Shown here: positions 1 to 64,000 of the stretch, piece after piece
Layout: each line of letters starts with the position of its first letter
Position numbering within the stretch: the first letter of the stretch is position 1
Assembly: GCF_012927355.1 (NCBI RefSeq)
Contig: NZ_JABBGK010000006.1
Span: 124,001-188,000, forward strand
Direction: 5' to 3'
Length of the DNA stretch: 64,000 nt
From: Rhizobium terricola
Lineage (GTDB): Bacteria; Pseudomonadota; Alphaproteobacteria; Rhizobiales; Rhizobiaceae
Notes under the pieces: model-generated
What the model saw: only the letters and a program-made list of their open reading frames with translations
What the model was told of the DNA's origin: nothing
Databases searched by the model: none
Translations under genes and position numbers: made by a program

Positions 1-1
1 G

Positions 2-733
2 CAGCGCTTCATCGAGACGGCGGAAAAGATCGAGCAGGAGACCGAGCGTCTGCAGGCCGATCTCGCCGGCGGTGCGACGGGGCAGCGTGGCGTCGTCCGC
101 CTGTCGGCTCCGGAGGGGTTTTCCAACTTCTTCTTCACGCACACCTTGCCGGATTTCACCGGTCGCCATCCGAGCATCTCACTCGAACTGGTGACGATCC
201 AGCAGATCATGGCGCTGTCGCGCAAGGAGGCCGACGTCGCCGTGGTGCTCGATGCGCCGAAGGGTGGTCCCTATTTTTCCGAAAAGCTCACCGACTACCA
301 CCTGAAGATCTACGGCACGCGTGACTATCTCGCCCGGCGCGGCGAGCCGAGGACGCGCGACGATCTGCTGGAACATGCCTTCATCGGCTATATCCAAGAC
401 ATGATCTTCGCGCCGGGGCTCGACTATCTCGGCGACATCCATCCGCGCATCCGGCCGAACTTCCAGAGTTCCAGCATCTTCTCGCAGCTCACTGCGACGC
501 GCAGCGGGCTCGGGCTCTGCGTGCTGCCGATCTTCATTGCCGAGCAGTATCCGGAACTGCAGGTGGTGCTGGAGGACGACGTCGATCTCTGCCGCCACTA
601 CTGGATCGCCTGCCATCACGATCTGCGGCAGGTGGCGCGGGTGCGCACGGTGATCGAATTCCTGCGGGATGTCGTCCATGGGAGCGGTGGATCGTTCACC
701 GGACGGCCTGTGGCAAGCCGTCCGGCATCGTAA
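2..733 (+). CDS. LysR-family transcriptional regulator, C-terminal part
   Basis: The reading frame is open from the window edge to a TAA at 731-733, so the true start and the DNA-binding helix-turn-helix lie upstream of the window. What is visible begins with a charged linker helix (QRFIETAEKIEQE) and continues into a periplasmic-binding-protein-like effector domain (RGVVRLSAPEGF, later SGLGLCVLP near the C-terminus), the usual layout of a LysR regulator. The ligand cannot be read from the sequence. It converges on the methylmalonyl-CoA mutase gene with a 15-bp gap, so it is not obviously that operon's regulator. Confidence 0.85.
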   Translation, partial: QRFIETAEKIEQETERLQADLAGGATGQRGVVRLSAPEGFSNFFFTHTLPDFTGRHPSISLELVTIQQIMALSRKEADVAVVLDAPKGGPYFSEKLTDYHLKIYGTRDYLARRGEPRTRDDLLEHAFIGYIQDMIFAPGLDYLGDIHPRIRPNFQSSSIFSQLTATRSGLGLCVLPIFIAEQYPELQVVLEDDVDLCRHYWIACHHDLRQVARVRTVIEFLRDVVHGSGGSFTGRPVASRPAS

Positions 734-748
734 GCGGAGCTCCGACGC

Positions 749-2884
<2,136 letters not shown>

Positions 2885-2919
2885 TGGACAGTCTCCTCGG
2901 TGTACGTGGTCGAGACACC

Positions 2920-3106
2920 CCCCTCTGCCCTGCCGGGCATCTCCCCCTCAAGGGGGGAGATCGGCTGGAGGCGGCCTGGCGCCCAACTTATGGCCTTGCG
3001 GGGTATCGTCAGCTTTTTCTCTGCGAATGCGACATATCTTGCTGGCGGGGCCGCTCCCTCCGTGATCTCATCCCTTGAGGGGGAGATGTCCGGCAGGGCA
3101 GAGGGG
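2920..3106. repeat. RIME1-like palindromic intergenic element
   Basis: The gap between pccA and the mutase gene is almost filled by a 187-bp element bounded by 34-bp inverted arms (2920-2953 and 3073-3106) that differ at one position. Each arm carries CCCTGCCGG and CTCCCCCTCAAGG. This resembles the non-coding mosaic elements known from rhizobial intergenic regions. It holds no credible gene. As RNA it would fold into a long hairpin between the two messages. Confidence 0.8.
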
Positions 3107-3128
3107 GGTAGGGCGGCCCCTGCCGACA

Positions 3129-5135
<2,007 letters not shown>

Positions 5136-5140
5136 GGTTT

Positions 5141-5518
5141 TCAAACTTCCATTATGTCGTCGAAGGCTTGGGGAAAGCTTTCCCGGGCCACTCGCTCATT
5201 GATTTTCAGCATCGCCTCGTAGGAGGCGGGATCGAAAGGCTTTTCCGCCGGAATGATTTCACGCCCGAACAGCCGCGACAGACGACCCGCGTCGAGATTG
5301 CCGCGCACGAAGGGTTCGGCGCCGAAATAATGCCAGGCGGCATGCAGGAAGGCCGCGTCCGCCAGGCTCTCGGTCTTGTCGCGGCTCAGATGGCGGGGGC
5401 GCTCGGTGAGCGGGGCCACGCCATTCGGGTTCGCGCGACGGATCGTGAACTGCCACCCCGTGCCGCTGAGGCCGGAGGGGAAGCCACGATGTTTCGTCAT
5501 TTCGGGAAGCTTGGCCAT
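5141..5518 (-). CDS. Small conserved-looking protein of unknown function inside the pcc operon
   Basis: A 125-residue soluble protein sits between pccB and pccA, 12 bp after one and 5 bp before the other, in a tightly packed operon. No signal peptide, membrane segment or cofactor motif is visible. Notable features are an early GLSGTGWQFTIRR stretch, two aromatic-rich helices (AAFLHAAWHYFG) and an acidic C-terminus. I prefer ATG 5518 (ribosome site GGAAGG six bases upstream) over ATG 5524, which abuts that site. Its location suggests a role in carboxylase assembly or regulation, but that is inference from position only. Confidence 0.75.
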   Translation of the reverse strand: MAKLPEMTKHRGFPSGLSGTGWQFTIRRANPNGVAPLTERPRHLSRDKTESLADAAFLHAAWHYFGAEPFVRGNLDAGRLSRLFGREIIPAEKPFDPASYEAMLKINERVARESFPQAFDDIMEV

Positions 5519-5530
5519 CGGCATCCTTCC

Positions 5531-7063
5531 TTAAAGCGGGATCGTGTCGTGCTTCTTCCAGTGCGTGCCGACCTGCTTGTTGCGCAGCGATGCGAAGGCG
5601 CGGGCGATACGGCGGCGCGAGGAATGCGGCATGATCACCTCGTCGATGAAGCCGCGTTCGGCGGCGACGAAGGGGTTGGCGAAACGCTCCTCGTATTCCT
5701 TCGTGCGAGCGGCGATCTTCTCCGCGTCGCCGAGTTCGGAACGATAGAGGATTTCCGTCGCGCCCTTGGCACCCATGACGGCGATTTCGGCGGTCGGCCA
5801 GGCATAGTTGATGTCGGCGCCGATATGCTTGGAGGCCATGACGTCATAGGCGCCGCCATAGGCCTTACGGGTGATCAGGGTCACCATCGGCACGGTTGCC
5901 TGACTGTAGGCGAAGAGGAGCTTTGCGCCGTGCTTGATGACGCCGCCATATTCCTGGCTGGTGCCGGGCAGGAAGCCGGGAACGTCGACCAGCGTTAGGA
6001 TCGGGATATTGAAGGCATCGCAGAAACGGACGAAGCGGGCAGCCTTGCGGGAACTATCGATGTCGAGGCAGCCGGCGAGTACCATCGGCTGGTTGGCGAC
6101 GACACCGACCGTCTGGCCTTCCATGCGCAGGAAGCCGGTGATGATGTTCTTGGCGAAGGCTTCCTGGATCTCGAAGAAATCACCCTCGTCGGCCAGAGCG
6201 TAGATCAGCTCCTTCATGTCGTAGGGCTTGTTCGACGAATCCGGGATCAGGGTGTCGAGGCGGTTCTCGATGCGGGCCGGATCGTCGTGGAACGGACGGA
6301 CCGGCGGCTTTTCGCGGTTGTTGAGCGGCAGGAAGTCGAAGAGCAGACGGACCTGTTCGAGCGCCTCGATGTCGTTCTCAAAGGCGCCGTCGGCGACCGA
6401 GGACTTCTTCGTGTGAGTGCCGGCGCCGCCGAGTTCCTCGGCCGTGACGATCTCGTTGGTGACCGTCTTCACGACGTCGGGGCCGGTCACGAACATGTAG
6501 GATGAGTCACGCACCATGAAGATGAAGTCGGTCATGGCCGGCGAATAGACCGCGCCACCGGCGCAGGGGCCCATGATGACCGAGATCTGCGGCACGACGC
6601 CGGAGGCATCGACATTGCGCTTGAACACGTCGGCATAACCGGCGAGCGAGGCGACGCCTTCCTGGATGCGGGCGCCGCCCGAGTCGTTGAGGCCGATGAC
6701 GGGGGCGCCGTTCTTGAGCGCCATGTCCATGATCTTGCAGATCTTCTGGGCATGGGTTTCGGACAGCGAGCCGCCAAGCACGGTAAAGTCCTGCGAGAAG
6801 ACATAGACCTGACGACCGTTGATCGTGCCCCAGCCCGTCACGACGCCGTCGCCGGCGACCTTCTGGTCCGCCATGCCGAAGTCGGTGCAACGGTGGGTGA
6901 CATACATGTCGTATTCTTCGAAGGAGCCCTCGTCGAGCAGCACTTCGATGCGTTCGCGGGCGGTCAGCTTGCCCTTGGCATGCTGGGCGTCGATGCGGCG
7001 CTTGCCGCCGCCGAGATGTGCTTCGGCGCGGCGCGCCTCCAGCTGGTCCAATATCAGTCGCAT
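5531..7063 (-). CDS. pccB: Propionyl-CoA carboxylase, carboxyltransferase beta subunit
   Basis: PccB moves the carboxyl group from biotin to propionyl-CoA. At 510 residues it has the family's usual length. It shows the two crotonase-like halves: [12 protein letters not shown] and [16 protein letters not shown] in the N-terminal half, and [10 protein letters not shown] plus [10 protein letters not shown] in the C-terminal half. The ATG at 7063 is set by the GGAGGAAGC directly before it; an in-frame GTG at 7075 lies upstream of that ribosome site and is less likely. It is the first gene of the leftward operon pccB - orf125 - pccA - mutase and is divergent from the ScfR-type regulator. Confidence 0.96.
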
Positions 7064-7166
7064 GCTTCCTCCCACGATTTATAGGGCGCAAGTGTTTGGT
7101 CACGGCTCTTTAGCACCGGACCGCCCAAAGAAAATGGTTGAACAGGTGCATTTGTGGATTTATAAA

Positions 7167-7196
7167 TTTGCAAACTGAAAAATGCGAAATTGCAAA
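7167..7196. promoter_or_regulatory. Candidate ScfR/RamB-type operator pair
   Basis: A perfect TTTGCAAA palindrome at 7167-7174 is followed by ATTGCAAA at 7189-7196, with centres 22 bp apart (about two helical turns). The second copy overlaps the start codon of the regulator. TTTGCAAA cores are known from binding sites of the RamB branch of this regulator family. Control of the pcc operon and autoregulation are inferred. Confidence 0.5.
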
Positions 7197-8605
7197 TGGC
7201 GATCGGCAAGCTCTTCATCGGCCGCAAGGTGCGCGAAATCCGTCAGGCGAATGGGGCCACGCAGAGCCATTTCGCCGACATGATCGGCATCTCGACCAGC
7301 TATCTCAACCAGATCGAGAACAACCAGCGACCGGTCTCCGCGACCGTGCTTCTGGCGCTCGCGGAAAAGTTCGGCATCGACATCACCGAGCTTTCCTCCG
7401 GGCAGAACGACCGGCTGATGTCGGCGCTGTCGGAAGCGCTCAGCGATCCGTTGTTCGAAACCTACACGCCGAGCCTTCAGGAACTCAAGCTGATCAGCCA
7501 GAACGCGCCGGGGCTCGCGCATGCGCTAATCACCTGCCACCAGGCCTATCGCCGCAACAGCGAGCAGCTGGCGAGCTATGACGACCGCTTCGGCGCACCG
7601 CAGCTGAACGAGACGACGTCCTATGAAGAGGTGCGCGACTTCTTCCACTTCGTCGACAACTACATCCACGACATCGACACGATGGCCGAAAGCCTGGCCG
7701 GGCGCCTGAAGCTCGGAGACGGCGACAACTACGCGGCGTTGACCGCGTTCCTGGAAAAGACATACGGGGTGCGTGTCGTGCGCGGTGACGCAGGTGACGA
7801 TGCGATCCGTCGTTTCGATCCGGAAAGCCGCGTGCTGACACTCAGTCGCTACGCCTCGGCACCAACCCGCGATTTCCAGGTCGCCACGCAGATCGCCCAG
7901 CTGCATGCGGGCGAGAAGATCGAGCAGGTGTTGAAGCAGGCCGGCTTCCGCACCGAGGAAGCCGTCGAGGTCTGCCGGATCGGGCTGCACAACTATTTTG
8001 CCGGCGCGCTGATCCTGCCCTATCGCACTTTCCTCCAGGCGGCGCGCGAGCTGCGACACGACATCGAGCTGATGGCCGCCCGTTTCGGCGCCTCGCTGGA
8101 GCAGGTCTGTCACCGGCTCTCGACGCTGCAGCGGCCAGGCCTCAAGGGCGTACCGATCTTCTTTGCCCGCATCGACCGGGCGGGCAACATCACCAAGCGG
8201 CACAGCGCGGCCCGCCTGCAGTTCGCCCGCTTCGGCGCGGCCTGTCCGCTGTGGAATGCGCACCAGGCCTTCGAGGCCCCGGGCCGCATCATCCGGCAGC
8301 TCGCCGAGACGCCGGACGGGGTGCGCTATCTCTGTCTCGCCATGCAGGTCAACAAGGGGACGCTCGGCTTCCGCGCAGCCCAGCCGCGCTATGCGCTGGC
8401 GCTCGGCTGCGAAATCTCCTATGCCGACTCCTTCGTCTATGCCGACGATCTCGACCTCTCCAACCGCGCCGCCTTCGACCCGATCGGCATTTCCTGCCGG
8501 ATCTGCGAACGGGTCAAATGCAGCAGCCGCGCCGTGCCGCCGCTGAAGCGCCGGCTTGTGGTCGATCACAGCGTGCGGAATGCGACCCCGTACGAGATCG
8601 AGTGA
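7196..8605 (+). CDS. ScfR-family short-chain acyl-CoA responsive transcriptional regulator
   Basis: The 469-residue protein has an N-terminal XRE helix-turn-helix (IGRKVREIRQANGATQ, with TSYLNQIENNQRPV as recognition region), a middle domain of the IrrE-like type seen in this family, and a C-terminal DUF2083-like domain with a cysteine cluster (SCRICERVKCSS) near residue 440. Family members (MccR, PccR, RamB) control propionyl-CoA and acetate metabolism. Divergent placement from pccB makes the pcc/mutase operon the likely target. ATG 7196 is the fitting start; no ribosome site precedes it, so the message may be leaderless. Family call is secure; effector and activator or repressor mode are not visible. 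Confidence 0.85.
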   Translation: MAIGKLFIGRKVREIRQANGATQSHFADMIGISTSYLNQIENNQRPVSATVLLALAEKFGIDITELSSGQNDRLMSALSEALSDPLFETYTPSLQELKLISQNAPGLAHALITCHQAYRRNSEQLASYDDRFGAPQLNETTSYEEVRDFFHFVDNYIHDIDTMAESLAGRLKLGDGDNYAALTAFLEKTYGVRVVRGDAGDDAIRRFDPESRVLTLSRYASAPTRDFQVATQIAQLHAGEKIEQVLKQAGFRTEEAVEVCRIGLHNYFAGALILPYRTFLQAARELRHDIELMAARFGASLEQVCHRLSTLQRPGLKGVPIFFARIDRAGNITKRHSAARLQFARFGAACPLWNAHQAFEAPGRIIRQLAETPDGVRYLCLAMQVNKGTLGFRAAQPRYALALGCEISYADSFVYADDLDLSNRAAFDPIGISCRICERVKCSSRAVPPLKRRLVVDHSVRNATPYEIE

Positions 8606-8685
8606 GCGACGCGTTTGAGGTTGCTTCGAAGTGGGCTCCCTATGTCGTCTGTTCCGGAGAGATTCCTGCACGGCCAGGCGCCAAC

Positions 8686-9621
8686 TCAAGCCCCCAGTTT
8701 CTCCACCATCAGATCGATGAACCGCCTGACCCGGGGTTCAAGCAGGCGCTTGTCGGGGTAAAGGGCAAGGATCGGGACATCGCCCGAGTCCTGTTCGGGG
8801 AGAACTCGACGCAGACGACCGGCCGCCAGGTCTTCGGCGATGAGGAAATCCGGGAGGTAGGCGATGCCGAGGCCGGCGCGTGCGGCGTCGAGAAGTGCCT
8901 CGCCGCTGTCGAGCCGCAGACGGCTGCGCCCTTGCGCCTTGACGGAGCCACCTTGCCCGACCGGGAAACGCCAGGCCTGGCGCTGGTTGCGGCTCGTGTG
9001 GACGAGACAGTCATGGTCCATGAGTTCATCAAGGTCTGCCGGGTCTCCCCGTTCGGCAATGTAGGCGGGGGAGGCGCACAGCATGGCGCGGCAGCGCGCC
9101 ACCACCCGCGAGACGAAACTTGAATCCTGGCTTGTGACACCGATGCGGACCGCAAGATCAAAGCCATCCTCGACAATGTCGGCGATGCGGTCGGTGAAGC
9201 TCACCTCCACCTGAACCTCAGGCCAGGTCTTCATATAAGCGGCGACGACCGGCAAAAGCACGCGCCGGCCGTAGGCGTCGGGCAGGGTCAGTCTCAACAC
9301 GCCGCGTGGCAGGCCGCTTTTCCCCGCCACGCTTGCTTCTGCTTCGTCAACAGAGGCGAGGATCTGCAATCCGCGTTCGTAGAGCAGTCTTCCCTCCTCG
9401 GTGACGCCGATCATGCGCGTCGTGCGATGGAGGAGACGCACACCGAGCCGGTCCTCGAGCCGCATAACGGCCTTGCCGGCGGCCGAGCGCGAGAGGCCCA
9501 TCGCCTTGCCGCCGGCGATAAAACTACCGGCATCGACCACCGCCATGAAGACCTGGATATCGTTGAGGTTTGCACGCAGCATGAACTCAGTCCGTTTCTT
9601 CGTTTCTGTGTCGACGCCCAT
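8686..9621 (-). CDS. LysR-family transcriptional regulator
   Basis: The protein has a LysR helix-turn-helix near residues 18-75 (NDIQVFMAVVDAGSF, then SRSAAGKAVMRLEDRLG) and a C-terminal effector domain (PRGVLRLTLPDAYG, ARAGLGIAYLP). It is of the large AaeR/PecT-like subgroup that often controls a divergent neighbour, here the RidA-like gene 81 bp away. An alternative ATG at 9582 (MLRANLNDI) would remove 13 residues and matches the usual N-terminus better; neither start has a strong ribosome site. Ligand unknown. Confidence 0.88.
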   Translation of the reverse strand: MGVDTETKKRTEFMLRANLNDIQVFMAVVDAGSFIAGGKAMGLSRSAAGKAVMRLEDRLGVRLLHRTTRMIGVTEEGRLLYERGLQILASVDEAEASVAGKSGLPRGVLRLTLPDAYGRRVLLPVVAAYMKTWPEVQVEVSFTDRIADIVEDGFDLAVRIGVTSQDSSFVSRVVARCRAMLCASPAYIAERGDPADLDELMDHDCLVHTSRNQRQAWRFPVGQGGSVKAQGRSRLRLDSGEALLDAARAGLGIAYLPDFLIAEDLAAGRLRRVLPEQDSGDVPILALYPDKRLLEPRVRRFIDLMVEKLGA

Positions 9622-9702
9622 TCGCCAATCAAAGGGTTATAGCGATCGGGCTTCGCGGCTGTTCAAGCCCGCAGATGCACGGACCACAAGGAAGGAAGAG
9701 AC

Positions 9703-10110
9703 ATGGCACAAACACTTCACCGTTTGAACCCGCCGACCCTGCCGGATGCAGGCGCGCTTGGCTATTCGCAGATCACCACGATGGAGCCGGGCAGGCTTGC
9801 CTTTGTCTCCGGCCAGGTCGCCTGGCAGGCCGATGGCGGACCCGTGCCGGCGGATCTTGGCGAGCAGACGCGGCTCGTCTGCGTCAATGCCAAGGCGGCG
9901 CTCGATGCGATCGGTGCGACCCCGCGGGATATCGCCCTGGTGCGCGTTTACGTGACCGACCTGACGCCTGAGCGGGTGGGGGAGGCCATGACGCATCTCG
10001 GCGCCTTCTTTGACGGTGCGCAGCCGAGCCTTACGGGCATCGGTGTTGCCGCCCTTGCCGGGCCCGACCTGCAGATCGAGATGGAAATGACCGTTCGCCT
10101 GCCGGACTAA
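9703..10110 (+). CDS. RidA/YjgF-family protein
   Basis: A 135-residue member of the RidA superfamily, which hydrolyse reactive enamine/imine intermediates or related substrates. Family features include FVSGQVAWQ early on, VRVYVTDLTPE in the middle and the C-terminal IEMEMTVRLPD strand. The conserved arginine of true RidA deaminases is replaced by the subgroup-type LTGIGVAALAGPDLQIE segment, so imine deaminase activity is uncertain. The ATG has a strong ribosome site (GGAAGGAAG). It is divergent from the LysR gene, its likely regulator. Confidence 0.88.
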   Translation: MAQTLHRLNPPTLPDAGALGYSQITTMEPGRLAFVSGQVAWQADGGPVPADLGEQTRLVCVNAKAALDAIGATPRDIALVRVYVTDLTPERVGEAMTHLGAFFDGAQPSLTGIGVAALAGPDLQIEMEMTVRLPD

Positions 10111-10140
10111 AGGCACGGATCGTGCGAATCCTGGGTGAGT

Positions 10141-10170
10141 GTCGGACGGGGCGTGACCGCCCTTTCGACA
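10141..10170. terminator. Weak hairpin between convergent genes
   Basis: A short stem GGGCG-TGAC-CGCCC followed by TTT, extended by outer GTCG/CGAC, lies between the ends of the RidA-like gene and the hydrolase gene. It could end transcription from the left; the stem is short. Confidence 0.35.
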
Positions 10171-10172
10171 CA

Positions 10173-11249
10173 CTACCCGAAGAGTGGCTTCGGATGCGGG
10201 CGGAAGAAGGGGGCGACGATGTCCGGGCCGATCGCGTCGAGGCTTGCCGGTGACCATTTCGGATTGCGGTCCTTGTCGATGATCGCGGCGCGGATGCCTT
10301 CGTAGAAGTCAGGCGTGTGGAGGATCTGGGCGGTCGCGGCGAATTCGCGCTCCAGGCAGGTCTCAAGATCCGGCGACCGGCGGGCCGCACGCAGGAGGGC
10401 CAGTGTCACCTTGAGGCTGGTCGGCGACTTGGCGAGCATCGCGGAGTGCACCTTCGTCGCAAAGGGAGATGTCTCGGCCGCCAGTGCTGCTTCGATCTCC
10501 TCCACGGTATCGAAGCCGAAGCAGCGGTCGATCAGAGCGCGGTTCTCGGCGAACTCCCCGCCGGGCGCAGGCGTTGCGAACTCCCCGATGAGGGCGGATA
10601 CCTCGGCGGCTCCGGCGCCGGTGCCAAGCGCCGTGAGGCGTTCGGCAAGGGTGCCGAGCGCTTCGGCGGGAACGAACCAGTCGGCGAAGCCGGCCTCGAT
10701 CGCATCGGCAGCGGCGACGGCCTCGCCGGTGAGACCCATCAGGGTGCCGAGTTCGCCGGGCGCCTTCGCCAGCAGCCAGGTGGCGCCGATGTCGGGGAAG
10801 AAGCCGATGCCGGTCTCGGGCATTGCGAGCTTCGTCGTGCCAGTGACGACACGGTGGCTGCCGTGGCTGGAGACGCCGACGCCGCCGCCCATGGTGATGC
10901 CTTCCATGAAGACCACATAGGGCTTCGGGAAGGCCGCGATGCGGGCGTTCATGCGGTATTCAGCGCGCAGGAAGTCGGCAGCGCGGCCGTCGCCGGCCTT
11001 GCCGCTTTCGTAGAAGGTGCGGATGTCGCCGCCGGCGCAGAGGCCGCGCTCGCCTTCGCCGGTCATCAGAACGGCGGCAACCGCCGGATCGGGTTCGAAA
11101 CGGTCGAGGGCGGCGTCGATCGCCTGCACCATGGCAAGCGACAGGCTGTTCAGCACCCGGGGCCGGTTGAGCAGGATCACGCCGAGCGCGCCGTTTCGTC
11201 CGGATAGCACGTCCTCGCCGGCAAGGTCCGTCGTGGTCAGATAGTGCAT
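10173..11249 (-). CDS. 3-hydroxyisobutyryl-CoA hydrolase (valine catabolism)
   Basis: This enzyme frees 3-hydroxyisobutyrate from its CoA ester, a step specific to valine breakdown. The 358-residue crotonase-fold protein shows the oxyanion-hole segment RGLCAGGDIRTFYE near residue 70, the second GITMGGGVGVSSHG, and AMPETGIGFFPDIGATW, which together separate hydrolases of this type from ordinary enoyl-CoA hydratases. The C-terminal FYEGIRAAIIDKDRNPKW also fits. Ribosome site GAGGAG precedes the ATG. It follows the acyl-CoA dehydrogenase by 10 bp, the two acting two steps apart in the pathway; the hydratase between them is not in the window. Confidence 0.92.
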   Translation of the reverse strand: MHYLTTTDLAGEDVLSGRNGALGVILLNRPRVLNSLSLAMVQAIDAALDRFEPDPAVAAVLMTGEGERGLCAGGDIRTFYESGKAGDGRAADFLRAEYRMNARIAAFPKPYVVFMEGITMGGGVGVSSHGSHRVVTGTTKLAMPETGIGFFPDIGATWLLAKAPGELGTLMGLTGEAVAAADAIEAGFADWFVPAEALGTLAERLTALGTGAGAAEVSALIGEFATPAPGGEFAENRALIDRCFGFDTVEEIEAALAAETSPFATKVHSAMLAKSPTSLKVTLALLRAARRSPDLETCLEREFAATAQILHTPDFYEGIRAAIIDKDRNPKWSPASLDAIGPDIVAPFFRPHPKPLFG

Positions 11250-11259
11250 GGACGTCTCC

Positions 11260-12399
11260 TCAATTGCCGATCACCGAGCGGGCGACGATCACCCGCATGA
11301 TCTCGTTGGTGCCTTCGAGGATCTGATGGACGCGCAGGTCCCGGACGATCTTCTCGATGCCGTATTCGGCGAGATAGCCATAGCCGCCATGCAGCTGCAA
11401 GGCGCGGTTGGCCACCTCGAAGCAGCGATCGGTGACGAGACGCTTGGCCATAGCGCAGAGCCGGGTCGCGTCGGGCGCCTTGTCGTCGAGGGCGCTTGCC
11501 GCGCGCCAGAGGAAGGTGCGAGCCGCCTCCAGGTCTGTCGCCATGTCGGCGAGCTCGAACTGCAACGCCTGGAACTCGGCGATCGGCTTTCCGAAGGCCT
11601 TGCGGTCCTTCATGTACGCGACCGCCTTGTCGAAGGCAGAGCGCGCGCCGCCGAGCGAGGCGGCTGCGATGTTGAGGCGCCCGCCGTCGAGGCCGGACAT
11701 GGCGATCCGGAAGCCTTCGCCCTCGGCGCCCAGACGGTTCTCGGCGGGCACCCGCACGCCGTCCATCATCACGGCACGGGTCGGCTGGGCGTTCCAGCCC
11801 ATCTTCTTCTCGTTGGCACCGAAGGTCAGCCCCTTGGCGTCGCCCGGGACGAGGAAGGCCGAAATACCCTTCGGGCCGTCCTCGCCGGTGCGGGCCATCA
11901 CGAGGTAAAGCGCGCTCGCTCCGGCGCCGGAGATGAACTGCTTCTGGCCGGTCAGCACATAGTCGTCGCCGTCGCGCACCGCGCGGGTCTTGAGCGCTGC
12001 CGCATCGGAGCCGCAGCCGGGCTCCGTCAGGCAGTAGCTCGCAAGGGCATCCATGGTGGCAAGCGCAGGGAGATGCGCCTCGCGCTGTTCCGGCGTGCCA
12101 TAGCGGTCGATCATCGTCGCGCACATGTTGTGGATCGAGATATAGGCGGCAACCGTCGGGCAGCCGGTCGCCAGAGCCTCGATGATCAGCGCGGTGTCGA
12201 GCCGGCCAAGGCCGGAGCCGCCGACATCGTCGGCGACGCAGATCGCGCCGAGGCCGAGGCTGCCGGCCTTCTTCAGGGTGTCGACGGGAAAATGCTTGTT
12301 CTGGTCCCAGTCGAGCGCAAAGGGCGCCAGTTCCTCGGCGGCGAAATCGGCCGCCATGTCGACAAAGGCCTGCTGCTGGTCGCTCAGGGTGAAATCCAT
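11260..12399 (-). CDS. Acyl-CoA dehydrogenase, probably isobutyryl-CoA dehydrogenase
   Basis: A 379-residue FAD-dependent acyl-CoA dehydrogenase: N-terminal helical domain (MDFTLSDQQQAF), central beta domain with the family signature CLTEPGCGSDAAALKT, and C-terminal helical domain with LHGGYGYLAEYGIEK and ILEGTNEIMRV, whose glutamate is the expected catalytic base. The adjacent 3-hydroxyisobutyryl-CoA hydrolase points to isobutyryl-CoA as substrate (valine pathway). The ATG at 12399 follows GGAGGAG; an open frame continues upstream but has no ribosome site and is not family-like. Confidence 0.92.
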   Translation of the reverse strand: MDFTLSDQQQAFVDMAADFAAEELAPFALDWDQNKHFPVDTLKKAGSLGLGAICVADDVGGSGLGRLDTALIIEALATGCPTVAAYISIHNMCATMIDRYGTPEQREAHLPALATMDALASYCLTEPGCGSDAAALKTRAVRDGDDYVLTGQKQFISGAGASALYLVMARTGEDGPKGISAFLVPGDAKGLTFGANEKKMGWNAQPTRAVMMDGVRVPAENRLGAEGEGFRIAMSGLDGGRLNIAAASLGGARSAFDKAVAYMKDRKAFGKPIAEFQALQFELADMATDLEAARTFLWRAASALDDKAPDATRLCAMAKRLVTDRCFEVANRALQLHGGYGYLAEYGIEKIVRDLRVHQILEGTNEIMRVIVARSVIGN

Positions 12400-12549
12400 G
12401 GGTCTCCTCCACGAGATCGGTGCGGACCTCCTCGCCCGCGCCGTTTCATTGCCGACCGGCTTAGCACAGCTTCCGGCGGGCAATCATCCCGGTCGAAAGT
12501 CGGGGTTGCGAAAAGGAAGCATGCGATCTTTCAGGCGCGTTTGCCATCT

Positions 12550-12662
12550 GCCCCTCACCCTGACCCTCTCCCCGCGTGCGGGGAGAGGGGACGGCCGCGG
12601 CGGTGCCACTTGTGCCTTCTCCCCGCTCGCGGGGAGAAGGTGCCGGCAGGCGGATGAGGGGC
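12550..12662. repeat. RIME2-like palindromic repeat, copy 1
   Basis: Most of the 341-bp gap upstream of the acyl-CoA dehydrogenase holds this 113-bp element. It is bounded by GCCCCTCA / TGAGGGGC and contains two strong hairpins: 12-bp arms at 12564-12575 / 12578-12589 (core CTCCCCGC) and 12-bp arms at 12615-12626 / 12629-12640. A second copy lies at 19478-19605. Nothing else gene-like was seen in the gap. Confidence 0.8.
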
Positions 12663-12740
12663 AAACGCCTGACAAATCACGAAATCGCCTCCGCAGGGGC
12701 CGTCCGCGCGGAAACATCCGGCAATGGCGCCGCTTCGTAC

Positions 12741-13697
12741 TCAGCCCACTACATTCCTCGGAGTGCCGGCGACGAAGAGTTCGATGTTTTCGATCAGCTG
12801 GTCGGCGAGCGCCTGGATCGCCTCGCGGCTGGCCCAGGCGACGTGGGGTGTGAGGATGACGTTGGGGCGGGCGGCGATGCGCATCATCGGGCTGTCGGCG
12901 GCTGGCGGTTCGCCATCGGTGACGTCGAAGCCGGCGGCGGCGATCGGGCCGTCGTCCAGCGCCTGCTCAAGCGCCTCTTCATCGACCAGCCCGCCACGGC
13001 CGGTGTTGATCAGGATCGGCTTGCGTTCCATCAAGGCGAATTCGCGTGTCCCGATGATGCCGCGGGTCTCGGCGTTGAGCGGGCAGTGCAAGGTGATGAC
13101 GTCGGCGCGGCGCATCACTTCGTCGAACGGTGTCTGGCCGGGTTTGACTTCGTTTGAGCCCCGGCGTCCGGCGACCAGCACGGTCATGCCGAAGGCTTCG
13201 GCGATGCGGCCGACGGCCTTTCCGAGGGTGCCATTGCCGATGATGCCGAGGGTGGAGCCGCCGAGGTCGGCAATCGGGTGGTCGAAGAAGCAGAATTGCG
13301 CGGCCTGCTGCCAGCGGCCGTCGAGCACCGACTGGCGATAGGGCAGGATCGAGCGACGCAGGGCCAGCATCAGCGCAAAGGTGTGTTCCGGAACGGTGTG
13401 TTTTGCGTAATTGCGGATGTTGGAGACGGTGATGCCCTGTTCGCAGGCGGCGGCCAAGTCGACGATGTCCGTCCCGGTCGCGGCAACGGCGATCATCTTC
13501 AGCCGACTTGCGCGGCCCAGGCTCTCGCGGCGGAGCGGTGCCTTGTTGGAGATGACGATGTCGGCGTCGGCGATCCGCTCGGCAACTTCGTCCGGTGCGG
13601 TTCGATCATGAACGATCAGCTCGTGGGGAAAGGCCGGCGCGCGCAGCACGGTTTCGGGGGAAAGCGTGTCGCGGTCGAGAAAGACGATCTTCAGCAT
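12741..13697 (-). CDS. D-2-hydroxyacid dehydrogenase (glycerate dehydrogenase/hydroxypyruvate reductase-like)
   Basis: A 318-residue NAD(P)-dependent D-2-hydroxyacid dehydrogenase. The Rossmann motif GIIGNGTLGKAVGR is in the middle. The catalytic set is visible: the arginine in INTGRGGLVDE, the glutamate in DVTDGEPP and the histidine in LTPHVAWAS. The N-terminal substrate domain contains ISNKAPLRRE. Overall it resembles glycerate dehydrogenases, but substrate cannot be assigned from sequence alone. I chose ATG 13697 (MLKIVFLDRD); the frame extends upstream without a plausible start. No operon partner is evident. Confidence 0.87.
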   Translation of the reverse strand: MLKIVFLDRDTLSPETVLRAPAFPHELIVHDRTAPDEVAERIADADIVISNKAPLRRESLGRASRLKMIAVAATGTDIVDLAAACEQGITVSNIRNYAKHTVPEHTFALMLALRRSILPYRQSVLDGRWQQAAQFCFFDHPIADLGGSTLGIIGNGTLGKAVGRIAEAFGMTVLVAGRRGSNEVKPGQTPFDEVMRRADVITLHCPLNAETRGIIGTREFALMERKPILINTGRGGLVDEEALEQALDDGPIAAAGFDVTDGEPPAADSPMMRIAARPNVILTPHVAWASREAIQALADQLIENIELFVAGTPRNVVG

Positions 13698-13791
13698 GGC
13701 TAGGGGGCACTCCTCACTTCTTGAGGGTGCATTAGAAATAGGGGCGGGCGGCATGGCAAGTCCGGTTCGGGGGGCAAACGACCCGTCCCGA

Positions 13792-13824
13792 CAAAACGAA
13801 AGATGCCGGGACGAGCCCGGCATC
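13792..13824 (-). terminator. Rho-independent terminator of the rhaD-rhaI operon
   Basis: Read leftward, GATGCCGGG and CCCGGCATC form a 9-bp stem with a 5-base loop, followed by TTTCGTTTT. It lies 31 bp past the rhaI stop. Confidence 0.85.
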
Positions 13825-13854
13825 GTGATCAGGATTTTCGCGGGCGTCCGGCGA

Positions 13855-15147
13855 TCAGACGATGCCGCCGGAGCCGCCCTTGACGGCCGGGCGCTCGGAG
13901 GCGACCCGGGCGCGGTAGCCGCTGGCGCGATAGGTGGCGACCGGATCGATCGCGCCGCCGGCGCGGCGGCGGGCTTCGGCGAGGATCGCCTCGACATCGG
14001 TGCGATAGGCGCGTTTCAGGGTCTCCGTCGCCATCAGTGCGTCATTACCGTCCTGGAAGCCTTCAAGCGCTGCACGGTCGACCAGCAGGGCCTGGGCATA
14101 GGCGCGGCGGATCTCGTTGGCGCTGGAGATCAGGCTTTCGATCGGGTCGGTGACATTGTGGCTTTGGTCGATCATATGGGCCGGGTGGAAACCCTTCACG
14201 CCACGATGTTCGGCATCGACCAGCTCGTTGAAGACGAGGAACAGGCGGTAGGGCTCGACTGAGCCGGCGTCGAGGTCGTCGTCGCCGTATTTCGAGTCGT
14301 TGAAATGGAAACCGCCAAGCTTGCCGAACTGGATCAGGCGGGCAACGATCATCTCGATATTGGTGTTCGGCGCGTGATGGCCGAGGTCGACGAGGCAGAA
14401 GGCCTTTTCACCGAGCGTCTGGGCGATCAGCAGGTTCGAACCCCAGTCCTGCACGACGGTCGAATAGAAGGCCGGTTCGTACATCTTGTGTTCGGAAAAC
14501 AGCCGCCAGTCGTCGGGTAGGGCCTTGTAGATGTCGGCCATGGAGGCGAGGTAGCGCTCGAACTGACGGGTGAAGTTCGTCTGGCCGGGGAAGTTCGAAC
14601 CGTCGCCGATCCAGACAGTGAGCGCCTTCGAGCCGATCGCGTTGCCAAGCTCGATGCATTCGATGTTGTGCTCGACGGCCTGGGCGCGGGTGGCCGCATC
14701 GACGTGGCTGAGCGAGCCATATTTGTAGGAATGGGCCTGGTCGGGCGCGTCCGAGAAGGTGTTGGAGTTCATCGCGTCGAAGCCGAGGCCGAGCGCGTCG
14801 CCCTTTGCCTTGAGCTCCTTCGGATCGGCCTTGTCCCACGGAATGTGCAGCGACACGGTCGGCGTGGCGCGGGTCAGTTCGTTGATGACCGAGCAGTCTT
14901 CCAGCTTGTCGAAGATATGGCGCGGCTCGCCGAGGCCGGGGAAGCGGGCAAAGCGGGTGCCACCGGTGCCAACGCCCCAGGAGGGAACGGCAACGAAGAA
15001 TTCGGCGACCTCGCTGGTGACGGCGTCGATGTCGATGCCGGTGCGGGCGAGCTTCTCGCCGAGCGCCGCATAATCGGACTTGAGCGCGGCTGCGCGCTTT
15101 TCATTTTCGGCCGCGATGACGTCGGCGGCGACTTTCTGATCGGTCAT
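13855..15147 (-). CDS. rhaI: L-rhamnose isomerase (Pseudomonas stutzeri type)
   Basis: It converts L-rhamnose to L-rhamnulose. The 430-residue length and segments such as VPSWGVGTGGTRFARFPG, FSEHKMYEPAFYSTVVQDWG, LVDLGHHAPNTNIE and GGFHFNDSKYGDDD match the metal-dependent TIM-barrel isomerases of the P. stutzeri / rhizobial type rather than the E. coli RhaA type. The last two segments carry the expected metal-binding histidine and aspartates. ATG 15147 follows GGGGAGGAAG. It is downstream of rhaD in a two-gene operon opposite rhaR. Confidence 0.94.
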   Translation of the reverse strand: MTDQKVAADVIAAENEKRAAALKSDYAALGEKLARTGIDIDAVTSEVAEFFVAVPSWGVGTGGTRFARFPGLGEPRHIFDKLEDCSVINELTRATPTVSLHIPWDKADPKELKAKGDALGLGFDAMNSNTFSDAPDQAHSYKYGSLSHVDAATRAQAVEHNIECIELGNAIGSKALTVWIGDGSNFPGQTNFTRQFERYLASMADIYKALPDDWRLFSEHKMYEPAFYSTVVQDWGSNLLIAQTLGEKAFCLVDLGHHAPNTNIEMIVARLIQFGKLGGFHFNDSKYGDDDLDAGSVEPYRLFLVFNELVDAEHRGVKGFHPAHMIDQSHNVTDPIESLISSANEIRRAYAQALLVDRAALEGFQDGNDALMATETLKRAYRTDVEAILAEARRRAGGAIDPVATYRASGYRARVASERPAVKGGSGGIV

Positions 15148-15229
15148 TGTCTTCCTCCCCGCGCAGGTGCTTGCATCAGGACCTCGATCGGGGCGAGGGC
15201 AAGGCTGCGACTTTTTGAAAACCCGAAGG

Positions 15230-15265
15230 GCCTGCCGCCGGTCTTGGGAGACACCGGCAGCAGGC
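15230..15265 (-). terminator. Intercistronic hairpin between rhaD and rhaI (possible attenuator)
   Basis: Read leftward, outer arms GCCTGC/GCAGGC and inner arms GCCGGT/ACCGGC form about 13 pairs with one wobble and a 10-base loop. A short T run follows seven bases later. It may reduce rhaI relative to rhaD or protect the 3' end of the upstream message. Partial termination is inference. Confidence 0.4.
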
Positions 15266-15282
15266 ATTATCTCAAGCGGATG

Positions 15283-17379
15283 TCAGCGCGTGAAGCTCTG
15301 GGCGTTGCCGGCATCGACATTGATGATGTTGCCGGTCGACTTGGCCGAGAGATCGGAGGCGAGGAAGTAGATCGCTTCCGCAATGTCTTCCGGGAAGACA
15401 TTGAGCTTCAGCATCGAACGCTTGCGGTAGTGCTCCTCCAGATCGGTGACCTCGATCTTCGAGGATGCCGCCCGCTGCTCGCGCCATTCGCCGTTCCAGA
15501 TCTTGGAGCCGCGTAGAACGGCATCGGGGTTGACCGTGTTGACCCGGATGCCGGCATCCGCACCTTCCAGCGCCAGGCAGCGGGCGAGATGGATCTCGGC
15601 GGCCTTGGCGGTGCAATAGGCGGATGCGTTCGGCGAGGAGGCGAGGCCGTTCTTCGAGGCGACGAAGACGATGTTGCCGCCGATCGCCTGACGGCGGAAC
15701 AGGCGGAAAGCCTCGCGGGAGACGAGGAAATAGCCCGTCGCCAGGATGTCGATGTTCTTGTTCCACATGGCAAGCGTGGTGTCTTCGACCGGAGCGGAAG
15801 ATGCGATGCCGGCATTGGAAACGAGAATGTCGACGCCGCCGAACTCGACGCAGGCTTCCGCGAAGGTCGAGGCGACGGCCTCTTCCTTCGTCACGTCGAG
15901 AGTGACGGAGCGAACGCTGTCAGCGCCATGACGCTTGGAGAAGTCGGCCATCGTGTCGGCGAGCGCATTGGCGTCGATGTCGGCGAGCACCACGCAGGCG
16001 CCTTCGGACATCAGGCGTTCGGCCGTTGCCCGGCCGATACCGCCGGCGCCACCGGTGACGAAGGCCACGCGGCCGGCGAGCGATTTCGGCTTCGGCATGC
16101 GCTGGAGCTTGGCTTCCTCGAGCAGCCAGTATTCGATGTCGAAGGCTTCCTGTTCGGGCAGGCCCTGATATTCGGAAACCGTCGAGGCACCCTTCATGAC
16201 GTTGATGGCGTTGACGTAGAATTCGCCGGCGATGCGGGCGGTCGCCTTGTCCTTGGCGAAGGACAGCATGCCGACGCCGGGCACGAGGAAAATGACCGGG
16301 TTCGGGTCACGCATCTTCGGCGAATTGGCGTGCTTGCAGGTCTCGTAATAGCGCGTGTAGTCGGCGCGGTAGTCTTCGAGCGCCTTGTCGAGGCCGGCGA
16401 TCACGGCATCGGCATCGGGCTTCGCCGGATCGAAATCGACGATCAGCGGACGGATCTTGGTGCGCAGGAAGTGGTCGGGGCAGGACGTGCCGAGGGCGCC
16501 GAGCGCCTGCAGGTCCTTTGAATTGACGAATTCAAGTACGGCGGTCTGGTCGTCGAAGTGGCCGAGCTTGCGCTCAGTCTTGCCGATCCGGCCACGGATT
16601 TCCGGCATCAGCTTCGCGGCGATCGCGCGGCGTTCGGCTTCCGGCAGGCTCTTGGCGACGGCACCGCCGAAGATCGTCTTGCCTTCGGTTTCCTTCGCGA
16701 ACCACTCGATCGCCTTGTTGATGATCTCGAGCGTCAGCAGGTAGCATTCCTTGGCGTCGTTCGCCCAGGTGAACAAGCCGTGGCTTTCCAGCACGACGCC
16801 CTTGGCGGTCGGGTTTGCCTTGACGAAAGCTTCGAGATCGAGGCCGAGCTGGAAGCCGGGACGGCGCCAGGGCAGCCAGCCGATGTCGGCGCCGAAGATC
16901 CGTTGCGTCAGTTCCTTGGAGTTCTTCGATGCGGCGATCGCGATGATCGCGTCCGGATGCATGTGGTCGACATGGGTGAACGGCACGAAACCGTGCAGCG
17001 GCGTGTCGATCGAGGCGGCACGCGGGTTCAGGTTGAAGGTGCAGTGGGGCAGGAAGCCGACCATGCGGTCCTCGTCCTCGACGCCCTTGTAAAGGGTCTT
17101 CAGCGCCTCGAGCTTGTCCATGTAGAGGGTGGAGAAACCGTCGAGCTTGATGGTGCCGACGTCGCCGCCGGAACCCTTGACCCACATGACGCGGACCTTT
17201 TCGCCGGTGAGCGGATCGGTTTCGAGCACTTTCGCGGAGGTGTTGCCGCCACCGTAATTGGTGATGCGCTTGTCGGCGCCCAAGAGATTGGAGCGGTAGA
17301 GCAGCTTGCCCGGCTCATCGAGCTTTGCGGCGTAAGCGTCGTCCCAACGGTTTTCGAGAAGGCGGGTTTGGCCCGTCAT
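15283..17379 (-). CDS. rhaD: Bifunctional rhamnulose-1-phosphate aldolase / short-chain dehydrogenase
   Basis: A 698-residue fusion. Residues 1 to about 430 are a class II aldolase domain (zinc histidines in HVDHMHPD and ESHGLFTW) expected to split rhamnulose-1-phosphate into dihydroxyacetone phosphate and L-lactaldehyde. From about residue 437 a short-chain dehydrogenase follows (GRVAFVTGGAGGIGRA, SNAGIAS, catalytic YCTAK) that would oxidise or reduce the lactaldehyde, so product is passed on within one chain. This fusion is known for rhizobial RhaD. It heads the leftward operon with rhaI and is divergent from rhaR. Confidence 0.95.
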   Translation of the reverse strand: MTGQTRLLENRWDDAYAAKLDEPGKLLYRSNLLGADKRITNYGGGNTSAKVLETDPLTGEKVRVMWVKGSGGDVGTIKLDGFSTLYMDKLEALKTLYKGVEDEDRMVGFLPHCTFNLNPRAASIDTPLHGFVPFTHVDHMHPDAIIAIAASKNSKELTQRIFGADIGWLPWRRPGFQLGLDLEAFVKANPTAKGVVLESHGLFTWANDAKECYLLTLEIINKAIEWFAKETEGKTIFGGAVAKSLPEAERRAIAAKLMPEIRGRIGKTERKLGHFDDQTAVLEFVNSKDLQALGALGTSCPDHFLRTKIRPLIVDFDPAKPDADAVIAGLDKALEDYRADYTRYYETCKHANSPKMRDPNPVIFLVPGVGMLSFAKDKATARIAGEFYVNAINVMKGASTVSEYQGLPEQEAFDIEYWLLEEAKLQRMPKPKSLAGRVAFVTGGAGGIGRATAERLMSEGACVVLADIDANALADTMADFSKRHGADSVRSVTLDVTKEEAVASTFAEACVEFGGVDILVSNAGIASSAPVEDTTLAMWNKNIDILATGYFLVSREAFRLFRRQAIGGNIVFVASKNGLASSPNASAYCTAKAAEIHLARCLALEGADAGIRVNTVNPDAVLRGSKIWNGEWREQRAASSKIEVTDLEEHYRKRSMLKLNVFPEDIAEAIYFLASDLSAKSTGNIINVDAGNAQSFTR

Positions 17380-17468
17380 TGCTTCCTCCCTGTGCGTGTC
17401 GATTCACGGGTTGCCGGCTGGCGACCCATCTCCTTCTGGTGCACGGTATCGCGCATCCGTCCGACGCT

Positions 17469-17541
17469 TGTCAATCAATTTCGATCACAAACATTCATTG
17501 TGCGACGCAACATTATCTTTTTTGATCGTTTGTGATTGACA
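17469..17541. promoter_or_regulatory. rhaD-rhaR divergent control region with inverted repeats
   Basis: TGTCAATCA (17469-17477) is mirrored by TGATTGACA (17533-17541). Inside these, ATCACAAAC (17484-17492) is mirrored by GTTTGTGAT (17528-17536). The second pair also overlaps the first arm on the right. Such spaced repeats are typical of DeoR-family operators, so RhaR probably binds here and controls both directions. Confidence 0.6.
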
Positions 17542-17582
17542 GCGTAAACGCAATCCGAATAAATCACGCTCAGGAGGAGCCC

Positions 17583-18395
17583 ATGCACGAACGCGAACGT
17601 CATCGCATCATATTAAGCGCGATCCAGGAAAAGCCGGTCATCACCGTGCAGGACATCGCCGAGCTGACCGAGGCTTCCGAAGCCACGATCCGCCGCGACA
17701 TCGCCGCGCTTCACGTGCAGGGAAAGCTCCGCCGGGTCCGTGGCGGTGCCGAAGCGGTGCATCCGCCGCAGCTCGGAAATCTGGCCGCACGACCGTTCCG
17801 CGTTTCGGAATCGGTCAATATCGACAAGAAACGCGCAATTGCGCGCGCCGCGGTCGATCTCTGCGAAGAAGGCGATTCGATCATCATCAACGGGGGCACG
17901 ACTACCTTCCAGATGGTGCATTTCATGTCGGCGCGCCGCCTGCAGGTCATGACCAATTCGTTCGCCATCGCCGAGCATCTGGTCAAGCATTCGAAGTGCA
18001 CCGTATCGGTGCCGGGCGGGGCGATCTACCGCGACCAGAGCCTGATCCTGTCGCCCTTCGACAACGACGCGATCCGCAATTTCTATGCGCGGCGCATCTT
18101 CATCGGCGCGCAGGGCATCAATGCGCTCGGCGTGATGGAGTCCGACGCGCTGGTGATCCAGAGCGAACAGAAGCTGGTGCGCCAGGCCGAGGAACTGATC
18201 ATCATGGTCGATTCCAGCAAGTTCTCGAAGCGCTCGAGCCTGATCCTGTGTTCGCTCGACAACGTCTCGACGATCATCACCGACGACAAGATTCCGGACG
18301 AGGCGGCCGCCATGGTCACCGACGCCGGCGTAAAGCTCATAACGGTCAAGCCGATGGCTTCGGCCGAGAAGGAGGATTCCACGTCGGTCGCGTGA
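17583..18395 (+). CDS. rhaR: DeoR-family regulator of rhamnose catabolism
   Basis: A 270-residue DeoR-type repressor. The N-terminal winged helix (ERHRIILSAIQEKP, SEATIRRDIAALHVQGKLRRVRGGAE) is followed by the sugar-phosphate sensing domain with the family motif INGGTTTFQM and LITD-like IITDDKIP near the C-terminus. It is the first gene of rhaRSTPQUK, as in Rhizobium leguminosarum. ATG 17583 follows AGGAGGAG. The inducer is probably rhamnose or a phosphorylated intermediate; this is family inference. Confidence 0.93.
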   Translation: MHERERHRIILSAIQEKPVITVQDIAELTEASEATIRRDIAALHVQGKLRRVRGGAEAVHPPQLGNLAARPFRVSESVNIDKKRAIARAAVDLCEEGDSIIINGGTTTFQMVHFMSARRLQVMTNSFAIAEHLVKHSKCTVSVPGGAIYRDQSLILSPFDNDAIRNFYARRIFIGAQGINALGVMESDALVIQSEQKLVRQAEELIIMVDSSKFSKRSSLILCSLDNVSTIITDDKIPDEAAAMVTDAGVKLITVKPMASAEKEDSTSVA

Positions 18396-18453
18396 TGTGA
18401 TCGGGCCGCGTGGGGGAGTTCAAAGCAGTCTATCAACCTGGGAGGAAGACGAA

Positions 18454-19449
18454 ATGAAACTGTCCAAGACACTGCTCGCCGGCGTGGCCTTTGCCGCCAT
18501 GGCAATGGCGTCCGCGGCCAATGCGGCCGACATGAAGATCGCACTCGTCGTCAAGTCGCTCGGCAACGGCTTCTTTGAAGCCGCCAACAAGGGCGCCGAG
18601 GAAGCCGCCAAGGAACTCGGCGGCGTCGAGATCATCTATACCGGCCCGACGACGACCACGGCCGAAGGCCAGATCGAAGTCATCAATTCGCTGATCGCCC
18701 AGGGCGTCGATGCCATCGCGATCTCGGCGAACGACCCGGATGCCGTCGTTCCGGCGCTCAAGAAGGCCGCCCAGCGTGGCATCAAGGTCATCTCGTGGGA
18801 TTCGGGCGTTGCCGCCGAAGGCCGCATCATGCACCTCAACCCGTCTTCCAACGAGCTGATCGGCAAGATGTGCCTGCAGCTCGCCGCCAACCACCTCGAA
18901 GGCGGCAAGGGCGACTTCGCCATCCTGTCGGCGACCACGACCTCGACCAACCAGAACATCTGGATCGAGGAAATGAAGAAGCAGCTCAAGGATTTCCCGG
19001 GACTCAACCTCGCCACGACCGTCTATGGTGACGACCTGGCCGACAAGAGCTACCGCGAAGCCAACGGCCTCCTGTCGTCCTCGCCGAACGTCAAGGTCAT
19101 CGTCGCTCCGACGACCGTCGGCGTTCTCGCCGCCTCGCAGGCCGTCAAGGATGCCGGCAAGATCGGCCAGGTTTATGTAACCGGCCTCGGTCTGCCGTCG
19201 GAAATGGCCGGCGCCATCAAGTCGGGCGCCACCAAGGAATTCGCCATCTGGAACCCGATCGACCTCGGTTACTCGGCCACCCAGATCGCCTATCACCTGG
19301 TAAAGGGCGACACCGACGGTGCGCCGGGCGCGGAAATCGAAGCCGGCCGCATGGGCAAGATCAAGGTCGGCGACAACGGCGAAGCCGCCATGGCCGATCC
19401 GTTCGTCTACAATTCGTCGAACATCGACGAGTTCTCGAAGATCTTCTGA
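18454..19449 (+). CDS. rhaS: Rhamnose ABC transporter, periplasmic substrate-binding protein
   Basis: A 331-residue ribose-type sugar-binding protein (periplasmic binding protein type 1 fold). Residues 1-24 are a signal peptide ending AANA, with mature start ADMKIALVVKSL. Further family features are GVDAIAISANDPDAVVPAL and VYVTGLGLPSEM. It captures rhamnose for the RhaTPQ transporter. The ATG follows GGGAGGAAG. A 128-bp hairpin repeat separates it from rhaT, which may help keep the binding protein in excess over the membrane components. Confidence 0.94.
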   Translation: MKLSKTLLAGVAFAAMAMASAANAADMKIALVVKSLGNGFFEAANKGAEEAAKELGGVEIIYTGPTTTTAEGQIEVINSLIAQGVDAIAISANDPDAVVPALKKAAQRGIKVISWDSGVAAEGRIMHLNPSSNELIGKMCLQLAANHLEGGKGDFAILSATTTSTNQNIWIEEMKKQLKDFPGLNLATTVYGDDLADKSYREANGLLSSSPNVKVIVAPTTVGVLAASQAVKDAGKIGQVYVTGLGLPSEMAGAIKSGATKEFAIWNPIDLGYSATQIAYHLVKGDTDGAPGAEIEAGRMGKIKVGDNGEAAMADPFVYNSSNIDEFSKIF

Positions 19450-19477
19450 TCCTGCATTCCCGAGTTCGGGGGCTGTT

Positions 19478-19605
19478 GCCCCTCACCCTAGCCCTCTCCC
19501 CGCACGCGGGGAGAGGGAACGTGCCCCGATGATAGGATGACGCCGTGTGGCTTGCGTCCTTCGCCCCGCTTGCGGGGAGAAGGTGCCGGCAGGCGGATGA
19601 GGGGC
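19478..19605. repeat. RIME2-like palindromic repeat, copy 2
   Basis: A 128-bp element between rhaS and rhaT with the same ends as the copy at 12550-12662 (GCCCCTCA / TGAGGGGC). It has the same two internal hairpins with cores CTCCCCGC and GCGGGGAGAAGG, and the same GTGCCGGCAGGCGGA tail. The middle segment differs in length and sequence. Confidence 0.8.
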
Positions 19606-19625
19606 TTACAGGACCTGAAAAGACC

Positions 19626-21158
19626 ATGACCGTTCAAGCCAAACCTCTCGACACCGCGCCGCTCGCCGCCGTCACGCCGATCCTCGAAATGCGTGGCATT
19701 TCGCAGATATTTCCCGGCGTGAAAGCGCTCGACGGGGTGAACATCGCGCTTTATCCCGGCCAGGTGACCGCGCTGATCGGCGAGAACGGCGCCGGCAAGT
19801 CGACGCTCGTCAAGATCCTGACCGGCATCTATCGTCCCAATGAGGGCGAGATCCTGATCGACGGCAAGCCGATCGCCTTTGCCAATGCGCAAGGCGCGAT
19901 CGACGCGGGCGTGACCGCGATCCACCAGGAAACCGTGCTGTTCGACGAACTGACCGTCGGCGAAAACATCTTTCTCGGCCACGCGCCGCGTACCCGTTTC
20001 GGGCTGATCGACTGGAAGACCATCAACCAGCGTTCCCGCCAGCTGCTGGCGGAACTCGAAAGCAATATCGATCCGACCATCCGCCTGAAGGACCTGTCGA
20101 TCGCGCAGCGCCATCTGGTCGCCATTGCCCGCGCGCTGTCGGTCGAGGCGCGCATCGTCATCATGGACGAGCCGACCGCCGCGCTGTCGCGCAAGGAAAT
20201 CGATGACCTGTTCCGCATCGTCGAAGGACTGAAGAAGCAGGGCAAGGCGATCCTGTTCATCAGCCACAAGTTCGACGAGCTTTATGAAATCGCCGAGAAC
20301 TACGCCGTCTTCCGTGACGGCAAGATGGTCGGTTCAGGCGCGCTGAAAACGACGCCGCAGGACGAAATCGTCCGGCTGATGGTCGGCCGTGACGTGCACG
20401 ACGTCTTCCCCAAGGTTGCCGTGAACATCGGCAAGACGGTTCTGTCTGTCGACGGCTATTGCCACGACACCGAGTTCCGCGACATCTCCTTCGACCTCAA
20501 GCAGGGCGAAATCCTGGGCGTCTACGGCCTGATCGGCGCCGGGCGCTCCGAGCTCTGCCAGTCGCTGTTCGGGATCACGACGCCCGCTTCCGGCCGCCTT
20601 TCGCTCGAGGGCCGCGAGATTGAGATCCGCACGCCCGCCGACGCGATCGCCGCCGGCATCGTCTATGTTCCGGAAGAACGCGGACGGCACGGCCTGGCGC
20701 TCGAAATGCCGATCTACCAGAACATGTCGCTGCCGTCGCTCGCGCGCACCTCGGCGCGCGGGTTCCTGAAGGCGATCAACGAATTCACGCTCGCCCGCAA
20801 GTATGCCGAACGGCTCGACCTGCGCGCGGCGGCCCTTTCCGTGCCGGTCGGCACGCTTTCGGGCGGCAACCAGCAGAAGGTCGTCATCGGCAAGTGGCTC
20901 GCCACCAGGCCGAAGGTCATCATTCTCGACGAGCCGACCAAGGGCATCGACATCGGCTCAAAGGCCGCCGTGCACGGCTTCATCTCGGAGCTCGCGGGCG
21001 AGGGGCTCTCGATCATCATGATCTCGTCGGAACTGCCGGAAATCCTCGGCATGTCCGACCGGGTCATGGTCATGCGCGAGGGTCTGATGGCCGGCATCTA
21101 TCCGCGCGAGGTGCTCTCCGCCGAGACGCTGGTCCGCGCGGCGACCGGCAATGGTTAA
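19626..21158 (+). CDS. rhaT: Rhamnose ABC transporter, ATP-binding protein (two ABC domains)
   Basis: A 510-residue protein with two ABC domains in tandem, as in ribose/RbsA-type importers. The first has a complete Walker A (GENGAGKST), a divergent signature LSIAQRHLVAIARAL and Walker B VIMDEPTAAL. The second has a degenerate Walker A (GLIGAGRSE), signature LSGGNQQKV and Walker B IILDEPTKGID. Degeneracy of the second Walker A is normal in this family. ATG 19626 gives the usual N-terminus; the frame extends back into the repeat, which is not coding. The ribosome site is weak. Confidence 0.94.
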   Translation: MTVQAKPLDTAPLAAVTPILEMRGISQIFPGVKALDGVNIALYPGQVTALIGENGAGKSTLVKILTGIYRPNEGEILIDGKPIAFANAQGAIDAGVTAIHQETVLFDELTVGENIFLGHAPRTRFGLIDWKTINQRSRQLLAELESNIDPTIRLKDLSIAQRHLVAIARALSVEARIVIMDEPTAALSRKEIDDLFRIVEGLKKQGKAILFISHKFDELYEIAENYAVFRDGKMVGSGALKTTPQDEIVRLMVGRDVHDVFPKVAVNIGKTVLSVDGYCHDTEFRDISFDLKQGEILGVYGLIGAGRSELCQSLFGITTPASGRLSLEGREIEIRTPADAIAAGIVYVPEERGRHGLALEMPIYQNMSLPSLARTSARGFLKAINEFTLARKYAERLDLRAAALSVPVGTLSGGNQQKVVIGKWLATRPKVIILDEPTKGIDIGSKAAVHGFISELAGEGLSIIMISSELPEILGMSDRVMVMREGLMAGIYPREVLSAETLVRAATGNG

Positions 21159-21169
21159 GGACTGAACAC

Positions 21170-22168
21170 ATGCAACGGCTTCTCAAGAACCGCGAAATCC
21201 TGCTGGCGCTGATCATCGTCGTGATGATCGCCGGTTTCTCGACGCGCGCGTCGAACTTCGCCACGCCCGGCAATCTGGCGACGATCTTCAACGACACGTC
21301 GATCCTGATCATCCTGGCGCTCGGGCAGATGACGGTCATCCTCACCAAGTCGATCGATCTTTCGGTCGCCGCCAATCTCGCCTTCACCGGCATGGCGGTC
21401 GCGATGCTCGATGCCGCCTATCCGGGGTTGCCGCTCGCACTGCTGATCGTTCTCGCGATCGGCATCGGTGCGGCCCTCGGCGCCATTAACGGCTTCCTCG
21501 TCTGGCTCCTGCAGATCCCGCCGATCGTCGTGACGCTCGGCACGCTCACCATCTATCGCGGCATGGCCTTCGTGCTGTCGGGAGGCAGCTGGGTCAACGC
21601 GCACCAGATGACGCCCGACTTCCTCGACCTGCCGCGCATCGCCGTCCTCGGCCTGCCGATCCTGTCATGGGTGGCGATCGCGATCGTCTTCCTCATCTGG
21701 TTCCTGCTGAGCCGCACGCCGTTCGGCCGATCGACCTATGCGGCGGGCGGCAATCCGACCGCCGCGGTCTATGCGGGCATCGATGTCGGCCGGGCCCGGT
21801 TCCTCGCCTTCGTGCTGTCGGGCGCGCTGGCGGGGCTCGCGGGTTATCTTTGGGTGTCGCGCTACGCGGTCGCCTATGTCGACATCGCCGCCGGCTTCGA
21901 GCTCGACAGCGTCGCGGCCAACGTCATCGGCGGCGTGTCGATCGCCGGCGGCATCGGCACCGTGATCGGCACGGTTCTCGGCGCCCTGTTCCTCGGCGTG
22001 ATCAAGAACGCGCTGCCGGTCATCGGCATCTCGCCGTTCGCCCAGATGGCGATCTCCGGCGTGGTCATCGTGCTCGCCGTCATCTTCAACGCCCGTGCCG
22101 AGGCCAAGAAGGGCCGTATCATCCTGCGCGACCGCGCAGCCAAGGACAGCCAGGAGGTGGCCGCATGA
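21170..22168 (+). CDS. rhaP: Rhamnose ABC transporter, permease 1
   Basis: A 332-residue inner-membrane permease of the ribose/xylose class (BPD_transp_2), with about eight to ten hydrophobic segments. Family motifs include [34 protein letters not shown] and [19 protein letters not shown]. The ATG at 21170 lies 11 bp after the rhaT stop. Its TGA overlaps the ATG of rhaQ by four bases, so the two permeases are probably made in equal amounts and pair in the membrane. Confidence 0.94.
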
Positions 22169-23184
22169 GCACCGCGACGTCTCAAACCGTGTCAACCCGT
22201 CGCCAGATCCCCGATCGTCTGGGCACGCCGCTGAAGCGGCTGCTCGGAAGCTGGGAAGTGCTTCTGTTCGGCGTGGCGGTGGCGATCTTCATCGCCAATT
22301 CACTGGCCTCGCCCTATTTCCTCGATGCGTGGAATCTTTCGGACGCCACGTTCAACTTCACCGAAAAGGCGATGATCGCCTTTGCCATGGCGCTGCTGAT
22401 CATCGCCGGCGAGATCGACCTCTCGGTCGCCGCGATCATCGCGCTTGCCTCCACCGCCATGGGTTACGCGGCGCAGATGGGCGTCGGCGCGCCGGGGCTG
22501 GTGGCGATCGGCATCGGTACCGGCCTTGCCTGCGGCGCCTTCAACGGGCTGATGATCGCCGGCCTGAAGCTTCCGTCGATCGTGGTCACGATCGGCACGA
22601 TGAGCCTGTTCCGCGGCATTTCCTACATCGTGCTCGGCGACCAGGCCTACGGGAAATATCCGGCCGATTTCGCCTATTTCGGCCAGGGTTATGTCTTCTG
22701 GGTGTTTTCCTTCGAGTTCGTGCTGTTCCTCGTGATGGCAGGCCTGTTTGCCATCCTCCTGCACAAGACCAATTTCGGCCGTCATGTCTATGTGATCGGC
22801 AACAATCCGCTCGCCGCGCGCTTTTCCGGCATCCCGGTCGAGCGGGTGAAGTTCATCCTCTTCCTGCTGACCGGCCTGATGAGCGGCATTGCAGCCGTCT
22901 GCCTCACCTCGCGTCTCGGTTCGACCCGGCCTTCGATCGCGCAAGGCTGGGAGCTCGAGGTCGTGACCATGGTGGTCCTCGGTGGCGTATCGATCCTCGG
23001 CGGCGCCGGAACGATCGCCGGTGTGGTGATCGCGGCCTTCGTCATGGGCCTCGTGACCTTCGGCCTCGGCCTTCTGAACGTGCCCGGCATCGTCATGTCG
23101 ATCTTCATCGGCCTGCTTCTGATCGTCACCATCGCGCTGCCGATCATCGGCCGTCGCATCAAGCAGGCGAGGACCGCAAGATGA
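22165..23184 (+). CDS. rhaQ: Rhamnose ABC transporter, permease 2
   Basis: A 339-residue permease related to RhaP and forming the second half of the channel. It shows the same family motifs ([52 protein letters not shown]) after a roughly 35-residue cytoplasmic N-terminus. It begins within the rhaP stop (ATGA overlap), with AGGAGGTGG as ribosome site, and ends within the start of rhaU, again by a four-base overlap. No defect is seen. Confidence 0.94.
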
Positions 23185-23504
23185 GCGAAGTGGAACGGCA
23201 TGCCTTCAAGATGAAGCTCTTCCCGGGCATGGAGGCCGAATACAGGAAGCGCCATGACGAGATCTGGCCGGAGCTGGTCGACCTGCTGCACGACGCGGGC
23301 GTGAGCGATTACACTATCCATCTCGACCGCGAGACCAACACGCTCTTCGGCGTTCTCAGCCGGCCGAAGAACCATGGCATGGCAAGCCTGCCGGATCACC
23401 CGGTGATGAAGCGCTGGTGGGCGCACATGGCCGACATCATGGAAAGCAATCCGGACAACTCGCCCGTTGCCGTTGATCTCGTTACGGTGTTCCACCTCAA
23501 ATGA
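23181..23504 (+). CDS. rhaU: L-rhamnose mutarotase
   Basis: A 107-residue protein that interconverts the alpha and beta anomers of rhamnose, speeding supply to kinase or isomerase. It keeps the family landmarks: [15 protein letters not shown] with His25 as likely catalytic residue, IWPEL directly after, [11 protein letters not shown], and the paired tryptophans in [11 protein letters not shown] followed by NPDNSPV. It overlaps rhaQ and rhaK by four bases on each side, so it is fully embedded in the translation-coupled rha operon. Confidence 0.95.
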
Positions 23505-24886
23505 GCACACCGCACCATGCCCGCGTCGCCGTGATCGACATCGGCAAGACCAATGCCAAGGTGGTCGTGCTCGACGGGGCGACCGGCGCGGAGATCGCGG
23601 TCCGCAAGACTCCGAACAAGGTAGTCGCGACCGGGCACTATCCGCACTACGACGTCGAGGCGCTGTGGACCTTCATTCTGGCATCGCTTGCGGAATTTGC
23701 CGCCACACCGGGTTTCGAGGCCATCTCGATCACCACGCATGGCGCGAGTGCCGCCCTTCTCCACGCGAAAGGCGAACTGGCACTGCCGGTGCTGGACTAC
23801 GAGTTCGAATACCCGCAGGCCGTCCGCGACGACTATGACCGGCTTCGGCCGGATTTCGCCGAGACCTGTTCGCCGCGGCTTTCGGGCGGGCTTAATCTCG
23901 GGGCGCAGCTTCATTTCCAGAAGGCGAGTTTTCCGGAAGATTTCGGCCACGTCGCCACCATCCTGACCTATCCGCAATACTGGGCCTTCCGACTGACCGG
24001 GGTTGCAGCCAACGAGGCGACGTCGCTCGGTTGCCATACCGATCTCTGGCGGCCCGGTGCGGGACAGTATTCCGCTCTCGTCGACCGGCTCGACATTCGT
24101 TCGCTGATGGCCCCGGTGCGTCCGGCCTTCGATGCGCTGGGTCCGCTCCTGCCGGAAATCTGCGACCGGATCGGCCTTGCCGCGCCAGTGCCGGTTCATT
24201 GCGGCATCCACGATTCAAACGCCTCGCTGCTACCGCATCTCCTTCGCCGCGAGGCGCCGTTTGCCGTCGTCTCGACGGGGACTTGGGTGGTGTGTTTTGC
24301 TGTCGGCGGCGATCTCGACGGGCTCGACCCCACGCGGGACACGCTGGCCAATGTGGATGCCTATGGTCGCGCTGTTCCGTCTGCCCGCTTCATGGGCGGA
24401 CGGGAATACGAGATGCTGACGGAGGCTCTCTCTCCGGCGAGCGCAATGGAGCTTGAAGAGGCGCTTGCCGCTGTCCTCGGCCGAGGGGTCATGGTGCTTC
24501 CGAATATCGCATCAGGCTCCGGGCCTTTCCCGGGACGGAAGACCGAGTGGCTGGGGGTGGCCGAAACGGCAGCCGAGCGGCAGGTTGCCGCTTCCCTATA
24601 TGCAGCGCTGATGACCGCGACCTGCCTCGTCCTGATTGGCAATCGTGGCCCGATCATCGTCGAGGGGCCGTTCGCCGGCAATGCGATCTATCTCCGCGCT
24701 CTCGCGACCGCTGCCGGGTGCGACGTGATCGTTCTTCCGGGCGGCGCACCGACAGGTACCGCGCAGGGTGCAGGGCTGCTGACCGGGATCGCACTTGCGC
24801 CCGGCGAGGAACGCCTCATTGTTCCGGAGCCTGAGCTTGCCGCCTATTGCGCGAAATGGAGACGCGCAGTCGCCGAACGTGGCTGA
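23501..24886 (+). CDS. rhaK: L-rhamnulose kinase (FGGY family)
   Basis: A 461-residue FGGY-type sugar kinase with the N-terminal phosphate loop [13 protein letters not shown], the middle STGTWVV segment of the nucleotide-binding half and [12 protein letters not shown] near the C-terminus. In rhizobia the order isomerase/kinase has been debated and RhaK activity was reported to be needed for rhamnose transport in R. leguminosarum; that is literature knowledge, not visible here. The protein is shorter than E. coli RhaB and belongs to the rhizobial RhaK type. It is the last gene of the operon and is followed by a strong terminator. Confidence 0.93.
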
Positions 24887-24920
24887 CGCGATTGTGTTGA
24901 CGGGTCTTCGAATAACGGAA

Positions 24921-24951
24921 AAAAGCCCGGAACGTCATGTTCCGGGCTTTT
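24921..24951. terminator. Bidirectional Rho-independent terminator
   Basis: AAAAGCCCGGAAC and GTTCCGGGCTTTT form a perfect 13-bp stem around a 5-base loop, A-rich on one side and T-rich on the other. It ends rhaK from the left and the CsbD gene from the right. Confidence 0.92.
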
Positions 24952-24970
24952 GCATTCTCTGGCCAGCGCC

Positions 24971-25171
24971 TTAGTGGCGGCTGTTCATCCAGGTGTCGAT
25001 CTCGCGGTCGGCTTCTTCCTGGGTCTTGCCATAGGCTTCCTGGATCTTGCCGGAGAGCTGCTTGCGGTTGCCGGCGATTACGTCCATGTCGTCGCCGGTG
25101 AGCTTGCCCCACTGGGCCTGGGCCTTGCCCTTGAACTGCTCCCAATTGCCTTCGATCTGATTCCAGTTCAT
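24971..25171 (-). CDS. CsbD-family small stress protein
   Basis: A 66-residue acidic, hydrophilic CsbD-like protein with the family pattern MNWNQIEGNWEQFKGK, AQWGKLTGDDMDVIAGNR and a C-terminal IQEAYGKTQEEAD helix. CsbD proteins are induced by general stress in many bacteria; their biochemical role is unknown. ATG 25171 follows AGGAAGGAG; the longer open frame upstream has no such site. A GGAAC-N16-CGTT promoter lies about 55 bp upstream, placing it under the EcfG sigma factor encoded 6 kb away. Confidence 0.93.
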   Translation of the reverse strand: MNWNQIEGNWEQFKGKAQAQWGKLTGDDMDVIAGNRKQLSGKIQEAYGKTQEEADREIDTWMNSRH

Positions 25172-25225
25172 GTCGAACTCCTTCCTGGTTTCGTTGCGAT
25201 AGAGGCCGTTGTCCTCGGATTGATA

Positions 25226-25250
25226 AACGCCGGTTCGTCTCGGAAGTTCC
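25226..25250 (-). promoter_or_regulatory. EcfG-type promoter of the CsbD gene
   Basis: Leftward GGAAC (25250-25246), 16-bp spacer, CGTT (25229-25226): a perfect match to the alphaproteobacterial general stress promoter. Confidence 0.85.
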
Positions 25251-25295
25251 TCTCGACGGGGCGGTGAAGGCGCCGCGCGCTGCAAAAAAAAGCGG

Positions 25296-25320
25296 GGAAC
25301 CGATCGGTCTTCCGGGCGTT
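25296..25320 (+). promoter_or_regulatory. EcfG-type promoter of the DUF883-like gene
   Basis: GGAAC (25296-25300), 16-bp spacer, CGTT (25317-25320), 33 bp before the start codon. It is divergent from the CsbD promoter, the two -35 elements being 45 bp apart. Confidence 0.85.
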
Positions 25321-25353
25321 CTCAAGTCGAACCAATCAGCAAGGAGACATCCG

Positions 25354-25722
25354 ATGGCGACCGTATCCATGGCAGAAAAGGCGCGTGCGAAGGCCGACAG
25401 CCTGGTCGATGAGGTGGAGGCTTCGTCGAGCGCTTCGGCGAGCGACGTCCAGGCGGAGCTGGAGAACCTGCGTCGTGACGTAGCCGCTCTCACGCAGGCC
25501 CTTGCATCGTTCGGCAACGGCAAGCTCAAGGAAGCAGGCAACCGGGCGACCCAGCTCGGTGCCGATGTCGCCGATGTATCGGCCCAGTATGTCGAAAGCG
25601 CCCGCTCCAGCCTGGCGACGGCCGAGCAGGATCTCGAGGCCCATATCCGCAGTCGCCCGCTCCAGTCGATTGCGGTCGCGGCCGGCATCGGCTTCCTGGC
25701 AGCCGTTCTCAGCCGGCGGTGA
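25354..25722 (+). CDS. DUF883/ElaB-YqjD-like tail-anchored membrane protein
   Basis: A 122-residue protein with a long helical, Ala/Glu-rich body (residues 8-95, coiled-coil-like, VQAELENLRRDVAALTQAL) and one C-terminal hydrophobic helix (SIAVAAGIGFLAAVL) ending in arginines. This layout matches the ElaB/YqjD/DUF883 family, whose E. coli members are stationary-phase inner-membrane proteins that bind ribosomes. Whether this one does so is unknown. ATG 25354 follows AAGGAG. It is co-transcribed with the next gene (3-bp gap) from an EcfG-type promoter. Confidence 0.85.
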   Translation: MATVSMAEKARAKADSLVDEVEASSSASASDVQAELENLRRDVAALTQALASFGNGKLKEAGNRATQLGADVADVSAQYVESARSSLATAEQDLEAHIRSRPLQSIAVAAGIGFLAAVLSRR

Positions 25723-25725
25723 CGG

Positions 25726-26172
25726 ATGCGCGGGTTGGTCGAGCAGATGATCGGGCTGGGGCTCGTCAACATGAGTTCCACCGCGGTCGAGGTGAAACGC
25801 AAGGCGGTCGGCGGACTGATCGCCGGCGTATTCTTCCTGACTGCCTATGTGGCGCTGGTGATGGCGTTGGCCTTCTACGTTGCCACGGAGGCCGGGGCGG
25901 TCGCGGCAGCGCTCGTTGTCGCCGCCGCGGCCATGGCTGGCGCGCTGGTGGTGCTTGCTGTCGTCGCCGTGCTCAATCGGCGGACAGAGCAGTTGGTGCT
26001 CGCCCGCCAGGCGGCGCTTGCTGCGGCCCGGCCGGATCCGCTCACGGCGCGCCTGGTCCAGGAACTGCCGTCGATGATCCGCTCCAGCCCGATCGCCGCC
26101 GCTGTCATGGTGAGCAGCTTTGCCTACGTGCTGGCGCGCAGCCAGGGATTTGGAAGAAGGCCCAAGGCGTGA
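25726..26172 (+). CDS. Holin-superfamily-like (YqjE/DUF1469-type) membrane protein
   Basis: A 148-residue protein with two long hydrophobic segments in its first half (about residues 28-55 and 58-82, very Ala/Val rich) and a weaker one near residue 122. A basic, helical linker (LNRRTEQLVLARQAAL) lies between. The pairing of a DUF883/YqjD-like gene with a YqjE-like gene copies the yqjD-yqjE order of enterobacteria. It follows the previous gene by 3 bp and so shares the stress promoter. The call rests on topology and neighbourhood more than on a motif. Confidence 0.7.
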   Translation: MRGLVEQMIGLGLVNMSSTAVEVKRKAVGGLIAGVFFLTAYVALVMALAFYVATEAGAVAAALVVAAAAMAGALVVLAVVAVLNRRTEQLVLARQAALAAARPDPLTARLVQELPSMIRSSPIAAAVMVSSFAYVLARSQGFGRRPKA

Positions 26173-26245
26173 TCTGAAGAGCAATGATCTCAAGACTGGG
26201 CGGAGGATGGTTGGAGGGGAAAGGCAGACGAATGGTCGACAGCCG

Positions 26246-26434
26246 TCAGTCCTTCTGTCCGCGTTCTGCCTTGTCGAGGCGTTCCAGCAGGTCGAGGAAT
26301 TGTGGTGGAGTGCCTTCCTCGATGATGCTGTCATAATAGCCCCGGAGCTTCATCGCGATCAGCGCGTTCGCATTCTGCGTCTCCGGTTGTGCCGTTTCCG
26401 GCAAGTCGCCCTCGTCGTTCTGCTTGCCGCGCAT
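26246..26434 (-). CDS. nepR: NepR-family anti-sigma factor, copy 1
   Basis: A 62-residue protein whose second half matches the NepR core: IAMKLRGYYDSIIEEGTPPQFLDLL and then ERLDKAE. NepR binds and silences the EcfG sigma factor until phosphorylated PhyR takes it away. It is divergent from phyR, the commonest neighbour of nepR. The N-terminal 25 residues are acidic and probably disordered, as usual. Its promoter has a clear GGAAC but a weaker -10. A second nepR lies upstream of ecfG at 30.8 kb, and the two differ at most positions outside the core. Confidence 0.88.
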   Translation of the reverse strand: MRGKQNDEGDLPETAQPETQNANALIAMKLRGYYDSIIEEGTPPQFLDLLERLDKAERGQKD

Positions 26435-26483
26435 GGCATGAAACCCCTGGTCTTCCCCTAGGCGGAATTGAAATTATTCTATT

Positions 26484-26508
26484 AAGTGGGTCAACGTAAA
26501 AAAGTTCC
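26484..26508 (-). promoter_or_regulatory. Probable EcfG-type promoter of nepR copy 1
   Basis: Leftward GGAAC (26508-26504), 16-bp spacer, then ACTT (26487-26484), keeping only the TT of the -10. It is back to back with the phyR promoter; the two -35 elements form the palindrome GTTCC-N9-GGAAC. Confidence 0.55.
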
Positions 26509-26517
26509 ATCCCCGGG

Positions 26518-26542
26518 GGAACTTTCTTCCGCGAGGCACGTT
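26518..26542 (+). promoter_or_regulatory. EcfG-type promoter of phyR
   Basis: GGAAC (26518-26522), 16-bp spacer, CGTT (26539-26542), 45 bp before the phyR start. This would give positive feedback on the response. Confidence 0.85.
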
Positions 26543-26587
26543 TTCCGCCGAGTCCGCACCCATATTGTATCCAATTGGAGAAATCGC

Positions 26588-27382
26588 ATGTCTCTTACTG
26601 CCCGCGTTGCCGTCCATCTGCCATACCTGCGGCGCTATGCCCGAGCCGTCACCGGGTCCCAGACGTCCGGGGATGCCTATGTCGCGGCCGTGCTCGAAGC
26701 CTTGATCGCGGACATCTCCATCTTCCCGAAGGGCGCCAATGATCGCGTCTCGCTCTACAAGCTCTTCGTCAAGCTTTTCGACAGCACCAATGTGGAGATC
26801 CCCGCGGTTTCATCGCCGTTCGCCTGGGAGAAGCGCGCGGCCGCCAACCTTGCGTCCGTTCCGACGCGTGCACGCCATGCCTTCCTGCTGATCACCGTCG
26901 AGGGCTTTTCCAATTCCGAAGCCGCCGAAGTGCTGGGCGTCGACGAGGCGGCGTTCAACAAGCTGTTCAACGAGGCTTCCGTGGAGATCTCGCGCCAGGT
27001 GGCGACCGACATCATGATCATCGAGGATGAGCCTCTGATCGCCCTCGACATCGAACAGATGGTGGAAGATCTCGGACACAGGGTTACCGGCATTGCCCGC
27101 ACCCATGGCGAGGCCGTCGAACTCTACAACCGCACGAATCCCAAGATGGTGCTGGCCGACATCCAGCTCGCGGACGGGAGCTCGGGCATCGACGCCGTCA
27201 ACGACATTCTCAAGGTCGATTCCGTGCCGGTCATCTTCATCACCGCGTTTCCCGAGCGGCTCCTGACCGGCGAACGGCCCGAACCGGCCTTCCTCGTCAC
27301 GAAGCCCTTCAATCCCGACATGGTCAAGGCCCTGATCAGCCAGGCGCTCTTCTTCAACGAGCGGGTGGTCGAGCAGGCCTGA
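26588..27382 (+). CDS. phyR: PhyR, anti-anti-sigma response regulator of the general stress response
   Basis: A 264-residue protein with the PhyR layout: an N-terminal sigma-like domain (residues 1-135, region-2-like HLPYLRRYARAVTG and region-4-like ITVEGFSNSEAAEVLGV) fused to a receiver domain (residues 141-260). The receiver keeps the acidic pair Glu146/Asp147, phosphoacceptor Asp191 in MVLADIQLADGSSG, Thr219 and Lys239. When phosphorylated, the sigma-like domain traps NepR and frees EcfG. ATG 26588 follows GGAG. It sits opposite nepR copy 1 and upstream of a sensor kinase. Confidence 0.96.
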   Translation: MSLTARVAVHLPYLRRYARAVTGSQTSGDAYVAAVLEALIADISIFPKGANDRVSLYKLFVKLFDSTNVEIPAVSSPFAWEKRAAANLASVPTRARHAFLLITVEGFSNSEAAEVLGVDEAAFNKLFNEASVEISRQVATDIMIIEDEPLIALDIEQMVEDLGHRVTGIARTHGEAVELYNRTNPKMVLADIQLADGSSGIDAVNDILKVDSVPVIFITAFPERLLTGERPEPAFLVTKPFNPDMVKALISQALFFNERVVEQA

Positions 27383-27481
27383 CGAGGAAAGAGCGTACCG
27401 GGGAAGGGTCCCGCTCCGCACGTTCGGAGCGAGGCCCAAGGGGGTCATTTACGGATTGCCGATCAGCGGCGGAGTGAGAAG

Positions 27482-28480
27482 TTGGTACACCGGTTGACAT
27501 GGTTCGAACCCGCGCGAGCTGAAGACAAGCTCCGTGAGTTCTTCATTACCGCCCTGATCGACATGAGTGCCACCCTCACTCTGCAGGATCAGCAGGGCAA
27601 GTATATCTGCATCACCACTTTGCCCGCGCGCTGGATGCTGAAACCCGGAGTGGAGCCGAGCGACGAGGCGATCTTCGGCCCCGAGCTTGGGACAAGGCTC
27701 GGCGAATTGAAGGCCGGCTTGGTCAAGCCGGGCGACCGCGCTGAACTGGAAATTGAGGCCGGCGACGACACCTTCTTCGAGTTCCGCTGCCGGATGGTCG
27801 AGATGGGCAATCACGAGATCAACCTGATGACGGTGGTTCTCGACCGCACGGAGGACCGGCGGCGCGAGCGGCTGTTGCGGGCGCTTCTGCGCGAGGTCAG
27901 CCATCGTTCCAAGAACCTTCTCGCGATCATCCAGAGCATCGCGTCCCAGACCGCGCGCTATTCCGGTACGCTCGACGCGTTCCTCGGCAAGTTCCGCGGT
28001 CGTCTGCACGCGCTCTCGCAATCGCAGGACCTGATCACCGACTCCAGCTGGCGCGGCGCCTACTTCCGCGACCTGCTGAAGCAGCAGGTCGATCGTTATG
28101 TGCAGGAAAACGGCAGTCTTGTGCATGTCTCGGGCGAGGATGTTATGCTGACGCCGAACGCATCGCTGCATATCGGCCTGGCCTTGCACGAGCTCGTCGT
28201 CAATGCCGTGAGCCATGGCGATTTCCTTCAGCGGCGCCGCCCGATCGAGGTCAGCTGCGAGCGGTTCCAGACCGACGCAGGACCGCAGATCCGTATCCGC
28301 TGGGTCGAGCCGGTCGGAAACATCAACAAGGAGGCGCTGAGCGCCGCCAGTAGCGCCCGGTTCGGCAGCACGGTGCTCGAACGGGTTGTGCCGTCCTCCG
28401 TCAACGGGCGCGCCACGCACCAGCTGGACGACAAGGAACTCCGCTACGAGCTCGTCTTTCCTCAGGAAATCTTCGAGTAG
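27482..28480 (+). CDS. HWE/HisKA_2-type sensor histidine kinase, probable PhyR kinase
   Basis: A cytosolic kinase of up to 332 residues without membrane segments. Residues 1-125 form a PAS-like input region; the phosphoacceptor is His141 in LREVSHRSKNLLAII, typical of HWE/HisKA_2 kinases, and the ATP-binding domain has HELVVNAVSHG with Asn241 plus IRWVEP and FGSTVLERVV. Kinases of this class feed PhyR in other alphaproteobacteria, and the gene is 100 bp behind phyR. The start is unsure: TTG 27482 keeps the frame; ATG 27563 would trim 27 residues. No own EcfG promoter was seen. Confidence 0.87.
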   Translation: MVHRLTWFEPARAEDKLREFFITALIDMSATLTLQDQQGKYICITTLPARWMLKPGVEPSDEAIFGPELGTRLGELKAGLVKPGDRAELEIEAGDDTFFEFRCRMVEMGNHEINLMTVVLDRTEDRRRERLLRALLREVSHRSKNLLAIIQSIASQTARYSGTLDAFLGKFRGRLHALSQSQDLITDSSWRGAYFRDLLKQQVDRYVQENGSLVHVSGEDVMLTPNASLHIGLALHELVVNAVSHGDFLQRRRPIEVSCERFQTDAGPQIRIRWVEPVGNINKEALSAASSARFGSTVLERVVPSSVNGRATHQLDDKELRYELVFPQEIFE

Positions 28481-28495
28481 GCGCCGGCAAGCGCG

Positions 28496-28520
28496 GGAAC
28501 GAGTTGTGGATTTTACCGTT
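28496..28520 (+). promoter_or_regulatory. EcfG-type promoter of the metallopeptidase gene
   Basis: GGAAC (28496-28500), 16-bp spacer, CGTT (28517-28520); a perfect consensus match 86 bp before the start codon. Confidence 0.82.
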
Positions 28521-28606
28521 CTCCCGCCGCCGACCACGCACCTTGCACGCCGCTGCGGCGGGCAAATGACGAGTTCGATCACAAGCCTCTGCGCAGGGAG
28601 CCTTTT

Positions 28607-29668
28607 ATGCGTCTCTTCAACTGTTCGAATTGCGCGAACATCGTCCACTTCGACAATGGGGGCTGCGTGACGTGCGGGATGCGGCTTGCATGGCGTCCGA
28701 GCCGGTTCGACATGGTGGCGATAGCCGCCGACGGCGCAATGTTTCGCGATCCCGCGGAGCCGGCAAACCTATTGCAGCCGTGCGGCAATGCCGAAGCGGG
28801 TGGATGCAACTGGCTGGTGGAGGATGGACATGCCTCTGGCCTCTGTCTTGCCTGTCGCCACAACCTTACCATTCCCGATCTTTCCACGCAGGAGAATGTC
28901 GCCAACTGGCAGCGGATCGAGGCTGCCAAGCGATATGTCTTCTATTCCCTGCTGCGTTTCGGCCTGCCGCTGGTCACCAGAGCCGAGGATCCGGCAACGG
29001 GGCTCGGCTTCGAGTTTCTCGCAGACGATGCCGTCACGAGCGGACAGCAAGTGTTGACGGGGCATGCCGACGGACTGATCACGCTCAACATCGCGGAGGC
29101 GAGCGATGCGGAGCGGGAAGCGCGTCGCGTGTCACTCGGAGAACCGTTCCGCACGCTCGTCGGTCATTTCCGCCACGAGATCGGCCATTACTACTGGGAT
29201 CGGCTGGTTCAGGAGCGCGGCGACCTCGAGTCTTTCCGCGCGCTCTTCGGTGACGAACGGAGGGACTATGGCGAGGCACTGCAGTTGCATTATGCCAACG
29301 GGCCAATGGCGGGATGGGAACAGAGCTACATCAGCGCCTATGCCGCGAGCCACCCTTGGGAGGACTTCGCCGAGACCTGGGCGCACTATTTCCACATCGT
29401 CGATGCATTGGACACAGCCGATGCGTTCGGCCTTCGGACGCGGCCGGAAATCGCCTCTCCGGAACTGACGCTGAGCACAACCTTCGACGCTTATCGAGCG
29501 GTCGACGCCAAGGTGCTCGTCGATGCCTGGGTTCCGCTGACGGTCGCGCTCAACAGTATCAACCGCAGCATGGGACAGCGCGACCTTTACCCCTTTGTAC
29601 TGTCGGTGCCGGTGTTCAAGAAGCTGCAATACGTGCACAACCTCGTGCACGGCGCGACCAGCATGTGA
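28607..29668 (+). CDS. Zinc-ribbon-containing putative metallopeptidase (DUF2248-type)
   Basis: A 353-residue cytosolic protein. The N-terminus has two cysteine groups arranged like zinc ribbons (Cys6, 9, 20, 23 and Cys59, 67, 80, 83). The C-terminal half has the zincin motif HEIGH at residues 190-194 (in GHFRHEIGHYYW), and a downstream DFAETWAHYFH segment likely supplies the third ligand. This matches the family annotated as putative zinc-binding metallopeptidase; no substrate is known. Its own EcfG-type promoter puts it in the general stress regulon. Confidence 0.87.
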   Translation: MRLFNCSNCANIVHFDNGGCVTCGMRLAWRPSRFDMVAIAADGAMFRDPAEPANLLQPCGNAEAGGCNWLVEDGHASGLCLACRHNLTIPDLSTQENVANWQRIEAAKRYVFYSLLRFGLPLVTRAEDPATGLGFEFLADDAVTSGQQVLTGHADGLITLNIAEASDAEREARRVSLGEPFRTLVGHFRHEIGHYYWDRLVQERGDLESFRALFGDERRDYGEALQLHYANGPMAGWEQSYISAYAASHPWEDFAETWAHYFHIVDALDTADAFGLRTRPEIASPELTLSTTFDAYRAVDAKVLVDAWVPLTVALNSINRSMGQRDLYPFVLSVPVFKKLQYVHNLVHGATSM

Positions 29669-29712
29669 AGCACTCCGATCGTCAGCCAAAAGGCCGGAAT
29701 TGCGGGGTTTAA

Positions 29713-29737
29713 GGAACATTCATCGTCTTTTGACGTT
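29713..29737 (+). promoter_or_regulatory. EcfG-type promoter of an unknown two-gene unit
   Basis: GGAAC (29713-29717), 16-bp spacer, CGTT (29734-29737), 24 bp before the start codon. Confidence 0.82.
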
Positions 29738-29761
29738 AACCTTTTCACAAGGAGAACGACG

Positions 29762-30112
29762 ATGAACACGCTTGCTGCACTCATGGTACTCGTTGCTTGC
29801 CATCCCCAGCAATCCAGTTGTCTGGAAGAGCCGGTCGCCGTGATTTCCTACAGCTCCGGTGCGGATTGCCGTGCCGCCCTGCCGTCCGAAATGGAAAAGG
29901 CCCGCAAGATGGCGGGTCTGATCTATGGAGACTGCGTGCCCGTTGATGCCGACCTTCTCGCCGGCCGGGAGATCCGCCAAACGATCGATCCGGTCAGGCT
30001 CGCCGAGCTCAAGACGGCTGTCCCGGCCGGGGTGACCGCCAAGGCGTTCGTCGAGGATCCTTTTGCGCGCTTTCCCGCTGTCCCGGGTATGGTCGGGGAG
30101 GCCAACCGATGA
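29762..30112 (+). CDS. Unknown small cysteine-containing protein, stress-promoter driven
   Basis: A 116-residue protein I do not recognise. The first 12 residues are hydrophobic (LAALMVLVAC) without a positively charged start, so secretion is uncertain. Four cysteines (about 13, 20, 36 and 58) could form two disulfides if exported. The middle is amphipathic (PSEMEKARKMAGLIYGDC) and the C-terminus is Pro/Phe rich. The ribosome site is AAGGAG. Its TGA overlaps the ATG of the next gene, so the two are translationally coupled. The promoter places it in the EcfG regulon. Confidence 0.75.
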   Translation: MNTLAALMVLVACHPQQSSCLEEPVAVISYSSGADCRAALPSEMEKARKMAGLIYGDCVPVDADLLAGREIRQTIDPVRLAELKTAVPAGVTAKAFVEDPFARFPAVPGMVGEANR

Positions 30113-30312
30113 CCGTGTCGCCCGGAGAACGTGATCGGTCAATCGATAAGGAAATGCGTGAAATCGCCAACGAGGCGCAGCTGGATTCCGATCTTTCCGC
30201 AGTTCCGCCCCGCTTCTCCAATGCAACGATCATAGCCCTGCTCCTCGTGCTCGCCGCGCTGGGGGTCATGATCGGCTCAACGCTGATCAACTGGTATCTC
30301 GCCATACGATAG
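30109..30312 (+). CDS. Unknown small single-pass membrane protein
   Basis: A 67-residue protein with an acidic/basic N-terminal 38 residues (RDRSIDKEMREIANEAQLD) and one hydrophobic helix at about residues 40-61 (ATIIALLLVLAALGVMIGS), ending in NWYLAIR. It probably sits in the inner membrane with the N-terminus inside. It overlaps the preceding gene by four bases and is followed by a terminator, completing a two-gene stress operon. Function unknown. Confidence 0.75.
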   Translation: MTVSPGERDRSIDKEMREIANEAQLDSDLSAVPPRFSNATIIALLLVLAALGVMIGSTLINWYLAIR

Positions 30313-30320
30313 ACATGGAG

Positions 30321-30350
30321 AAGGCCGCCTCGTTAAGGGGCGGCCTTTTT
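30321..30350 (+). terminator. Rho-independent terminator
   Basis: AAGGCCGCC and GGCGGCCTT form a 9-bp stem with a 9-base loop, followed by TTT, 8 bp after the stop codon. Confidence 0.88.
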
Positions 30351-30386
30351 GCGTGGCGTTAGACTGAGTGGTCCGGAGCGTACAAG

Positions 30387-30413
30387 AAAGGAGCCGGGGA
30401 TGCTGGCTCCTTT
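30387..30413 (-). terminator. Terminator of the first DUF1328 gene
   Basis: AAAGGAGCC / GGCTCCTTT form a 9-bp stem with a 9-base loop; on the leftward strand the run CTTTCTTGT follows. It lies 19 bp past the stop. Confidence 0.7.
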
Positions 30414-30432
30414 CAGGTCAATTCTTCGGGAA

Positions 30433-30597
30433 TCAGGCGCGGCGGAACAGGCGCGACGCGAGCGAGATCAGGAAAAGCACGATGAAGACCAGGAACAGGA
30501 TCTTGGCGATACCGGCCGAAGCACCGGCGATGCCGCCGAAGCCGAGCACACCGGCGATCAGGGCGACGACGAGGAAGACAAGTGCGTAATACAGCAT
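30433..30597 (-). CDS. DUF1328 small membrane protein, copy 1
   Basis: A 54-residue protein made of two hydrophobic helices ([19 protein letters not shown] and [15 protein letters not shown]) joined by the family's [12 protein letters not shown] loop, ending in basic residues. DUF1328/YtjA proteins are small inner-membrane proteins of unknown role, often stress induced. The GGAAC-N16-CGTT promoter just upstream and a near-identical second gene at 32.9 kb support membership in the general stress regulon. Confidence 0.9.
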
Positions 30598-30627
30598 GGG
30601 TTTCTCTCCTTTTTCCGATGGCAGGAA

Positions 30628-30652
30628 AACGGCGGGACCGACAATTTGTTCC
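30628..30652 (-). promoter_or_regulatory. EcfG-type promoter of DUF1328 copy 1
   Basis: Leftward GGAAC (30652-30648), 16-bp spacer, CGTT (30631-30628). The first 11 bases, GGAACAAATTG, recur at the promoter of copy 2. Confidence 0.85.
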
Positions 30653-30729
30653 ATCGGCCAACATCGATGGTCACGGCACAGATTTTCGTAGTGGGCGTCA
30701 AAATAACAATCAAAATAATACGGGAGTTT

Positions 30730-30754
30730 GGAACCTTCTGACCGTTTGTCCGTT
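30730..30754 (+). promoter_or_regulatory. EcfG-type promoter of nepR copy 2 - ecfG
   Basis: GGAAC (30730-30734), 16-bp spacer, CGTT (30751-30754), 37 bp before the nepR start. It implies autoregulation of the sigma factor. Confidence 0.87.
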
Positions 30755-30791
30755 GTGACGCAACGAACGAACCCAACCCCGATGGAAAAGC

Positions 30792-30998
30792 ATGACCAAA
30801 TTCGACAATGATCCATCAGTCCTGCAGAAGATGAACCTTGCTGGTGTTCATCCGGGTATCGCCACCCAGTTGCGCGAACTCTATCAAGCGGTGCAGGATG
30901 AAGAAATTCCCGACCGGTTTCTCAGCCTGCTCGAAAAGCTCGATCAGGCTGAGAAGCAGGCCGAGTCCAGTGTTCGCGTCAAGGATTCCGCCCTATGA
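30792..30998 (+). CDS. nepR: NepR-family anti-sigma factor, copy 2
   Basis: A 68-residue protein with the NepR core [19 protein letters not shown] and [14 protein letters not shown] (residues 22-54). It overlaps ecfG by four bases, the classic anti-sigma/sigma arrangement, so it is the more likely main partner of EcfG. Compared with copy 1 at 26.2 kb, the core keeps the Leu-Arg, Tyr, Glu-Glu, Pro and Phe-Leu-x-Leu-Leu-Glu positions, while both flanks differ. Confidence 0.92.
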
Positions 30999-31561
30999 CC
31001 TCTGATGCAACGTCCGTAGAACGCTCGTTCAAGCGAGAGCTGCTTGCTGCTCTTCCGAATCTTCGTGCCTTCGCCGTCTCCCTGACCGGGCGCCATCATG
31101 TTGCCGACGACCTCGTGCAGGACACGATCATGAAGGCCTGGGCCAAGCAGGACCATTTTGAGCCGGGCACCAACATGAAGGCCTGGCTTTTCACCATCCT
31201 GCGCAACGAATTCTACTCCCAGATGCGCAAGCGCGGCCGCGAGGTGTCCGACAGCGACGGCATCTTCACCGCACAGCTCTCCACCCATCCACAACAGTAC
31301 GGCTCACTCGACCTCCAGGATTTCAAGCGGGCGCTCGACCAACTGCCGAGCGACCAGCGCGAAGCAATCATCCTGGTCGGAGCGTCGGGCTTTGCCTATG
31401 AGGAAGCGGCGGAGATCTGCGGTTGCGCGGTCGGCACGATCAAGAGCCGCATCAACCGGGCGCGCAACAAGCTTCAGGAGCTTCTCGGGGTGAGCGGAGA
31501 GGGCGACTACGGCCCCGACGCGCACAGCTCAGCCGTCACCAAGCGCGCCTTCGCGGTATGA
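30995..31561 (+). CDS. ecfG: ECF sigma factor EcfG (general stress response)
   Basis: A 188-residue ECF sigma factor. Region 2 covers about residues 15-85 (LRAFAVSLTGRHHVADDLV, TNMKAWLFTILRN) and region 4 about 110-165 (LPSDQREAIILVGASGF, then EICGCAVGTIKSRINRAR as the DNA-reading helix). Context with nepR, phyR and many GGAAC-N16-CGTT promoters makes the EcfG (ECF15) assignment firm. It would direct RNA polymerase to those promoters under osmotic, oxidative, starvation and similar stresses. Confidence 0.95.
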   Translation: MTSDATSVERSFKRELLAALPNLRAFAVSLTGRHHVADDLVQDTIMKAWAKQDHFEPGTNMKAWLFTILRNEFYSQMRKRGREVSDSDGIFTAQLSTHPQQYGSLDLQDFKRALDQLPSDQREAIILVGASGFAYEEAAEICGCAVGTIKSRINRARNKLQELLGVSGEGDYGPDAHSSAVTKRAFAV

Positions 31562-31565
31562 CCGA

Positions 31566-31934
31566 TCAGGCCCGTGGCTGGGCCGTGGCTGCAAGCACGG
31601 CGCGCGTCAATTCCTCGGGATGGATCGGCTTCTCGATGACGGGAAAGCTGAGGAGATTCGGATTTTCCGTGGCTTCCTCGTCATAGGAAGTGAGGAAGAT
31701 CACCGAGGCGCCGGCGGTGGCGATCATCTCCGCGCGCTTGAGGTTGAGCGTTCCGGACGGGGCGCTGTCGACGACGACAAGGTCGTAACGGGAGATGGCA
31801 AGCTGCCGCTCGAGTTGCGATAGCGGGGTGATTGTGACGTCGCAGCCGAAGGCGTCGAGGAGAATGCGCTCGACCTCCATCGCGATCAGGTACTGGTTCT
31901 CCGCGACGAGAACACGCAGCGACGGGTTGTGCAT
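31566..31934 (-). CDS. Single-domain response regulator
   Basis: A 122-residue stand-alone receiver domain. Asp56 (LVVVDSAPSG) is the likely phosphoacceptor, and Thr/Ser (IFLTSYD) and Lys (IEKPIHP) are conserved. The usual acidic pair after strand one is Glu12-Asn13, one acid short, so metal binding may be weaker. No output domain is present; such proteins act as phosphate sinks or protein-binding switches. It converges on ecfG with a 4-bp gap. I saw no EcfG-type promoter upstream. ATG 31934 has AAGGAAAAG before it. Confidence 0.85.
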   Translation of the reverse strand: MHNPSLRVLVAENQYLIAMEVERILLDAFGCDVTITPLSQLERQLAISRYDLVVVDSAPSGTLNLKRAEMIATAGASVIFLTSYDEEATENPNLLSFPVIEKPIHPEELTRAVLAATAQPRA

Positions 31935-32057
31935 GGCTTTTCCTTTTTTGCCGAGTGGCGTTATGGGCGCGCATGCGCAGAACGTCATTTAAAAAAGACA
32001 TGTGATCGAGAGCGGTCCGGCACGGGCCGCACCCTGACCGCAAAAAGAGGACATTGC

Positions 32058-32813
32058 ATGGCGAGCGAATTCCGCAACAATCCTGTCCGTGTCAGTTGCC
32101 ATGAATGTCCCCTCCGGCTGAGAAGTCATTTCCGTCCCTTCTCCTCCGAGGAGCTGGACTTCGTCTCCCATTTCAAGCGCGGTGAGCTCAATGCAGATCC
32201 GGGGTCGACCGTGCTGGTCGAAGGCTCGCATAGCGCTCACCTTTATACGGTGCTTCAAGGCTGGGGGTTCCGCTACAAGATCCTGGAGGACGGCCGTCGG
32301 CAGATCCTCAACTACGTGGTTCCGGGTGACATGGTAGGGCTGCAGGGGGCCGTGATGTCGGAGATGCAGCATTCGGTCGAGGCACTGACGCCGATCACGC
32401 TCTGTGTCTTCGAGCGAAACCGGCTGTTCACGCTGTTCCAGAAACACGCCGGGTTGGCCTTCGACCTGACGTGGCTCGCGGCACGCGAGGAGAGCATTCT
32501 CGACGAGCATCTGCTCAGCATCGGTCGTCGGACGGCCACGGAACGAGCGGCTTACCTGCTCGCCTTTCTGTTCGAGCGTGGCCGTGTCGCCGGGCTTCTG
32601 GACGAGGAGCGCCGCCACGTGCCCGTGACGCAGATGCATGTCGCCGACACGCTCGGTCTTTCCATCGTGCACACCAACAAGACGCTGAAGAAACTTGCCG
32701 AGCGTGGACTTATCCGCTGGCTCGACCGCGGCTGCGAGGTCCTCGACCCGGAAGGTCTCCAGGCGGTGGCGAACTGGAGCCCGGGCGACCCCAAACTCAG
32801 GCCGTTCATCTGA
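32058..32813 (+). CDS. Crp/Fnr-family transcriptional regulator
   Basis: A 251-residue regulator with an N-terminal CHECPLRLR stretch, a cyclic-nucleotide-binding-like beta-barrel (residues 30-150, VLVEGSHSAHLYTVLQGWG, YVVPGDMVGLQG) and a C-terminal winged helix (VTQMHVADTLGLSIVHTNKTLKKLAERGLI). The cysteines do not form the full four-cysteine FNR cluster. It belongs to a rhizobial subgroup with several paralogues per genome, some linked to stress. ATG 32058 is the start; AAAGAGG lies 8 bases before. Confidence 0.88.
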   Translation: MASEFRNNPVRVSCHECPLRLRSHFRPFSSEELDFVSHFKRGELNADPGSTVLVEGSHSAHLYTVLQGWGFRYKILEDGRRQILNYVVPGDMVGLQGAVMSEMQHSVEALTPITLCVFERNRLFTLFQKHAGLAFDLTWLAAREESILDEHLLSIGRRTATERAAYLLAFLFERGRVAGLLDEERRHVPVTQMHVADTLGLSIVHTNKTLKKLAERGLIRWLDRGCEVLDPEGLQAVANWSPGDPKLRPFI

Positions 32814-32839
32814 ATGGTGGCGATGCTGCAGCATAAAAG

Positions 32840-32867
32840 AAGGGCCGGTTCGTGAGAACCGGCCCTT
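32840..32867. terminator. Bidirectional Rho-independent terminator
   Basis: AAGGGCCGGTTC and GAACCGGCCCTT form a perfect 12-bp stem with loop GTGA; CCTTT follows on the right and TCTTTTATG on the left strand. It separates the Crp/Fnr gene from DUF1328 copy 2. Confidence 0.88.
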
Positions 32868-32905
32868 CCTTTCGTGGGGAGGACAGATCTGGATAGGCGA
32901 GGTCG

Positions 32906-33070
32906 TCAGGCGACGACCAGCACCCCCGTGAAAAGCGCGATGATGAGGATCACCAGCACGATGAAAATCAGGATTTTGGCAATGCCTGCCGATGCGCCGG
33001 CCACGCCACGAAAGCCGAGAAGGCTGGCCACGGCGGCAATCAGCAGGAAGATCAGGATCCAATGAAGCAT
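32906..33070 (-). CDS. DUF1328 small membrane protein, copy 2
   Basis: A 54-residue two-helix membrane protein (LHWILIFLLIAAVASLLGF and ILIFIVLVILIIALF) with the loop [12 protein letters not shown], closely related to copy 1 at 30.4 kb and of identical length. It is too short for usual gene calling but has a start with a ribosome-like GGAGAAC and an EcfG-type promoter. Function of the family is unknown; stress-linked membrane role is inferred from the promoter. Confidence 0.88.
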   Translation of the reverse strand: MLHWILIFLLIAAVASLLGFRGVAGASAGIAKILIFIVLVILIIALFTGVLVVA

Positions 33071-33100
33071 GATGTTCTCCGTTTACGAATTCCTGTCGTA

Positions 33101-33125
33101 AACAACAGCCGGGCCAATTTGTTCC
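33101..33125 (-). promoter_or_regulatory. EcfG-type promoter of DUF1328 copy 2
   Basis: Leftward GGAAC (33125-33121), 16-bp spacer, TGTT (33104-33101), one mismatch in the -10. It shares GGAACAAATTG with the promoter of copy 1. Confidence 0.75.
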
Positions 33126-33313
33126 ATTGCGGCGCCTGCCGGTGAAAACGGCCAAACGCCGCAGGCGGCCCGGTAAGCGATTTAATCGTTGACGGAGCCG
33201 CCTCCGGCGCGCGAAACCTTCACTTGAGGGGGAAAGTGGGCTGGACAGTAACCACACATTCTGCTCGGTTTCACGCCGCTAAATTTCGACTTTAGCCTAA
33301 TGCGAGATGGGAG

Positions 33314-34891
33314 ATGGGTTTGAAGATCGGTTCGCCACGGGAGCTGTTTGCAGGGGAGGCACGCGTTGCCATGACCCCCGACAGCGCGCTTCAGCTACAG
33401 AAGCTTGGTTATGAATGCGTCGTCGAGGCGGGAGCGGGCAAGGCCGCCGGCTTTTCCGACGACGCCTATCGGGCCGCCGGCGTGACGGTGGTCGAGGGGG
33501 CCGCAGCGCTTTATGCGGCCGCCGACGTGATCGCCAAGGTGCGTCCGCCGGAAACGGCGGAACTCGACAGGCTCGCCCCCGGCAAAACGCTCATTTCCTT
33601 CTTCTATCCGGCGCAGAACAAGGACCTGCTCGAGCAGGCCAAGGACAAGGGCGCCAACGTCATCGCCATGGACATGGTGCCGCGCATCTCGCGTGCCCAG
33701 AAGATGGACGCCCTGTCGTCGATGGCGAATATCGCCGGCTACCGCGCGGTGATCGAGGCCGGCAACAATTTCGGCCGCTTCTTCACCGGCCAGGTGACGG
33801 CCGCCGGCAAGGTGCCGCCGGCCAAGGTTCTGGTCATCGGCGCCGGCGTCGCGGGTCTCGCGGCGATCGGTACGGCAACCTCGCTCGGCGCGATCACCTA
33901 TGCCTTCGACGTCCGTCCGGAAGTGGCCGAACAGATCGAGAGCATGGGCGCGGAATTCGTCTATCTCGAATTCGAGGCCGCGCAGGACGGCGCCGCCACC
34001 GGCGGTTATGCCGCCCCGTCCTCGCCGGAGTTCCGCGAGAAGCAGCTCGCCAAGTTCCGTGAGCTGGCGCCCGAGATCGACATCGTCATCACCACGGCGC
34101 TTATCCCTGGCCGCGACGCGCCGAAGCTCTGGCTCGCCGACATGGTGGCTTCGATGAAGCCCGGCTCGGTCGTCATCGACCTTGCCGCCGAGCGCGGCGG
34201 CAATTGCGACCTGACCGTTCCCGACCAGAAGATCGTCTCGGACAATGGCGTGACGATCGTCGGCTACACCGATTTCCCGAGCCGCATGGCCGCCCAGGCG
34301 TCCACGCTCTACTCGACCAACATCCGCCACATGATGACGGACCTGACGCCGGGCAAGGACGGCAAGGTCGTCCATAACATGGAAGACGACGTCATCCGTG
34401 GTGCGACGGTCACCTTCGAAGGGGCCGTGACCTTCCCGCCGCCGCCGCCGAAGATCCAGGCGATCGCGGCCGCGAAGCCGAAGGAGAAGGCCAAGGAACT
34501 GACGCCCGAGGAAAAGCGCGCCCAGGAAGCGGCCGCCTTCAAGGCGCAGACCCGGAGCCAGGTCGGCCTGCTCGTGGTCGGCGGCCTGCTGATGGCGTTG
34601 GTCGGTGCTTATGCGCCGTCCGAGTTCATGGCGCATTTCATTGTCTTCGTGCTCGCCTGCTTCATCGGCTTCTCGGTGATCTGGAATGTCAGCCATTCGC
34701 TGCACACGCCGCTGATGGCCGTGACCAACGCGATTTCCGGCATCGTCATCCTCGGCGCGCTGCTGCAGGTCGGTTCCGGCAATTGGCTGGTCGTCATCCT
34801 CGCCGCAATCTCGGTGCTGATCGCCACGATCAACATCGTCGGCGGCTTCCTCGTCACCCGGCGCATGCTCGCCATGTTCCAGAAATCCTGA
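33314..34891 (+). CDS. pntA: Proton-translocating NAD(P) transhydrogenase, alpha subunit
   Basis: PntAB uses the proton gradient to reduce NADP with NADH. This 525-residue subunit has the NAD-binding domain I (GSPRELFAGEARVAMTP at the start, VLVIGAGVAGLAAIGTA near residue 175), a charged Lys/Glu/Ala linker (about 385-415) and four C-terminal membrane helices. It is therefore the fused E. coli-type alpha chain rather than the split alpha1/alpha2 form found in some alphaproteobacteria. pntB follows 20 bp later. No EcfG-type promoter was seen in the 243-bp upstream gap. Confidence 0.95.
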   Translation: MGLKIGSPRELFAGEARVAMTPDSALQLQKLGYECVVEAGAGKAAGFSDDAYRAAGVTVVEGAAALYAAADVIAKVRPPETAELDRLAPGKTLISFFYPAQNKDLLEQAKDKGANVIAMDMVPRISRAQKMDALSSMANIAGYRAVIEAGNNFGRFFTGQVTAAGKVPPAKVLVIGAGVAGLAAIGTATSLGAITYAFDVRPEVAEQIESMGAEFVYLEFEAAQDGAATGGYAAPSSPEFREKQLAKFRELAPEIDIVITTALIPGRDAPKLWLADMVASMKPGSVVIDLAAERGGNCDLTVPDQKIVSDNGVTIVGYTDFPSRMAAQASTLYSTNIRHMMTDLTPGKDGKVVHNMEDDVIRGATVTFEGAVTFPPPPPKIQAIAAAKPKEKAKELTPEEKRAQEAAAFKAQTRSQVGLLVVGGLLMALVGAYAPSEFMAHFIVFVLACFIGFSVIWNVSHSLHTPLMAVTNAISGIVILGALLQVGSGNWLVVILAAISVLIATINIVGGFLVTRRMLAMFQKS

Positions 34892-34911
34892 TCGGGGAGG
34901 GGATTTAAATC

Positions 34912-36357
34912 ATGACGATCGGTATCGTTTCCGCCGCCTACATTGCCGCGGCCGTTCTTTTCATCCTCTCGCTCGGCGGGCTCTCCGGCCAGGAAAGCGC
35001 CAAGCGCGCCGTCTGGTATGGCATCGTCGGTATGGGCCTTGCCGTCGCGGCAACCGTCTTCGGACCGGATGTCGGCAACTGGTTCATCATCCTGCTGATG
35101 ATCGCCGGCGGCTCCGTGCTCGGCTACTATGTCGCCAGCCGCGTGCAGATGACCGAGATGCCGCAGCTGGTTGCGGCACTCCACTCCTTCGTCGGCCTCG
35201 CCGCCGTGTTCATCGGCTACAATGCCGAGATCGAACTCGGCCGGGTCGCCGGTATGGACGAGGCCGCCCGCCACGCGCTGACCGGATTTGCCGCCGTGCT
35301 CGCGCACAAGCTGGCCGATCCCACGGGAGCGCTGGTGGCCATCCTCAAGGTCGAGGTCTTCCTCGGCGTCTTCATCGGTGCAGTCACCTTTACCGGCTCG
35401 GTCATTGCCTTCGGCAAGCTGGCCGGCAAGGTTGACGGCAAGGCAAAGAAACTGCCCGGCGGGCACCTGCTCAATGCCGGTGCGGCGATCGGCTCGCTGA
35501 TCCTTCTGGTGATGTTCTTCAGCGGTGCCGGCATCTGGACGCTGATCCTGATGACGCTGCTCGCCTTCTTCATCGGCTACCACCTGATCATGGGCATCGG
35601 CGGCGCCGACATGCCGGTGGTGGTGTCGATGCTGAACAGCTATTCCGGCTGGGCGGCGGCGGCGATCGGCTTCACGCTCGGCAACGATCTCTTGATCGTC
35701 ACCGGCGCGCTGGTCGGCTCTTCGGGTGCGATCCTGTCCTACATCATGTGCAAGGCGATGAACCGCTCCTTCATCTCGGTCATCCTCGGCGGCTTCGGCA
35801 CCGTTACGGGTCCGGCGATGGAGATTTCCGGCGAACAGGTGGCGATCGACGCCGAAAGCGTCGCTGCGGCCCTCAACGAGGCGGACTCGGTCATCATCGT
35901 GCCGGGCTACGGCATGGCGGTGGCCCAGGCACAGCAGGCGGTCTCGGAACTGACCCGCAAGCTGCGCGCGGCCGGCAAGGAAGTGCGTTTCGCCATCCAC
36001 CCGGTGGCGGGTCGCCTTCCGGGCCACATGAACGTGCTGCTCGCCGAAGCCAAGGTGCCTTATGACATCGTGCTGGAAATGGACGAGATCAACGAGGACT
36101 TCCCGAACACGGACGTCGTCATCGTCATCGGCTCGAACGACATCGTCAATCCGGCCGCACAGGAAGATCCGAACTCGCCGATCGCCGGCATGCCGGTTCT
36201 CGAAGTGTGGAAGGCCAAGCAGGTGTTCGTGTCGAAGCGCGGCCAGGGCACAGGCTATTCGGGTATCGAGAACCCGCTGTTCTACAAGGACAACACGCGC
36301 ATGTTCTACGGCGATGCCAAGAAGTCGGTTTCCGAACTGCTGCCGATGATCAAGTAA
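34912..36357 (+). CDS. pntB: Proton-translocating NAD(P) transhydrogenase, beta subunit
   Basis: A 481-residue subunit with about eight to nine membrane helices in the first 270 residues (domain II, proton path) and the NADP-binding domain III at the C-terminus, where [15 protein letters not shown] forms the nucleotide loop and GANDIVNP-like [10 protein letters not shown] and [16 protein letters not shown] are typical. A GGGGAGGGG ribosome site precedes the ATG. A strong terminator closes the pntAB operon. Confidence 0.96.
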
Positions 36358-36384
36358 GGCATTCGCCTTCACTGACGTTGAAGG

Positions 36385-36410
36385 AGCCGGGCGGAGACGC
36401 CCGGCTTTTT
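36385..36410 (+). terminator. Rho-independent terminator of pntAB
   Basis: AGCCGGGCG and CGCCCGGCT form a 9-bp stem with a GAGA loop, followed by TTTTT, 28 bp past the stop. Confidence 0.92.
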
Positions 36411-36453
36411 CGTTCGGGCGAGCCGGCCCTTTGAGTAAGACGCTTGCGGCTGG

Positions 36454-37107
36454 TCAGAACCTCGGTTCTACCTGATAGCCGGCACGCAGCACATCGACGA
36501 GCAGCCGGGGCGTCAGTACGGAGACTTCCTCGTGCAGATCGGCATGGCTTGCCGGACCATAGCCTTGGTGGCTCCACGGATAGGCTTTGCCCTGCCAGAG
36601 CAAGGCAGGCGTTTGCGGCGATCGGTGCGTGACGAAGAAAGTGCCGGACGGCAAGTCGCCGAGCGCAGCGGAGAAGCGCTGCTGGCTTTTTTTCCTGTGG
36701 AGGCGATCGGCGTGCAGCAGGCGGTCGATTTCGCGGACGGGCACAAAATGGTCTTCTTCAGCGCCCCGGGCCCGATTGAACGACGACTTGAAACGTCTGA
36801 AGTCGGCGCGGCGGCATTCGGCGCAGGGCCGGTGGCCGGCGGCGAATGCAACGGCCTCGTCCCAGAAGAACAGCGGCGTGTAACGGCCCTTCCGGTCGAA
36901 GGTGACGCGACGGCCATTGCGTGCTTCCAGGGTGCAGCAGATCCAGGCCTTGTCGAGATAGTTCCTCCGAATGTCGCCATCGGGGCCGTGCAGGTCGCCG
37001 CGGTTGCCCATCAGGGCGCCCCTTATCGGGGTGGCTTCCAGAACGCCGAATGGCGTAACGCGGTTCGGCCGGGGACGCGGCAGCGACGAAGTCTGGTCGG
37101 CGGGCAT
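36454..37107 (-). CDS. Unknown protein with an Ada-like cysteine motif
   Basis: A 217-residue soluble protein I cannot assign. A central stretch (about residues 70-120) reads ICCTLEARNG, then FDRKGRYTPLFFWDEAVAFAAGHRP and CAECRRADF. The pair of cysteine groups and the HRPCAEC run recall the zinc site of Ada-type repair domains, but the rest does not. The C-terminal half is basic with THRS and SHADLHEE segments. ATG 37107 is the likely start. It is the last gene of the leftward amidohydrolase operon, 69 bp after tetR, and may be transcribed independently. Confidence 0.65.
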   Translation of the reverse strand: MPADQTSSLPRPRPNRVTPFGVLEATPIRGALMGNRGDLHGPDGDIRRNYLDKAWICCTLEARNGRRVTFDRKGRYTPLFFWDEAVAFAAGHRPCAECRRADFRRFKSSFNRARGAEEDHFVPVREIDRLLHADRLHRKKSQQRFSAALGDLPSGTFFVTHRSPQTPALLWQGKAYPWSHQGYGPASHADLHEEVSVLTPRLLVDVLRAGYQVEPRF

Positions 37108-37176
37108 GGGTGGTTCGGTTCTGGCTTTCGGTGAGTCTCGTGCAGACCTGTAGCACGCAGGTCGCGCAATTCCCAC

Positions 37177-37872
37177 TCAGCCGGCCGTCGGGGCAGCCTG
37201 TGCGAGCAGACGGTGAAGATAGTCGCGTGTCGCCACGACGAGCGCATCAAGGCCGTCTTCAGCATCCTCGTTGTGATGCAGGGCGAAGTTTTGCAGGATC
37301 AAGCCGTCAATGCCGATCAGCATGAAGCCGGCGACTGCCTTGCCGATGCGCTGGTGGTTTTCGCTGATCTCGCCAACCCCGTCGAAGATCAGCCTAGCGT
37401 AGAAATCGATATAGGCATCGTACTGGCGCTTGGCGAGCCACTCGGCCCCTTGCGTCCGGAGCGCGTAAAGCGTCAGCTCGGTCTGGGCGATCTGCTTGTT
37501 GCGGGTGCGCTGGACGTAACGCCACATCGAACGGATGACGGTTTCAATCCGCTCTTCCGGATCCGGCGAACTGGGGATTTCCGCCTGATAGGTGGCAGCC
37601 ATGTCCTCGATCAGGTCTTCGAGCACGGCGAGCAGCAGGCTTTCCTTGCTGTCGAAGTAATAGTGCAGCGTGGCGAGCTGCACGCCGGCGCTGGCGGCGA
37701 TCTTTCGGGTGGTCAGCGCTTCCATGCCGCCGTTTTCCAGCGCCTCGAGCGCGCCCTTGATGATGCGCGCACGGGTTTCTGCGCCCTTGCGGGTCGCTCC
37801 CGCCGGGCGGGAGGGGGCGGCTGCCTGAGGCTCTGTCGGGTCGTCGTCCATCTTGGTGTCAGTTCGCCTCAT
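37177..37872 (-). CDS. TetR-family transcriptional regulator
   Basis: A 231-residue TetR regulator. The helix-turn-helix covers about residues 33-80 (TRARIIKGALEALENGG, TTRKIAASAGVQLATLHYYFDSKESLL) after a Pro-rich, basic N-terminus; the helical ligand domain follows. It overlaps the end of the upstream amidohydrolase gene by 14 bp, so it is probably expressed with that operon and controls it. Starting at ATG 37851 instead would remove the overlap; neither has a clear ribosome site. Confidence 0.88.
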   Translation of the reverse strand: MRRTDTKMDDDPTEPQAAAPSRPAGATRKGAETRARIIKGALEALENGGMEALTTRKIAASAGVQLATLHYYFDSKESLLLAVLEDLIEDMAATYQAEIPSSPDPEERIETVIRSMWRYVQRTRNKQIAQTELTLYALRTQGAEWLAKRQYDAYIDFYARLIFDGVGEISENHQRIGKAVAGFMLIGIDGLILQNFALHHNEDAEDGLDALVVATRDYLHRLLAQAAPTAG

Positions 37873-39520
37873 AGGTGATGCGGCCGTCGCAGATGGTGAA
37901 CACGGGCGCGAGGTCGGCGATCCCCTCGGAGGGACGATCCTCGATGTCGCCCGAGAGAACCACGACGTCGGCGTAGTAACCCGGCTTCAGCACGCCTTTC
38001 CGGTCTTCCATGAACTCGACCCAGGCGCTGGTCCGGGTATAGGCCTTCAGCGTTTCATCCAGTGTCAGGCGGTGGTCCGGCATGTCTTCGCGCCACGGCG
38101 TCCGCGTCATCGCATCGCGAATGCACGACAGCGGCGGAAGGGGCGAGACCGGCCAGTCGGTGGCAAAGACGATCGTGGCGCCGGCATCGACAAGCGTCTT
38201 CCACGCGAAGGCATGCGGCCAGCGTTCCTCGCCAATGTATGTCAGATACGGTTCGAGCGGAAGCCCGGCGGAACCTGGCGGATGGGTCGGCTGCATGGAG
38301 GCAATCGTTCCGAGCTCGGCAAAGCGAGGAACGTCTTGCGGATGGACGACCTCGATGTGTTCGATGCGGTTGCGCCGGTCGCTCGGGCCATTGGCCTTGC
38401 GGGCGGCTTCGTAACCGTCGAGCACCATTCGCACGGCGCCGTCGCCGATCGCATGGACCGCGACCGGCAGCCCGAGACGGTCTGCCTCGACGGCAACCCG
38501 GTTGAAGTGTTCGGCGGAGAAAAGCGGGTCGCCTTTCCAGCCGGGCTTGTGGGCATAGTCGTCGACGAAGACCGCCGTCTCGCCTTCGGTGACGCCGTCC
38601 ATGAAGACCTTGACGAAGTTGCAGCGCAGCTTGTCGCTGTCGAACCGCGCGCGCCAGGCGGCGGCCTTGTCCTCAATGTCCGTGAGCGGCATGAAATTCT
38701 TCATGTGAAAGGGCATGCGCACGCGGGCGGGAAGACCTTCGGTCTCCTCGATCTCCTTCAGCAGTTCCAGCTGGTAGAGATTGCCGTCCATGTTCTGGAA
38801 CGAGGTGATGCCGAGCGAGGCGCAGTAGGCGAGCCCCTGCTTCAGGACGGCGATATCGCCGGCACGCTGGTCCGCCGTCACGCTTTCCGGCTCGCCGCCC
38901 GTGCCGACGCCGAGACCCTCGCGGCCACCGGTCCGGCTCATCACGGCAACCGGGCGCATGGCGTTGGATTCCCGCAATTCGCCGTTGGCCAATCCGTCTT
39001 CGCCCATGACGATCTCATTGCCGACGCCGACGTCACGGCCGTGCAGGATCCCGGCCCTTTCGAGCGCGATGGTGTTGGCCCAGGCGGTATGGCGGTCGGG
39101 CGCGACCATCATGAAGGGTCGATCGGGGATGATGCGGTCGAGATGATGGCGGGTAACCCGTTCCTCCTCGGAGAGGATGGTGTAGTCGGCCGTCTGCGCG
39201 ACCAGCAGTTCGAGGTCCGGGTTGGCGGCGGCATAGGCGGTGACGGCTTCCTTCAGCGTGTCAAAACCATTGACCCCGAACAGCGACAATTCGTTGAGCG
39301 AGACGGAGCCGCCGAAGATGTGCATGTGGGCTTCATTGAAGCCCGGCATGACGGTTGCGCCTTTGGCATCGATGATCCGGGTCGACGGTGTCGCCATCGC
39401 CTCGATCTCGGCATTGCCGCCGATCGCCGCAATGCGGTTTCCGACAATCGCCACGGCCTCCGCGCGGGGGAGGGCGTCGTCCATCGTGAGCACGCGGGCA
39501 TTGCGAATGATGATATCCAT
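37859..39520 (-). CDS. YtcJ-like metal-dependent amidohydrolase, copy 1
   Basis: A 553-residue amidohydrolase-superfamily protein of the YtcJ group. It has the N-terminal metal motif HMH (GFNEAHMHIFGG, about residue 65), later HAIGDGAVRM, RIEHIEVV and the ATDWPVSP aspartate, giving a complete metal site. No signal peptide is present, so it is cytosolic. Family members hydrolyse cyclic amides, N-acyl or formyl groups; substrate cannot be predicted. It is one of two tandem paralogues that match at well over half their positions by eye. Confidence 0.9.
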   Translation of the reverse strand: MDIIIRNARVLTMDDALPRAEAVAIVGNRIAAIGGNAEIEAMATPSTRIIDAKGATVMPGFNEAHMHIFGGSVSLNELSLFGVNGFDTLKEAVTAYAAANPDLELLVAQTADYTILSEEERVTRHHLDRIIPDRPFMMVAPDRHTAWANTIALERAGILHGRDVGVGNEIVMGEDGLANGELRESNAMRPVAVMSRTGGREGLGVGTGGEPESVTADQRAGDIAVLKQGLAYCASLGITSFQNMDGNLYQLELLKEIEETEGLPARVRMPFHMKNFMPLTDIEDKAAAWRARFDSDKLRCNFVKVFMDGVTEGETAVFVDDYAHKPGWKGDPLFSAEHFNRVAVEADRLGLPVAVHAIGDGAVRMVLDGYEAARKANGPSDRRNRIEHIEVVHPQDVPRFAELGTIASMQPTHPPGSAGLPLEPYLTYIGEERWPHAFAWKTLVDAGATIVFATDWPVSPLPPLSCIRDAMTRTPWREDMPDHRLTLDETLKAYTRTSAWVEFMEDRKGVLKPGYYADVVVLSGDIEDRPSEGIADLAPVFTICDGRITYEAN

Positions 39521-39642
39521 GGCGCTGTTCCGTTTCGTCTCTTCTTGTTGTTCCGGCGGCGCGCCGGGCCGGCCGCGCGCAATGGCGGCAATTCAGCCGG
39601 GGACGGGAGCGGTGACGCATCCCGTGCTCCGATCGCGGGCGG

Positions 39643-41316
39643 TCAGGCCGCCTGGTGGGTGATGCGGCCGTCGCAGATCGTGACCGCGGCGCGGACCGTG
39701 TCCATGATCTTTTCCGGTGCGACCTGCTCGATGTCGTGGGTGAGGACCACGACGTCGGCGAGGAAGCCGGGCTTCAGCTTGCCCTTGCGGTCTTCCATGA
39801 ATTCGACCCAGGCGCCGATGGCGGTATAGGCTTCGAGCGACTCTTCCAGCGTGAAGCGCTGGTCGGTGAGGCCTTCCTTCCACAGCTTGCGGGTCATGGC
39901 ATCCTGGATGCACTGGAAGGGCGAAACCGGCGATACCGGCCAGTCGGAGGCGAAGACGACCGGCGCGCCGGCCTCCTTCATCGTGCGCCAGGCATAGGCA
40001 TATTCCCAGCGGTCCTCGCCGATGCGGGCATCGGTCGGCTCCAGCGGGAAGCAGGTGCCGCCAGGGACGTGAACCGGCTGCATCGAGGCCACGACGCCGA
40101 GCTCCCTGAAACGCGGGAGGTCGGTCGGATCGATGATCTCGATGTGCTCGATGCGGTGGCGGAGATCCTGCTTGCCGTTCGCCTTGATGGCGGCCTCGTA
40201 GCCGTCGAGCGTCTGGCGGATGGCGGCGCTGCCGATCGCATGGACGGCAATTTGCAGGCCGAGCGCATCAGCCTTCGTGGCGATGGCATTGAACGCCTCG
40301 GCGGTGAAAAGCGGCTCGTAGGTGTAGCCCGGACGATCGCCGTAGCCTTCCAGCATGAAGGCGGTCTGGCTGTCGAGGACGCCGTCCATGAAGACCTTGA
40401 CGAAGTCGCCGCGGACCATGTCGGTGGCGAACTCCTTCTTCCATTCCGCTGCCTTGTCGAGTTCGGCGAGATCCATGAAATTCTTCATGTGGAAGGGAAT
40501 GCGGATGCGGCAGGGCAGTTCGCCCGACTGCTCCAGGTCGCGCATCAGGCGCAGCTGGTAGTGGTTGCCGTCGAAGTTCTGGATCGAGGTGACGCCCCAG
40601 GAGGCGCAGTATTCCAGGCCGCTCTTGAGGATCGCCCGGTCGAGGGCATATTGTTCGGGCGTGACGTTTTCCGGATCCATGCCGGTCACCATGCCGAGTT
40701 CCTCGCGGCCGCCGGTCGAGGCGAGTGCGGACACCGGTCCGAAGGCGTTGCCTTCACGCAGTTCGCCGCTGGCCATGCCGTCGGCGCCCATCACCACCTC
40801 GTTGCCGACGCCGACATCCTTGCCATGCAGCAGGCCGGCCTTTTCCAGCGCGGCGGTGTTGGCCCAGGCCGTGTGATGGTCAGGGGCGAACATCATGAAC
40901 GGGCGATCCGGCAGGATCGCGTCGAGATGATGGCGAGTGACGGATTCGTCAAGCGAGATGATCGAGTAGTCGGCCGAGAAGCCCATCAGCAGCGGCTCGT
41001 CGGGATTGGCCGCGGCATAGGCCTGCATCGCTTCCTTCAGGGCCTCGAAGCCATGGACACCGTGGAGGTTGAGCTGGCGCAGCGAAACCGAGCCCGGGAA
41101 GATGTGCATGTGGGCCTCGTTGAAGCCCGGCAGGACCGTCTTGCCCCCGGCATCGATCACTTGCGTTTCAGGGCCGGCCAGCGCCCTGATCTCATCGTTG
41201 CTGCCGACGGCAAGGACGCGATTGCCGGCAAGGGCGACGGCCTCCGCTCTCGGGGCGGCTTCGTCCATGGTCAGCACGCGGGCATTGCGGATGATGAGAT
41301 CGGCGGTCTTGGGCAT
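39643..41316 (-). CDS. YtcJ-like metal-dependent amidohydrolase, copy 2
   Basis: A 557-residue paralogue of the next gene downstream, with the same layout: GFNEAHMHIFPG, RIEHIEII and ASDWPVSP. It differs in the family motif HAIGD, reading HAIGSAAI (Asp to Ser), and in loops around residues 210-240, so substrate or activity may differ. Tandem retention of two copies suggests divided substrate range. It follows the serine hydrolase gene by 33 bp and belongs to the same leftward operon as a polyamine-type transporter. Confidence 0.9.
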   Translation of the reverse strand: MPKTADLIIRNARVLTMDEAAPRAEAVALAGNRVLAVGSNDEIRALAGPETQVIDAGGKTVLPGFNEAHMHIFPGSVSLRQLNLHGVHGFEALKEAMQAYAAANPDEPLLMGFSADYSIISLDESVTRHHLDAILPDRPFMMFAPDHHTAWANTAALEKAGLLHGKDVGVGNEVVMGADGMASGELREGNAFGPVSALASTGGREELGMVTGMDPENVTPEQYALDRAILKSGLEYCASWGVTSIQNFDGNHYQLRLMRDLEQSGELPCRIRIPFHMKNFMDLAELDKAAEWKKEFATDMVRGDFVKVFMDGVLDSQTAFMLEGYGDRPGYTYEPLFTAEAFNAIATKADALGLQIAVHAIGSAAIRQTLDGYEAAIKANGKQDLRHRIEHIEIIDPTDLPRFRELGVVASMQPVHVPGGTCFPLEPTDARIGEDRWEYAYAWRTMKEAGAPVVFASDWPVSPVSPFQCIQDAMTRKLWKEGLTDQRFTLEESLEAYTAIGAWVEFMEDRKGKLKPGFLADVVVLTHDIEQVAPEKIMDTVRAAVTICDGRITHQAA

Positions 41317-41349
41317 GATGTCAGTCCTGGATGAATAGGTGTCTGGCGG

Positions 41350-42531
41350 TCAGGCGCTGATGCGGCTGAGAGCGCGGAAGAAGGCGAAGTTGTCCTGCTT
41401 GAGTTCGTCATCGAGCGGATTGGGCTGCGACGAGAGCTTGACGATGACAGTCTCGGTCGACGGGTCGACATAGAGCCACTGGCCGTGAATGCCGATGGCA
41501 CAGAAGGCGCCGTCCGCTTCCCCGGTCTGGTACCACTTGCTGCGGTAGCGGCCGTTCGGCAGCATCGTCGGCTGGCTCGCGGCCCAGGCCTTCGGATCGC
41601 CGGCGGTCTTCATGTCCTCGACCCAGGCCGTAGAGACGACCTGACGGTCTTCGGCGCGGCCGCCGTCGAGCAGCATCTGGCCGACGCGGGCGAGATCGCG
41701 GGCCGTGACGCAGACGCCACCGGCCGAGCGGGCCGTTCCCGCACCGTCGACGCTGACGAGGGCGTGGTTCTTCGCGCCGAGCGGCTTCCAGAGCAAGTCC
41801 GAAAACAGGTCGGCATAGCGCCGGCCGCTCGCCCGTTCGATCAGGATGCCGAGCAGGTCGGAATTGGGCGATGCGTAGTAGAAGGGGCCACCATGCGGGC
41901 GATCGGCCTTCTGCAGGGTCATTAGGAACTCGGTGAGCGTCTCGACGGGAGCGCCCGGCTCGGACGGGTTCCACAGCGTCGAGCGACGATAACGGGCAAA
42001 GGCGCCGTCCTTGTTGAGGTAGGCCTCGTCGAAGTCGAGGCTGACGCGCATGTCGAGCACGTCACGATAGGTGCAGTCGCCATAGGCGGAGCCCTTCGCT
42101 TCGGGCACCAGATCGACGACCGGGCGGTCCGGATCGACGATGCCCTGTTCTTCAAGGCCGGCCGAGACGAGGGCGGTTAGCGACTTGCTGACGGAAAAGA
42201 CGATGTGGCGGGCGTTGACGTCGGCGTGCGGCGCATAGTGTTCTGCGACGATCCGGCCGCCCTTCATGAGCACGAAGGCGTCGGTATGGGCGTGGTCGAG
42301 GAAGGCGCGGGCATTGGTCGTGCCGGCAAGCCCGGTCTCGAGCGGCAGGTCGAGCAAGGGAGAGGATGAAAGCGCTGTTTCGGGCGTTTCGGCAGCGGCG
42401 CGGATCTCGGTGGTCGGCACCATCTCGCGCAGGTTCTGGAAGCTCCACCGGCTGAACGGGGCGGTGCGCCAGTTGGCGATCGTCACGTCGCGGCGTTCGA
42501 AGCCGTGGGTCGTCTTGAATTCGGTGGTCAT
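41350..42531 (-). CDS. Serine hydrolase, beta-lactamase class C / esterase family
   Basis: A 393-residue protein of the class C beta-lactamase-like fold. The catalytic SxxK is SVSK in IVFSVSKSLTALV, the second-motif tyrosine lies in FYYASPNSDLLG, and the C-terminal HGQWLYV region stands in for the KTG strand. No signal peptide is seen, arguing for a cytosolic esterase, amidase or D-aminopeptidase rather than an antibiotic-resistance enzyme. It lies between the transporter genes and the two amidohydrolases. Confidence 0.87.
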   Translation of the reverse strand: MTTEFKTTHGFERRDVTIANWRTAPFSRWSFQNLREMVPTTEIRAAAETPETALSSSPLLDLPLETGLAGTTNARAFLDHAHTDAFVLMKGGRIVAEHYAPHADVNARHIVFSVSKSLTALVSAGLEEQGIVDPDRPVVDLVPEAKGSAYGDCTYRDVLDMRVSLDFDEAYLNKDGAFARYRRSTLWNPSEPGAPVETLTEFLMTLQKADRPHGGPFYYASPNSDLLGILIERASGRRYADLFSDLLWKPLGAKNHALVSVDGAGTARSAGGVCVTARDLARVGQMLLDGGRAEDRQVVSTAWVEDMKTAGDPKAWAASQPTMLPNGRYRSKWYQTGEADGAFCAIGIHGQWLYVDPSTETVIVKLSSQPNPLDDELKQDNFAFFRALSRISA

Positions 42532-42602
42532 GGAGCGTGTTCCCGTAAACGGGAGAGCCGCGAGGCTCCCCCGTCTTCATGCAAATATCGATATGGGCCG
42601 GG

Positions 42603-43637
42603 TTACTTCTGAACTTCGGTCCAGATCTTGGTGTAGAGTTCCTGGACTTCCGGCTTGCAGGCGAGGTTGAACTTGCCTGCTGCCTTGGCCGATTCCGGAA
42701 TGTTGACTTCCGGAGCGGTCTTCATGTCTTCCGGCATGAAAGCGTCCGAGCCCTTGATGCCGTTCGCATAGCGGGCGAAGGCCGAGAGCATGGCGGCGTT
42801 TTCCGGGTCCATGATGAAGTTGAGGAACAGCTTGGCGTTGTCGACGTTCTTGGCGTCCTTCAGGATGGCGGCGTTGTCCATCCAGATCGGGTAGCCTTCC
42901 TTCGGGTAGCCGTAGACGATGTTCGGGTTGGCGAGACGGCCGCGGAAGGTTGCGCCGTTCCAGTCGACCGAAGCGGCGAGGTCGCCCTTCGTGTACTTCT
43001 CGACCGTACCGTAGTCCATCGAGATCCACTTCGGCTTGGCGGCGACCAGCAGGTCGCGGGCCTTTTTCAGGACGGTCAGGTCGCCGGTGCAGGGCTCGCC
43101 GCCGGCATAGGTGACGACCATGTGCATGACGTCCGACATTTCCGGAACGACGTTGACCTTGCCGACCAGCTCAGCCGGCGGGTCGAGGAAGATGGCAGAC
43201 GTGTTCGGGTCGCCGGAGTAGACGGACTTGTCGACGGCGATGCCGGTCGTGCCCCACTGCCACGGAACCGAGTAGTGGCGGCCCGGATCGAACGGCACGT
43301 CAACCCACTGCGGATCGACATTCTTGAAGTTTTCCAGCTGGTCCGGACGGGATTCGAGCAGCAGGCCTTCGCCGATGAAGATAGGCATGGCGCTGGCTGA
43401 GGGAACGACGATGTCGAAGCCGTGACCGCCCTGGCGGATCTTGGCAAGCGCGGTGTCATTGCTGTCGTAGTCGGTAAGCGTCACCTTGACCTTGTAGGCC
43501 TCCTCGAACTTCTTGATGAGCTCGGGGTTGGTGTAATTGCCCCAGTTGTAGATGTTGAGTTCGCCGTCCGCGTGGGCGATCGCCGCGGAGGCCATCAGGG
43601 CCACCAGGCTGGCGGCAAGCTTCAGGGTATGCTTCAT
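42603..43637 (-). CDS. Polyamine-type ABC transporter, substrate-binding protein
   Basis: A 344-residue PotD/PotF-like binding protein. Residues 1-23 are a signal peptide (LAASLVALMASAAIAHA) and the mature protein begins DGELNIYNWGNYTNPE, the hallmark NWxxY of this family. Also visible are VPSASAMPIFIGEGLL and PWQWGTTGIAVDK. ATG 43637 follows AGGAG; a GTG three codons earlier is less likely. The ligand could be a polyamine or another cationic or amide compound; its operon partners are hydrolases, not polyamine enzymes. Confidence 0.9.
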   Translation of the reverse strand: MKHTLKLAASLVALMASAAIAHADGELNIYNWGNYTNPELIKKFEEAYKVKVTLTDYDSNDTALAKIRQGGHGFDIVVPSASAMPIFIGEGLLLESRPDQLENFKNVDPQWVDVPFDPGRHYSVPWQWGTTGIAVDKSVYSGDPNTSAIFLDPPAELVGKVNVVPEMSDVMHMVVTYAGGEPCTGDLTVLKKARDLLVAAKPKWISMDYGTVEKYTKGDLAASVDWNGATFRGRLANPNIVYGYPKEGYPIWMDNAAILKDAKNVDNAKLFLNFIMDPENAAMLSAFARYANGIKGSDAFMPEDMKTAPEVNIPESAKAAGKFNLACKPEVQELYTKIWTEVQK

Positions 43638-43654
43638 GGTTCCCACTCCTGTGT

Positions 43655-44464
43655 TTACTCGGTTTTTTGATTGGGTCTGCTGAGGAAGAAGAAGATCGTG
43701 ACAACCGCCAGCGACAGCAGCAGAAACACTGTCGAGATGGCATTCATTTCCGGCGTGATGGACCGGCGCAATTGGCCCAGCATGTAGGTCGGGAGGGTGT
43801 CCTGACCGCCGGATTTCACGAATTCGGTGATCACCACGTCATCCAGCGAGATGACGAAAGCCAGCATCACGCCGGCGAGGATGCCGGGCCAGAGAAGCGG
43901 CAGGGTGACATAGCGGAAGACCTTGAACGGGGTAGCGTAGAGATCGGCTGCAGCCCGTTCGAGGGCGAGATCCATGCTTTCGAGACGGGCACGGATCGGC
44001 AGATAGGCAAAGGGAATGCAGAAGGCCGTATGGGCCATGATCAGGTAGCCGAGGCCGGAATAGCCGCTCCAGACCTTGATGCGCGAGAAGAAGATCAGCA
44101 GGGCGACCGCGGTGACGATTTCCGGCACCATCAGCGGCATGTTGATGAAGGAATACTTGAAGGTCAGGCCGCGATAGGGCGCGGTCCGGGTCGTGGCGAT
44201 CGCCGCTAGCGTGGCGGCGGCCGTCGCGACGATCGCGGCGATGCCGGCAATCTCGACCGAGCGGATCGAGGATTCGATCACCTGGCTGTTGTTCCAGGCC
44301 GCCGCGAACCAGCGCAGCGAAAAGCCTTCCCACTTGGCGATCGACGTGCCCGAGTTGAAGGCAAAGACGACCAGGGTGAAGATCGGCACGTAGAGGATCG
44401 CGAAGCAGATCATCGCGATGGTGGCAAAGCCCGGCTGGACGCGGACGTCGAAACGCTTATGCAT
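43655..44464 (-). CDS. Polyamine-type ABC transporter, permease (PotC-like)
   Basis: A 269-residue inner-membrane permease with six predicted helices. Family features are VPIFTLVVFAFN early, RSVEIAGIAAIVATAAATLAAI, and the EAA-type loop near LERAAADLYATPFKVFRYV. It overlaps the PotB-like gene by eight bases on its 5' side (ATG 44464 within that gene's end) and is followed by the binding-protein gene 17 bp later. Confidence 0.9.
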   Translation of the reverse strand: MHKRFDVRVQPGFATIAMICFAILYVPIFTLVVFAFNSGTSIAKWEGFSLRWFAAAWNNSQVIESSIRSVEIAGIAAIVATAAATLAAIATTRTAPYRGLTFKYSFINMPLMVPEIVTAVALLIFFSRIKVWSGYSGLGYLIMAHTAFCIPFAYLPIRARLESMDLALERAAADLYATPFKVFRYVTLPLLWPGILAGVMLAFVISLDDVVITEFVKSGGQDTLPTYMLGQLRRSITPEMNAISTVFLLLSLAVVTIFFFLSRPNQKTE

Positions 44465-45377
44465 GGCCGCCTCCCGTCTTTCCGGCATTCTTCACGTAGT
44501 AGAGCATTGCTGCCAGCACGATGATGACGAGGGTGATGGAGAGCGAGGCGCCGAGTGGCCAGTTGCGGCCCTGGCCGAACTGAAGCTCGATCAGGTTGCC
44601 GATCATCAGGTTCTTGCCGCCGCCGAGGATGCGCGGAATGACGTAGGACGACAGCGCCGGGATGAAGACCAGGATCGATCCGGCGATGATGCCGGGCTTG
44701 ACCAGCGGGATGATGATCCGGCGCAGCACCTGGAAACGGGTCGCATAGAGGTCGTAGCCCGCTTCGACGAGCCGGAAGTCGAGCTTTTCCATGCTGGCAT
44801 AGAGCGGCAGCACCATCAGCGGCAGATGCACATAGGCCATGCCGAGCAGGATGGCGAAGTCGGTGTAGAGCATCTGGATCGGCGCGGAAATGATGCCGAG
44901 CTTCATCAGGAGGGTGTTCACCAGGCCTTCGTTGCGGATCATTTCCTGGATCGCGAAGCCGCGGATCAGCATGTTGGTCCAGAACGGAATGGTGATCAGG
45001 AAGAGCCAGACCTGGCGCAGATGGGCCGGACGGCTGGCGATGAAGTAGGCCGTCGGGAAACCCAGAACCAGCGACAGGATCGTGGTGGCGGTCGCCAGCT
45101 TGATCGAGCGCCAGAGGATGCTGACATGGGCGTCAGCGAGCGACAGCGTGTTGTCGAAGATGTCGCGCTCGAGGAAAACCTTGAACCAGGCTTCCGTCGA
45201 GAATTCCCATTTCACGTCGCCATAGTTGCCGGGAGCGAGAAAGGAATAGACCAGGACGATGAGGAGGGGGCCGACGCCGGCGATGGCGATCAGGGCCAGG
45301 GCCGGCGTGCTCAGCAGCCAGCGATTGACGATGTCCTTGCGTTTTGCCGCTGCAGCGGCTTCGGCTGCGGTGCTCAT
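44457..45377 (-). CDS. Polyamine-type ABC transporter, permease (PotB-like)
   Basis: A 306-residue permease with six membrane helices after a short cytoplasmic N-terminus rich in alanine. Typical segments are PLLIVLVYSFLA, FPTAYFIASRPAHLRQVWLF, TNMLIRGFAI and the EAA-loop LVEAGYDLYATRFQVLRRI. It starts 4 bp after the ATPase stop, with AGGGA as ribosome site, and overlaps the next permease gene, so the transporter subunits are translationally coupled. Confidence 0.9.
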   Translation of the reverse strand: MSTAAEAAAAAKRKDIVNRWLLSTPALALIAIAGVGPLLIVLVYSFLAPGNYGDVKWEFSTEAWFKVFLERDIFDNTLSLADAHVSILWRSIKLATATTILSLVLGFPTAYFIASRPAHLRQVWLFLITIPFWTNMLIRGFAIQEMIRNEGLVNTLLMKLGIISAPIQMLYTDFAILLGMAYVHLPLMVLPLYASMEKLDFRLVEAGYDLYATRFQVLRRIIIPLVKPGIIAGSILVFIPALSSYVIPRILGGGKNLMIGNLIELQFGQGRNWPLGASLSITLVIIVLAAMLYYVKNAGKTGGGHA

Positions 45378-45381
45378 ACCG

Positions 45382-46479
45382 TCAGTCCCTCAGGATCTGG
45401 GCTGCCCGCAGCCCGAGGCGAACCGCGACGCGCGAGCCCTTGTCGTGCGGTACCGTGCCCTGTCGCATGTTCTGCTCGCGCACGACGAAGGTCTCGCCGT
45501 TGTCGAGCCGGACATGAAAATGGGTGTCCGTGCCGAAATAGATGGCATCCACCAGCTCGCCGTCGAAGCTGCCGGTACCGGGATCGCCGAGCGAGGCGTG
45601 TTCCGGCCGGATGACGACCGTGACCTTGCCGGATGGCGAGCCTTCACCGGGCAGCGAGGCATCGATGACCGAACCGGAGGCGAGCCGCACGGTGCCGGTC
45701 TCTTCCTTGAGTTCGACGATCTCGCCGGCCAGGAAATTTGATTCACCGATAAAGTCGGCGACGAAGCGATCGGCCGGACGCTCGTAGATCTCGTGTGCGG
45801 AACCGACCTGGCGGACCTCGCCGTTCGACATGACCGCGATGCGGTCCGACATGGTCAGCGCTTCTTCCTGGTCGTGGGTGACGAAGATGAAGGTGATGCC
45901 GGTTTCGGCCTGGACGCGTTTCAGTTCGATCTGCATTTCCTTGCGGAGCTTGTAGTCGAGGGCCGAAAGCGGTTCATCGAGCAGGAGAACCTTCGGCTTT
46001 GGGGCGAGCGCGCGAGCGAGTGCCACGCGCTGCTGCTGGCCGCCGGAGATCTGGCTGACCTGCCTGTCCTTCATCCGTTCCATGTGCACGAGGGCGAGCA
46101 TCTCGTCGACGCGCGCCTTGATCTCCGCTGCGGGCCGGCCGAGCATCTTCAGGCCGAAGCCGATGTTCTCCGCCACCGTCATGTGCGGGAAAAGCGCATA
46201 GGACTGGAAGACGGTGTTGACCGGGCGCTTGAACGGCGGCAGCGGTGCGATGTCCTCGCCGTTGAGCAGGATTTCGCCCTTGGTCGGGAAGTCGAAGCCG
46301 GCGATCAGCCGGAGGAGGGTGGTCTTGCCGCAGCCGGAAGGTCCGAGCAGCGTGAAAAATTCGTTTTCCCGGATGGTCAGGAAGACCGAGTCCAATGCGG
46401 TCACCTGGGCGTTGCCGTAACCGTAGACGCGACTGACGCCCCGGATTTCAATCGCGGCCTTCTTCGATGTCGAACTCAA
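45382..46479 (-). CDS. Polyamine-type ABC transporter, ATP-binding protein (PotA-like)
   Basis: A 365-residue ABC ATPase: Walker [11 protein letters not shown]-loop [12 protein letters not shown], signature [16 protein letters not shown], Walker [12 protein letters not shown] and switch histidine [10 protein letters not shown]. These are followed by a C-terminal TOBE-type regulatory domain (about residues 265-365). It opens the leftward operon. The start appears to be TTG 46479, seven bases after GGGGAT; no ATG fits the family N-terminus. Confidence 0.92.
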
Positions 46480-46926
46480 GAAATATCCCCAATTTCTAAT
46501 GGAATTTCCGTCACTGTTTCACTTCCGGCGGGTTCCGACAAGAGAGCGGAACGGCTCCGTTTACCGGTTACGAACGACGCAATAAGTGTGCCACGCGCTG
46601 CAAAATGACCTGATCCTCCCGTTCATTCCCGTTCCCCGCGGCATTTCCTGCTGTTCGCGATCTTAATCCACGCGATCGGCGGTGCCGCTTCTCCTTCCGG
46701 ACCCTCCAGTCCGATCCAGCCCGAGGGCAGGATTTTGGCATGTTGCCTCAAAATTGGTCGTTTGACCATTTTTATTTCAGGCATCCCCACGCTTTTGCTG
46801 AAGGCATAGCCGGAACGGTCGTCAGCGCAGTCCGGGCGCCTTGACGGCGCCTGCGGCAGGCATTGAGATGGCGGGCGGCGGATTGATGCTCCGTACGATC
46901 CGTTCCCGTCCGATGCGAGGTTTCCC
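46480..46926. other. 447-bp divergent intergenic region without a credible gene
   Basis: It separates the leftward transporter/amidohydrolase operon from the rightward amidase gene and should hold both promoters. A leftward open frame at 46623-46928 has no ribosome site, domain or normal codon pattern. A TGGTC-N4-GACCA site at 46755-46768 is the only clear signal. Confidence 0.6.
46755..46768. promoter_or_regulatory. Candidate GntR/FadR-type operator
   Basis: TGGTC-GTTT-GACCA is a perfect 5-bp inverted repeat with a 4-base centre, flanked by partly symmetric A/T. This form is common for FadR-subfamily GntR regulators. No such regulator gene is in the window, so the binder is unknown. Confidence 0.4.
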
Positions 46927-48351
46927 ATGACTGATCCGACCGTGATGTCCGCCGTCGCGCTTTCCGCGGCGATTGCGAGAGGGGAGCTGAGTTGCGAGGC
47001 GGTGATGGGCGCTTACCTCGCCCGGATCGAACGCCACAATCCGCGGCTCAATGCCCTTGTCAGTCTGCGGGATCCTGACGCACTTCTCAACGAAGCACGC
47101 GATCGTGACAGGGAACTGGCGGCGGGTCGGCGGTCGGGCTGGCTGCACGGCCTCCCGGTCGCGGTCAAGGATCTGAGCGAGGTCAGGGGCGTGCGCTGCA
47201 CCTATGGTTCGCCGCTCCATGCCGACTTCGTGCCGGATTTCGACGACATCCAGGTCGAGCGAATGCGGGCGGCCGGGGCGATCTTCATCGGCAAGACAAA
47301 TACGCCGGAATGGGGTTTCGGCTCGCATTCCTACAATCCCGTGTTCGGCGTGACGCGCAATCCCCATGACACGACCCGCAGCGCGGGTGGATCGAGTGGC
47401 GGCGCGGCGGCTGCGCTGGCGGCTCGCCTGGTGCCGGTCGCCGACGGGTCGGACATGATGGGTTCGCTGCGCAATCCGGCGGCGTTCAACAATGTCGTCG
47501 GTTTCCGCCCGAGCTTCGGGCGCGTGCCGGGGCTGCCGGGCAAGGATGCCTATCTCAACCAGCTGGCGACGCTCGGGCCGATGGGGCGCACGATTCCGGA
47601 TGTGGTCGCCCTGCTCAACACCCAGTCCGGCTTCGATCGGCGCGATCCGATGTCGATGGAGACGGCACCCGTGGTGCTTTCGGAACGTTTCGACCCCCGC
47701 GGGCTGAAGGTCGGCTGGCTCGGGGATTACGGCGGGTACCTGACCTTCGAGCCCGGGATGATGGAGACCTGCCGCACATCGCTTTCGGTGTTCGAGCGGA
47801 TGGGCTGCGCGGTCACTGACGTGTTGCCGGATTTCGACATGGCGAGCCTCTGGTGGGCCTGGACGACGCTGCGCGGCTTCTTCACTGCCGGAAGCCTGCG
47901 CGACCATTTCGAGAACCCCGCGGATCGGGCGCTCCTGAAGCCGGAGATCCACTTCGAGATCCGCAACGGTCTGAAGGTCAGCGCCGACGACGTCTACAGG
48001 GCGTCCGCCATTCGCACCGCCTGGTATCGGGAGATGCTGAGGCTGTTCGAGCGGTTCGACGCTCTCGTGCTCCCAACGGCCCAGGTCTTCCCCTTCGACG
48101 CGGAAATCCCGTGGCCGCGCGACATCGCCGGGCGTCATATGGATACCTATCATCGCTGGATGGAGGTCGTGATCGGCCCAAGCATGGCGGGCTTGCCGGT
48201 GGCGGCAATGCCGGCAGGGTTCGGGCCCGGTGGACTGCCGGCCGGAATCCAGATCATCGGCGCGCCGCGCGCCGACGAGAGGGTGCTGAACATTGCCTAT
48301 GCCTATGAACGGGCGACGGATTTTCTGTCGCAAATGCCGGCGCTGGACTGA
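46927..48351 (+). CDS. Amidase-signature family amidase
   Basis: A 474-residue amidase with the Ser-cisSer-Lys triad readable: Lys81 in LPVAVKDLSEVRG, the cis-serine in SAGGSSGGAAAALA (about residue 156) and nucleophile Ser180 in DGSDMMGSLRNPA. The usual GSDxGGS reads GSDMMGS. It turns carboxamides into acid and ammonia, or acts on aryl or N-acyl amides; substrate unknown. It may be expressed together with the dipeptidase and peptide transporter that follow, although a 140-bp gap intervenes. Confidence 0.92.
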   Translation: MTDPTVMSAVALSAAIARGELSCEAVMGAYLARIERHNPRLNALVSLRDPDALLNEARDRDRELAAGRRSGWLHGLPVAVKDLSEVRGVRCTYGSPLHADFVPDFDDIQVERMRAAGAIFIGKTNTPEWGFGSHSYNPVFGVTRNPHDTTRSAGGSSGGAAAALAARLVPVADGSDMMGSLRNPAAFNNVVGFRPSFGRVPGLPGKDAYLNQLATLGPMGRTIPDVVALLNTQSGFDRRDPMSMETAPVVLSERFDPRGLKVGWLGDYGGYLTFEPGMMETCRTSLSVFERMGCAVTDVLPDFDMASLWWAWTTLRGFFTAGSLRDHFENPADRALLKPEIHFEIRNGLKVSADDVYRASAIRTAWYREMLRLFERFDALVLPTAQVFPFDAEIPWPRDIAGRHMDTYHRWMEVVIGPSMAGLPVAAMPAGFGPGGLPAGIQIIGAPRADERVLNIAYAYERATDFLSQMPALD

Positions 48352-48491
48352 GCGCAGGCGCGCCTTGCCCAGGCCAGGAGGTCGTTTTCGGGACTTTTCG
48401 CGGCGCCTGTTGGAAAGATTTTATTTGACTTGAACACGCCAAGGATTTGGTCCTACGTTAATATATCAGCATATTTGCGCAGGTGTGTTTC

Positions 48492-49544
48492 ATGGAATTG
48501 ATGTTTGACGGTCACAATGACGTCCTTCTCCGCTTGTGGAATGGACGCAAGAACGGAAGCGACCCGGTCAAGGAATTCCAGGGCGGAACGACCGAGGGGC
48601 ATATCGACGGGCCTCGTGCCAAGGCCGGCGGTCTCGCCGGTGGTCTCTGTGCCATCTACATCCCGTCGCCGGGCGAATTCGTGCTCGAGGAGCCGGACGA
48701 CAAGGGGCATTATGCGACACCGCTCGCCGGTCCGCTCGAGCGTCAGCCGTCGCTCGACACGGCGATGGAGATGGCCTCGATCGCGCTCAAGCTCGACAAG
48801 GCCGGCGCCTGGCGCCTGTGCCGTTCGACGAATGACATCCGCAAGGCGTTTTCCGACGGTATCTTCGCCGCGGTCATGCACATCGAGGGCTGCGAGGCGA
48901 TCGGTGCCGATCTCGATGCACTTGAAGTATTTTACGCCGCCGGGCTCAGGTCGCTCGGACCTGTGTGGAGCCGCAACAACATCTTCGGCCATGGCGTGCC
49001 TTTCGCCTATCCGATGTCACCGGACACGGGGCCGGGTCTTACCGATGCCGGCTTCGAACTGATCAGGGCCTGCAATCGCATGGGCATCTTGGTCGACCTC
49101 TCGCACATCACGGAAAAGGGCTTCTGGGACGTGGCGAAGACGTCCGACCAGCCGCTGATCGCCAGCCATTCCAACGCCCATGCCCTGACGCCGGTTGCGC
49201 GCAACCTGACGGACCGGCAACTCGATGCGATCAAGGAGAGCAAAGGTCTCGTCGGACTGAACTATGCCGTGACCATGCTGCGCGACGACGCGCGCGACGA
49301 TGCCGAGACGCCGCTTTCCGACATGATCCGCCACGTCGACCATCTCGTCGAGCGCATGGGGATCGACTGCGTGGCGCTCGGATCGGACTTCGACGGTGCA
49401 ACGGTTCCGGCCGAAATCGCCGACGCGAGCGGCAACCAGAAACTGGTTGCGGCCCTGAAATCAGCCGGATACGCTGATCAGGATCTTGCTAAAATATGCC
49501 GGGAAAACTGGCTCCGCGTTCTGGCTTCCGCCTGGCACGAATAA
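48492..49544 (+). CDS. Membrane-dipeptidase-type (M19) dipeptidase
   Basis: A 350-residue M19 peptidase without signal peptide. Zinc ligands are visible as HND in MFDGHNDVLLRL (residues 7-9), the bridging glutamate in MHIEGCEAIG, and histidines in DLSHITEKGFW and IASHSNAHAL, plus LGSDFDGA near the end. M19 enzymes cleave dipeptides, including D-residue ones, and some open beta-lactams. ATG 48492 is taken as start. The 140-bp AT-rich upstream gap contains an AATAT-N6-ATATT repeat. The peptide transporter genes follow directly. Confidence 0.92.
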   Translation: MELMFDGHNDVLLRLWNGRKNGSDPVKEFQGGTTEGHIDGPRAKAGGLAGGLCAIYIPSPGEFVLEEPDDKGHYATPLAGPLERQPSLDTAMEMASIALKLDKAGAWRLCRSTNDIRKAFSDGIFAAVMHIEGCEAIGADLDALEVFYAAGLRSLGPVWSRNNIFGHGVPFAYPMSPDTGPGLTDAGFELIRACNRMGILVDLSHITEKGFWDVAKTSDQPLIASHSNAHALTPVARNLTDRQLDAIKESKGLVGLNYAVTMLRDDARDDAETPLSDMIRHVDHLVERMGIDCVALGSDFDGATVPAEIADASGNQKLVAALKSAGYADQDLAKICRENWLRVLASAWHE

Positions 49545-49596
49545 GCCGGCTGACGCTCGAAAAAACCAACCTAGTTTGAAACAGGGGAACGATAAA

Positions 49597-51237
49597 ATGA
49601 TGCATTCATTGAACAAAAAAATGCGCCTGCTGACGTCGAGCGCGGCCATGGCGCTTCTGCTGGCCGCAGCACCGCAGGCGTTTGCCGTCACGCCGGCCGA
49701 CACGCTCGTCGAGGGCTTTGCCTTCGATGACATCATCACGCTCGATCCGGGCGAGGCCTTCGAGCTGTCGACCGCCGAAATCACCGCCAACACCTACAGC
49801 AAGCTCGTCAATCTCGACATGAACGACACGTCGAAGGTCGTCGGCGAACTCGCCGAAAGCTGGACCATCTCCGACGACGGCCTGACCTATACCTTCAAGC
49901 TGAAGTCCGGCCTGACGTTCGCTTCCGGTAACCCGATCACCGCCGACGACGTCGCCTATTCGTTCGAGCGCGCCGTCAAGCTCGACAAGTCGCCGGCCTT
50001 CCTGCTGACCCAGTTCGGCCTCACCGGCGACAATGTCACCGAAAAGGCGAAGGCAGCCGATGCCTCGACCTTCGTGCTGACCGTCGACAAGTCCTATGCG
50101 CCGAGCTTCGTGCTGAACGTCCTGACTTCGACGGTCGCTTCGGTCGTCGACAAGAAGGTCGTCAGCGAGAACGCCAAGCCGGTCACCCCGAGCGACGATT
50201 ACAAGTACGACACCGACTTCGGCAACGAGTTCCTGAAGACCGGCTATGCCGGCTCCGGTCCGTTCAAGATCCGCGAATGGCGCGCCAACGAAGTGGTCGT
50301 CCTCGAGCGCAACGACAGCTACTTCGGCGAAAAGGCCAAGCTCGCCCGCGTCATCTACCGCCACATGAAGGAAAGCGCCGGCCAGCGTCTCGCTCTCGAA
50401 AACGGCGATATCGACGTGGCCCGCAACCTCGAGCCGGGTGACGTGGATGCCGTTTCCAAGAAGGACGGCATGGCCACCACGTCGGCTCCGAAGGGCACGC
50501 TCTACTATTTCAGCCTCAACCAGAAGAACGAAAAGCTGGCGAAGCCGGAAGTTGTCGAAGCCTTCAAGTATCTCGTCGACTATGACGCGATCGGCGAGAC
50601 CCTGATCAAGGGCATCGGCACCGTCCACCAGACCTTCCTGCCGGCCGGCCAGCTCGGCGCGCTCGAAGACAAGCCCTACAAGCTCGACGTCGCCAAGGCC
50701 AAGGAACTGCTCGCCAAGGCAGGTCTCGCCGACGGCTTCACCGTCACCATGGACGTGCGCAACACGCAGCCGGTCACAGGCATTGCCGAAAACGTGCAGC
50801 AGACACTCGCCCAGGCCGGCATCAAGCTGGAAATCATCCCGGGCGACGGCAAGCAGACGCTGACCAAGTACCGCGCCCGCCAGCACGACATCTATATCGG
50901 CCAGTGGGGCTCGGACTATTTCGATCCGAACTCGAACGCCGAGACCTTCACCTTCAACGCCGACAATTCGGACGAAGGCAAGAACAAGACCCTCGCATGG
51001 CGCAATGCCTGGGACCCGAAGGACCTGACGGCCAAGACCCAGGCTGCCCTTCTGGAGAAGGACTCCGCCAAGCGCGCCGCGATCTATGAAGACCTGCAGA
51101 AGCAGGTTCTGGCAACCGGTCCGTTCGTCATGCTGTTCCAGCAGATCGAAGTCGCCGGTTACTCGAACAAGCTCAAGGGCTTCAAGCTCGGCCCGAGCTT
51201 CGACACCAACTTCGTCTACACGATTTCCAAGGACTAA
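49597..51237 (+). CDS. Oligopeptide ABC transporter, substrate-binding protein
   Basis: A 546-residue SBP family 5 protein (DppA/OppA type). A signal peptide covers about residues 1-30 (basic start, then AAMALLLAAAPQAFA). The mature protein has LAESWTISDDGLTYTFKLK, a family hallmark, then YSFERAVKLDKSP and SGPFKIREWRANE. It delivers peptides or similar ligands to the transporter encoded by the next four genes. The gene begins 52 bp after the dipeptidase, which could process the imported dipeptides. Confidence 0.93.
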   Translation: MMHSLNKKMRLLTSSAAMALLLAAAPQAFAVTPADTLVEGFAFDDIITLDPGEAFELSTAEITANTYSKLVNLDMNDTSKVVGELAESWTISDDGLTYTFKLKSGLTFASGNPITADDVAYSFERAVKLDKSPAFLLTQFGLTGDNVTEKAKAADASTFVLTVDKSYAPSFVLNVLTSTVASVVDKKVVSENAKPVTPSDDYKYDTDFGNEFLKTGYAGSGPFKIREWRANEVVVLERNDSYFGEKAKLARVIYRHMKESAGQRLALENGDIDVARNLEPGDVDAVSKKDGMATTSAPKGTLYYFSLNQKNEKLAKPEVVEAFKYLVDYDAIGETLIKGIGTVHQTFLPAGQLGALEDKPYKLDVAKAKELLAKAGLADGFTVTMDVRNTQPVTGIAENVQQTLAQAGIKLEIIPGDGKQTLTKYRARQHDIYIGQWGSDYFDPNSNAETFTFNADNSDEGKNKTLAWRNAWDPKDLTAKTQAALLEKDSAKRAAIYEDLQKQVLATGPFVMLFQQIEVAGYSNKLKGFKLGPSFDTNFVYTISKD

Positions 51238-51242
51238 GGCCC

Positions 51243-52310
51243 TTGGCCACCTTGGAGACAAAAACCGAGGCGCGGCGCTCCGGCGCCGGCGCCTCGGCCT
51301 TCGCGATGTCGTTGCTGCGGTTCCTGGTAACCGTGGTGACGACCTATCTCGGCCTGCTCGCCGTCACGTTTTTCATCGGCCGGGTCGTGCCGATCGATCC
51401 GGCGCTCGCCATCGTCGGCGACCGCGCTCCGGCGCATGTCGTCGAGCGTGTGCGTGAGGAACTCGGCCTCAACCTGCCGCTCTACCAGCAATTCATCATC
51501 TATGTCCGACAGGCGCTTTCCGGCGATTTCGGAACGTCCGTGCTGACCACCAATCCGGTGATGACCGATATTCGCCGCGTCTTCCCCGCGACGATCGAGC
51601 TTGCCACCGTCGGCACGCTGATCGGCGCGTTCCTAGGCGTTCCCCTCGGTGTTCTGGCCGCCGTCAAGCGCGGCTCCTTCGCCGACCAGATTGTCCGCAT
51701 CATCGGGCTCGTCGGTTATTCGGTGCCGATCTTCTGGCTCGGGCTTTTGGCACTGGTGTTCTTCTATGCGAAGCTCAACTGGGTCGCCTATCCCGGCCGC
51801 GTCGACATCGTCTACGAGTATTCGTTCACGCCGGTCACCGGCTTCTTCCTCCTCGATGCCGCCTGGCAGAGGCAGTGGGACGTGCTCTGGGACCTGTTCC
51901 GCCACATCATCCTGCCCGGTGCGCTGCTCGGCTATTTCTCGCTTGCCTATATCAGCCGCATGACACGCTCCTTCATGCTGAACGAGCTGTCGCAGGAATA
52001 TATCGTCGCGGCGCGCGCCAAGGGCCTGTCGGAGACCCGCATCATCTGGTTCCACGCTCTGCGTAACGCGGCCGTGCCGCTGATCACGGTGATCGCGCTT
52101 TCCTACGCCGGCCTGCTCGAAGGCTCGGTGCTGACCGAGACGATCTTCTCCTGGCCGGGTCTCGGCCTCTACATCACCAATTCGCTGCAGAATGCAGACA
52201 TGAACGCCGTGCTCGGCGGGACCATGGTGATCGGTGCCGTGTTCATCGCCATCAACCTCTTCTCGGACATTCTTTACCGGACCCTCGACCCGAGGACGCG
52301 CAGCCGATGA
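51243..52310 (+). CDS. Oligopeptide ABC transporter, permease (DppB-like)
   Basis: A permease of up to 355 residues with six membrane helices. Family features: LVTVVTTYLGLLAVTFFIGR, GLNLPLYQQFIIYVRQALSGDFG and the EAA loop YIVAARAKGLSETRIIWFHALRN. The start is uncertain: TTG 51243 lies 5 bp after the binding-protein stop with AAGGA upstream, and ATG 51306 would trim 21 residues of cytoplasmic N-terminus. It overlaps the next permease by four bases. Confidence 0.9.
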   Translation: MATLETKTEARRSGAGASAFAMSLLRFLVTVVTTYLGLLAVTFFIGRVVPIDPALAIVGDRAPAHVVERVREELGLNLPLYQQFIIYVRQALSGDFGTSVLTTNPVMTDIRRVFPATIELATVGTLIGAFLGVPLGVLAAVKRGSFADQIVRIIGLVGYSVPIFWLGLLALVFFYAKLNWVAYPGRVDIVYEYSFTPVTGFFLLDAAWQRQWDVLWDLFRHIILPGALLGYFSLAYISRMTRSFMLNELSQEYIVAARAKGLSETRIIWFHALRNAAVPLITVIALSYAGLLEGSVLTETIFSWPGLGLYITNSLQNADMNAVLGGTMVIGAVFIAINLFSDILYRTLDPRTRSR

Positions 52311-53239
52311 GCGACACCCCCATGCAATCCACCCAAAGCCTGCGCGACTGGCTGCTCTCCGACCGGCCGCAATCGCGCCGGCAGGCCCGACTCGGACGGC
52401 TCTACATCATCTGGCGGCGGTTCTCCGAAAATCGCCTCGCCGTGCTCGGCCTGCTGATCATCCTCGGCCTGATCTTCGTCGCGGCCTTTGCCGACGTGCT
52501 TGCGCCGCATTCGCCGATCCAGGGGGACCTGCGCGCCGCACGGCTCCTGCCGCCCGGTTCCGAAGGCTACCTGCTCGGCACCGACGACCAGGGACGCGAC
52601 ATCCTCTCGCGCCTGATCTATGGATCCCGCCTGACCCTCTTCGTCATCTTCCTCGTGGCGATCATCGCCGCGCCGATCGGCCTTATCGTCGGCACGGTGT
52701 CGGGCTATGCGGGCGGCTGGGTCGATGCCGTGCTGATGCGCGTCACCGACATCTTCCTCGCCTTCCCGAAACTGGTGCTGGCGCTGGCGCTGGTCGCGGC
52801 GCTCGGGCCGGGGATCGAGAATGCGGTGCTTGCCATCGCCATTACCTCATGGCCACCCTATGCGCGCATCGCTCGCGCCGAGACGCTGACCTTCCGCAAC
52901 TCGGATTTCATCGCAGCCGTGAAGCTGATGGGGGCATCGCCCATCCGCATCATCATCTTCCACATCATGCCGCTCTGCATGTCGTCGCTGATCGTGCGCG
53001 TCACGCTCGACATGGCCGGCATCATCCTGACGGCCGCCGGCCTTGGCTTCCTCGGCCTCGGTGCGCAGCCGCCGCTGCCGGAATGGGGCGCGATGATCGC
53101 ATCGGGTCGCCGCTTCATCCTCGACCAGTGGTGGGTTGCGGCGATGCCGGGGTTCGCCATCCTGATCGTCTCGCTCGGCTTCAACCTGCTCGGTGACGGC
53201 CTGCGTGATGCGCTCGATCCGAAGGAGGCCGGCCAATGA
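52307..53239 (+). CDS. Oligopeptide ABC transporter, permease (DppC-like)
   Basis: A 310-residue permease with a cytoplasmic N-terminal 45 residues and six helices. Typical motifs are NRLAVLGLLIILGLIF, LLGTDDQGRDILSRLIYGSR and the EAA-type YARIARAETLTFRNSDF. Its ATG overlaps the stop of the DppB-like gene and its own TGA overlaps the start of the first ATPase, showing a translation-coupled operon. Confidence 0.92.
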   Translation: MSDTPMQSTQSLRDWLLSDRPQSRRQARLGRLYIIWRRFSENRLAVLGLLIILGLIFVAAFADVLAPHSPIQGDLRAARLLPPGSEGYLLGTDDQGRDILSRLIYGSRLTLFVIFLVAIIAAPIGLIVGTVSGYAGGWVDAVLMRVTDIFLAFPKLVLALALVAALGPGIENAVLAIAITSWPPYARIARAETLTFRNSDFIAAVKLMGASPIRIIIFHIMPLCMSSLIVRVTLDMAGIILTAAGLGFLGLGAQPPLPEWGAMIASGRRFILDQWWVAAMPGFAILIVSLGFNLLGDGLRDALDPKEAGQ

Positions 53240-54069
53240 CGCCGCTTCTGACCGTCGAAAACCTCAGGGTCACCTTCCCGACTCGCACCGGTCTCATCGA
53301 GGCCGTGCGCGGGGTCAATTTCACGCTCGGCCGCGAGCGGCTCGGCATCGTCGGGGAGAGCGGTTCGGGCAAGTCGCAGACGGGCCGTGCCATCATGGGG
53401 CTCACGCCTGGACATGCGAAGATCAGCGCGGACCGGCTTGCCTTCGGCGACACCGACCTCTTGTCGATCTCGAAGCGCGAACGCCGGGCGCTGCGCGGCA
53501 AGAAGATCGCCATGATCCTGCAGGATCCGAAGTATTCGCTGAACCCGGTCATGCCGATCGGGCGGCAGATCATGGAAACGCTGCAGACGCATGAGCGTCT
53601 CTCCGGTGCCGAGACCCGGGCGCGGGCGCTCGCCATGCTTGAAGCCGTGCAGATTAACGATCCGGAGCGCGTGTTCAACCTCTACCCGCACGAAGTCTCG
53701 GGCGGCATGGGCCAGCGCATCATGATCGCCATGATGCTGGTCTGCGGGCCGGAACTGCTGATCGCCGACGAACCGACGTCGGCGCTCGACGTGACCGTTC
53801 AGCTTGAGGTGCTGGGCATCCTCGACAAGCTGGTCGCCGAGCGCGGCATGGGACTGATCTTCATCAGCCATGACCTGAGGCTCGTCTCGTCCTTTTGCGA
53901 CCGGGTCCTCGTGATGTATGCCGGCAAGGTGGTCGAGGAACTGCCGGCTTCGCGCCTTTCCGAGGCGCAGCATCCCTATACGCGGGGTCTCCTGAACTGC
54001 CTGCCGCAGATCAACGGTGACCGTCACCCGCTACCGGTCCTCGAACGCCAGGCGGAGTGGAAGCTATGA
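53236..54069 (+). CDS. Oligopeptide ABC transporter, ATP-binding protein (DppD-like)
   Basis: A 277-residue ABC ATPase with Walker [11 protein letters not shown]-loop [11 protein letters not shown], signature [15 protein letters not shown], Walker [13 protein letters not shown] and switch FISHDLRLV. The signature reads VSGGM instead of LSGGQ, which is common for DppD-type subunits that pair with a partner carrying the canonical motif. The usual cysteine-rich C-terminal tail of some DppD proteins is short here. It overlaps the next ATPase gene by four bases. Confidence 0.92.
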
Positions 54070-54821
54070 CCGGACCTGCACTCTCCATTCGCGACATGCT
54101 CGTCACGTTCAACGGTTTCCGCGCCCTGGACGAGGTCAGCCTCGACATCGCGACCGGCGAGTCCTTCGGGATCGTCGGCGAAAGCGGTTCTGGAAAGTCG
54201 ACCCTGCTACGCGCCGTTGCCGGCCTCAACCGGTTCGACAGCGGCAGCCTGACGGTCAATGGCCGCAGCTATGGCGGACGCAAGCGCGACCAGGAATTCT
54301 ACCGCACCGTCCAGATGGTGTTCCAGGATCCCTATGGTTCGCTGCATCCCCGCCAGACCGTCGACCGGCTGCTTCTGGAGCCTTTGGCGATCCACGGCTT
54401 TACCGACACCGAGGCACGCATTGCCCGGGCGCTTGATGAAGTCGGGCTGGGTTCGGGTTTCCGGTTCCGCTTCTCGCACCAGCTTTCCGGCGGACAGCGC
54501 CAGCGTATCGCGATCGCGCGTGCGCTGATCGTCGAGCCGAAGGTGCTGCTACTCGATGAGCCGACCTCGGCGCTCGACGCCTCGATCCAGGCGGAAATCC
54601 TCAACCTGCTCGAACAGGCGCGCAAGGATCGCGGACTGACCTTTGCCATGGTCAGCCACGACCTCGCGGTCATCAGCCATATGTGCGAACGGCTCGCCGT
54701 GATGCGCAAGGGCAAGGTGGTCGAGGCGCTCGACGTCGGTCAGTTGCGTTCGCGCGAGTTCTCGATGGACTATACGCGCGAGTTGCTGCGGGCGAGCGAA
54801 GGGTTTCGCCGCGAGGCCTGA
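54066..54821 (+). CDS. Oligopeptide ABC transporter, ATP-binding protein (DppF-like)
   Basis: A 251-residue ABC ATPase with Walker [11 protein letters not shown]-loop VFQDPYGSLHPRQT, canonical signature LSGGQRQRIAIARAL, Walker [12 protein letters not shown] and switch MVSHDLAVI. It is somewhat shorter than typical DppF, lacking most of the C-terminal oligopeptide-transporter extension. ATG 54066 (overlap with the previous stop, ribosome site GGCGGAG) is preferred to GTG 54057. It ends the operon, 13 bp from the convergent phnM-like gene. Confidence 0.92.
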   Translation: MTGPALSIRDMLVTFNGFRALDEVSLDIATGESFGIVGESGSGKSTLLRAVAGLNRFDSGSLTVNGRSYGGRKRDQEFYRTVQMVFQDPYGSLHPRQTVDRLLLEPLAIHGFTDTEARIARALDEVGLGSGFRFRFSHQLSGGQRQRIAIARALIVEPKVLLLDEPTSALDASIQAEILNLLEQARKDRGLTFAMVSHDLAVISHMCERLAVMRKGKVVEALDVGQLRSREFSMDYTRELLRASEGFRREA

Positions 54822-54834
54822 CGTCCATAGGACC

Positions 54835-56025
54835 TCAGGCTACCCGCCGGCCCTGCCGCCAGACGGCCTTCAGGAAGGGGTGACCCTCATGCGTGCCGAC
54901 CCGTATCAGGTCGGCGCGCCTGCCCTGGGTGATCTCGCCGCGGTCGGTGAGGCCCGCGGCTTCGGCAGGGGCCTTCGTGACCAGACGGATCGAGGCCGGC
55001 AGGTCGTAGTCGAACGCCTCATCATCTGCGATCAGGAAGGCGGCGTCGAGCATCGAACGGGGCACGTAGTCAGAGGCGAGGATGTCGACCAGCCGCTCCT
55101 CGAGCAGTTCGCGAACGGCGACGTTGCCGGATTGCGAGCCGCCCCGGACGATGTTGGGAGCGCCTCCGACGATCAGCATGGCCCGGGCGCGTGCCTCGCG
55201 GGCCGCTTCCAGCGTGCAGGGGAATTCTGAAATCGCCACGCCTTCGTAGGCGGCGAGATCGACGTGCTCGACGTCCGTGTCGTCATGGCTGAGCAGAGGC
55301 AGGCCGCGGGAGCGGGCAAGTGCGACAATCTCCGGACGCACGGTCCGGCCGATATCGGATTTTTCGGCAACCATCCGGGCGATGCGGTCGCGGATGATCG
55401 TTTCGCTTTCGCCTCCGGCCTTTTGCAGGCGATTGACATACTGGTCGATGTCGCGGCTCTGGCGGAGCCCGGGCAGATGCTCCATCACCGAGACGACGCG
55501 CACCAGCGGCCGGTCGATATTGGCGGCGGTGAGTTCGGGCGTGCGCGGGTCGACGACTTCACATCTGAGATGCACGAAGTGTTCGGCACGCAGCATGCCG
55601 CCGGCCTGGGCGCGTTCCAGCACGTCGATCATCGGGCCGAGGATTTCGGCGCGCTCGTTGTCTTCCGAAGAGACGCCGACGCAGAGACTGTCGAAGACCG
55701 TGGTGACGCCGCCGCCGATGATCTGGGCGTCGTGGGAAAGTGCTGCCCGCATGTAGTCCCAGCGCACATGCGGCCTCGGGAAGACGTGCTTTTCGAAATG
55801 GTCGGTGTGAATGTCGACGAGGCCGGGCAGGAGGTAGTCGCCGCCGAGATCGATCGCGGACGAACCGGTGCGGCCCGGCTCCAGCGCGGCGATCCGGCCG
55901 TCCTCGATCACGGCCGAGCCTTCGAAGATCTTGTCGGCGAGTACGATCTTCGCATTGGTTATCACGAAGGGTTCGGCATCGGCGCCTTGGCGCGGCTCGC
56001 CATTCTGAAAGGTCTCGACCAGCAT
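54835..56025 (-). CDS. phnM: PhnM-like alpha-D-ribose 1-methylphosphonate 5-triphosphate diphosphatase
   Basis: A 396-residue amidohydrolase-superfamily protein of the PhnM group: metal motif DIHTDHFEKHV (about residue 70), GGGVTTVFDSLC, LSHDDTDVEHV, GGAPNIVRGGSQSGN and SDYVPRSML. In C-P lyase operons PhnM removes pyrophosphate from the ribosyl-triphosphate phosphonate intermediate. Here no other phn gene is in view, so it is either an isolated PhnM or a relative with another phosphate-ester substrate. It trails the phaC-pta-ackA genes on the same strand by 131 bp. Confidence 0.85.
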   Translation of the reverse strand: MLVETFQNGEPRQGADAEPFVITNAKIVLADKIFEGSAVIEDGRIAALEPGRTGSSAIDLGGDYLLPGLVDIHTDHFEKHVFPRPHVRWDYMRAALSHDAQIIGGGVTTVFDSLCVGVSSEDNERAEILGPMIDVLERAQAGGMLRAEHFVHLRCEVVDPRTPELTAANIDRPLVRVVSVMEHLPGLRQSRDIDQYVNRLQKAGGESETIIRDRIARMVAEKSDIGRTVRPEIVALARSRGLPLLSHDDTDVEHVDLAAYEGVAISEFPCTLEAAREARARAMLIVGGAPNIVRGGSQSGNVAVRELLEERLVDILASDYVPRSMLDAAFLIADDEAFDYDLPASIRLVTKAPAEAAGLTDRGEITQGRRADLIRVGTHEGHPFLKAVWRQGRRVA

Positions 56026-56156
56026 CGGACATCCTCGTCGGCAGGGGGCGGGAGAGGGCGGCGAAAGAGACTCAGATCGCGCCCTTGCATGCGAGTGTGC
56101 ATAGCGACGGCGTATGACTGTTCTATGTCGGTTTCCGGCTTCCTGTGGCGCGACGC

Positions 56157-57329
56157 CTAGAGAACGGTCAGCGCCTCGTCAGCGATGACCTGTTCCTCGT
56201 CGGTTTCGATCACCATGACGGTGACGCCCGCGCCCGCCGGGGAGATGATCTGGGCGTTCGCAAGGTTTTCACGCTCTTCCAGCGCTACGCCGAGATAGGC
56301 TAGGCGTTCGCAGACCGCGCGCCGGATCGCCGGCTGGTGCTCGCCAATGCCGGCGGTGAAGACCAGGGCGTCGAGGCCGCCGATGGTGGCCGAAAGGCGG
56401 GCGATCTCGCCGGTGATGCGGAAGGTGAAGACGTCGATCGCCTCCGCCGCTTCCTTCGTTGCACTTTCGAGGAGGATGCGGCTGTCGGCGCTGAGACCGG
56501 AGAGGCCGAGCAGGCCCGACTTGTGATAGACGATATCCTCCACGGCTTCGCGGGAAAGGCCGAGCCCGGCCATGAAGTGGAATATCACGCCAGGGTCGAG
56601 GGCGCCGGAACGGGTTGCCATCGGGATGCCGTCGATGGTCGAGAAGCCCATGGAACTGTCGCGGCTCATCCCGCCTTCGATCGCGCAGATGCTGGCGCCG
56701 CTGCCGAGATGGGCGACGATGATGCGGGCATCGGCAAGGTCCGGCCGGATCTTCGCGACAGCGCCGGCGATGTATTTGTAGGAAAGGCCGTGGAAGCCGT
56801 AGCGCTTGATGCCCTGATCGAAATAGCTGCGCGGGATGGCGAAGCGCTGCACGGTCGGGGACTGGGTACGATGGAAGGCGGTATCGAAGGAGGCGGTCTG
56901 CGGCAGATGCGGTTTCAGGTGGCGGATCGCCTCGATCAGCCGGAGGTTCTGCGGCTGGTGGAGCGGTGCAAGCGGGGTGAGCGCCGAGATCCTGCCGATC
57001 GCCGTCTCATCGATCAGAACGGGACCGGAGAAAACGTCGCCACCATGGACGACGCGGTGGCCGACGGCCGTTACGGCGTCGATGTCGAAATGATTGGCGA
57101 GCCAGCCGAAGGTTTCGTCGAGGACTTCATGAAGGACGTCGCCGCCCTCGGCTACCAGTGGTACGTCGAAGACTTCCGGTCCTTCAACCAGATGGAAGGT
57201 CAGGGGCGTGTGGCGGAAGTCGATCATGCCCTTGCCGATGCGCCGGGCACGATCACCTTCACGCACGAAGAGGCCGATCTTCACCGTCGAGGATCCGGCA
57301 TTGAAGGTGAGCAGCAGCTTGTCTGTCAT
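56157..57329 (-). CDS. ackA: Acetate kinase
   Basis: A 390-residue ASKHA-fold kinase that converts acetyl-phosphate and ADP to acetate and ATP, or the reverse. Signatures: LLTFNAGSSTVKIGLF at the start, catalytic arginine in VGHRVVHGG, SFDTAFHRTQ, VAHLGSGASICAI and FTAGIGEH near the C-terminus. The start is fused to the stop of the upstream phosphotransacetylase gene (TGATG, sharing one base). The two enzymes together link acetyl-CoA to acetate and make acetyl-phosphate, which can donate phosphate to response regulators. Confidence 0.95.
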   Translation of the reverse strand: MTDKLLLTFNAGSSTVKIGLFVREGDRARRIGKGMIDFRHTPLTFHLVEGPEVFDVPLVAEGGDVLHEVLDETFGWLANHFDIDAVTAVGHRVVHGGDVFSGPVLIDETAIGRISALTPLAPLHQPQNLRLIEAIRHLKPHLPQTASFDTAFHRTQSPTVQRFAIPRSYFDQGIKRYGFHGLSYKYIAGAVAKIRPDLADARIIVAHLGSGASICAIEGGMSRDSSMGFSTIDGIPMATRSGALDPGVIFHFMAGLGLSREAVEDIVYHKSGLLGLSGLSADSRILLESATKEAAEAIDVFTFRITGEIARLSATIGGLDALVFTAGIGEHQPAIRRAVCERLAYLGVALEERENLANAQIISPAGAGVTVMVIETDEEQVIADEALTVL

Positions 57330-58732
57330 CAGGCCGGCAGCCTCTGCGCGGCGCGTCGGGTCGCCACGAGCTTGGCGAGGGCCGCAGATGCTATGCGCAC
57401 CTTCAGGCTGTCGGCGCGGCTCGTCAGGATGATCGGCACGCGGGCGCCGAGCACCAGTCCCGCGGCATCGGCGCCACCGAAATACAGCAGCTGCTTGGCG
57501 AGCATGTTGCCCGCTTCGAGGTCGGGGACGAGCAGGATGTCGGCCTGACCGGCGACCGGCGAGACGATGCCCTTGGTGCGCGCGGCATCGAGGCTGATGG
57601 CATTGTCGAAGGCGAGCGGCCCGTCGACGCTCGCGCCGGTGATCTGACCGCGGGCGGCCATCACGGTGAGGGCCGCTGCATCCAGTGTTGCGGGCATCTT
57701 GTCGTTGACCGTTTCGACGGCGGCGAGCACGGCGACCTTCGGATTGGTGTTGCCGAGCAGTTGCATGAGGTCGATGGCGTTCTGGCAGATGTCCCGCTTG
57801 TGGTCGAGGCTCGGAGCGATGTTGATCGCGGCATCGGTCACCACCAGCAATTTGTCATAGGCCGGGACGTCCATCACGTAGACATGACTGATGCGCCGTT
57901 CGGTCTTGAGCCCCGAACCCGGGGCGACGACGGCGCCGAGCAGCTCGTCGGTGTGCAGGCTGCCCTTCATCAGGGTGGCGACCTTGCCGGAGACCGCAAG
58001 CTCGACAGCCTTCTCGGCGGCCGCGTGGCTGTGTTCCACCGACACGATCTCGAACCCGTCCAAGGCAACGCCCGCCTTGTCCGCGGCGGCGCGGATTTTC
58101 GCCTCGGGGCCGATGAGGACCGGGTCGAGCAGGTTCTCCTCGCGGATCTCGACCGCCGCCTGGATCGCTTCGGGCGAGCAGGGATGGACGAGCGCCGTCT
58201 TCAGCAGGGGAAGGGAGCGGGCTTCGGCGACGATGTCGTCGAAGCGGTCGTGATGCTGGGCGGCCAGCGCGGGAAGGGCAACCTGCGGCCATTCGACCCG
58301 TTCGTAAGGGGCGATCACGGTCGCCTGACCGCTCAGCACGTCCTCGCCAACCTGATTGGTACAGCGGGTGTCGAAGACGACGATACGCTTGTCCGCGCGT
58401 TTCTCGGTGACCGTGACGACAGCGGTGATGGTGTCGCCGGGAGCGACCGGCTTCTGGAAACGCAGCTCCTGGCCGAGATAAATGGTGCCGGGGCCGGGAA
58501 GCTTGGTGCCGAGCACGGCGGATATCATCGCCGCCGTCCACATGCCATGCGCGACGATGTGGCCGAAGAAATCCTTCTCGGCGAAATCGGGATCGAGATG
58601 GGCCGGGTTGAAGTCGCCCGAGGAGCGGGCGAAGAGCTCGATGTCCTCGCGCCCGACCGTGCGCCGTATCGTCGCGCTGTCGCCGACCCTGAGTTCATCA
58701 AAGGTGCGGTTGGTGAGGAGTGGCTTGTTCAT
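57329..58732 (-). CDS. MaoC-domain / phosphate acetyl-(butyryl-)transferase fusion
   Basis: A 467-residue fusion. Residues 1-145 form a MaoC-like hotdog domain (FARSSGDFNPAHLDPDFAE and HIVAHGMWTA, the hydratase dipad), and residues 160-467 a Pta/Ptb phosphotransacylase (PLLKTALVHPCSPEAI, ATLMKGSLHTDELLGAV, GQADILLVPDLEAGNMLAKQL). It probably interconverts acyl-CoA and acyl-phosphate; the MaoC part suggests (R)-enoyl-CoA hydratase-like activity tied to polyhydroxyalkanoate. The frame extends upstream into phaC, but ATG 58732 is the family start. It lies 7 bp after phaC. Confidence 0.92.
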   Translation of the reverse strand: MNKPLLTNRTFDELRVGDSATIRRTVGREDIELFARSSGDFNPAHLDPDFAEKDFFGHIVAHGMWTAAMISAVLGTKLPGPGTIYLGQELRFQKPVAPGDTITAVVTVTEKRADKRIVVFDTRCTNQVGEDVLSGQATVIAPYERVEWPQVALPALAAQHHDRFDDIVAEARSLPLLKTALVHPCSPEAIQAAVEIREENLLDPVLIGPEAKIRAAADKAGVALDGFEIVSVEHSHAAAEKAVELAVSGKVATLMKGSLHTDELLGAVVAPGSGLKTERRISHVYVMDVPAYDKLLVVTDAAINIAPSLDHKRDICQNAIDLMQLLGNTNPKVAVLAAVETVNDKMPATLDAAALTVMAARGQITGASVDGPLAFDNAISLDAARTKGIVSPVAGQADILLVPDLEAGNMLAKQLLYFGGADAAGLVLGARVPIILTSRADSLKVRIASAALAKLVATRRAAQRLPA

Positions 58733-58739
58733 CGGTCGC

Positions 58740-60554
58740 TCATCTCTGGTGGACATAGGTGCCGGGTGCCGCCTCCTTGGCGGCGTAGCCGTCTTCGCTC
58801 GAGCCCATTGGTGGCGGGGCAACCTTATCCGCTGCCGAATGGGACGCAAGCCATCGAGACCAGTGGGTCCACCAGGAGCCCTGCTCGACAGGCGATTCCG
58901 CCAGCCATTCCTCGGCACTGACGCAAGGGTCAACGGCGCGCTTGGTGGTCGCCCGGTAGTGACGGTGCGGATGGCCGGGCTCGCTGACGATGCCGGCATT
59001 GTGCCCACCGCTGGTCAGGACGAAGGTCACGTCGGTGTCCGTCAGGTAGTGGATCTTGTAGACGGACTTCCACGGTGCGACGTGGTCGCGCTCGGTCCCG
59101 ACGGCAAAGACCGGGACGCGGATGTTCTGCAGCGCCGCCGGATGCTCGTCGACCATGAAGCGGCCGGCGGCGAGCTCGTTGTCGAGATAGAGGCGCTGGA
59201 GATATTCCGAATGCATGCGGAAGGGCATGCGCGTCGTGTCGGCGTTCCAGGCCATCAGGTCGATCATCGGGTCGCGCTCGCCCATCATGTAGTCGTGGAC
59301 GATGCGTGACCAGACGAGGTCGTTGGAGCGCAGCAGCTGGAAGGCGCCGGCCATCTGGTCGGCCGACAGGAAGCCACGGTTCCACATCACGCTTTCGAGG
59401 AAGTGCAATTGGCTGTGGTCGATGAAGAGGGCAAGCTCGCCGGGTTCGGAGAAGTCCGTCTGGGCGGCAAAGAGGGTGACTGAGGCAAGGCGCTCGTCCT
59501 TCGCCCGGGCCATGGCGGCAGCGGCGATCGACAGCAGCGTGCCGCCGAGGCAATAGCCGGTCGCATGCACCTTGCGGTCGGGCATGATGGCGTTGATCGC
59601 GTCGAGTGCCGCCATTACGCCGAGGCGGCGATAGTCGTCCATGCCGAGGTCGCGGTCGGCTGCGGTCGGATTGTGCCAGGAGATGCAGAAAACCGTGTGC
59701 CCCTGGGAGACGAGATAGCGGATCAGCGAGTTTTCCGGCGAGAGATCGAGAATGTAGTATTTCATGATCCAGGCCGGAACGATCAGGATCGGCTCGGCAT
59801 GTACGGTATCGGTCGCCGGAGCGTACTGGATCAGCTCGATCAGGCGGTTGCGGTAGACCACGCGGCCCGGCGTCGTTGCGACCCTTCGGCCGGGCACGAA
59901 GTCCTCGGTTCCGGCGACCGGCTGCCCGGTCAGCTCGCGATTGGTGTCCTCGACGAAGTTGCGGAAGCCCTCGAAGAAGTTCATCCCGCCGGTTTCCGCG
60001 GCGCGCTTCATCACCACCGGATTGGTCAGCGGATAGTTGGACGGCGAAAAGACGTCGAGCAGCTGGCGGGTGGCAAACGAGATGACGTCCTCATGATGCG
60101 GCGTCACACCCGGCACGTCGTTGGTGACGTTGTGCCACCACTGCTGGTTCAGCAGGAAGCACTGGGCCATCACGTTGAACGGGAAGCGCTGCCATTCCTC
60201 GCCCTTGAAACGCTCGTCGCCGGGCAGGGGCTCGATGCAGGGCGGGGTTTCTGGATCAAGGGCCGCGGCGGCAAGATGGGTGGCGAGGCGATTGCCCTTC
60301 CGCATCGCCTTCTGCATGAGTTCCAACCTCTTGCCCGGCGCCATGCCAAGATGGATCGCCCAGTCGTAGATTGCGAGCGCCATGGCGGCGGGCGATATGC
60401 CGCCGGTCACGGGGGCGATCAGCGCCTCGTTCATCCGGTTGAGTGCATCGAAGCCGGCAGCCTGGGAGCCGTCGTCGAAACCGAGCGCGTCGAGCGCCGT
60501 ATCGATGTTCGCAAGCGCTGCGTCTCCGCTGCGGGTCCTGCTCGATGTCGACAT
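58740..60554 (-). CDS. phaC: Polyhydroxyalkanoate synthase (PhaC-like)
   Basis: A 604-residue class I-type PHA synthase. The N-terminal domain contains NPLxx-like FLLNQQWWHNVT, and the alpha/beta-hydrolase domain has the lipase-like box GYCLGG with nucleophile Cys335, the aspartate region GTERDHVAPW and histidine in TSGGHNAGIV. It polymerises (R)-3-hydroxyacyl-CoA into storage granules. As head of an operon with a MaoC/Pta fusion and ackA, it may serve carbon overflow. No phaA, phaB or phasin gene is in view, so a main phb locus may be elsewhere. Confidence 0.93.
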   Translation of the reverse strand: MSTSSRTRSGDAALANIDTALDALGFDDGSQAAGFDALNRMNEALIAPVTGGISPAAMALAIYDWAIHLGMAPGKRLELMQKAMRKGNRLATHLAAAALDPETPPCIEPLPGDERFKGEEWQRFPFNVMAQCFLLNQQWWHNVTNDVPGVTPHHEDVISFATRQLLDVFSPSNYPLTNPVVMKRAAETGGMNFFEGFRNFVEDTNRELTGQPVAGTEDFVPGRRVATTPGRVVYRNRLIELIQYAPATDTVHAEPILIVPAWIMKYYILDLSPENSLIRYLVSQGHTVFCISWHNPTAADRDLGMDDYRRLGVMAALDAINAIMPDRKVHATGYCLGGTLLSIAAAAMARAKDERLASVTLFAAQTDFSEPGELALFIDHSQLHFLESVMWNRGFLSADQMAGAFQLLRSNDLVWSRIVHDYMMGERDPMIDLMAWNADTTRMPFRMHSEYLQRLYLDNELAAGRFMVDEHPAALQNIRVPVFAVGTERDHVAPWKSVYKIHYLTDTDVTFVLTSGGHNAGIVSEPGHPHRHYRATTKRAVDPCVSAEEWLAESPVEQGSWWTHWSRWLASHSAADKVAPPPMGSSEDGYAAKEAAPGTYVHQR

Positions 60555-60751
60555 GCCTTCACCTCCAGCATCGGGCGCGGCATTCCGGCCCCTTCAAGGC
60601 CTAGCCCGTCTGTATGACGGCCTTGCGAACGATCCGCGCATCTTGGGCATCCGTCGTCGCCCGGGATTGCTGCAATGCAATATAGCTACTCGCCGGCGCC
60701 GGTCAAATGAAGCAGTGTCACACCCTTTACGCCAGCTTGCCGGCGAGGGGG

Positions 60752-61747
60752 TCAGCCGAAACGGTCGCGCCATGACCCCTGCGCTCCGTCGATCGGCAAG
60801 GAGGCTGCTTCGAAGATGCCGCGTGCAATGGCGCGCGCTGTCACCAGCGTCGCAAGATGACAGAGTTCCATGAAATCGGCGGAACTCGAAAGCTGCCGGC
60901 GATTGGTGGCAGCGGCGAAGAAGGTGTCGCCGTCGGCGGGCAGATGGGCCGGTAGCACGGCGCGGGCAAGGCCGTCATGGGCCATCAGCGACAGGCGATG
61001 GGCTTGCGCCTTGGTCAGCGCCGCGTCGGTGGCGACGACGCCGATGGTGGTCGCCGTCAGGTTGATGCCCTTGGCGCGCAGGATCGTGTCGGGGGAGGAG
61101 AAGGCGGCGGGCATGCCGAGTGCGCCGAACTCGTCGTCGACCTCGAAGGGTGCCGCCCAGAAGAATGGTCCGTCGCCGATGGTCGCCGAGCCCATGGCAT
61201 TGACAGCGACCAGGGCCGCAACCGTGTGTCCGCTGCTGGTCATCATGCTCGCGGAGCCCAAGCCCCCCTTGAAGGTCGCGGTCGTGGCGCCCGTGCCGGC
61301 GCCGACGCTGCCGACGTCGAAGGCGCCTCCCTTTGCTGCGAGGAAAGCTTCGTAGCCCATGTCGCGATAGGGGGAATGCAGGCCCCAGTCCTTGTTCCCG
61401 CCGTTCAGGAGATCCATCAGGATGGCCTGGGGCACGATCGGCACGCGCACATCGCCGACCGGAAAGCCGCGACCGATGGCGCGAAGCCCCGCCTGTACGC
61501 CGCCGGCGGCGTCGAGGCCGAAGGCGGAGCCACCCGAGAGCACGAAGGCATCGACCGCCTCGACGGTCATCGCCGGATCGAGGAGCGCGGTTTCGCGCCC
61601 GCCCGGCGCGCCGCCGAGCACGCTGCCGGAAGCGGTCGCAGGCTCCTCGAAGACGATCGCGGTGACGCCCGAGCCGAGCTTCAGGTCGGTCGCGTGGCCG
61701 ACCGCGACGCCCTCGACATCAGTCAGCAGATTGAGGTGGGAAACCAT
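60752..61747 (-). CDS. P1-family (DmpA/NylC-like) N-terminal nucleophile peptidase
   Basis: A 331-residue member of the P1/S58 family, whose members mature by cutting themselves to expose a Ser or Thr nucleophile. The segment LTATTIGVVATDAALTKAQ (residues 230-248) resembles the NylC cleavage region, so Thr233 or Thr234 is the likely nucleophile. Other landmarks: [29 protein letters not shown]. Relatives act as beta- or D-aminopeptidases or 6-aminohexanoate-oligomer hydrolases. It stands alone, but matches the amide-hydrolase theme of the region. Confidence 0.88.
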   Translation of the reverse strand: MVSHLNLLTDVEGVAVGHATDLKLGSGVTAIVFEEPATASGSVLGGAPGGRETALLDPAMTVEAVDAFVLSGGSAFGLDAAGGVQAGLRAIGRGFPVGDVRVPIVPQAILMDLLNGGNKDWGLHSPYRDMGYEAFLAAKGGAFDVGSVGAGTGATTATFKGGLGSASMMTSSGHTVAALVAVNAMGSATIGDGPFFWAAPFEVDDEFGALGMPAAFSSPDTILRAKGINLTATTIGVVATDAALTKAQAHRLSLMAHDGLARAVLPAHLPADGDTFFAAATNRRQLSSSADFMELCHLATLVTARAIARGIFEAASLPIDGAQGSWRDRFG

Positions 61748-61859
61748 GTTTCAGCCTTTCGTCGTCTCGTGCCCGCCGCGAAGCGGTGTCGGCGAGACTG
61801 ACCTTGTCCGCGTGCGGAATCAAGCGGCGGAAGCGTACCGCAACGACGGGCAACTGCTT

Positions 61860-62183
61860 TCAGTGAACCGGGCGGTGTTCGTTGACCAGCTCGTAGCCGG
61901 GGCCGAGTTCCTGCCTGAGGTCGTCGAAAAGGCGGGCGACCGCTTCGGCAAATTTCTCGTCCTCCGCCTTCGACCACGGGCTCGGGCCGGAGGGGTTGTC
62001 CCAGTCGAGAGCCGTGTCGTGCCACGCCGTCATGTCCTCCAGTCGCCGGCGGATCGCGATCGACAGGGGCAGCTTTTCTTCCACCGGACCGACGTCGAAA
62101 CGCTGCAGCGCCGCCTCGTTTCCGCACCACAAGGCGCCACCGCCCCATTCGAAGAACAATCGAAGTCTTGGAACCACGCTCAC
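61860..62183 (-). CDS. Small unknown protein
   Basis: A 107-residue soluble protein beginning SVVPRLRLFFEWGGGALWCGN, with a middle LSIAIRRRLEDMTAWHD and a C-terminal helix (EKFAEAVARLFDDLRQELG). No motif gives a function. GTG 62183 with GAGG eight bases upstream is the best start; an ATG 30 bases earlier opens the same frame. It lies 112 bp upstream of the P1 peptidase on the same strand. The composition suggests a real gene, with moderate confidence. Confidence 0.65.
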   Translation of the reverse strand: MSVVPRLRLFFEWGGGALWCGNEAALQRFDVGPVEEKLPLSIAIRRRLEDMTAWHDTALDWDNPSGPSPWSKAEDEKFAEAVARLFDDLRQELGPGYELVNEHRPVH

Positions 62184-62335
62184 CTGATGAACCTCGCCAT
62201 GCCCGTCTCCCACGATCGCGGGACAGTAATCCCGGACAGCGAGGGTGAATTATTTCGGCTGTAGTATTGCCATAATACCCGCGGCCAAGGCCTGTTTGCT
62301 AGCGTCCGCCCGACATTCCAGAACGGGAGGATGAT

Positions 62336-62902
62336 ATGTCGAAAAAGATTTTGATGATTGCCGGCGATTTTGCCGAAGACTACGAGACCATGGTGCCGTT
62401 CCAGACGCTCCTGGCTGTCGGCCATGTCGTGCATGCCGTCTGCCCCGGCAAGAAGGCCGGACAGACGATCGCCACCTCCATCCACGACTTCGAAGGCGAC
62501 CAGACCTACAGCGAAAAGCGCGGCCACAACTTTGCGCTCAACGCCACCTTTGCCGACATCAAGGCTTCGGACTACGACGCGCTGGTCATTCCGGGCGGGC
62601 GTGCACCGGAATATCTCCGCCTCAATCCGGAGGTGATCGCGGCGGTCAAGCACTTCTTCGATGCAAACAAGCCGGTCGCGGCCGTCTGCCACGGCGCGCA
62701 GATCCTTGCGGCTGCCCGCGTACTCGAAGGCCGTACCTGCTCGGCCTATCCGGCCTGCCGTCCGGAAGTCGAGCTTGCCGGCGGCACCTATGCCGACATC
62801 GCCATCGACGCGGCCGTCACCGACGGTAATCTGGTGACGGCGCCGGCCTGGCCCGCACATCCGGCGTGGCTGAAGCAGTTCCTCGCGGTGCTTTCCGCCT
62901 GA
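62336..62902 (+). CDS. DJ-1/PfpI-family protein
   Basis: A 188-residue DJ-1/PfpI superfamily protein with the nucleophile elbow [13 protein letters not shown] (Cys118) and the upstream [15 protein letters not shown] loop. Members act as glyoxalase/deglycase-type or protease-like stress enzymes; the true activity here is open. The start is well set by AACGGGAGG. It is monocistronic by appearance. An EcfG-type promoter was looked for upstream but none was found. Confidence 0.9.
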
Positions 62903-62998
62903 GACAGGACCAATGGACGAGACGGCGGAGCTTCAACGTTCCGCCGTTTCGCTATAGGTTGCCATCCAAACAGAGGATCGCACATCCGGGAGGACAGA

Positions 62999-63349
62999 AT
63001 GTGCAAGCTCTTCATCCAGGCCGATCCGGCCCTTTGGGAAAGCCATACCAAGTCGCTGCGGATCGACGGGATGGTGACCAGCGTGAGGCTGGAAAACTTC
63101 TTCTGGATGACGCTCGAGGAAATCGGACGGCGCGACCGCATGACGGTGATCCAGCTGATCGCCAAGCTCTATCATGAATCGATCGATGCCGGTCACGACC
63201 TCGGCAACTTCACCTCCTTCCTGCGCGTCTGCTGCGGGCGTTACCTTGCACTCCAGCTTTCCGGCGATATTCCGGCCAATACCGATCTGCCGATCGCAGC
63301 ACTCGATGCCGACAGCATCCTGAGCGCGGAGCAGGCCAAATATCACTGA
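62999..63349 (+). CDS. Ribbon-helix-helix domain protein
   Basis: A 116-residue protein with a ribbon-helix-helix DNA-binding region at about residues 18-62 (SLRIDGMVTSVRLENFFWMTLEEIGRRDRMT, then IQLIAKLYHES), of the RHH_4 type common in alphaproteobacteria. The first ten residues (CKLFIQADP) are conserved-looking. No toxin gene is adjacent, so a toxin-antitoxin role is unlikely; targets unknown. GGGAGGA precedes the ATG. Confidence 0.82.
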   Translation: MCKLFIQADPALWESHTKSLRIDGMVTSVRLENFFWMTLEEIGRRDRMTVIQLIAKLYHESIDAGHDLGNFTSFLRVCCGRYLALQLSGDIPANTDLPIAALDADSILSAEQAKYH

Positions 63350-63498
63350 CGGCATTTCGGGCAACTCATGGCCGGTGTGTGGTGCCGGCCGGGTGACGGG
63401 CCTGTCTCGTCCTGCTATAGCTCAGGTTCCTTCCTCCGGCGGCCCCGCCATTTCTCTTCCCGCCGGACCCGTCCCACGCTTGCAGGAGTAGATCCGCC

Positions 63499-64000
63499 AT
63501 GCCCGGTCCAAAGGTCGTTCCCGTTCAGGGAGACGCTCAGCTGCCGTCCCGCGTCGACGTCGTCGTCATCGGCGGGGGCATCATCGGGTCGTCGACGGCG
63601 CTCGAACTTGCCGAGCGCGGCGTTTCGGTGGCGCTTTGCGAGAAGGGCGGCATCGGCGAGGAGCAGTCGAGCCGCAACTGGGGCTGGGTCCGGATCTCCC
63701 AGCGGGATCCGCGCGAAGTGCCGCTGATGGCGGAAGCGATCCGCATCTGGCAGGGGCTCGACCAGCGCACCGGTCGGGATACCGGCTACCGCCAGTGCGG
63801 GATCGTGTTCGGGTCGAAGGATGATGCCGATCGCGCCAACAACGAGGGCTGGCCGGAGCTGCTGGGTGGCTACCAGATGAAGTCGCGCATGGTCGACGTG
63901 CCGGAGCTCAGCGGGCTCTATCCCGGCATGAAGCATGATTTCAAGAGCGCGCTCTATACCGCCGCAGACGGTCGTGCCGAGCCGCAGAAGGCGGCACCGG
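63499..64000 (+). CDS. FAD-dependent oxidoreductase (DAO type), N-terminal part
   Basis: The gene runs off the right window edge after 167 codons. The visible part has an N-terminal Rossmann motif VDVVVIGGGIIGSSTALELAERG and the SSRNWGWVR segment typical of D-amino-acid-dehydrogenase-like flavoproteins (DAO fold). Substrate is not evident; sarcosine-, glycine- or D-amino-acid oxidation are the usual options. ATG 63499 follows CAGGAG. Confidence 0.85.
   Translation, partial: MPGPKVVPVQGDAQLPSRVDVVVIGGGIIGSSTALELAERGVSVALCEKGGIGEEQSSRNWGWVRISQRDPREVPLMAEAIRIWQGLDQRTGRDTGYRQCGIVFGSKDDADRANNEGWPELLGGYQMKSRMVDVPELSGLYPGMKHDFKSALYTAADGRAEPQKAAP

What the first reader, a model, noticed from the sequence alone, without database searches (positions are those of the whole stretch)
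24971..33125. A compact general stress response island: regulators and many targets share one spacer-exact promoter
Within about 8.2 kb there are eight GGAAC-N16-(C/T)GTT sites and one weaker ninth, all with a spacer of exactly 16 bp and all facing a gene on the correct strand. They serve csbD, the DUF883/holin-like pair, nepR-1 (weak), phyR, a metallopeptidase, an unknown gene pair, two DUF1328 genes and nepR-2/ecfG. The consensus is known for EcfG. The density, and the clustering of presumed effectors between two halves of the regulator locus, is unusual and predicts a self-contained stress module.
Basis: partly seen in the sequence, partly recalled or inferred. Interest (0 to 1): 0.75.

Follow-up and report, generated by a model that had tools for sequence, protein, structure and literature searches.

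The report
Clustered stress regulators sharing one promoter
In this soil-bacterium genus the genes that switch on the general stress response sit in one 8-kb cluster with several likely targets, and the cluster keeps an old back-to-back promoter pair that places the activator gene phyR against an inhibitor gene nepR.

Summary
Eight exact GGAAC-N16-YGTT sites lie at 25226-33125, each 24-86 nt before a correctly oriented start codon; the rest of the genome predicts 0.15 (P=5e-12). In up to 34 congeners six sites are nearly always kept, DUF1328-b in 15 of 27, the metallopeptidase site in 4 of 31; 17-bp spacers also occur. They are best read as promoters of the general-stress sigma factor EcfG. 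'Self-contained' fails: at least 18 promoter-like sites and a second EcfG lie elsewhere.

The weak ninth site matters most. It is one arm of GTTCC-N9-GGAAC between nepR1 and phyR: two EcfG -35 elements facing each other. The same pair, 7-9 bp apart in 66 of 73 loci with a callable pair, is the phyR|nepR-ecfG promoter region of relatives with the usual gene order, mostly with a strong phyR and weaker nepR side. So the island looks like a rearranged ancestral locus: nepR1 stayed with phyR; nepR2-ecfG has its own strong promoter. I infer that the facing promoters compete. A helical-phasing idea failed out of sample. Verdict: new variant of a known system.

The parts
24971..25171 (-). csbD gene
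   Evidence: Pfam CsbD 6e-20
25226..25250 (-). EcfG-type promoter of csbD
   Evidence: strict match; strict spacer-16 in 26 of 29 congeners, 29 of 29 with spacer 15-18
25296..25320 (+). EcfG-type promoter of the DUF883/holin-like pair
   Evidence: 27 of 31 congeners, 31 of 31 with spacer 15-18
25354..25722 (+). DUF883-like gene
   Evidence: Pfam DUF883_C 2e-6
25726..26172 (+). small membrane (holin-like) gene just downstream of DUF883
   Evidence: ORF; no match above a Pfam cut-off
26246..26434 (-). nepR1, anti-sigma factor paralogue
   Evidence: Pfam NepR 2.4e-10; separate clade from nepR2, support 0.99
26484..26508 (-). nepR1 promoter-like site GGAAC-N16-ACTT (weak -10)
26498..26528 (.). inverted repeat A6-GTTCC-N9-GGAAC-TTTCTT: two -35 elements face to face
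   Evidence: GTTCC..GGAAC pair in 27 of 31 loci (30 congeners and the window), gap 7-9; same element at phyR|nepR-ecfG of relatives
26518..26542 (+). EcfG-type promoter of phyR
   Evidence: 29 of 32 congeners
26588..27382 (+). phyR, anti-anti-sigma response regulator
   Evidence: NCBIfam PhyR family 2.5e-115; PDB chains down to 1e-114
27482..28480 (+). HWE histidine kinase (TTG start uncertain); no site of its own
   Evidence: Pfam HWE_HK 2.4e-25; strict site in 0 of 32 congeners
28496..28520 (+). strict site before the metallopeptidase; rarely kept
   Evidence: 4 of 31 congeners
28607..29668 (+). zinc-ribbon plus Peptidase_Mx gene
   Evidence: Pfam 8e-108
29713..29737 (+). EcfG-type promoter of the unknown gene pair
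   Evidence: 28 of 32 congeners
29762..30312 (+). two overlapping small genes of unknown function (29762-30112, 30109-30312)
   Evidence: ORFs; no Pfam match
30433..30597 (-). DUF1328-a gene
   Evidence: Pfam 2e-16
30628..30652 (-). EcfG-type promoter of DUF1328-a
   Evidence: 31 of 32 congeners
30710..30717 (+). A/T-rich patch 13-20 bp upstream of the nepR2 -35 element
   Evidence: >=6 of 8 A/T in 26 of 32 loci
30730..30754 (+). EcfG-type promoter of nepR2-ecfG
   Evidence: 31 of 33 congeners
30792..30998 (+). nepR2, anti-sigma factor
   Evidence: Pfam NepR 9.5e-16
30995..31561 (+). ecfG, general-stress ECF sigma factor
   Evidence: sigma regions 2 and 4; linked to phyR and nepR in relatives
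31566..31934 (-). receiver-like single-domain protein; no site
   Evidence: Response_reg 3e-4, below cut-off; strict site in 0 of 29 congeners
32058..32813 (+). Crp/Fnr regulator; no strict site
   Evidence: Pfam; strict site in 0 of 30 congeners
32906..33070 (-). DUF1328-b gene
   Evidence: Pfam 3.5e-12
33101..33125 (-). EcfG-type promoter of DUF1328-b (TGTT -10)
   Evidence: 15 of 27 congeners, 18 of 27 with spacer 15-18

Best explanation
The sites are promoters of the EcfG (ECF15) sigma factor of the alphaproteobacterial general stress response. The block is a rearranged core locus, shared by most of the genus, in which likely targets lie between two halves of the partner-switch regulators. 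Under stress, phosphorylated PhyR takes NepR away from EcfG; free EcfG then transcribes its own operon, phyR, and the nearby csbD, DUF883, unknown-pair and DUF1328 genes, plus targets elsewhere. The nepR1|phyR spacer carries the promoter pair that in relatives lies at phyR|nepR-ecfG: two EcfG -35 elements facing each other 9 bp apart (7-9 in the genus), with a consensus -10 for phyR and a weak -10 for nepR1. nepR2-ecfG is separated from phyR and has its own consensus promoter. I infer that the two facing promoters cannot be occupied together, so phyR and nepR1 compete for EcfG polymerase with a bias to phyR, and that NepR1 acts as a brake. Shown by sequence: sites, conservation, inverted repeat, spacing, unequal -10 elements. 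Inferred: sigma recognition in this species, competition, brake.
For: Enrichment. Conservation in up to 34 congeners against permuted-motif controls of 0.1-0.9%, with most spacer bases near random identity. Genes without a site (HK, RR, crp, pntA) score 0 strict. Protein identities. R. etli EcfG1 regulon motif is GGAAC-N16-CGTT, and phyR and ecfG1 expression is EcfG1-dependent there (PMC3892343, section 15 parts 1 and 2 of 3 read). Inverted repeat. NepR paralogues that bind PhyR and act negatively are published (PMC4814048, PMC6599016, passages only).
Against: No transcript data for this species. The motif alone is weak genome-wide (97 against 75 control; no clear excess over control in 35 genomes of the genus). 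The NepR tree rests on about 50 residues. In 4 of 31 loci the repeat is absent, yet phyR keeps its site and T-tract, so phyR does not need the partner arm. Two of 27 nepR1 sites have the consensus CGTT, and in one of these (G023) the phyR -10 is the weaker CATT. In other families the unequal -10 can be reversed or absent, and 16 of 42 pairs have gaps of 19-79 bp; of 6 further new pairs 4 have gaps of 27-54 bp. csbD, DUF883 and DUF1328 were not found in the main text of PMC6599016 or PMC6180224, nor csbD in PMC3616915 or PMC4814048, so their being EcfG targets rests on sequence here.
Confidence: 0.85

Rival explanations
1. Ordinary EcfG locus: clustering reflects shared ancestry and independent targets with no added mechanism; the inverted repeat is just two nearby promoters.
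For: Relatives with the usual gene order already have 1-5 strict sites per 8155 bp and sometimes csbD (3 of 68), DUF1328-a (10 of 68) or DUF883 (19 of 68) within 8 kb of ecfG. Beyond these relatives the gap is often wide.
Against: Gap length is 7-9 bp in 27 of 27 loci of the genus that keep the repeat and in 66 of 73 relatives, while gap sequence varies (length 8: 13 distinct of 14). Other divergent EcfG pairs in the same loci have gaps of 27-304 bp, plus one of 1804.
Confidence: 0.4
2. Reciprocal UP element: the A-tract of one arm is the upstream A/T patch of the other promoter, and the gap is held to keep it 13-20 bp upstream of the -35.
For: nepR2, not part of the repeat, keeps an A/T patch at the same place (26 of 32 loci with >=6 of 8 A/T; phyR 27 of 31; DUF883 9 of 29; unknown pair 7 of 29; csbD 6 of 27; DUF1328-a 2 of 32; DUF1328-b 0 of 16).
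Against: Families f16 and f31 keep a short gap without A-tracts. The UP-element position is recalled, not from a call. The loci are related, so the counts are not independent.
Confidence: 0.3
3. The inverted repeat is an operator for a dimeric regulator or an RNA hairpin rather than paired -35 elements.
For: It is palindromic with A6/T6-like flanks.
Against: Each arm lies 16 bp from a -10-like element; both genes point away from it, so no gene's transcript is expected to run through it; the phyR arm stays when the other is absent.
Confidence: 0.08
4. Chance matches in a G+C-rich genome.
For: Genome-wide matches are not much more frequent than controls.
Against: P(>=8) = 5e-12 and conservation far above permuted motifs for seven of the eight sites.
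Confidence: 0.02

Closest known systems
Rhizobium etli ecfG1-nepR | phyR-tcrY locus (PMC3892343)
   Same: Same regulators, same GGAAC-N16-CGTT motif, kinase next to phyR, autoregulated ecfG1 and EcfG1-dependent phyR.
   Different: There phyR-tcrY diverges directly from the nepR-ecfG1 unit. Here phyR and ecfG point the same way, 3.6 kb apart, with likely targets between, two nepR genes, and no ReC64-type sRNA found.
Sinorhizobium meliloti RpoE2-RsiA1/RsiA2-RsiB1/RsiB2 (PMC3616915, passages)
   Same: Paralogous anti-sigma factors in one partner switch; rsiA1 and rsiB1 are rpoE2-dependent.
   Different: rsiA2 was not rpoE2-dependent and served as a control there; in the two Ensifer loci fetched here the promoter pair is laid out differently.
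NepR paralogues of Methylobacterium extorquens (META2p0735) and Sphingomonas melonis NepR2 (PMC4814048, PMC6599016, passages)
   Same: Second NepR-like protein acting as a negative regulator; the M. extorquens gene has a putative EcfG-type promoter and binds PhyR.
   Different: Here the paralogue sits back to back with phyR and has a conserved -35 with a mostly weak -10.
ReC64 sRNA of R. etli (PMC3892343)
   Same: EcfG1-driven transcript downstream of the kinase gene; a strict site at that place occurs in 55 of the 70 loci L011-L080.
   Different: Not found in this genome with two covariance models.

Membership tests
EcfG / ECF15 sigma factor | sigma regions 2 and 4 only | tested here: met
   Pfam Sigma70_r2 and Sigma70_r4_2
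EcfG / ECF15 sigma factor | linked to nepR and phyR | tested here: met
EcfG / ECF15 sigma factor | GGAAC-N16/17-CGTT promoter before its own operon | tested here: met
   30730-30754; 31 of 33 congeners
EcfG / ECF15 sigma factor | transcription of the regulon depends on it | not testable with these tools
   no expression data
PhyR | sigma-like domain plus receiver | tested here: met
NepR | NepR domain above Pfam cut-off | tested here: met
   nepR1 40.3 and nepR2 57.6 bits, cut-off 25.7
NepR | NCBIfam equivalog 'anti-sigma T factor NepR' above cut-off | tested here: not met
   nepR1 23.2 and nepR2 24.1 bits, cut-off 100; this model is for a narrower group by its name, so the Pfam family is the one used
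NepR | binds EcfG and PhyR | not testable with these tools
   needs binding assay
Face-to-face EcfG promoter pair | GTTCC-N7-9-GGAAC with EcfG -10 elements on both sides | tested here: inconclusive
   window gap 9, phyR -10 CGTT, but nepR1 -10 ACTT is non-consensus
ReC64 sRNA | covariance model match | tested here: not met
   no G000 match at E <= 1 (R1) or E <= 0.5 (R2); one window match of E 0.31 at 32832-32935 judged by eye a terminator

The most novel reading that the evidence does not exclude
The core of the general stress response is wired through one pair of interlocked EcfG promoters. The genes of the activator PhyR and of the inhibitor NepR fire from -35 elements facing each other at a held distance of 7-10 bp, so that only one can be used at a time, with unequal -10 elements setting the bias. 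The island in this genus shows the pair outliving the departure of ecfG, leaving a pure activator-versus-inhibitor switch (phyR against nepR1).
Probability: 0.4. Interest if true: 0.68.

Novelty: new variant of a known kind. Interest (0 to 1): 0.5.

Why it matters
It gives a sequence-level, testable reason why phyR and nepR lie back to back in many alphaproteobacteria, and a natural rearrangement that separates the sigma factor from that pair. If the promoters compete, the set point of the stress switch is written in one 30-bp element. It also yields a short list of likely direct targets with conserved promoters (csbD, DUF883, DUF1328, one unknown pair) that deserve functional study.

Tried and rejected
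Helical phasing of the gap: gaps over 12 bp fitted a 10.5-bp period in the first sample (p 0.002 for 18 gaps, 0.022 for 15 family-unique gaps), but four newly fetched long gaps (47, 34, 54, 27) did not fit. Rejected.

CATT -10 as a mark that keeps a second EcfG off the ecfG promoter (suggested by R. etli reporter data): at E <= 1e-25, 6 of 30 genomes show one EcfG only; five of them (L019, L037, L043, L053, L074) still read CATT on the nepR side, while Ensifer (L065, L078) has further EcfG-like genes without CATT. Not supported; some assemblies are drafts.

A special -10 class GGAAC-N16-RCTTA: 5 genome matches against 18 reversed controls. Not a general class.

ReC64 in this genome: two covariance models, nothing in G000 (one search used stricter filters). 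Three congeners gave weak matches that I did not examine (G014 E 0.004; G025 3e-4 and G032 0.003). Rfam on 23000-36400 gave only two matches, both below the family cut-off.

Metallopeptidase promoter: 4 of 31 congeners; the one in G026 resembles kinase coding sequence by eye. Left open.

NepR tree cannot say which paralogue is the original: nepR1 and nepR2 are about equally far from the usual-order NepR (mean identity 0.40 and 0.43).

Literature searches: no held paper has 'phyr, nepr, divergent, inverted repeat' together; 'phyr, ecfg, divergently, intergenic region, palindrom' (at least 4 of 5) returned 7 papers, of which only PMC3892343 and PMC6180224 also name EcfG, and none has all five terms. 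Most subscription papers are not held, so absence from print is not claimed.
Full report
Observation. The strict pattern GGAAC-N16-YGTT occurs nine times in the window, eight of them at 25226-33125. Each of the eight lies 24-86 nt upstream of a start codon on the same strand. In the whole genome (4,926,615 bases) there are 97 matches against 75 for the reversed pattern, so a single match means little. The rest of the genome predicts 0.15 matches in 8155 bases; P(>=8) is 5e-12. I fetched 87 of the 88 matches outside the window: 54 lie inside called genes, 18 are promoter-like, 15 are other (home-made gene caller, which missed at least two likely starts). On these counts the island has 8 of 26 promoter-like sites (binomial 9e-17), and without phyR and nepR2 6 of 24 (3e-12).

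Genes. Pfam identifies CsbD, DUF883_C, two NepR, PhyR, an HWE histidine kinase, a zinc-ribbon Peptidase_Mx protein, two DUF1328 proteins, an ECF sigma factor, a receiver domain below its cut-off and a Crp/Fnr regulator. The holin-like protein and the unknown pair have no match above a cut-off. PhyR matches the NCBIfam PhyR family and solved PhyR chains.

Conservation. The island occurs in most of the 35 congeners fetched; exceptions are G004, G023, G025 and G028, with other layouts or missing genes, and G007 and G029, on short contigs. In 34 congener loci (G004 left out), strict spacer-16 sites precede csbD in 26 of 29, DUF883 27 of 31, phyR 29 of 32, the unknown pair 28 of 32, DUF1328-a 31 of 32, nepR2 31 of 33, DUF1328-b 15 of 27, the metallopeptidase 4 of 31, nepR1 2 of 30, and HK, RR, crp and pntA 0 of 32, 29, 30 and 20. 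Permuted motifs score 0.1-0.9%. Most spacer positions show pairwise identity of 0.2-0.5; exceptions include positions next to the -35 and a T-tract in phyR. Spacer 17 occurs in 1-4 loci each for csbD, DUF883, the unknown pair, DUF1328-a, nepR2 and DUF1328-b, so the 16-bp spacer is a strong preference and not a rule.

Unusual or not. In 68 loci with the usual gene order (L055 and one locus under 12 kb left out) the densest 8155-bp stretch holds 1-5 strict sites; in 30 loci of the genus (window included, the six exceptions above left out) it holds 4-8. csbD lies within 8 kb of ecfG in 3 of 68, DUF883 in 19, DUF1328-a in 10 (lower bounds, tblastn with window queries). So part of the clustering is found outside the genus and is extended in it. 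The genome has a second EcfG-like gene (C13:465523-465996, 48% identity) with its own strict site 52 nt upstream, so the island is not self-contained.

The weak ninth site. Between nepR1 and phyR lies A6-GTTCC-N9-GGAAC-TTTCTT (26498-26528). The right arm is the -35 of the phyR promoter. The left arm is a -35 for nepR1 with a non-consensus -10 (ACTT at N16). Of 31 loci examined (30 congeners and the window), 27 hold the pair with a gap of 7 (5), 8 (14) or 9 (8); the nepR1 -10 is GCTT or ACTT in 14 of 27 and the consensus CGTT in 2; the phyR -10 is CGTT in 25 of 27. The four without it are three genomes with the A. vitis layout and one other, in which phyR keeps its site and T-tract. GTTCC-N6-10-GGAAC by itself is not improbable in 64 kb (expected 0.39); the evidence is its conservation and place.

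Same element elsewhere. In 74 loci with the usual order (69 of L011-L080 and five from other families) a facing pair could be called in 73. The gap is 7-9 in 66; the others are 5 (2), 6 (1), 20 (2) and 29 (2). The phyR -10 is CGTT in 64 of 73 and the nepR -10 is CATT in 58 of 73. In a sample of 69 loci over the order (four of them, G040, G047, G048 and G052, already in the 73), 9 had no divergent phyR found, 18 gave no pair and 42 gave a pair: 26 of 42 at 7-10, 16 at 19-79. The script broke ties towards the smaller gap, and three of the 18 without a called pair (L298, L300, L301) do hold the repeat. A last batch of 27 loci gave 10 pairs, four of them repeats of earlier genomes; the six new gaps are 6, 8, 27, 34, 47 and 54. 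So the short gap is usual in this family and several others and is lost in some. Other divergent EcfG pairs in the genus vary widely: csbD|DUF883 34-170 plus one of 1804 (30 loci), DUF1328-a|nepR2 27-304 (32 loci). Gap sequences in the genus: length 8, 13 distinct of 14, mean identity 0.38; length 9, 6 of 8, 0.56; length 7, 5 of 5, 0.54. Length is held while sequence drifts. The unequal -10 is not universal: some families have the weak -10 on the phyR side, others on neither.

History. Because nepR1|phyR carries the element that sits at phyR|nepR-ecfG elsewhere, nepR1 holds what looks like the ancestral place, and nepR2-ecfG has been moved or duplicated away. NepR1 and NepR2 form separate clades (support 0.99 and 0.82) apart from the usual-order NepR, about equally far from it (138 sequences). 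This fits duplication before the genus radiated, but the short protein does not root it. NepR domain searches find two copies in the window's genome and in 33 of 35 congeners, one in G025 and G028.

Mechanism. From published work (PMC3892343 section 15 parts 1-2 of 3; passages of PMC3616915, PMC6599016 and PMC4814048), PhyR antagonises NepR and so frees EcfG, which activates its own operon and phyR; NepR paralogues can act as negative regulators. I infer that the same happens here. I further infer that polymerases at the two facing promoters exclude each other, since the -35 elements are under 10 bp apart (polymerase footprint recalled, not from a call). An added observation: an A/T patch 13-20 bp upstream of the -35 marks phyR (27 of 31) and nepR2 (26 of 32) more than DUF883 (9 of 29), the unknown pair (7 of 29), csbD (6 of 27), DUF1328-a (2 of 32) or DUF1328-b (0 of 16). 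This fits an UP element (recalled) supplied by the partner's A-tract in the repeat. The idea that gaps follow the DNA helix looked good in a first sample and failed in four new cases.

Related RNA. In 55 of the 70 loci L011-L080 a strict site lies 80-420 nt before the 3' end of the kinase gene, pointing towards it; by eye most are followed by hairpins with C-rich loops and a terminator (seven folded). Its place matches the EcfG1-dependent sRNA ReC64 of R. etli (PMC3892343). A covariance model also finds it in Ensifer and Shinella loci (L065, L078, L071) but not in this genome; three congeners gave weak matches that I did not examine. This genome seems to have lost, or strongly changed, it.

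Verdict. Ordinary in kind, unusual in density and arrangement; the promoter pair is the part worth following.

Noticed in passing
L011-L080, before the 3' end of the histidine kinase gene (e.g. L020:7355-7505): ReC64-like sRNA candidates with C-rich loops after an EcfG-type site at this place in 55 of 70 loci (by eye most); covariance matches in Ensifer and Shinella loci.
   Followed up: partly
G000:C1:894848-894872 (L134): EcfG-type site followed by what looks by eye like two hairpins, the second with a T-run, and no called gene downstream: possible stress sRNA.
   Followed up: no
G000:C13:465523-466923 (L178): Second EcfG paralogue with its own consensus site, and nearby a palindromic site that reads as an EcfG promoter in both directions, the two readings overlapping by 23 bp.
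   Followed up: partly
window 31566-31934: Receiver-like protein below the Pfam cut-off between ecfG and crp, found in 29 of 34 congener loci; no EcfG site.
   Followed up: no
L058:11044, and the ecfG loci of G047 and G004: In these relatives the Crp/Fnr gene has an EcfG-type site upstream; strict sites there are absent in the 30 congener loci counted.
   Followed up: no
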